Assembly (NCBI GenBank): GCA_002448495.1
Contig: DJYL01000110.1
Location: 1-22,325 of the forward strand
Direction: 5' to 3'
Source of the DNA: Pseudoselenomonas ruminantium
GTDB lineage: Bacteria; Bacillota; Negativicutes; Selenomonadales; Selenomonadaceae
DNA length: 22,325 nucleotides
Shown in pieces: positions 1-22,325 of this stretch (positions within the stretch are counted from its first letter, which is position 1; each line of letters opens with the position of its first letter). Under the pieces are notes generated by a model. The model saw only the letters and a program-made list of their open reading frames with translations, did no database searches and was not told where the DNA came from. Both the position numbers and the translations under genes were made by a program.

Positions 1-174
1 GATGCCTTTTTCGCGGTCAAAGTTGGCGATGGTCAACGGAATGCGCTCACCTTCCTCGTCCACCCGCAGAATGATGAACTGACCGGCCTGACATTTTTTC
101 GCCACGCGCGGGGCTTCGATATCCATGGAGAAGACGCTGGGCGACAACTCCTCTTTGTTCAGAATCTTAAACAT
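1..174 (-). CDS. Sulfide/dihydroorotate dehydrogenase-like FAD/NAD-binding protein (NfnA/SudB type), N-terminal part
   Basis: Only the first 58 codons are in the window; the gene runs off the left edge. The visible peptide begins MFKILNKEELSPSVFSMDI and continues through AGQFIILRVDEEGERIPLTI. This matches the N-terminal FAD-binding barrel of ferredoxin-NADP+ reductase alpha subunits (NfnA, SudB) and PyrK-like proteins, where the GQF...R.DE.GERIPLTI stretch contacts the flavin. In that family the subunit pairs with a glutamate-synthase-like beta subunit to exchange electrons between NAD(P)H and ferredoxin. The beta subunit would lie beyond the left edge, so this is inference. The ATG at 172-174 is preceded by GGAGAG. 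It lies 27 bp downstream of the methylenetetrahydrofolate reductase gene on the same strand, so the two are probably cotranscribed. Confidence 0.8.
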   Translation of the reverse strand, partial: MFKILNKEELSPSVFSMDIEAPRVAKKCQAGQFIILRVDEEGERIPLTIANFDREKGI

Positions 175-201
175 GATTCACTCTCCTAAATACACAAAAG
201 T

Positions 202-945
202 TTAAGCGAATACGCCTGCCAAATAAGCCTCCAAATCCGTCTTGATGGGCATTACATATACATTGGCCTCTTTTTTATCCGCCATTTCCAGAACCTGCCG
301 GGAAAAATCCACGCTCCATGCCAAATCCGGTGTAAAGCTCTTGGGGAACACGACATTATTCTTGCGCTCCCAGTAGCTCTGAGAAGCCGGTGTCACCACA
401 GGCGACACGCCCCAGTAAACATCAAGACCGTCGAGCATATCCATATAAAGCTCCAGCATCCGCATATCAAAGAACGGCTGCGTGAAGAAACCTGCCGCCC
501 CGGCCTGCACCTTGCGGCGGGTGCGGTAAAGCTCATGGCGCATGGAACTTCTGTACTGGTCAATACCGGCATAGACTTTGACCTCCGGCATTTCCTGACG
601 GAACTTGCGGATGACATCCGTAGACTCTGTGGGATAAACCTCATGGGTCATGCGCTGCGGCGGGTCGCCCTGCACGACCAGAACTTCCTTAATGCCCTTC
701 TCCCGCAAATAATCCTTCATGGGCAGCTCTTTGTCCAAATCAATATCCATAGCGCGGATATGGGGCATGGACATAGGAAAATACTCCTGCGCCATTGCCG
801 AACCTTCCCAGCTGCGAATGTCAAACCGCAGAAGGTCAGGAATATTGATTACATCAATCTTGCTTTCATACTTCTGCAAAAGCATAAGCTCCCCACGCAG
901 AGATTCCTCGTCACGGGGTATAAGCTCCACGGATACTCGTTTCAT
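202..945 (-). CDS. metF: Methylenetetrahydrofolate reductase family protein (short form)
   Basis: This 247-residue protein is shorter than the roughly 290 residues usual for bacterial MetF but keeps the family landmarks. Glu7 in VSVELIP corresponds to the catalytic Glu of the FEFFPP motif. QGDPP (Asp94) corresponds to the flavin-contacting LRGDLP motif. AGAAGFFTQPFFD (Gln156) corresponds to the conserved TQ.FFD substrate site. The family reduces 5,10-methylene-THF to 5-methyl-THF on a FAD TIM barrel, feeding methionine synthesis or, in acetogens, the Wood-Ljungdahl pathway. The ATG at 943-945 has GGAGG seven bases upstream. A TTTACA-N17-TATGCT promoter lies just upstream. The downstream neighbour is an NfnA-like flavoprotein, so reduction might use electrons from that partner rather than NADH directly; this is inference. 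A divergent MetF paralogue of altered specificity is the alternative. Confidence 0.85.
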   Translation of the reverse strand: MKRVSVELIPRDEESLRGELMLLQKYESKIDVINIPDLLRFDIRSWEGSAMAQEYFPMSMPHIRAMDIDLDKELPMKDYLREKGIKEVLVVQGDPPQRMTHEVYPTESTDVIRKFRQEMPEVKVYAGIDQYRSSMRHELYRTRRKVQAGAAGFFTQPFFDMRMLELYMDMLDGLDVYWGVSPVVTPASQSYWERKNNVVFPKSFTPDLAWSVDFSRQVLEMADKKEANVYVMPIKTDLEAYLAGVFA

Positions 946-977
946 AGGCCGCCTCCAGACTTGCTGTTAATTTGTAA

Positions 978-1006
978 AGCATAAGCTGCATGAATACTAT
1001 TGTAAA
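978..1006 (-). promoter_or_regulatory. Candidate sigma70 promoter for metF operon
   Basis: On the minus strand TTTACA (1001-1006) and TATGCT (978-983) are separated by exactly 17 bases, about 33 bases upstream of the metF ATG. The -10 matches four of six consensus bases. It lies in the 96-bp gap between queE and metF, so metF does not depend on read-through from the que genes. Confidence 0.5.
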
Positions 1007-1041
1007 GTTTTTCTTATGAAAAAGCAATAGCGAAAGGTTTC

Positions 1042-1773
1042 TTAAATCTGCCCAATCATCTTATGTGTCTGAGGAATTACCCTTACATCCTTTAGTTTTG
1101 TCAGGGCATAGTTCTGGCAGATGAGAATTTTTTCCGGGCTGGCAGCCTTGCAGCCACCGTAGGGGGTCACCGGCTGAATGATGAACAGTGTTTCCGGCGC
1201 GGTCTCTGCCACTAAGTCAATGGCCTGCCGGAATTCTTCCTCCGTGGTTTCTGCTGCCACCACCAGCTTGATGTACAAATCCTTGGCCTTGGCAATTTCG
1301 ATAAATTTGCGGTGCTCCTCCCACTGCGGACGGCTGATAATGCTGGGCAGCTTGATGTCCATGCTGATGATATCCGCAACATCTATAATGCTTGCCAGTT
1401 CTTTATACAAGGTACCGTTGGTTTCCAAAAAGACAGGCACATGAACAGCCTTGGCCACTTCGCGGATAAATTCTGCGTGCAAAAGCGGCTCACCGCCGGT
1501 AAAGCTCACGGCCTGATGGGGAACTTCCTGACAAAGCCTGTTTATCTCCATCGCCACCTGCTCTGCCGAGCGCGGATTGGGGAGCGTTGCAAACTCCCGG
1601 CTGCCGGCGTAAGTTTCCACCTCGCAGGACTTATGGCTGCCCGGCGTATTTTCCGTATCACAGAAGCTGCAGTCCAGATTGCAGCCTTCAAAGCGCACAA
1701 AAACCTGACGGCAGCCCACATATTTGCCCTCTCCCTGTATGGAAGAAAAGATTTCAATAAGATTCTTCTTCAT
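1042..1773 (-). CDS. queE: 7-carboxy-7-deazaguanine synthase (radical SAM)
   Basis: QueE converts 6-carboxy-tetrahydropterin to 7-carboxy-7-deazaguanine, the ring-contraction step that makes the 7-deazaguanine core of preQ0 and queuosine. The 243-residue protein starts with the family's N-terminal signature (IEIFSSIQGEGKYVG...VFVRFEG). It carries the radical-SAM cluster CNLDCSFCDT with Cys31, Cys35 and Cys38, and the SAM-binding FTGGEPLLH motif at residues 91-99. Length is typical for Gram-positive QueE. The gene starts 11 bp after queD stops, so they form one operon driven from the strong promoter upstream of queD. No queC or queF is visible in the window. Confidence 0.96.
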   Translation of the reverse strand: MKKNLIEIFSSIQGEGKYVGCRQVFVRFEGCNLDCSFCDTENTPGSHKSCEVETYAGSREFATLPNPRSAEQVAMEINRLCQEVPHQAVSFTGGEPLLHAEFIREVAKAVHVPVFLETNGTLYKELASIIDVADIISMDIKLPSIISRPQWEEHRKFIEIAKAKDLYIKLVVAAETTEEEFRQAIDLVAETAPETLFIIQPVTPYGGCKAASPEKILICQNYALTKLKDVRVIPQTHKMIGQI

Positions 1774-1784
1774 AACGCAATAAC

Positions 1785-2162
1785 TCAGTCCTTCGTGTAG
1801 GTAACGCTGGATTTTGGTGATTCAAAGACCGTTATCGCCGCCAAAACGCTGTCGCGCTTAAAAATCTCATTACTGGCCAATTCTTCAAAGATAATCCGGG
1901 CAAGATTTTCCGCCGTAGGATTTACGCCATCCTTAAAGGGAGCCAGTTCATTGAGATAATGATGGTCAAAGCGTTCCAAAATATCCTTCAAGGTCTGCTT
2001 AATATCCTTGAAATCCACCAGCATGCCCAGTTCGTCCAGTTCCCGGCCTTTGACAACCGCTTCCACCACCCAGTTATGCCCATGCAAACGAGCACATTTA
2101 CCGGGATAACCATTGATATGATGGGCCGCTTCAAAAGCGCCCTCTACTTTTAACGTATACAT
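1785..2162 (-). CDS. queD: 6-carboxy-5,6,7,8-tetrahydropterin synthase
   Basis: QueD makes 6-carboxy-tetrahydropterin from 7,8-dihydroneopterin triphosphate, the substrate of the neighbouring QueE. The 125-residue protein shows the small T-fold layout. FEAAHHI (His15) and LHGHNW (His27, His29) give the zinc-binding histidines, and CARLHGH supplies the nucleophilic Cys23. FDHHYLNEL and a C-terminal VFESPKSS with the conserved substrate-binding Glu follow. Start at the ATG 2160-2162, preceded by AAGGAG. queD and queE are 11 bp apart and share one promoter. The leader is only about 30 nt, too short for a preQ1 riboswitch, and none is seen. Confidence 0.96.
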   Translation of the reverse strand: MYTLKVEGAFEAAHHINGYPGKCARLHGHNWVVEAVVKGRELDELGMLVDFKDIKQTLKDILERFDHHYLNELAPFKDGVNPTAENLARIIFEELASNEIFKRDSVLAAITVFESPKSSVTYTKD

Positions 2163-2199
2163 TATCGAAAAACTCCTTACCTATTATAAAATATACATG

Positions 2200-2228
2200 A
2201 TTATAACACCTTCAAGCAGTCCTTTCAA
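2200..2228 (-). promoter_or_regulatory. Strong sigma70 promoter for queDE
   Basis: TTGAAA (2223-2228) and a perfect TATAAT (2200-2205) on the minus strand are separated by exactly 17 bases. The predicted start is near 2193, giving a leader of about 30 nt that contains the queD ribosome binding site. Confidence 0.85.
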
Positions 2229-2239
2229 CACAAGCAAAG

Positions 2240-3508
2240 CTATACACCCTGCCACGGCGCCCTGACAGCGGGCAATGACCTTATCTGCTTATCCTGTAAT
2301 TCATAAGCTATGCCGTTATCTGCCAGCTCCTGCAAAAAGGCCTTTAGATAAACAGGACTGGAAAACTTCTGCATGAAATCCAGGGTGAATTTACCATTTA
2401 CCGCCGAAATTTGCAGGGTGATGTCCATAATGGTGGCATTCCAGGCATGGAACTCTTTTACATATTTTTCTGCTTCCCCGAAATTGGCTTTCCCTACATA
2501 ACTCACGTTAGCCGCAGCAAAACGATTGGCGGCCTCGTCCACCTTTGCCATCATCGCCAGCCTTTCCTTGTGCGTTTTCTTTGCCAAAAGCATTTTGGTC
2601 AGGCCGGCAGTATGCGCCACGCCGGACAGAACAGCTTTCTCACTGGTCTGCGCCGCAACCATATTCCTATAGGCCTTTACCTGCTCAGAAAGCGGCAATT
2701 TACGCAGCTGTTCATCATATTCCAGGAAAGCACCGCCGACCAGACTTTGATGCGCCAGCGGAGCGTGCAGAGCCTTGCGCTGATTAATACACAAAACAAT
2801 GCGTATGCTTTCTCGGGCATGAGGATACAACTTTGCCAGACTGCGGCTCAGAAGCAATGACACCATTGTTCCCGGACTGCCGCCATTTTCTTTGCAAAAG
2901 TGCATAAAGGCATCTTCAGCCAGCAATATGCTATATACATAGTCCGGGCTTTCCGTATGCAGATTAGCGGCGATACCGGGCAGCAGCGCATTGCTCCACT
3001 CATGACGCCGGGGCGTTGGCAAGTCTTGTGCTTTCATTACGGGACAATCCCATTCCTCCTGAGATATTTTATCGCCAGCCAGACGGATACCTGCTGTCGA
3101 AAGCGTCACCTTGTAGCGCTGACAGCAGTAATAATACAACAAGGTGCGTATCACCTCATAAGTTCCTGCACCATCGGTCAGACCATGAAAAATATCCATA
3201 ACCAGCCAATCAGCATGGTACGAAAATGAAAGCAGATGATTATTTGCTTCTGCCGAATTTAATGTTACGCCCTGCTCTGAATCGGAAACCACTACCGGCT
3301 CACGATTCTCTGCAAAGATAAAATCATCACCACGAGCCTGCAATTTCACGCAAAAATACGGATACCGCTCCATCGTGGCATCCACTGCCCTGCGCAGTAC
3401 CACAGGGTCAACATCATCCTGCATCCGTATCCGTATTCTAATGGCATACGGATTATCCTTATGCAGCCGATAAAGGGGAATGACCTCGGTAAACAATTTC
3501 TGTTCCAT
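2240..3508 (-). CDS. Condensation/acyltransferase-like protein (CAT superfamily)
   Basis: The frame is open further upstream, but I place the start at the ATG 3506-3508, which has a perfect GGAGGTG eight bases before it. This gives 422 residues. The start of the protein (LYRLHKDNPYAIRIRIRM...VDPVVLRRAVDATMERYPYF) reads like the first subdomain of condensation or alcohol-acetyltransferase enzymes. FHGLTDGAGT at residues 107-116 is a version of the HxxxDG active-site motif (His108, Asp112). FLEYDEQLRKLPLSEQVKAYRN and VSYVGKANFGE resemble the second subdomain. Members transfer acyl groups from CoA or carrier proteins to alcohols or amines. No carrier protein or NRPS/PKS gene is nearby, so substrate and product are unknown. 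It seems monocistronic, placed between the que operon and the decayed toxin locus. Confidence 0.75.
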   Translation of the reverse strand: MEQKLFTEVIPLYRLHKDNPYAIRIRIRMQDDVDPVVLRRAVDATMERYPYFCVKLQARGDDFIFAENREPVVVSDSEQGVTLNSAEANNHLLSFSYHADWLVMDIFHGLTDGAGTYEVIRTLLYYYCCQRYKVTLSTAGIRLAGDKISQEEWDCPVMKAQDLPTPRRHEWSNALLPGIAANLHTESPDYVYSILLAEDAFMHFCKENGGSPGTMVSLLLSRSLAKLYPHARESIRIVLCINQRKALHAPLAHQSLVGGAFLEYDEQLRKLPLSEQVKAYRNMVAAQTSEKAVLSGVAHTAGLTKMLLAKKTHKERLAMMAKVDEAANRFAAANVSYVGKANFGEAEKYVKEFHAWNATIMDITLQISAVNGKFTLDFMQKFSSPVYLKAFLQELADNGIAYELQDKQIRSLPAVRAPWQGV

Positions 3509-3544
3509 GCCAGCACCTCCAACACAAGCTACAATAATTTTACC

Positions 3545-3571
3545 ATAAAAAGAAAAACGGCACGAGCCGTT
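3545..3571 (-). terminator. Intrinsic terminator (minus strand)
   Basis: AACGGC-TCGT-GCCGTT forms a 6-bp stem with a tetraloop, followed on the minus strand by TTTTTCTTTTT. It lies between the doc remnant and the condensation-like gene, 37 bp upstream of that gene's start, so the gene must use a promoter very close to its start. Confidence 0.65.
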
Positions 3572-3602
3572 GTCCCGCACCAACATAAAATATATATGCA
3601 CA

Positions 3603-3655
3603 GATAAAAGAGCACAACCGACTTCTTGCTTAGAAATCAGCTGTGCTCTTTTATC
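3603..3655. terminator. 14-bp perfect inverted repeat, probable bidirectional terminator
   Basis: GATAAAAGAGCACA (3603-3616) and its exact complement (3642-3655) are separated by 25 bases. Each arm gives an A-rich 5' and T-rich 3' edge, so it can terminate transcription from either side. One arm overlaps the last codons of the doc remnant. Alternatively it marks the breakpoint where the 3' end of doc was replaced. Confidence 0.5.
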
Positions 3656-3921
3656 CATTTTATAGCATGAACTGCCGTCCGTTTATTCCCATCAACAAAA
3701 GCATGGTTGTTGGCAATGCCATAACAAAGCCTAGCCGCTTTTTCGCAGATAGTTGGGAAAAGGTCTTCACCGCCAAACGTTTAAAAAGGTGAATTGACAG
3801 CCGCTTCTAACAGAGCCATATCTCTTACTCCGTTTTCGACTGGAATATCACTTTTTTCCAAGTCCGCATGGAACTCTAAAATATCCTCTAAAATGATAGG
3901 TACTAGGTATTCAACATTCAT
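3637..3921 (-). pseudogene. doc: Death-on-curing (Doc/Fic family) toxin, inactivated
   Basis: Translation from the ATG 3919-3921 gives a normal Doc N-terminus (MNVEYLVPIILEDILEFH... then ALLEAAVNSPF). An in-frame TAA follows at codon 47 (3781-3783). The same frame then continues TFGGEDLFPT...NNHAFVDGNKRTAVHAI, the Doc/Fic active-site signature HxFxxxNKRTA, before a stop at 3637-3639. Intact relatives read PF-Q-TFGGEDL, so one CAA-to-TAA change explains the stop. The C-terminus is also short: the frame ends about 12 residues after the signature, where about 30-40 more are usual. Doc toxins phosphorylate elongation factor Tu. This copy should be inactive unless the stop is read through. The start codon overlaps the stop of the antitoxin gene (ATGA). 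Confidence 0.85.
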
Positions 3922-4088
3922 TTGTCGGCCAGCCTTCTGTATAAATTCTCATTTTTTTTCATGAGTTCCTTGGACACATCCCTCATTAGTTGTTTAATAT
4001 CTTTATTATTCTGGGATGTCAATACAATCCGTTTAGTCTGGGAGCCAAAATTATTTTTCATTTGTGCTACCACCGTGTCTTTATTCAT
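3918..4088 (-). CDS. Small antitoxin partner of Doc (56 aa)
   Basis: The ATG at 4086-4088 is preceded by GGGAGGTG and encodes a 56-residue polar protein (MNKDTVVAQMKNNFGSQ... to ENLYRRLADK) rich in Lys, Asn and Asp. Its stop overlaps the doc start as ATGA, the usual antitoxin-first arrangement. I recognise no named fold. The antitoxin role is inferred from size, position and overlap with a clear Doc gene. It has a near-consensus promoter of its own and appears intact, although its toxin is broken. It is not an obvious Phd homologue. Confidence 0.7.
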   Translation of the reverse strand: MNKDTVVAQMKNNFGSQTKRIVLTSQNNKDIKQLMRDVSKELMKKNENLYRRLADK

Positions 4089-4109
4089 CGTCCGCACCTC
4101 CCTAACGAT

Positions 4110-4138
4110 ATTATAGCATCACCGCTAGACGACTTCAA
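4110..4138 (-). promoter_or_regulatory. Promoter of the antitoxin-doc operon
   Basis: TTGAAG (4133-4138), 17 bases, then perfect TATAAT (4110-4115) on the minus strand, about 20 bases upstream of the antitoxin ATG. Confidence 0.8.
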
Positions 4139-4144
4139 TATTTA

Positions 4145-4164
4145 GCCAACAAACAAAAGTTGGC
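4145..4164. repeat. Inverted repeat upstream of the antitoxin promoter, possible operator
   Basis: GCCAAC and GTTGGC form a 6-bp palindrome around an 8-base centre, six bases upstream of the -35 box. Toxin-antitoxin operons are commonly autoregulated at such sites. There is no T-tract, so a terminator is unlikely. The operator role is inference. Confidence 0.35.
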
Positions 4165-4191
4165 ATATTGCCCAGTCAATTTTTATACCTG

Positions 4192-4455
4192 TCAACTTCG
4201 TTTTTTATTACGCACCTGCATTTCAATATCATAGACAGTGTTCTGGTCATCTTCCACATAGACATCCAATCGTACGCCCTTGCTTTCGTAACGTGCCTTC
4301 ACCGATTTTTCTTCATCTATATACTTGATATCACGAATTGGAATCTACAGCAGCTTCTCCAACATCTTCTTGCAAATCCGCTTACGGCTCATGATGAGCT
4401 TGAACATATAGTCATCCTGTATGGTCAGTTCTTCCCATGGTTTGATTCTATACAT
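4192..4455 (-). pseudogene. Rpn-family PD-(D/E)XK nuclease/transposase remnant
   Basis: From the ATG 4453-4455 the frame reads PWEELTIQDDYMFKLIMSRKRICKKMLEKLL, then a TAG at codon 37 (4345-4347). It continues IPIRDIKYIDEEKSVKARYE and GVRLDVYVEDDQNTVYDIEMQV, then ends at 4192-4194. This is the N-terminal part of the Rpn (recombination-promoting nuclease, PD-(D/E)XK transposase-like) family, which is common in many copies in Selenomonadales. The RLDVYVEDDQN...YDIEMQ stretch holds the nuclease core residues. Intact members run to about 280-300 residues, so roughly 200 C-terminal residues are missing as well as the nonsense codon. Its promoter and ribosome binding site still look intact. Confidence 0.85.
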
Positions 4456-4476
4456 TGCATCATCACCTCTACTTAG

Positions 4477-4505
4477 ATTGTAACCGAAGCACTAGCGTAT
4501 TTCAA
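4477..4505 (-). promoter_or_regulatory. Promoter of the Rpn remnant
   Basis: TTGAAA (4500-4505), 17 bases, TACAAT (4477-4482) on the minus strand, immediately before the AGAGGTG ribosome binding site of the decayed gene. It starts 12 bases after the RT stop codon. Confidence 0.75.
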
Positions 4506-4517
4506 GCGTCATTGGAA

Positions 4518-5915
4518 TTATTTAGATTTTGTTACTTTTGTTAAGCGTCTTCTTATTTTGGTCATATGTCTTGATTCACATTTATCTATAAAAATATCCT
4601 TTCCCATAGTTTTTCGTACTCTTTTTATGTATGTTATGAAATTTCCCTCAAATTTCTTAAACTTAAATATTCTATCGATGCTTTCTTGTTTCTTTTCTTT
4701 TTTACTTTTGGAATCTGAATATAGTCTATATAAACTATTCGTTTCCATTCTCTTATGCTTATATAGCCAACGACCAACCGTATTTACTTTCCGATGCATT
4801 CGATAGTAATATTTCGTCGTAGTTTTATCTCTAATCTTAACTGTTGTTCCATCAAAAGTAAATCCCAAATAATCTAACATTTGATTTAGATCTTCTCCGC
4901 CTACTGCAAATTGATGGCTTACATTGGTTAAGTTTCCCTGTGAATACGAGAATATCTGCGTTTTCTTTCCTTCAAGAATTAAGTTTGGTATTTCATATAT
5001 AATTCTATCAACGATATATTTCCTATGCATAAATATATCATTATTATGACCTGGAATCACCGCGATAAAATCATCACTATATCTCATATAAAGTCCTTTT
5101 AACTTATTGATATAGTTATTCATATCATAATCAAATTTCAGCATATATACATTAGCTAACACAGCACTAATAGCAGACCCTTGCGGTATTCCTTTAACTT
5201 TATTTTTTTGAACTGCATAATGCCATTTTCCATCTTTCGCAAAACGTCTAGCTTTAAATTCATGAAATTGTTCTATTGTCATAATACGTTCTTTAGAATT
5301 CAACTTCCGCAGCGTTTTCCTTCTATTCTTTAATCTGAAATAAGATAGAATATCTTCTAACATGCAGTAACTATACTTTGTGATACTTTTGAAGACTGCA
5401 TAGTAATCATTAGGTAACTGTGCGCAATCAAGTAAGTCACATAGTCTCTCCTTTAGGTATTGATGGTCCAAACTATCAAAAAAGCTCTTAAAATCACCTA
5501 CAATAATGTAACATTCATTATTTTTCATGATAAAATCAAAAACACTATATGCAAAATCTACATTATTTTTATGCAGGTTATTTCTATATGCTACCGCACA
5601 TTCATTAATACCATCCGCTTTTGCTCTTATATTATACTTTTCGTTAATAAGATATGCATAGTATTGATAAATACAACGGTCTATATGCGCTGAATAACTC
5701 AATGGTCTTTTTTTATCTTTTAATTTATTATTTGCATGACTGTACTTCGAGCAATTTTTTTCAAATGTTATAAACGGATAAAAATCGTGTCCTTTTATTT
5801 GATTTGGATTTGTAATATATTTCCATACTGTATCACTTTTCAATGATACCCGATTGTCAAAATGAGCATATTTTTTTATTTCTTCATTAGTTTTTCTAAA
5901 ATCTTCAAAATTCAT
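4518..5915 (-). CDS. Defence-type (UG/DRT) reverse transcriptase, probably DRT2-like
   Basis: The 465-residue protein carries a complete RT core. Motif A is YIIVGDFKSFFDSLDH (catalytic Asp141), motif B is GIPQGSAIS (242-250) with VLANVYM, and motif C is YMRYSDDF (YSDD 279-282). These are followed by LEGKKTQIF and LDYLGFTFDG. There is no maturase, endonuclease or retron VTG motif, so it is neither a group II intron nor a clear retron RT. About 110 basic residues follow the core, a likely RNA-binding thumb. I choose the ATG 5913-5915 because AGGAATAGG precedes it; the upstream ATG at 5930 has no ribosome binding site and abuts a terminator. The gene is AT-rich compared with its neighbours, suggesting transfer. 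Directly upstream is a structured RNA with its own promoter, the layout of DRT2 and DRT9 systems. DRT2 assignment rests mainly on that RNA; its family placement by phylogeny is untested. Confidence 0.9.
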   Translation of the reverse strand: MNFEDFRKTNEEIKKYAHFDNRVSLKSDTVWKYITNPNQIKGHDFYPFITFEKNCSKYSHANNKLKDKKRPLSYSAHIDRCIYQYYAYLINEKYNIRAKADGINECAVAYRNNLHKNNVDFAYSVFDFIMKNNECYIIVGDFKSFFDSLDHQYLKERLCDLLDCAQLPNDYYAVFKSITKYSYCMLEDILSYFRLKNRRKTLRKLNSKERIMTIEQFHEFKARRFAKDGKWHYAVQKNKVKGIPQGSAISAVLANVYMLKFDYDMNNYINKLKGLYMRYSDDFIAVIPGHNNDIFMHRKYIVDRIIYEIPNLILEGKKTQIFSYSQGNLTNVSHQFAVGGEDLNQMLDYLGFTFDGTTVKIRDKTTTKYYYRMHRKVNTVGRWLYKHKRMETNSLYRLYSDSKSKKEKKQESIDRIFKFKKFEGNFITYIKRVRKTMGKDIFIDKCESRHMTKIRRRLTKVTKSK

Positions 5916-5933
5916 ATACCTATTCCTCATCGC

Positions 5934-5979
5934 AAAAACCCGTCGGTTTGAAGTGGCAACGTCTCCACATCCGACGGGT
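5934..5979 (-). terminator. Terminator hairpin ending the RT-associated RNA
   Basis: ACCCGTCGG (5971-5979 on the minus strand) pairs with CCGACGGGT (5938-5946). Inside is a second stem GTGG/CCAC with an 8-base loop. A T-tract follows on the minus strand (5937-5934). It ends 18 bases before the preferred RT start, so RT expression requires read-through. The stable nested stem may also be a binding element for the RT. Confidence 0.85.
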
Positions 5980-6022
5980 CTTTTGATTTGATATTCTTTT
6001 CAGAACAGTTGCCATAAATTGC

Positions 6023-6030
6023 GATTACAT
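6023..6030. repeat. Template-jump repeat, 3' copy (GATTACAT)
   Basis: GATTACAT here and GATTGCAT at 6185-6192 match at seven of eight bases and are offset by exactly 162 bases. A cDNA ending in GATTGCAT can pair with this stretch of the RNA with only one G-U wobble. This would let the RT jump back to the start of the template. Confidence 0.6.
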
Positions 6031-6037
6031 ATCATGT

Positions 6038-6043
6038 TATAAT
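6038..6043 (+). promoter_or_regulatory. -10 half of split promoter (TATAAT)
   Basis: Perfect TATAAT on the strand opposite the RNA, 32 bases before the Shine-Dalgarno of the 54-codon frame. No good -35 lies upstream of it in the chromosome. Its matching -35 is at the far end of the unit and becomes adjacent only in head-to-tail repeats. Confidence 0.6.
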
Positions 6044-6176
6044 GATATTGACTACAATATTGTCATTGATTAACGGAGGTATGACAATGATATCCATTAC
6101 ATTAACAGCATCATTCATCATTAAGCTTACGCTTAGAATACTCTGGATATTCTCCAGGAATCCACACGTCAAATTC

Positions 6177-6182
6177 TTGACA
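6177..6182 (+). promoter_or_regulatory. -35 half of split promoter (TTGACA)
   Basis: Perfect TTGACA near the end of the unit. After joining 6192 to 6031 the spacer is 6183-6192 plus 6031-6037, exactly 17 bases, giving a full-consensus promoter TTGACA-N17-TATAAT across each repeat junction. Confidence 0.6.
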
Positions 6183-6184
6183 AA

Positions 6185-6192
6185 GATTGCAT
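6185..6192. repeat. Template-jump repeat, 5' copy (GATTGCAT)
   Basis: Partner of GATTACAT at 6023-6030. It lies two bases from the hairpin at 6195-6214, which could block the RT at the 5' border of the template and trigger the jump. Confidence 0.6.
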
Positions 6193-6221
6193 TCTCTCGC
6201 GCCTTTTGCCGAGACAATTTT

Positions 6222-6250
6222 ATTATAGCACAAAATCCATCAATGAGCAA
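6222..6250 (-). promoter_or_regulatory. Promoter of the RT-associated RNA
   Basis: TTGCTC (6245-6250), 17 bases, perfect TATAAT (6222-6227) on the minus strand. The predicted start is near 6215. The 51 bases between this and the end of the DUF4160 gene hold nothing else I can identify. Confidence 0.8.
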
Positions 6251-6301
6251 CTCACAGCAACTCTTTTTTGTGCCTTCTTTTCAAAATATCATTAGCGGTA
6301 T

Positions 6302-6571
6302 TTATCGTTTAAGTTCAGCATGCTTAAAGTGCATAACCCAAAGTGCCAGTAAACGCTCTTTGTTTTTCCTGATATACCGTAAAACTTTTGCCATATCCTT
6401 TTTATCGACTGTACCGCAATCTTTAGCAATTTCCACAGAGTCAGAAGTCAACCAGAATTTTGTTGCCTTGTCAGGGTGTCCTTTTGCTACATGGACATGA
6501 ACTGGCTCACTAACGCCATCCCCTTTTACAAAAAAAGTATAGCCTAAGTATGAATCAAGCAAGTCTGGCAT
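6302..6571 (-). CDS. DUF4160 family protein
   Basis: The start is taken at the ATG 6569-6571 because GGAGGG precedes it by nine bases; this gives 89 residues beginning MPDLLDSYLGYTFFV. The EPVHVHVAKGHPDKATKFWL stretch matches the HxHV core of DUF4160 proteins, and KVLRYIRKNKERLLALW is a typical C-terminal helix. Its function is not established. DUF4160 genes usually sit beside a second small gene (often DUF2442) in toxin-antitoxin-like pairs. Here the start overlaps the end of the upstream small gene by 17 bases, so the two are translationally coupled. It is the last gene of the hsd-linked run before the RT system. Confidence 0.8.
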   Translation of the reverse strand: MPDLLDSYLGYTFFVKGDGVSEPVHVHVAKGHPDKATKFWLTSDSVEIAKDCGTVDKKDMAKVLRYIRKNKERLLALWVMHFKHAELKR

Positions 6572-6833
6572 TTTTCTGTTCCCTCCAGTCATCCCAAATG
6601 ATAGACTCATTGACCGTCAGATATTTTTCTATGCCAAATAAATCATCCTCTGAAAAACCGAAAGACTTCAGGCAAGTCATATCAGGCAAACGCCACTCGC
6701 AGAAATTATCTTCATGCTCCTTTTGCTCGATTCTGATTGCTAAATTAATGCCGCCGTCTCTATCCTCATACTCTTTCGTTACATACACATTAAGATAAAC
6801 ACCATCTTTTAAGATAAAGGTTGCATATAACAT
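6555..6833 (-). CDS. Conserved-looking small hypothetical protein coupled to DUF4160 gene
   Basis: A 92-residue acidic protein (MLYATFILKDGVYLNVYVTK, then RDGGINLAIRIEQKE, WRLPDMTC, and GFSEDDLFGIEKYLTVN). It looks like a small alpha/beta fold with an acidic C-terminal half, and has no signal peptide or membrane segment. I do not recognise a named family. It starts 23 bp after hsdS with GGAAG as ribosome binding site, and its end overlaps the DUF4160 start. Placement makes it the likely partner of DUF4160, in the slot where DUF2442 is usually found. A two-gene toxin-antitoxin-like unit is inference only. Confidence 0.7.
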   Translation of the reverse strand: MLYATFILKDGVYLNVYVTKEYEDRDGGINLAIRIEQKEHEDNFCEWRLPDMTCLKSFGFSEDDLFGIEKYLTVNESIIWDDWREQKNARLA

Positions 6834-6856
6834 TTATAACACTTCCTTTCAAAATG

Positions 6857-8101
6857 TCATTGGCGGAATGTGACTTGACCGTTCATCAGCATAGGAAGAA
6901 GAAAGTCTCGAAGATAAGTAAGTTTACGATTTTCTTGGTTACACTTAACCATTTGTTTATGAATTGGTTTTATCCGCGCCTCAAATCGTCTTAACACCTC
7001 ATAAGGCGGTATAACAATTCGACTTAATTTCAAATGATCTTGTGTTATATGTCCCATGGTTGTTTTTCTAGCTTCAGCAATTTTAACAAAATTAACTATA
7101 TAATCTTTTAACTGATGATATATATATTCCTTGGGAAAATCTTCAGATGGTATTACTTTGAAAATATGTTGGTTCAGCCCGCCTTTACCACCAGTCCAGT
7201 ATTGAATTTCCAGAGTTGCTGACCATGAAAAAAGTATATCTCCATCACCAATAACATTCTCTAACGGAATATTTGCTGATACACGTTCAGTATCCGGTCT
7301 AACCCCTTCATGCATTTCACGAATTTTTATAACCGGTAAAGATTCCTCATTGCCCTGCGGACGATATTTTTGACAGGCTAAACCATTTACATACGAAGCT
7401 ATGCGAAATAAATTATCAACTTTCCACCCTGCCGGGATTTCTCGGGATAGGTTTTCGTTCCATTCCATTTTGCCGCCGCTAGTTTTGTATGGGCGGCCAT
7501 TGGCATCAGGGAAGTCGAATTGGACGAACCAGTAGTCGTAAAGGGTCTTAGCCATAGATTCCAATGTAGTAATCAACTTACTATTATTTTTTATTTTATC
7601 ATCTATAGCCTGCAATTCATTGGCAATTCTATACTGTTCTTTCAAATCAGGCAATTCAACTGGTAATTTTTTTAGTATGGCAGAATTAAGATTTAGCATC
7701 GTTGCACCTGTGGCATTATCAACAATCCACTTTCTTATATGAGGCGTACTTAAATAAAAACTAAGAAACACAGCATTAACCAGCATTTTATCAGGGCGAA
7801 TTCTTAAACACCCAGTTCCGCATAACGCACCTGCATCATTTTCTGAAATTAAAGCACATCGCTCTATATTACCTCGGCGACTATATACAATATCTCCAAT
7901 CTCAACTCTGTATTTTTTCAATCGTTCGGCATCCTGTTCTGTAATATGAGCAATCCTATCGTGAATTACAATTCTATCTCCTATATCCTGCGGCATAATA
8001 GAAGGTATCCCCTGCTCAACATAATCCGATGCATGAAGTTGCGAACCGAAAGGTCCTGTAATTATATCTGCTAAATCCCCCAGACAAACCTTTTTATACA
8101 A
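6857..8101 (-). CDS. hsdS: Type I restriction-modification specificity subunit
   Basis: HsdS chooses the DNA target for the methylase and restriction complexes. The 414-residue protein has two target-recognition domains. The first begins VCLGDLADIITGPFGSQLH and the second begins REIPAGWKVDNLFRIASYVNG. They are joined by the conserved helix-linker LESMAKTLYDYWFVQFDFP-DANGRPYKTSGGKM, and a C-terminal helix reads ENRKLTYLRDFLLPMLMNGQV. I choose a TTG start at 8099-8101 because GGAGG lies nine bases upstream and it comes one base after the preceding stop. A further TTG at 8144-8146 would add 15 residues that overlap the antitoxin gene. The recognition sequence cannot be read from the protein by eye. 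It is separated from hsdM by a two-gene toxin-antitoxin-like insert. Confidence 0.95.
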   Translation of the reverse strand: MYKKVCLGDLADIITGPFGSQLHASDYVEQGIPSIMPQDIGDRIVIHDRIAHITEQDAERLKKYRVEIGDIVYSRRGNIERCALISENDAGALCGTGCLRIRPDKMLVNAVFLSFYLSTPHIRKWIVDNATGATMLNLNSAILKKLPVELPDLKEQYRIANELQAIDDKIKNNSKLITTLESMAKTLYDYWFVQFDFPDANGRPYKTSGGKMEWNENLSREIPAGWKVDNLFRIASYVNGLACQKYRPQGNEESLPVIKIREMHEGVRPDTERVSANIPLENVIGDGDILFSWSATLEIQYWTGGKGGLNQHIFKVIPSEDFPKEYIYHQLKDYIVNFVKIAEARKTTMGHITQDHLKLSRIVIPPYEVLRRFEARIKPIHKQMVKCNQENRKLTYLRDFLLPMLMNGQVTFRQ

Positions 8102-8102
8102 A

Positions 8103-8333
8103 TTAAGCCGCCTCCGAATAATCCACAATAAAGATTTTGCTGGCAATTTTTTCTAGGTGTTCCAATAAATCCTCAATCTTTTCCATTACCGTAGCAGAAT
8201 AAACTACCTCACCACACTGCTCACATTTATAGCAAGGAACATTTTCAATAATCACATAACCGCCATTTACTCTAGCAAAATAACTTTCTTTTGCAGGAAT
8301 CATATTCCCTGATTTACATAACAGGCAATTCAT
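8103..8333 (-). CDS. YgiT/MqsA-type zinc finger protein, probable antitoxin
   Basis: The 76-residue protein has paired CxxC knuckles, Cys3/Cys6 (MNCLLC) and Cys37/Cys40 (YKCEQCGEVVYS), the N-terminal zinc domain of MqsA/YgiT antitoxins. It ends in a short helix (VMEKIEDLLEHLEK) and lacks the DNA-binding HTH of full MqsA. In this family the zinc domain binds the toxin. It follows the DUF4258 gene by six bases, with its ribosome binding site inside that gene's end, giving the toxin-first order typical of mqsRA. Its stop is one base before the hsdS start. Confidence 0.85.
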   Translation of the reverse strand: MNCLLCKSGNMIPAKESYFARVNGGYVIIENVPCYKCEQCGEVVYSATVMEKIEDLLEHLEKIASKIFIVDYSEAA

Positions 8334-8339
8334 ATTTGG

Positions 8340-8651
8340 TCACACCTTTCTCGTCTTCAAGTCAGATTCCCATTTATCGACATCGGGAAAATATGCCGTT
8401 ATAATCCGACTGGCATTTCCTTCATCACTCATCACAACATGCAACGGCTGTACATTTACAGACAATCCCAACAACAAGCAGGACGGATATGGATAGTCCT
8501 CTGGATATTGCTCAATAATCTCGCCAGTCTTTACAGCGTTACGAATATCTTTGACCTTTATCCCTCTTTGCCTAAACCTTTCCGCAGCATGAGCAGTAAT
8601 GAATACGCGGTCATTATCATAGTACCATTGCAATCGCTCTATATCAATCAA
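8340..8651 (-). CDS. DUF4258 family protein, probable RNase-like toxin
   Basis: The 103-residue protein shows the DUF4258 signature ITAHAAERFRQRGIKVKDIRNAV (His21, Arg25, Arg29), then a middle beta region (YPSCLLLGLSVNVQPLHVV) and RIITAYFPDVDKWESD. DUF4258 belongs to the BECR/RelE-like fold of small ribonuclease toxins and is often paired with a YgiT-type zinc finger, as here. The start is TTG at 8649-8651, the first possible start after an in-frame TGA. It overlaps the last codons of hsdM, so its translation is likely coupled. Toxicity is inferred from family and context. Confidence 0.8.
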   Translation of the reverse strand: MIDIERLQWYYDNDRVFITAHAAERFRQRGIKVKDIRNAVKTGEIIEQYPEDYPYPSCLLLGLSVNVQPLHVVMSDEGNASRIITAYFPDVDKWESDLKTRKV

Positions 8652-10284
8652 ACTTCAACTCACCCAACCCTTTTAATATTTCTGCTTCGAGCTTATGTCC
8701 TTCATCGAAGTACGTTTTAAGCTGCTGTTCGTAGTCAGCCATTTTCTGCTGAAATTCTTCCGGGGTCAGGTCAACATATTCAATCTTGACCTTGAAGTAC
8801 TGGCCTGCGGAGAAGGAGCATTTCTTTTGCTCAATGTCTTTAAGACTGACAAGAACGCTGAAATCGTCGATTTCCTGTCGCTCATTCATGGTCTGGACGA
8901 TTTTGTCCATTTCAGCCTGACTTAGATAGGTGCGCTGATTCTTGGTGCCTTCAAGTTTGACTTTTTCGCCCATATTTGACGCGTCAACCAAAAGAACCTT
9001 GTCATCCTCTGTACCTGCGGCATCAAGGAACAGTACCGAAACATTGGTGCCGGTGTTGGCAAAGATATTACTGGGCATGGAGACAACGCCGCGCAGGAGT
9101 TTTTTCTGGACGATATGCTGACGGATTTTGTAGGGAATGCCTGTGGCGGCGGTCAAAAAGCCTGTGGGCACAACGATGGCGGCTTTGCCGTGTTCCTGCA
9201 TGCTGACAATGATATGCTGCAGGAACATCTGGTAAATGGCCATGCTTTCCTTTTTCTTTTTGGGGATGTTGGGCACACCGGCGAAGAAGCGCTTTTTGTA
9301 GCCTTCGCCTGCCAGCTGGTCGCGCGTTTCGCTGAAATCGGTATTGAAGGGAGGATTACTGACGATGTAAGCGAATTTTTCAATGCTCTTGCCGTCTGCG
9401 GACAGATGGCGCGGACGCACCAAGGTATCATCCTGAATGACATGGGGCAGACTGTCTACGAGATTGTTGAGGATAAGGTTCAGCCGCAGGACTTCATTGG
9501 ACTTTTGACTGATGTCCTGTGTGTAAACGGTGCAGTTTTCCTCACCTATCTGCTCGGCCAGCGTAAGCACGAGCGTGCCCGAACCGGCTGCCGGGTCATA
9601 GATGCTGACATTCTGTGCGCCATTGGGGGCGATTATCCTCGCGATAATCTGTGCAATAGAATGGGGCGTATAGTATTCGGCATACTGACCGCTGTCCTTA
9701 TTGTAGTCCTTTATCAGATACTCAAAGATATCGGCATAGAAATCGTATTTCTGCTGAAATACGGCATCAAAGCTTTGGGCGTTGAGTTTATTGATGATAG
9801 CCCGACAAAAATCGTCCTGCCGTTCTACTTCGGTGACCAGATTCGACAGGGTATCAAACAGGCGCACGCGATTCTGCGCACCGGCTGCTACCGAGAATAC
9901 ATCCTTATTGGCTTCGGCGATATGCAGCAGGGCATTGTCAAATATCGTATGAAAGCCCTGCTCCCCTTTGCGGGAAAACAGGCTGCTGATAAGGTCAGCC
10001 GGATGAATACGGGCAATGCGTGGGTCTAAGTCCATCATCAGAAAGTCAAAATCATCTTCAGACAGCTCTGCCAGACGGCGTTCCGTTTCCTGCGTGGACT
10101 TACCTGCAAAATCCGGCAGTTCTTTAAGCCCGGCAAGGAATTTATCATTTAAGAATTTGTATAAAAATGCCTCCGTGATGATTTTGTACTCATTGCCGCT
10201 GTTGCCCAGACCATAATTGGAGCAGATGGCTTTGAGGTCATCAATGAGGGCATATATCATTTGTTTTTCGGTTTGTAATTGCAT
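8644..10284 (-). CDS. hsdM: Type I restriction-modification DNA adenine methylase subunit
   Basis: The 546-residue N6-adenine methyltransferase has the HsdM N-terminal helical domain (about 1-170), then YAEYYTPHSIA (202-211). The SAM-binding motif I is DPAAGSGTL (230-238), and the catalytic NPPF is at 310-313. HsdM with HsdS methylates the recognition sites that protect the host from HsdR. Start at ATG 10282-10284, with AAGGAG before it, 15 bp after hsdR ends. Its last eight bases overlap the DUF4258 gene. All motifs are intact. Confidence 0.97.
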   Translation of the reverse strand: MQLQTEKQMIYALIDDLKAICSNYGLGNSGNEYKIITEAFLYKFLNDKFLAGLKELPDFAGKSTQETERRLAELSEDDFDFLMMDLDPRIARIHPADLISSLFSRKGEQGFHTIFDNALLHIAEANKDVFSVAAGAQNRVRLFDTLSNLVTEVERQDDFCRAIINKLNAQSFDAVFQQKYDFYADIFEYLIKDYNKDSGQYAEYYTPHSIAQIIARIIAPNGAQNVSIYDPAAGSGTLVLTLAEQIGEENCTVYTQDISQKSNEVLRLNLILNNLVDSLPHVIQDDTLVRPRHLSADGKSIEKFAYIVSNPPFNTDFSETRDQLAGEGYKKRFFAGVPNIPKKKKESMAIYQMFLQHIIVSMQEHGKAAIVVPTGFLTAATGIPYKIRQHIVQKKLLRGVVSMPSNIFANTGTNVSVLFLDAAGTEDDKVLLVDASNMGEKVKLEGTKNQRTYLSQAEMDKIVQTMNERQEIDDFSVLVSLKDIEQKKCSFSAGQYFKVKIEYVDLTPEEFQQKMADYEQQLKTYFDEGHKLEAEILKGLGELKFD

Positions 10285-10299
10285 GTATAAGATTTCTCC

Positions 10300-13200
10300 T
10301 TACTGGATGTATTCGTTTTTGATTTCATTGCCGATGGCTTTTACCACACTGGCATTCAGGAGCAGTTTGCCGTTTAGCTGCTGCTTAATCTCACGCCAGA
10401 GCATTTGCTCGAAGAAATTTCCATTGGACAAGATTGTTTGCTTATGCAGCAGGCTGTCGTCGATGTAGGACTTCATATCGGTCAGAAAGTCAAAGGTCAC
10501 GGCCTGTGAGGATAGCAGCCCTGCTCGGATTAAACTCTTATGCAGGCGCATGTAGCGAACATCGCCGCCATAACGAGCCGTAAGCCTGTCATTGGCTGCA
10601 TTGATGTCGTGCATTTTCTGCCGCAGTATGGCAAGTTTTTCATCCTGCGCCTGCATTTCCGCCAAGGTCATCTGCTGGATGTCGTGCCCCTCCAAAATGC
10701 GCCGCAATTCTTCCCACAGCCGCAAAAACTCCGGGTCTTTCCTGTCCTGATTGCTGCCAAACTCACGGATGGTCTGCCGCCGCTTACTTGCGAAGGAATC
10801 GGCCAGTTCCAGTTCGCTTTCGCTGATTTTGCGGAAGGAAAAACGGATATCCTGCGTGGCTAAATCCACAAGGCTGTCGATATCCTCAGGGTTCTGCAGG
10901 GCTTCTTTTTCGCGGATAAGCTGCAAGCGCTGACCGGTCAGCTGGCTGAGTGCCCGTATTTTGTCGCGGTCAAGACTTTTCAGCAAATCCTCATAACCAA
11001 ACAGCTGTGCCAGATTGTATAATTCTTTATACAAGGACAAGGCGCGATACAGGTCGTTTACCTCGTCCTTGTTTTCGATAGCGGAAATCTGCCGCTGGAA
11101 ATTTTCCAGATTGTCCGTGTCAAAGGAAAAGAGCTTGTCACGGATTTGCCTTAATTCTGCGTTGATTTCCTCAGGGGTCTTGAAGATGCCGGTAAACTGT
11201 GTAAAATCATCACCCAGCTCCTCCTGCAGTTCTGCTAAATAGGCCTGATTGGTCTTGTCAAACTCACTGCGGATATCGGCAAAGTCCACCACATAACCGT
11301 AGCGCAGCTGATGATAAGGACGATTGACACGGGTAAGGCATTGCAGGAGGCTGTGTTCCCGAATGACACGACCAAGATACAGCTTCTTGAGCCGTGGCGC
11401 ATCAAAGCCGGTCAGCAGCATATTATAAACCACGAGAATATCCACTTCGCCACGCTTGAAGGCATCCCGCTTTTCCTTTAATTCTTCCTGCGTTTCCCCC
11501 AGCGTTGAAAGCACCAAGGCTGCACGGAAGTTGCCGCGTACCTTTAGTTCCTCATAGATGGCCTGCGCCTGTCTGCCCGAATCGGCCACCACCATAGCAC
11601 CGATGGTTTTATCCCCCAAGAGCAGCCGGGAACCAGTAAAATCCTCCTCGATATAGTCAACCAAGGGCTTTACATAGTTTGCATGACAGGTCAAATCCTG
11701 CTTATGGATAAGGCCTTTTCTCACTTCATCCTGTAGTTTATCCAAAGCGGCATTAAGCTGCAGGCGGTATTCCGTCTTGATGCCTTCGCGGATAAGACGC
11801 AGGGTATAACCATCTGCAATAGACTGATTGTAATAATATTTGTGGATATAATCACCGAACAAGTCCTTTGTGCGTACCTTGCCGATAAGCGGCGTGCCGG
11901 TCAGTCCGAACATAACCGCCTGACGGTCAGAATTCACGAGCCGCGCCAAAAAGGAACCATCCGCGCGATAGTCACGATGTACTTCGTCAATAAAGTACAC
12001 ACGCTGGATGTTTACATTGTAGTCCGGCACTTTGGCCACAGCATCATCACCGAATTTCTGAATGTTGACCACATTCATGACCAGTCCGCCGGATAGGGTC
12101 TGCTCACTGGTGCTTTGGATATTTTTCGTAAACTCTGCCCGCGTGCCAATCTCCACGACATTGAGCCCGCGGGCGCGGAATTCATCCGCCGCCTGCTGCA
12201 TCAAATCAAGGCGGTCAACGATAAAATAAAACTTCGCGACAATACGGTGGACTGCATAATAATCAGCAAGAATGTGGACGTTATAAAAGGCCAGTTCCGT
12301 CTTGCCGCTGCCCTGCGTATGCCAGATAACGCCGCCGCGAGCGCGGCTTCCTTTCCTCACGGCATGTTGACGGGGCAAATCCGCCACCAGTTCCGTTTCA
12401 TGGTGTACATACTCGTTCATGTAGAACGCATTATCTGCTACCACTTCATCTGCCACGCGTAAAGCATCCACCTTGCGGGCAATCGCCTGAGCACCGAAGA
12501 ATTGCTGATAACGCATCAGATGCTTGCTTATCTCCATGACACCTTTATCGTTTACCTTTTCCACATAAGTGATGCCATAATGAAGCAGCCAAAGAAAACG
12601 CTCTTTCGTAAACAGCGAGGTCAAAATTCTGTTGGTCGGTGTCATGGGTTCACAGTTCAGAGCGTAGTCGGCACGCCCTTTGAGGACGGTCATATGATTA
12701 TCCTGCAAGATATTGTCCTCGTCAGCCGGGCTTAAAGGGGCAACTCCCTCATAAACAGAATTATCTTCTTCGCGGAAATGGCTGAAAAACAAATGCCCTA
12801 GGCCATTTGTGGCATAGAAAGCCCCGGATAGGGGTACGGCTTCCGTATCGTCGTATTCCATATTATTGGAAAAAACCATCAGCTGCGTGCTATTGAGGAA
12901 ACGCCTGTACCTCATGTTGCTCGTGCGCTTATTCATGCGCTCGTATTCCGCCTGCATTCCCTTTAGGTTATTGGGGATTTTGACCTCACAGAAAGCCAAG
13001 GGCAGGCCATTGACAAATACCGTTATATCCGGGCGAAAACTCCCTGCTTCACTTGACTGGTCAACCAAACAGGACAGTTCCGTTACCACAAAGTAGTCAT
13101 TGTCCTTTGATAGGTCAAAGGATATAAGCTGTATGGCTTCACCACGACAGACTATCCCCTGTTGCAGTTTGCCCCAAAAAGCCTGACCTAAATCATCAGC

Positions 13201-13440
13201 AGCCAGACTGTCCGACAACTCGGAAAGGATAGCCGAAAACTCCTCATCGGTCAAAGGATTCTTGCGGAGGGCCGGATTAAGTCTGTTCAATGTATCACGC
13301 AAAATCTGTTTTGCAATATTCGTTTCCCTGTCCAGCTGAGGACGAATATCCTGCAGCCGCCGATAGCGATAGCCCAGACGCGTAAAATGCAGCAGTGCCG
13401 GTATTTTGACGCGCGAATCTTCGGAGAAAGCCCTGGCCAT
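10300..13440 (-). CDS. hsdR: Type I restriction endonuclease motor subunit
   Basis: HsdR translocates DNA and cuts it when HsdS finds an unmethylated site. I choose the ATG 13438-13440 (AAAGGA ten bases upstream) over a GTG nine bases earlier, giving 1046 residues. The PD-(D/E)XK nuclease motif is RPDITVFVNGLPLAFCEVK (Asp138, Glu152, Lys154). Walker A is IWHTQGSGKTEL (near 372-383) and the helicase motif II is DEVHRDY (485 onward), followed by FGLTGTPL (motif III). Later helicase motifs and a long helical C-terminus follow. Length is typical of the family. It is the first gene of the hsd operon, 15 bp before hsdM. Confidence 0.97.
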   Translation of the reverse strand: MARAFSEDSRVKIPALLHFTRLGYRYRRLQDIRPQLDRETNIAKQILRDTLNRLNPALRKNPLTDEEFSAILSELSDSLAADDLGQAFWGKLQQGIVCRGEAIQLISFDLSKDNDYFVVTELSCLVDQSSEAGSFRPDITVFVNGLPLAFCEVKIPNNLKGMQAEYERMNKRTSNMRYRRFLNSTQLMVFSNNMEYDDTEAVPLSGAFYATNGLGHLFFSHFREEDNSVYEGVAPLSPADEDNILQDNHMTVLKGRADYALNCEPMTPTNRILTSLFTKERFLWLLHYGITYVEKVNDKGVMEISKHLMRYQQFFGAQAIARKVDALRVADEVVADNAFYMNEYVHHETELVADLPRQHAVRKGSRARGGVIWHTQGSGKTELAFYNVHILADYYAVHRIVAKFYFIVDRLDLMQQAADEFRARGLNVVEIGTRAEFTKNIQSTSEQTLSGGLVMNVVNIQKFGDDAVAKVPDYNVNIQRVYFIDEVHRDYRADGSFLARLVNSDRQAVMFGLTGTPLIGKVRTKDLFGDYIHKYYYNQSIADGYTLRLIREGIKTEYRLQLNAALDKLQDEVRKGLIHKQDLTCHANYVKPLVDYIEEDFTGSRLLLGDKTIGAMVVADSGRQAQAIYEELKVRGNFRAALVLSTLGETQEELKEKRDAFKRGEVDILVVYNMLLTGFDAPRLKKLYLGRVIREHSLLQCLTRVNRPYHQLRYGYVVDFADIRSEFDKTNQAYLAELQEELGDDFTQFTGIFKTPEEINAELRQIRDKLFSFDTDNLENFQRQISAIENKDEVNDLYRALSLYKELYNLAQLFGYEDLLKSLDRDKIRALSQLTGQRLQLIREKEALQNPEDIDSLVDLATQDIRFSFRKISESELELADSFASKRRQTIREFGSNQDRKDPEFLRLWEELRRILEGHDIQQMTLAEMQAQDEKLAILRQKMHDINAANDRLTARYGGDVRYMRLHKSLIRAGLLSSQAVTFDFLTDMKSYIDDSLLHKQTILSNGNFFEQMLWREIKQQLNGKLLLNASVVKAIGNEIKNEYIQ

Positions 13441-13473
13441 GCCTGTCACATCCTTTGTGTGTTATTATCTCTT

Positions 13474-13479
13474 ATTATA
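13474..13479 (-). promoter_or_regulatory. -10 element of the hsd operon promoter
   Basis: A perfect TATAAT on the minus strand, 33 bases upstream of the hsdR ATG. No good -35 is visible at 16-18 bases; that position falls inside the 12-bp terminator stem. The promoter may be weak or activator-dependent. Confidence 0.45.
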
Positions 13480-13487
13480 ACATAAAA

Positions 13488-13516
13488 TGTCGTGCGAAAC
13501 GGGATTTCGCACGACA
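13488..13516 (-). terminator. Terminator after acetolactate decarboxylase gene
   Basis: A perfect 12-bp stem (13488-13499 with 13505-13516; TGTCGTGCGAAA and complement) with a 5-base loop is followed on the minus strand by TTTTAT. It lies 36 bp after the decarboxylase stop and separates that gene from the hsd operon. Confidence 0.8.
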
Positions 13517-13552
13517 AGACAACGAGCCACTATTATATTCTAAACATATCTT

Positions 13553-14392
13553 TTATTTACCGGTCAGTTTGCCCTTGGTATCCTGCTCTGCGCTCCTGAT
13601 GTCATCCCGCATATCCTTGGCAAGATTGAGTTCGTGGAAATTCTTATCTTCATGCAGGAGCATGCTGAACTTATCCGTCTGGTCAAGATAAGCCATGCCC
13701 TTTTTGAAGGAAAGCTCCAAAACATGCCCGCCCTTTTTCTTATCGTCCGACAGGAAATGGAAGTGCCAGCCCACCGAATTCAGCTCGCCCATATAACTGG
13801 GGCAATACAAGCCTACGATGGTGCCTTTGATATTTTTCTCGGTAAACTCCGTCTGTTTGTCTTTCAACGCCTCCACCAAGGTGGGATACGGCTTTTGACT
13901 TCCGTATTCACTGCGGAACAGAATGGAGGAAAATTCGGCAGGAATCTTCACCATGTAAAAGCTGTTGACGCCATGCTCTTTAACCGCCTCGTTCAATGCT
14001 TTTTCCAAAGCCGCTTTATCCTTCACATTCTGCAGGTCAACAGCAATATCCCGGTCAAAAAACGTCACGTTGGAAAAGGGGATAACCGTTTTATCCGGGC
14101 AAAGAATCACACGCCCGTCACCCAAGGCCTGATAAATCTTGCCATCCAGCATAATCATCTCACCGTTCAGGCCTTCAAAGGTTCCGATACCCGTATCCCC
14201 CATGGTGCGAAGCTCTCCGGCTGTAATCGTGCCGCCGAAATAGCCTTGCGCCAAAGATTGCAGGAGTGCCACCTGCGTAACGGTTTCACGCTCCGCCGGT
14301 GCGGCCTCGGCCTGTGCGCTGATTCCTGCCCCCAGCGTCATAGCTCCTGCCAGAAAAACGGTCATTATTTTCTTTTGCCTGTTTGCATTCAT
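13553..14392 (-). CDS. Acetolactate decarboxylase with signal peptide
   Basis: Converts 2-acetolactate to acetoin and CO2. The 279-residue protein matches the BudA/AlsD family: VALLQSLAQGYFGGTITAGEL, DTGIGTFEGLNGEMIMLDG, PFSNVTFFDRD, and the zinc-binding block GWHFHFLSDDKKKGGHVLEL with His210, His212 and His223. It begins with a basic N-terminus and a hydrophobic segment ending in AQAEA, a clear signal peptide, so it acts outside the cytoplasm as in Brevibacillus-type enzymes. I choose the ATG 14390-14392 because AAAGGA is eight bases upstream; an ATG nine bases earlier overlaps that site. No acetolactate synthase gene is nearby. It is followed by a strong terminator and may be read from the hyu promoter or its own weak one. 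Confidence 0.93.
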   Translation of the reverse strand: MNANRQKKIMTVFLAGAMTLGAGISAQAEAAPAERETVTQVALLQSLAQGYFGGTITAGELRTMGDTGIGTFEGLNGEMIMLDGKIYQALGDGRVILCPDKTVIPFSNVTFFDRDIAVDLQNVKDKAALEKALNEAVKEHGVNSFYMVKIPAEFSSILFRSEYGSQKPYPTLVEALKDKQTEFTEKNIKGTIVGLYCPSYMGELNSVGWHFHFLSDDKKKGGHVLELSFKKGMAYLDQTDKFSMLLHEDKNFHELNLAKDMRDDIRSAEQDTKGKLTGK

Positions 14393-14448
14393 TTCGGTCA
14401 TCCTTTCTAATGCAGAGATAAAATATCTTTATTTTACGCGGTAAAGCA

Positions 14449-16590
14449 TTATCTTGCCGCCAATAAAATAACGGAAGTATCCGGCGAAAGAACCTCCAGT
14501 TCGGCTTCGAGCACCGAAAGCATTTGCTCCCGCGCGGTCAATCCCGATAAGTCCAGCTGCTTCTCGCCGTAATAGGCAAACAGCAACGGCAGTTCCTCGC
14601 CCACGGTGCCATAAGTGGCGGTTTCCTCAAACAGCGTTTCTAAATCCGTTTTCAATTTGACCTTGTTGGTGACGATTACCCCCACGCCTTCCCGTTGCAA
14701 GCTGACTACGCCGTTACGGTCAATAACTCTTACCATGTGTTTCTCGCTGGGGAACAGCCCCAGAAACTTTTTGCGAATGCGCCCATCAAAAACATGCCAT
14801 TTACCTGCGGCAGCAACTTCGGTTACATCTTCGTCCGCTAATTTGAGTGAATTTAGCGCGACCTGACGGATTTCTGTAGCAGATAACTCCTTTGCCGCTA
14901 CATCACCCATTTTCAGTTCGGTGGCACCTGTAGCCGTAGCTCGTAAAATATTGGTTTTCTTGTCGTATTCAATGGCAATTTCCACCGTGGCTTCTGCCGC
15001 CCCGGATTTCATGATCTGTTCCAACGCTTCGTGACGAATAGCCTTCATATCGCCTTCGGTTGGATTCGTGACCGTGCGTTCCACCACTTCGCGCACCATC
15101 GCCATAGCCACGCCAATAGTAGAAATGATGGGGGCATTTTTCACAATCTTCCATTGGACATTCATTTTTTTGCCCAGATAAGGGACAACAACGCCGCCGC
15201 TGCCACCGCCGCCCGCCAGACACAATAATTCCGGCGAAAGATGGTATTCGGTAATCAGACGCTCTACAATCTCGCCGATTTTCTCGGCAGCCTTGTCCAT
15301 AGCGGCCCTTGCAGCTTCCTCAGCAGAGATGCCCAAAGCATCCCCCAAAGTCTGCCAGGCCGCCCGTACATTATCTTTTTCGTTGCTGTATGCGTAATCT
15401 CCTTCCGGAACACTGCCCAAAAGATTGGCGGCTCCGGCAAGCGTCAGCGAAACCTTGCGCCCGTCTGCACCGGTGACAATGGCAAAGGAACGCTCATCAT
15501 CGGATAGCGGTGCCACCAGTTCCAAGCGTGGTGATTCCAATTTCGGCGAAAAAATCTCATAGGGCAGACCCGCAATATGCGCACTGCGTGGGCCTACATC
15601 CGTTATCTTTCCGTCCTCCACGCGAATCATGCTGCCGCCGGCTACGCCCAATGTCCGTACATCAAGAGATGAAAGATACGTTTTGTGGCCGCCGATTTCG
15701 CCGTAGCGCACCATGACGCGCCCATCTTTCACTACGGAAATATCCGTGGACGTTCCTCCGGCCTCCAGAAAAATTCCGTCCGAGAGTTTTTCGTACATCA
15801 GGACACCGGCTACACCGGCAGCCAGCCCCGACAGCATGGTTAAAATCGGACGCCGCCGCACTTCGTCAATGGTCATGACACCACCATCACAGCGCATGAT
15901 CATGAGGGATGCCGGAATCCCTGAACGCTTGACGCAGGATTCTGTCATATCCGCCGTTTCCATCATGCGCGGAATCAGGCTGCCGTTTACCACGGCTGTT
16001 CTGGTCCGGACTTTCAGCCCGTAGAGCTTGGAAACCTCATGGCCGCCCGTAGCGTACAGCCCCATGTTCCGCGCCATATTTGCCACAAAGCTTTCATTGG
16101 CGGGATCATCCACGCCATAAGCCTCCGTGGCTACAATGACCTCTGCACCGGCATTTTTCAACGCTTGTATCTTGTCGGCGATTTCCTGTTCGGCAGCTTT
16201 AGCATCTGCCGTTTCCACAAAGGCATAGACGGTTTTCAGTTCCTTGCCCAAGGCCAGCGGAATATTGCCGATATTGCTGACGGTCTTTGCCCGTCCGGCT
16301 TCCAGACCACTGCCCATGGCCAAAATCCCGGTACAAGCCACATCGCCTTCCAATAAGGCATTCGTCGCCTGCGTGGTTCCATGAGCAATAAAGACCACTT
16401 CCTCGGGAGCTATCCCATTCTTTCGCAGAAGATTTTGCAGGACCTGGACAATACCTTCGGCCACCCCCTCTTTGGCATCATGGGTAGTGGGGATTTTTTC
16501 CTGAGCAATGATTTCGTAAGTGGCACTGTCAATAGCTACAGCATCGGTGAATGTGCCGCCTACATCAATGCCAATTCGTACTTGTCTCAT
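14449..16590 (-). CDS. Hydantoinase/oxoprolinase family protein (HyuA type)
   Basis: The 713-residue protein starts with the ATP-grasping actin-like motif IGIDVGGTFTDAVAID and has AHGTTQATNALLEGD. The second nucleotide-site motif is EAGGTSTDISVVKDG, and CLAGGGGSGGVVVPYLG follows at about residue 455. Family members use ATP to open hydantoins or 5-oxoproline, often with a separate HyuB subunit. No HyuB gene is next to it here. It follows a permease gene by nine bases with GAGGTGGG as ribosome binding site, so the pair likely imports and opens a cyclic amide. Substrate identity cannot be settled from sequence. Confidence 0.92.
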   Translation of the reverse strand: MRQVRIGIDVGGTFTDAVAIDSATYEIIAQEKIPTTHDAKEGVAEGIVQVLQNLLRKNGIAPEEVVFIAHGTTQATNALLEGDVACTGILAMGSGLEAGRAKTVSNIGNIPLALGKELKTVYAFVETADAKAAEQEIADKIQALKNAGAEVIVATEAYGVDDPANESFVANMARNMGLYATGGHEVSKLYGLKVRTRTAVVNGSLIPRMMETADMTESCVKRSGIPASLMIMRCDGGVMTIDEVRRRPILTMLSGLAAGVAGVLMYEKLSDGIFLEAGGTSTDISVVKDGRVMVRYGEIGGHKTYLSSLDVRTLGVAGGSMIRVEDGKITDVGPRSAHIAGLPYEIFSPKLESPRLELVAPLSDDERSFAIVTGADGRKVSLTLAGAANLLGSVPEGDYAYSNEKDNVRAAWQTLGDALGISAEEAARAAMDKAAEKIGEIVERLITEYHLSPELLCLAGGGGSGGVVVPYLGKKMNVQWKIVKNAPIISTIGVAMAMVREVVERTVTNPTEGDMKAIRHEALEQIMKSGAAEATVEIAIEYDKKTNILRATATGATELKMGDVAAKELSATEIRQVALNSLKLADEDVTEVAAAGKWHVFDGRIRKKFLGLFPSEKHMVRVIDRNGVVSLQREGVGVIVTNKVKLKTDLETLFEETATYGTVGEELPLLFAYYGEKQLDLSGLTAREQMLSVLEAELEVLSPDTSVILLAAR

Positions 16591-16599
16591 AGTCCCACC

Positions 16600-17982
16600 T
16601 CACTGCAAGATTGCCACAAAAATCATCATCATGACACAAGCCGCCCATGCATAAGGCAGAATTTTTTTCATCACGGCGGTGGCATCGATTCCGGCAAAAC
16701 CGGCCAGCCATGTATTATGCGAGTTGGTGGGGTCGGCAATGGTTTGCAGATAACCTACCCCAGAGAACATACCGTACAAAGAAGATGCGGGCAGAAAATT
16801 CAGATTTGTCAGGATGGTTGCAATCCCCGTCCCCATACCGTACATATTGAAGGGACCACGGTAAAGCGCAGCCGGTGCAAAAAGTGTAAAGAATAGCAGC
16901 ACGCCATAGAATGATGAGGGCATAATCGCAATCATCAGCGGATTTAAGATTTCTACGGCTGCCTGTTGCGTGGCTGCCGTCACCAGCATGCCAATTCCCA
17001 TAAACAGGAACAAAACCCCGGCAACATCCTTGATGCCATCCACCAGAGAACCGGTGAACAAGTTAATCGCCTGTGAAGGGCGGACAAGCAATGCCGCATA
17101 AGCCGAGGCAAAGAAAAATCCCAACACTGCCGCCGCCACGGGGTCCACCTTTCCCTCGGCGGGATTTCCCAGCCCCACAGTAAAGTTAATCAGGGCAATA
17201 ACCGCCAAAGGCAAAATCGGCGTAACCAATGCGGCGTTGGGGAGAGTCTGTTTTTTCCTGACCAGCGTTCCCGGCTTCTGATTGCATAATTTCCCCAAAG
17301 TTTTCACCAGACTGACCGGAACCGAAACAAGACCGCTAATAAATCCGCGCAGCAAGGCAAAAGCCGAATCGCCGGCATTATTCCCCCGCGGGATATTGAT
17401 AACGATATAGGCCGTTGTCACCGTCAGCGAAACAATGGCACCGGGAATAAAGTATTTCAGCACGGCATCAGCACCAAAAATACCGATACCCGCAGCAGCC
17501 GCTGCAAAATTCAGAGAGCTGCCTGTCATCATGCCCAGAAGAATCAGAATGACGGCATCCATGGGCTCAACTCCGGCGCTGGTCATAATGGGAATGGCAA
17601 TGGAACCAATCATGATGATTGCACCCAGACCGCTCATGCCCAAAAAGACAAAGGCCGTAGCTGCCGTCATCAAAGCCGCTAAAGCGATGGGCTTGTCCCC
17701 TGAAAGCTCGGCGGCTTTTTTGATAATCGCATCGGAAATACTCGTCTTCTGAATCACCTTGGCAAACATAGAACCAAAGACCACCAGCACAATGGGCGCA
17801 CTCAGACGAAATGAGCCCTTCACGACAATATTGCCCAGCCAGTCAAAAAAGGGTACGCCGCAAATAAAGGCAATCCACGCCGCCATTAAAGGAAGCGCCA
17901 ATAAAGTAGGCAAAAGACGCTTCACCATCAATATGGCAAACAGCGCAAAGCCCGCTAATAATAAAATCCCCGAAAGAGTCAT
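16600..17982 (-). CDS. Integral membrane permease linked to hydantoinase
   Basis: The 460-residue protein is almost entirely hydrophobic, with about 11-12 predicted transmembrane segments. It has glycine-rich re-entrant stretches such as FLGMSGLGAIIMIGSIAIP and LLGMMTGSSLNFAAAAAGIG, typical of the ion-transporter (citrate/dicarboxylate/GntP-like) superfamily. It ends with TIADPTNSHNTWLAGFAG, reminiscent of the substrate-site helices of such carriers. I cannot assign a family with confidence. Position upstream of the HyuA-type enzyme, nine bases apart, suggests uptake of that enzyme's substrate. Its ATG has GGGGGG seven bases upstream. The 46-bp upstream gap shows no terminator, so read-through from the autotransporter gene is possible. 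Confidence 0.85.
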   Translation of the reverse strand: MTLSGILLLAGFALFAILMVKRLLPTLLALPLMAAWIAFICGVPFFDWLGNIVVKGSFRLSAPIVLVVFGSMFAKVIQKTSISDAIIKKAAELSGDKPIALAALMTAATAFVFLGMSGLGAIIMIGSIAIPIMTSAGVEPMDAVILILLGMMTGSSLNFAAAAAGIGIFGADAVLKYFIPGAIVSLTVTTAYIVINIPRGNNAGDSAFALLRGFISGLVSVPVSLVKTLGKLCNQKPGTLVRKKQTLPNAALVTPILPLAVIALINFTVGLGNPAEGKVDPVAAAVLGFFFASAYAALLVRPSQAINLFTGSLVDGIKDVAGVLFLFMGIGMLVTAATQQAAVEILNPLMIAIMPSSFYGVLLFFTLFAPAALYRGPFNMYGMGTGIATILTNLNFLPASSLYGMFSGVGYLQTIADPTNSHNTWLAGFAGIDATAVMKKILPYAWAACVMMMIFVAILQ

Positions 17983-18028
17983 ATCGTTCCCCCCTTACCC
18001 ATTGACAGATTTATTTCTACACAGTTCC

Positions 18029-21000
18029 TTACCAAACACGGCGGAACATCATGCTGGCGCTTAAATCCTTGTCATGCGCCCCCTTTTGCCACTGGACATC
18101 ACCGGCAATCTGCCAGCCTTTGGCAAATTCCGTTTCGCCGGAAAGCCCTACCACGGCATGGGTCTTGTCCTGATTGTTCCTCAGCGTATAGCTATGGTTA
18201 TTGTCACCTTCGTAGTTAAATTGCAGCTCCGGGTCAGCACCGCTAAACGCGTGTTTTACCCCTAAACGCATAGCATAGCTGCCGCGCCCCAAATAACGCT
18301 TCAGCTCTACGCCCATCCCCAGAGCAAAGTACGTATTGTTTTGCGCGGAAAACTGCTGATTGTAAAGACCCGCGCCCTGTTCCTGGCAGCCATTCTGATG
18401 CATATACGAAAGCTGCATATTGGCATAGGGGCTGACGTGCCATACTTTGCCGTCTTCGGCATGCAGGTCGTATTTGTATTCCCCGCCGATTTCCACCAGA
18501 TAGCTGCGGTAATCAGCCGTCGGCGAAAGCCCCAAAGCCGCTATGCCGCGCCGCATTTTGTTCCGCTGCCAGCCGTAATCCGCATACCAATAAGCATCCC
18601 TTGCCCCTTTGCGATAGCCGCCGTAGATGCCCACACGCGTGTCGTAGATATTGGCAGACGAATTGTCCGCGCCCAAGCTCATCGCATTGTAGGCCACGAA
18701 CAGCCCGCCGCGCGTATGTTTGCCAAAGGACTTATCGTAGCCGCCGGAAATCGCACTGCCGTGGTAATTGGCACCGCCCCGGAGGTCGCCCCAGTTTTTG
18801 GTGAATTTTACCCAGGCCCCGTTCTCTTCCTCCACAGGCAGATTTACCGGCACCTCTACGCCATAGTCCTGGCCATCATCAGCAAGATTATTGCCGCCGA
18901 TATGCACATTGACCGGCTGCAGGGAAAAGGCTGTATTCAGACGGTCAGAAATGACATGTGCAGCCAATGTATTCGTCTGCACGAGATTCATCGCTTCGCC
19001 TGCCCTTGACGCACCGATATCCGTCAGGGCAGATTTTGCGCTGTCCGGTTCTAATTGATAGAGCGTGCGCATTTCCTCGCGCCGGGCATCAGGTAAATTT
19101 TGATACATGCTGTTCATCGCCGCCATGGTTTCCCGCTGTGCAGAGGTAGACTCACCTAAATTATCCGCCGTCACGGTGCTGACACGAAGCACACCGCCTG
19201 CTGTTTCAGTATACTGGCTGCTCATGCCGGAAACAATCGCAGGATTATCCTTGTTGTTCGCTATTACACCGATTATGGTTCCGGCCTTGACCACTTCGTA
19301 GTCCTTGTCCGGCATGGTGTCATTGACCAATACCATGGCATTGTCAAGATTGGCTGTATGGTTGACAATAAACTGGGTATTGCCACTATCATTGACATTG
19401 GAAACCAATGTTCCACCCTGACTGTCCAGATTATTGACGGTCAAATTGCCCTCACCCAAAAATCCTGCCACAGCCACAGACCGGTTGTTAAGCGTACCGC
19501 CTATCTCACCACTGCCCATAAGCGTTCCCGTATTCGTAACCGTGGCATCGCCGGCTATTTTCCCGTTTATGGCCAAAATGCCCTCATTAACCGTAGTCAT
19601 GCCCGTATGGGTATTATTACCGGTGAGCAGTAATGAGCCCGCGCCGGTTTTTATAACCTGCCCTTCACCGGTAATCGTACCGCCGTAGATATTTACTACG
19701 TCTTCGTCCAAATCCACCGTCATATTGGCAAGGGTTTTACGGCTGGGATGGGCGGCATCCGTGCCGTAGGCTTCACTGGCACTGCCCAGGTTGATCACCG
19801 AGGAATGGTCACTGTCCGTGTCGTCCAGATCAGCCACGGTAAAATTCTCACCGTGGGCTTCGTCTGTCTTCTTGCCGCGGGCCACCAAAAATACATCTAT
19901 ATTTTCCAAATCGGCATACGCATCGTCAGTTACGTCTAAGCCTCTGCCATGCTCTTCGGAACTTTCCGTCAGCAAAGATGCAGCTGCACTTCTTTTGCCT
20001 TCCCAATCAATCTTTGCCTTACTCATCCATGCTTTTTCATCATAATCGTAGACATAACTTACGCCACGGCCTTCATAGCCGGTATAGTCAGCAAAAAATT
20101 CTCCGGCCTGCAGAGCAACCGACGCGGCCGTGCCATCCGTGCTGGTAGTCGTCACTTCCACCACGTAATTCTTGCCCTTGGGCAGCAGGACATATTTCTG
20201 CAAGTCCACGGTGCGGTAACCGGCATAAGCAGGCGTACCGTCAACGCCAAAGGTTCCTGACTGGGTGTAGAGAACACTGCCCTCCCCCGGCGTGCTGCCC
20301 TCTCTTACGGTGATGTCATACTTCATATTGCTGGTGGAGGCGTAAAACATCACGCCTTTGAGAAAGTGATTCTGACTGGCTTGAAAGGATGATGCTATGG
20401 GCTGGGAAGTAAACGTCTTTCCTGTATCGGTGATTTGACCCAAAGTAAAAGAAGGCGCGGGCGCATTGTTGGCATTTATGGTATAACGGGCAGAATCAAG
20501 TTCAGCCTCATGAAAATAGAACCACCCCATCGAGGAATCCCGATAGGAAATATAGCCGTACCCTTCATTGCCAAGATTTGTCCCCCAACTGTTGCGGATG
20601 ATAAAACCACCCTGCAAAGCGTTGCCATTCTCATCCTTGCTCTGAAATTGGTAATCATCATCCCAGCCCACCAGTGTCTGGGCATGATTGAACTGGCCAG
20701 AGCCATACCACTCTCCATGATCAATGAATCTCTTTGCCCCACTGGCATTATTCGCCATCATGATAACACCCTTGTCCTGAATGAAGTTCTTTACCTGCCG
20801 CAAGGCATCTGCCGATAATCTCCCCTCATAGGTGGGGAGGATGGTGTAACTGTCATGGATGGAACCAACCGCAGGGATGGTAGCGGCAATGGCACCTTTC
20901 TGATTTCCATAACTACTCCACAGTTCGGCTTTACGAGTTTGCGTATAGTTTGCTATTGCCTCCTTATATTTTTCTCTATCCGTCCACCCCTGCCTCACTA

Positions 21001-21568
21001 TTTCCGCCTCTGTATCCGCATTAGCTATGCGGTTTATATATCTCCCAGCCTCATCAACGGGGCCATAAGGCGAGGAATCTTCGCTGACAACACCTTTGTT
21101 TAGTATAGTCGCCGTTGCAAACCACGGTTTCCCCCCGTTATCTAAGCCAGAACCACTTCCAGGCAGCACCACAAAGCGCGGCACCGTATCCGTGTCCTTT
21201 TCACTGGTCGCAGGATAAAAAGTCATCCAAGCAAGATACCGCTCGGAAAAATCAGGCATAGCCACGGTCACATTTTCCCCAGCGACCTTGGCAGCTTTCA
21301 GCTGAGTCATCCAGCTTGATTCATAAGAGCCCAAGGAAGCAAATGCCCAGCAGGTGCCAACAACGCCTTGGTTTTTCACCGATGGCACAATGCTGAGGCT
21401 GTCCTTTTCCGAATTTCTGTCCGTGGGATTCGTCAGCCGCCAGTCAAAGAAGCTGGGCAAATCTGCCGCATAAGCAGGTGCATTTATCCCAAAACATACC
21501 GATGTAAGCAGCGCAGCGGCAATATAATGTGCCAGTTTCCCCTCTGGCTTAAAATTTTTCCTTTTCAT
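18029..21568 (-). CDS. Papain-like (C1) cysteine protease autotransporter
   Basis: The 1179-residue protein starts at ATG 21566-21568 (AAGGGAGTAAGGAAG before it). Residues 1-34 are a signal peptide ending APAYA. A C1 peptidase domain follows. VKNQGVVGTCWAFASLGSYES carries catalytic Cys73 with Gln67, FNHAQTLVGWDDDY carries His295, and IIRNSWGTNLGNEGYGYIS carries Asn326. Residues around 370-560 look like a beta-rich lectin-like domain. Then come autotransporter-associated strands (GAGSLLLTGNNTHTGMTTV, VTNTGTLMGSGEIGGTLNN). The last ~270 residues are an outer-membrane beta-barrel ending in MFRRVW with a terminal aromatic. It should be exported by type V secretion and display or release the protease, confirming a diderm host. 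Substrate is unknown. The DUF4127 gene ends 55 bp upstream. Confidence 0.93.
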   Translation of the reverse strand: MKRKNFKPEGKLAHYIAAALLTSVCFGINAPAYAADLPSFFDWRLTNPTDRNSEKDSLSIVPSVKNQGVVGTCWAFASLGSYESSWMTQLKAAKVAGENVTVAMPDFSERYLAWMTFYPATSEKDTDTVPRFVVLPGSGSGLDNGGKPWFATATILNKGVVSEDSSPYGPVDEAGRYINRIANADTEAEIVRQGWTDREKYKEAIANYTQTRKAELWSSYGNQKGAIAATIPAVGSIHDSYTILPTYEGRLSADALRQVKNFIQDKGVIMMANNASGAKRFIDHGEWYGSGQFNHAQTLVGWDDDYQFQSKDENGNALQGGFIIRNSWGTNLGNEGYGYISYRDSSMGWFYFHEAELDSARYTINANNAPAPSFTLGQITDTGKTFTSQPIASSFQASQNHFLKGVMFYASTSNMKYDITVREGSTPGEGSVLYTQSGTFGVDGTPAYAGYRTVDLQKYVLLPKGKNYVVEVTTTSTDGTAASVALQAGEFFADYTGYEGRGVSYVYDYDEKAWMSKAKIDWEGKRSAAASLLTESSEEHGRGLDVTDDAYADLENIDVFLVARGKKTDEAHGENFTVADLDDTDSDHSSVINLGSASEAYGTDAAHPSRKTLANMTVDLDEDVVNIYGGTITGEGQVIKTGAGSLLLTGNNTHTGMTTVNEGILAINGKIAGDATVTNTGTLMGSGEIGGTLNNRSVAVAGFLGEGNLTVNNLDSQGGTLVSNVNDSGNTQFIVNHTANLDNAMVLVNDTMPDKDYEVVKAGTIIGVIANNKDNPAIVSGMSSQYTETAGGVLRVSTVTADNLGESTSAQRETMAAMNSMYQNLPDARREEMRTLYQLEPDSAKSALTDIGASRAGEAMNLVQTNTLAAHVISDRLNTAFSLQPVNVHIGGNNLADDGQDYGVEVPVNLPVEEENGAWVKFTKNWGDLRGGANYHGSAISGGYDKSFGKHTRGGLFVAYNAMSLGADNSSANIYDTRVGIYGGYRKGARDAYWYADYGWQRNKMRRGIAALGLSPTADYRSYLVEIGGEYKYDLHAEDGKVWHVSPYANMQLSYMHQNGCQEQGAGLYNQQFSAQNNTYFALGMGVELKRYLGRGSYAMRLGVKHAFSGADPELQFNYEGDNNHSYTLRNNQDKTHAVVGLSGETEFAKGWQIAGDVQWQKGAHDKDLSASMMFRRVW

Positions 21569-21623
21569 CTTCCTTACTCCCTTAAATAAAAACCAATCCA
21601 TAGTTGTCATTACGATGATTCAG

Positions 21624-22325
21624 TCACTTAGCAAACAGCACATCACATTCGAACATCCTGAGCCAGGGGTTCTTAATCGTAAAATCTACAGAAATCTGCG
21701 GCATATGGTTCCGGGCAAAATCCCGCATAAGCTCCGTATTGCACTTTTCCGCAAAAGCAAGCTTGTCCTCCAGATTGTAGTAATACTTGTAACTGCCGAA
21801 ATTTCTCACCAGTTCCGTACCTGTCTGTGCGCGCACATTGGCCTGATACGCCCAGTCGTCCAGATAGCGCACCGCCAGCAGGTAATCCTTGGCAGCACTA
21901 CTCATTTTCCCCGTCAGCATCCCCGTTCCCAGAGCAAAGCCCGTGGAATTGGTGGCGGTGTTCCAGCCGGCATAAGCCTTGAGCTTAAACAGCAGGTTCT
22001 TTTGTTCCAAAAGATTCAGCAAAGCATTGTCTGCACCGTTGGCATACTTTATGTCCGCCACCCCTACGGGATAGCCGGCCTTTACTGCATCTTCCACCAT
22101 TTTGGCGAAAGTTTTCGTTCCTTTATCCGCCTGCAAATCCGGCACAAAATCCGCCTCCGTAGGCAAGCCGTTATGGGTTTCAATGGTTATGCCCTTTGAC
22201 TCCGTATTGACCAGCAGCAGCAGGTCTGCCCGTTTGGGTGTTCTCACCTGCAGCCCTCCGGCAATCTTCAGCGCTGCTTCTACCGATTCGGAAATCTTCT
22301 CATCGGAAAAATCCGGAACGGTGTC
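21624..22325 (-). CDS. DUF4127 family protein, C-terminal part
   Basis: The frame is open to the right edge of the window, so the 5' end is missing; 233 codons plus stop are visible. The reading GYPVGVADIKYANGADNALL and YAGWNTATNSTGFALG, with YRYLDDWAYQANVR-like text and NPWLRMFECDV near the end, matches the C-terminal half of DUF4127 proteins. These are about 500 residues long and of unknown function. The internal GTG at 22245-22247 is not the start because the frame continues DTVPDFSDEKISESVEAA upstream. It may be cotranscribed with the autotransporter gene 55 bp downstream. Confidence 0.85.
   Translation of the reverse strand, partial: DTVPDFSDEKISESVEAALKIAGGLQVRTPKRADLLLLVNTESKGITIETHNGLPTEADFVPDLQADKGTKTFAKMVEDAVKAGYPVGVADIKYANGADNALLNLLEQKNLLFKLKAYAGWNTATNSTGFALGTGMLTGKMSSAAKDYLLAVRYLDDWAYQANVRAQTGTELVRNFGSYKYYYNLEDKLAFAEKCNTELMRDFARNHMPQISVDFTIKNPWLRMFECDVLFAK

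Follow-up and report, generated by a model that had tools for sequence, protein, structure and literature searches.

A divergent DRT2 locus of Pseudoselenomonas ruminantium is predicted to template an endless neo gene and to jump on AU

The mechanism by which a reverse transcriptase (RT) copies part of a non-coding RNA (ncRNA) repeatedly into the gene neo has been established for Klebsiella-like DRT2 and, in the available text of the two reports that describe it (PMC12039810, PMC11100668), its steps are known from the Klebsiella system only. According to the same text, two ACA motifs flank the Klebsiella template (PMC12039810, PMC11100668), and units of close homologues measure 111–129 nt (PMC12039810). 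For more divergent DRT2 clades, the available part of the preprint (PMC11100668) states that annotation of Neo ‘was more challenging’ and proposes alternative mechanisms; our literature search on neo in such clades returned nothing past this remark, and the journal version of the preprint may treat them. DRT9 and DRT10, which are class 2 UG RTs, likewise copy an ncRNA template repetitively, as far as the accessible sections of PMC12483538 and PMC12632851 describe them.

Here we compare with these systems a locus in a 22,325-nt stretch of Pseudoselenomonas ruminantium DNA (contig DJYL01000110.1), which we refer to as the window. As in the Klebsiella pneumoniae DRT2/Neo system (UG2), a single RT gene lies behind a pseudoknotted ncRNA of about 280 nt, the reverse complement of which bears permuted TATAAT and TTGACA boxes 17 bp apart across the junction, together with a stop-free unit divisible by three that would encode hydrophobic repeats. 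The RT gene (4518–5915, minus strand) encodes 465 aa from its second ATG, or 470 aa from 5930, and carries a YSDD active site. Two Drt2 profiles matched the protein with E values of 2.7e-136 and 4.8e-85 and outranked all other models, the best non-Drt2 RT profile reaching 3.8e-19, and the predicted structure is a DRT2 fold with an intact catalytic YxDD.

To place the RT among its relatives, we searched genomes, plasmids, phages and viral contigs. A search of genome contigs yielded one DRT2 locus, and whole-genome searches yielded 11 of 380, 4 of 398 (the window's own genome being counted in both), 1 of 43, 7 of 348, 4 of 398 (the earlier loci once more) and 1 of 82. Two close relatives, P0002 (83%) and P0003 (65%), were covered as proteins. 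A single-sequence query found no relative in viral contigs; further searches of these contigs gave one Klebsiella-like locus and, with an alignment as the query, eight matches, of which L035 was kept and seven short, weak ones were dropped. The resulting RT tree had 47 rows, comprising DRT2 loci, seven database proteins and the Klebsiella RT, and was built without L022, L033 and L052, which are short, and without the repeats L043–L046. The window RT fell among DRT2 loci, within a 21-row group with support of 100/98 that we term clade A; the Klebsiella RT lies outside it, in a separate group of 13 rows (100/99). By profile, sequence, tree and predicted fold, the window RT is a DRT2, as the first-pass annotation of this DNA had suggested, and the locus as a whole is very probably a DRT2 defence system made of this single RT gene and its upstream ncRNA.

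The predicted ncRNA (5931–6215, minus strand; about 285 nt) starts 7 nt past its −10 box and ends just before the RT gene, the 3′ end being approximate. Its folding surpassed that of 200 of 200 shuffles (z = −4.54). The predicted promoter (6222–6250, minus strand) has a perfect extended −10, TGCTATAAT, in which TATAAT at 6227–6222 is accompanied by a TG extension, and a −35-like TTGCTC at 6250–6245 that matches in just 3 of 6 positions; our promoter scan requires at least four matches of six per box and so did not list this promoter. Three elements of the RNA, all on the minus strand, covary across 9–11 loci. The 5′ handle, a TCTCG...CGAGA hairpin at 6195–6214, was counted in 9 of the 12 clade-A loci (L005, L007 and L012 being left out): 90.5% of cells were paired, all seven pairs had changed on both sides, and none of 500 shuffles equalled the covariation score, although one of the five measures used, that of further pair types, did not set the handle apart from shuffles (188 of 500). 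Downstream, UGGCAAC (6008–6014) pairs with GUUGCCA (5954–5960), which lies inside the loop of a scaffold hairpin (5938–5979; stem 5971–5979 with 5938–5946), forming a pseudoknot. In 11 loci, 99.4% of cells in pseudoknot and hairpin paired and 15 of 16 pairs had changed on both sides (7 of 7 in the pseudoknot, 8 of 9 in the hairpin), a level that 0 of 500 shuffles attained; this alignment is biased toward the structure because its strands were cut by hand, a whole-scaffold MAFFT alignment being too ragged for pair counting. As the first hand-cut set took gaps, L005 was omitted and a different register was chosen for cutting L007 and L012; by eye, and outside the count, 5 of 7 positions of the L005 pseudoknot strands pair. 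The first-pass annotation had described an RNA of roughly 283 nt with its own promoter and terminator, of which the RNA and the promoter were borne out and the terminator was not. A scan of 5800–6400 found no terminator, and we rejected the reading of the 3′ hairpin as one, since in 11 loci it is a conserved scaffold helix with its loop engaged in the pseudoknot.

On the opposite, plus strand, the template region carries TATAAT (6038–6043), a Shine–Dalgarno sequence GGAGG (6076–6080) with the predicted neo start ATG (6087–6089) 7 nt after it, an open frame and TTGACA (6177–6182); these elements, in the permuted order noted at first pass, were all located. Spacing the two boxes by 17 bp across a junction dictates a unit of exactly 162 nt, or 54 codons, the length proposed earlier, and the predicted template is 6027–6188 on the minus strand, the cDNA being the plus-strand neo unit. 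The unit is free of stops for any junction position inside the spacer, and the mean hydropathy of its neo frame is 1.05. In our best explanation, which we hold with high confidence, the RT would copy 6027–6188 repeatedly into 162-bp repeats that yield both a promoter and an endless neo gene.

An arrangement of this kind might also arise by chance in AT-rich DNA next to an ordinary RT, given that the region is 64% AT, that TATAAT-like hexamers are common in it and that the open frame extends beyond the unit to 6500. Chance was gauged on dinucleotide shuffles of 5921–6330 and on 410-nt tiles from both strands of about 439 kb drawn from this genome and the window. The full set of features (two perfect boxes spaced by 17 bp, a length divisible by three, an endless frame, and an ATG with a Shine–Dalgarno match of 5/6) was absent from all 20,000 shuffles and all 4,286 tiles, and relaxing the boxes to 11 of 12 matches gave 1 of 20,000 and 2 of 4,286, respectively. 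By the 11-of-12 measure, the antisense strand qualified in 7 of 13 clade-A loci and the sense strand in none of the 13. A strict automatic count (each box at least 5/6, total at least 11/12) recorded an endless in-frame unit in 10 of 13 loci as against 58 of 4,286 tiles, and such a unit with ATG and Shine–Dalgarno in 7 of 13 as against 2 of 4,286. These controls and the recurrence in sister loci leave chance a negligible probability, recurrence having already largely refuted it.

That recurrence extends over the 14 of 21 clade-A rows for which DNA was at hand, among them Negativicutes, Candidatus Flemingibacterium, other Bacillota and a faecal phage contig. A split promoter and frame missing from relatives had been named at first pass as evidence against the proposal; instead, the layout fits 12 of the 14 loci, with units of 138, 144, 147, 162, 162, 165, 168, 186, 189, 192, 192 and 192 nt, compared with 111–129 nt on the Klebsiella side. 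The boxes are weak in L028 (−10 of 4/6) and L007 (5 + 5 of 12). An ATG with a Shine–Dalgarno match of at least 4/6 is present in 9 of the 12, the poor starts being those of L004 (3/6), L007 (2/6) and L012 (none found). In L013, which was kept in the 13-locus counts with its RT start misplaced, no in-frame unit emerged even after re-anchoring on the RT start; the 5′ handle and TTGACA are present upstream of this RT, and the locus perhaps holds a decayed template or another layout. The remaining locus, L011, was excluded from the 13-locus counts because a transposase-like gene replaces its ncRNA region: at 316–3953 (minus strand), its clade-A RT is flanked by two near-identical 369-aa genes with an HTH_38 domain, possibly of IS30 type, one of them in place of the ncRNA. 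In L016, on a faecal phage contig, group II intron domains (RF02001, RF01998; 252–564, minus strand) lie upstream of the DRT2 gene. Across 37 DRT2 loci including clade A, a perfect permuted pair at 17 bp with an endless frame occurs in 9.

Next, we located the likely join between laps. GATT occurs on the plus strand at 6185–6188 and 6023–6026, so that the ncRNA (minus strand) reads AAUC at both places, exactly 162 nt apart. The first-pass annotation had put the junction near 6192/6031; the offset profile across clade-A loci led us to set that position aside for 6188/6027, 4 nt away and at the place homologous to the Klebsiella ACA motifs, a move that retains the unit length and changes one base per unit. 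ACA is absent from these homologous sites. In clade A, we compared the dinucleotide whose last letter lies 5 nt past the −35 box with its counterpart at the corresponding position ahead of the −10 box: both are AT in 11 of 12 loci and TT in L012, that is, AU in 11 and AA in 1 in the ncRNA sense. The two sites are identical in 6 of 6 loci picked without the motif and in 12 of 12 overall, the latter figure being partly circular and the former not, because six loci (L003, L005, L007, L008, L012 and L028) had tied −10 boxes and the AU-consistent option was kept; in the window ncRNA, two dinucleotides agree by chance with a probability of about 0.075. In a frame-blind test using only hexamers and the jump dinucleotide, the top candidate proved to be an endless in-frame unit for 11 of 12 loci, and in L008 such a candidate ranked second. 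The branch is thus predicted from these sequences to jump on the two letters AU rather than on ACA. We consider it unlikely that the RT makes repeats and neo with laps joined elsewhere in the spacer, for example at 6192/6031, the AU match not being the signal: the endless frame survives any junction in the 17-bp spacer and the shared runs at the clade-A sites are short (2–5 nt), but a match in 6/6 and 12/12 loci occurs at no offset other than the one homologous to the Klebsiella ACA sites, its neighbour reaching 5/6 and 6/12 and the others at most 2/6 and 4/12.

As a positive control, L034, a viral-contig locus whose RT is 63% identical to that of Klebsiella, returned the published layout with a unit of 117 and TGT/TGT in the cDNA sense; L018, a second Klebsiella-like locus, gave a unit of 111 with TGT/TAT only. 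The same scan of the Klebsiella-side clade produced no convincing unit in L019, L023 or L051, and no common jump motif was evident among the DRT2 loci outside clade A. Clade A and these two Klebsiella-like loci also differ in phase: 12 of 12 clade-A loci have the −35 box in their endless frame as TTG ACA (L004 also having a second open frame), whereas L034 and L018 read it as (x)TT GAC A. Outside clade A the phase is mixed and TTG ACA is thus no hallmark of that clade: among 12 other loci, three (L009, L026 and L019) had top candidates in this phase, L010 having no candidate.

A related concern is whether the repeats are read as a gene. The cDNA could be made yet be non-coding and act as DNA, like the poly-dA of DRT9, with the open frame incidental; related class 2 systems do employ non-coding cDNA in the part of PMC12483538 available, the Neo repeats of clade-A loci resemble one another in little except the residues determined by the boxes, and a good start is missing in three loci. 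However, unit lengths divisible by three, a stop-free frame over the junction and the junction promoter boxes recur together, and the neo frame is on average more hydrophobic (mean hydropathy 0.79) than the other two frames (−0.16 and −0.67), L028 being an exception. We therefore regard a non-coding role as very improbable.

The copying of an endless coding unit, our preferred reading, allows us to propose a course of events by analogy with Klebsiella. We suggest that the RT, bound to the scaffold, copies the template from 6027 to 6188, whereupon the nascent ...AT end would shift from jump site 1 (6185–6188) to jump site 2 (6023–6026), re-annealing via the shared AU, and the next lap would start. 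Rolling-circle copying of this kind would string 162-bp repeats head to tail, bringing the −35 box of each together with the −10 box of its successor to form the junction promoter. Upon phage infection the repeats would be turned double-stranded and the promoter would fire; translation of neo without a stop would then yield hydrophobic repeats of 54 aa and lead to growth arrest, the endless gene thus probably being growth-stopping.

The 5′ end of clade-A ncRNAs is related to the Rfam RNA RT-6 (RF03027), unlike those of the Klebsiella-like L034 and L018, whose 3′ scaffolds match RT-12 (RF03016; 1322–1451 with 80.0 bits and 1334–1446 with 72.9 bits, respectively). The RT-6 model covers the 5′ handle and the start of the template, including the UUGUCAA that encodes the −35 box, but with its 75 nt it reaches the first quarter of the ncRNA only. 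At the gathering threshold the Rfam scan of the window gave no match; the window scored 21.7 bits over the full model, below the 46.7 cut-off. RT-6 was above threshold in L002, L028, L004 and L053 and below it in L003, L016, L013 (37.4 bits), L008 and the window, and at E ≤ 0.5 it matched 8 of 12 clade-A loci, L005, L006, L007 and L012 being without a match. The function of RT-6 is, to our knowledge, unexplained, and our literature search on it returned nothing relevant among the matches listed; the clade-A loci offer the explanation that RT-6 forms the opening stretch of a template for a hidden gene.

The class of mechanism is already known; the literature searched made no mention of clade A's jump signal, its range of unit lengths or its connection to RT-6. 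We consider it likely that clade A, RT-6 carriers included, represents a Bacillota-wide DRT2 branch that uses an AU hinge per lap instead of ACA, templates of up to 192 nt and a Neo frame shifted over the promoter boxes. If so, the jump would be governed mainly by RNA architecture and would need no fixed ACA motif, and neo genes would be readable in genomes far outside the Klebsiella group. One clade beyond that group would gain a testable rule (a 17-bp junction promoter, an AU signal and a unit of 46–64 codons), which provides a simple scan for genes invisible in the chromosome.

The surroundings of the locus in the window, all on the minus strand, include further mobile and defence genes. 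Just downstream of the RT, 4195–4455 holds a PDDEXK_2 transposase/nuclease remnant with an in-frame stop; of its two pieces, searched apart, only the second matches Pfam. A defence island (6302–13449) contains the type I restriction–modification genes hsdR, hsdM and hsdS, the last two separated by a small DUF4258 gene; also in the island, a DUF4160 protein and a 92-aa neighbour adjoin the DRT2 ncRNA. Last, 18029–21610 encodes an autotransporter whose parts are a passenger (papain-type C1 peptidase and lectin-like), a PATR repeat and a β-barrel, consistent with a diderm host.
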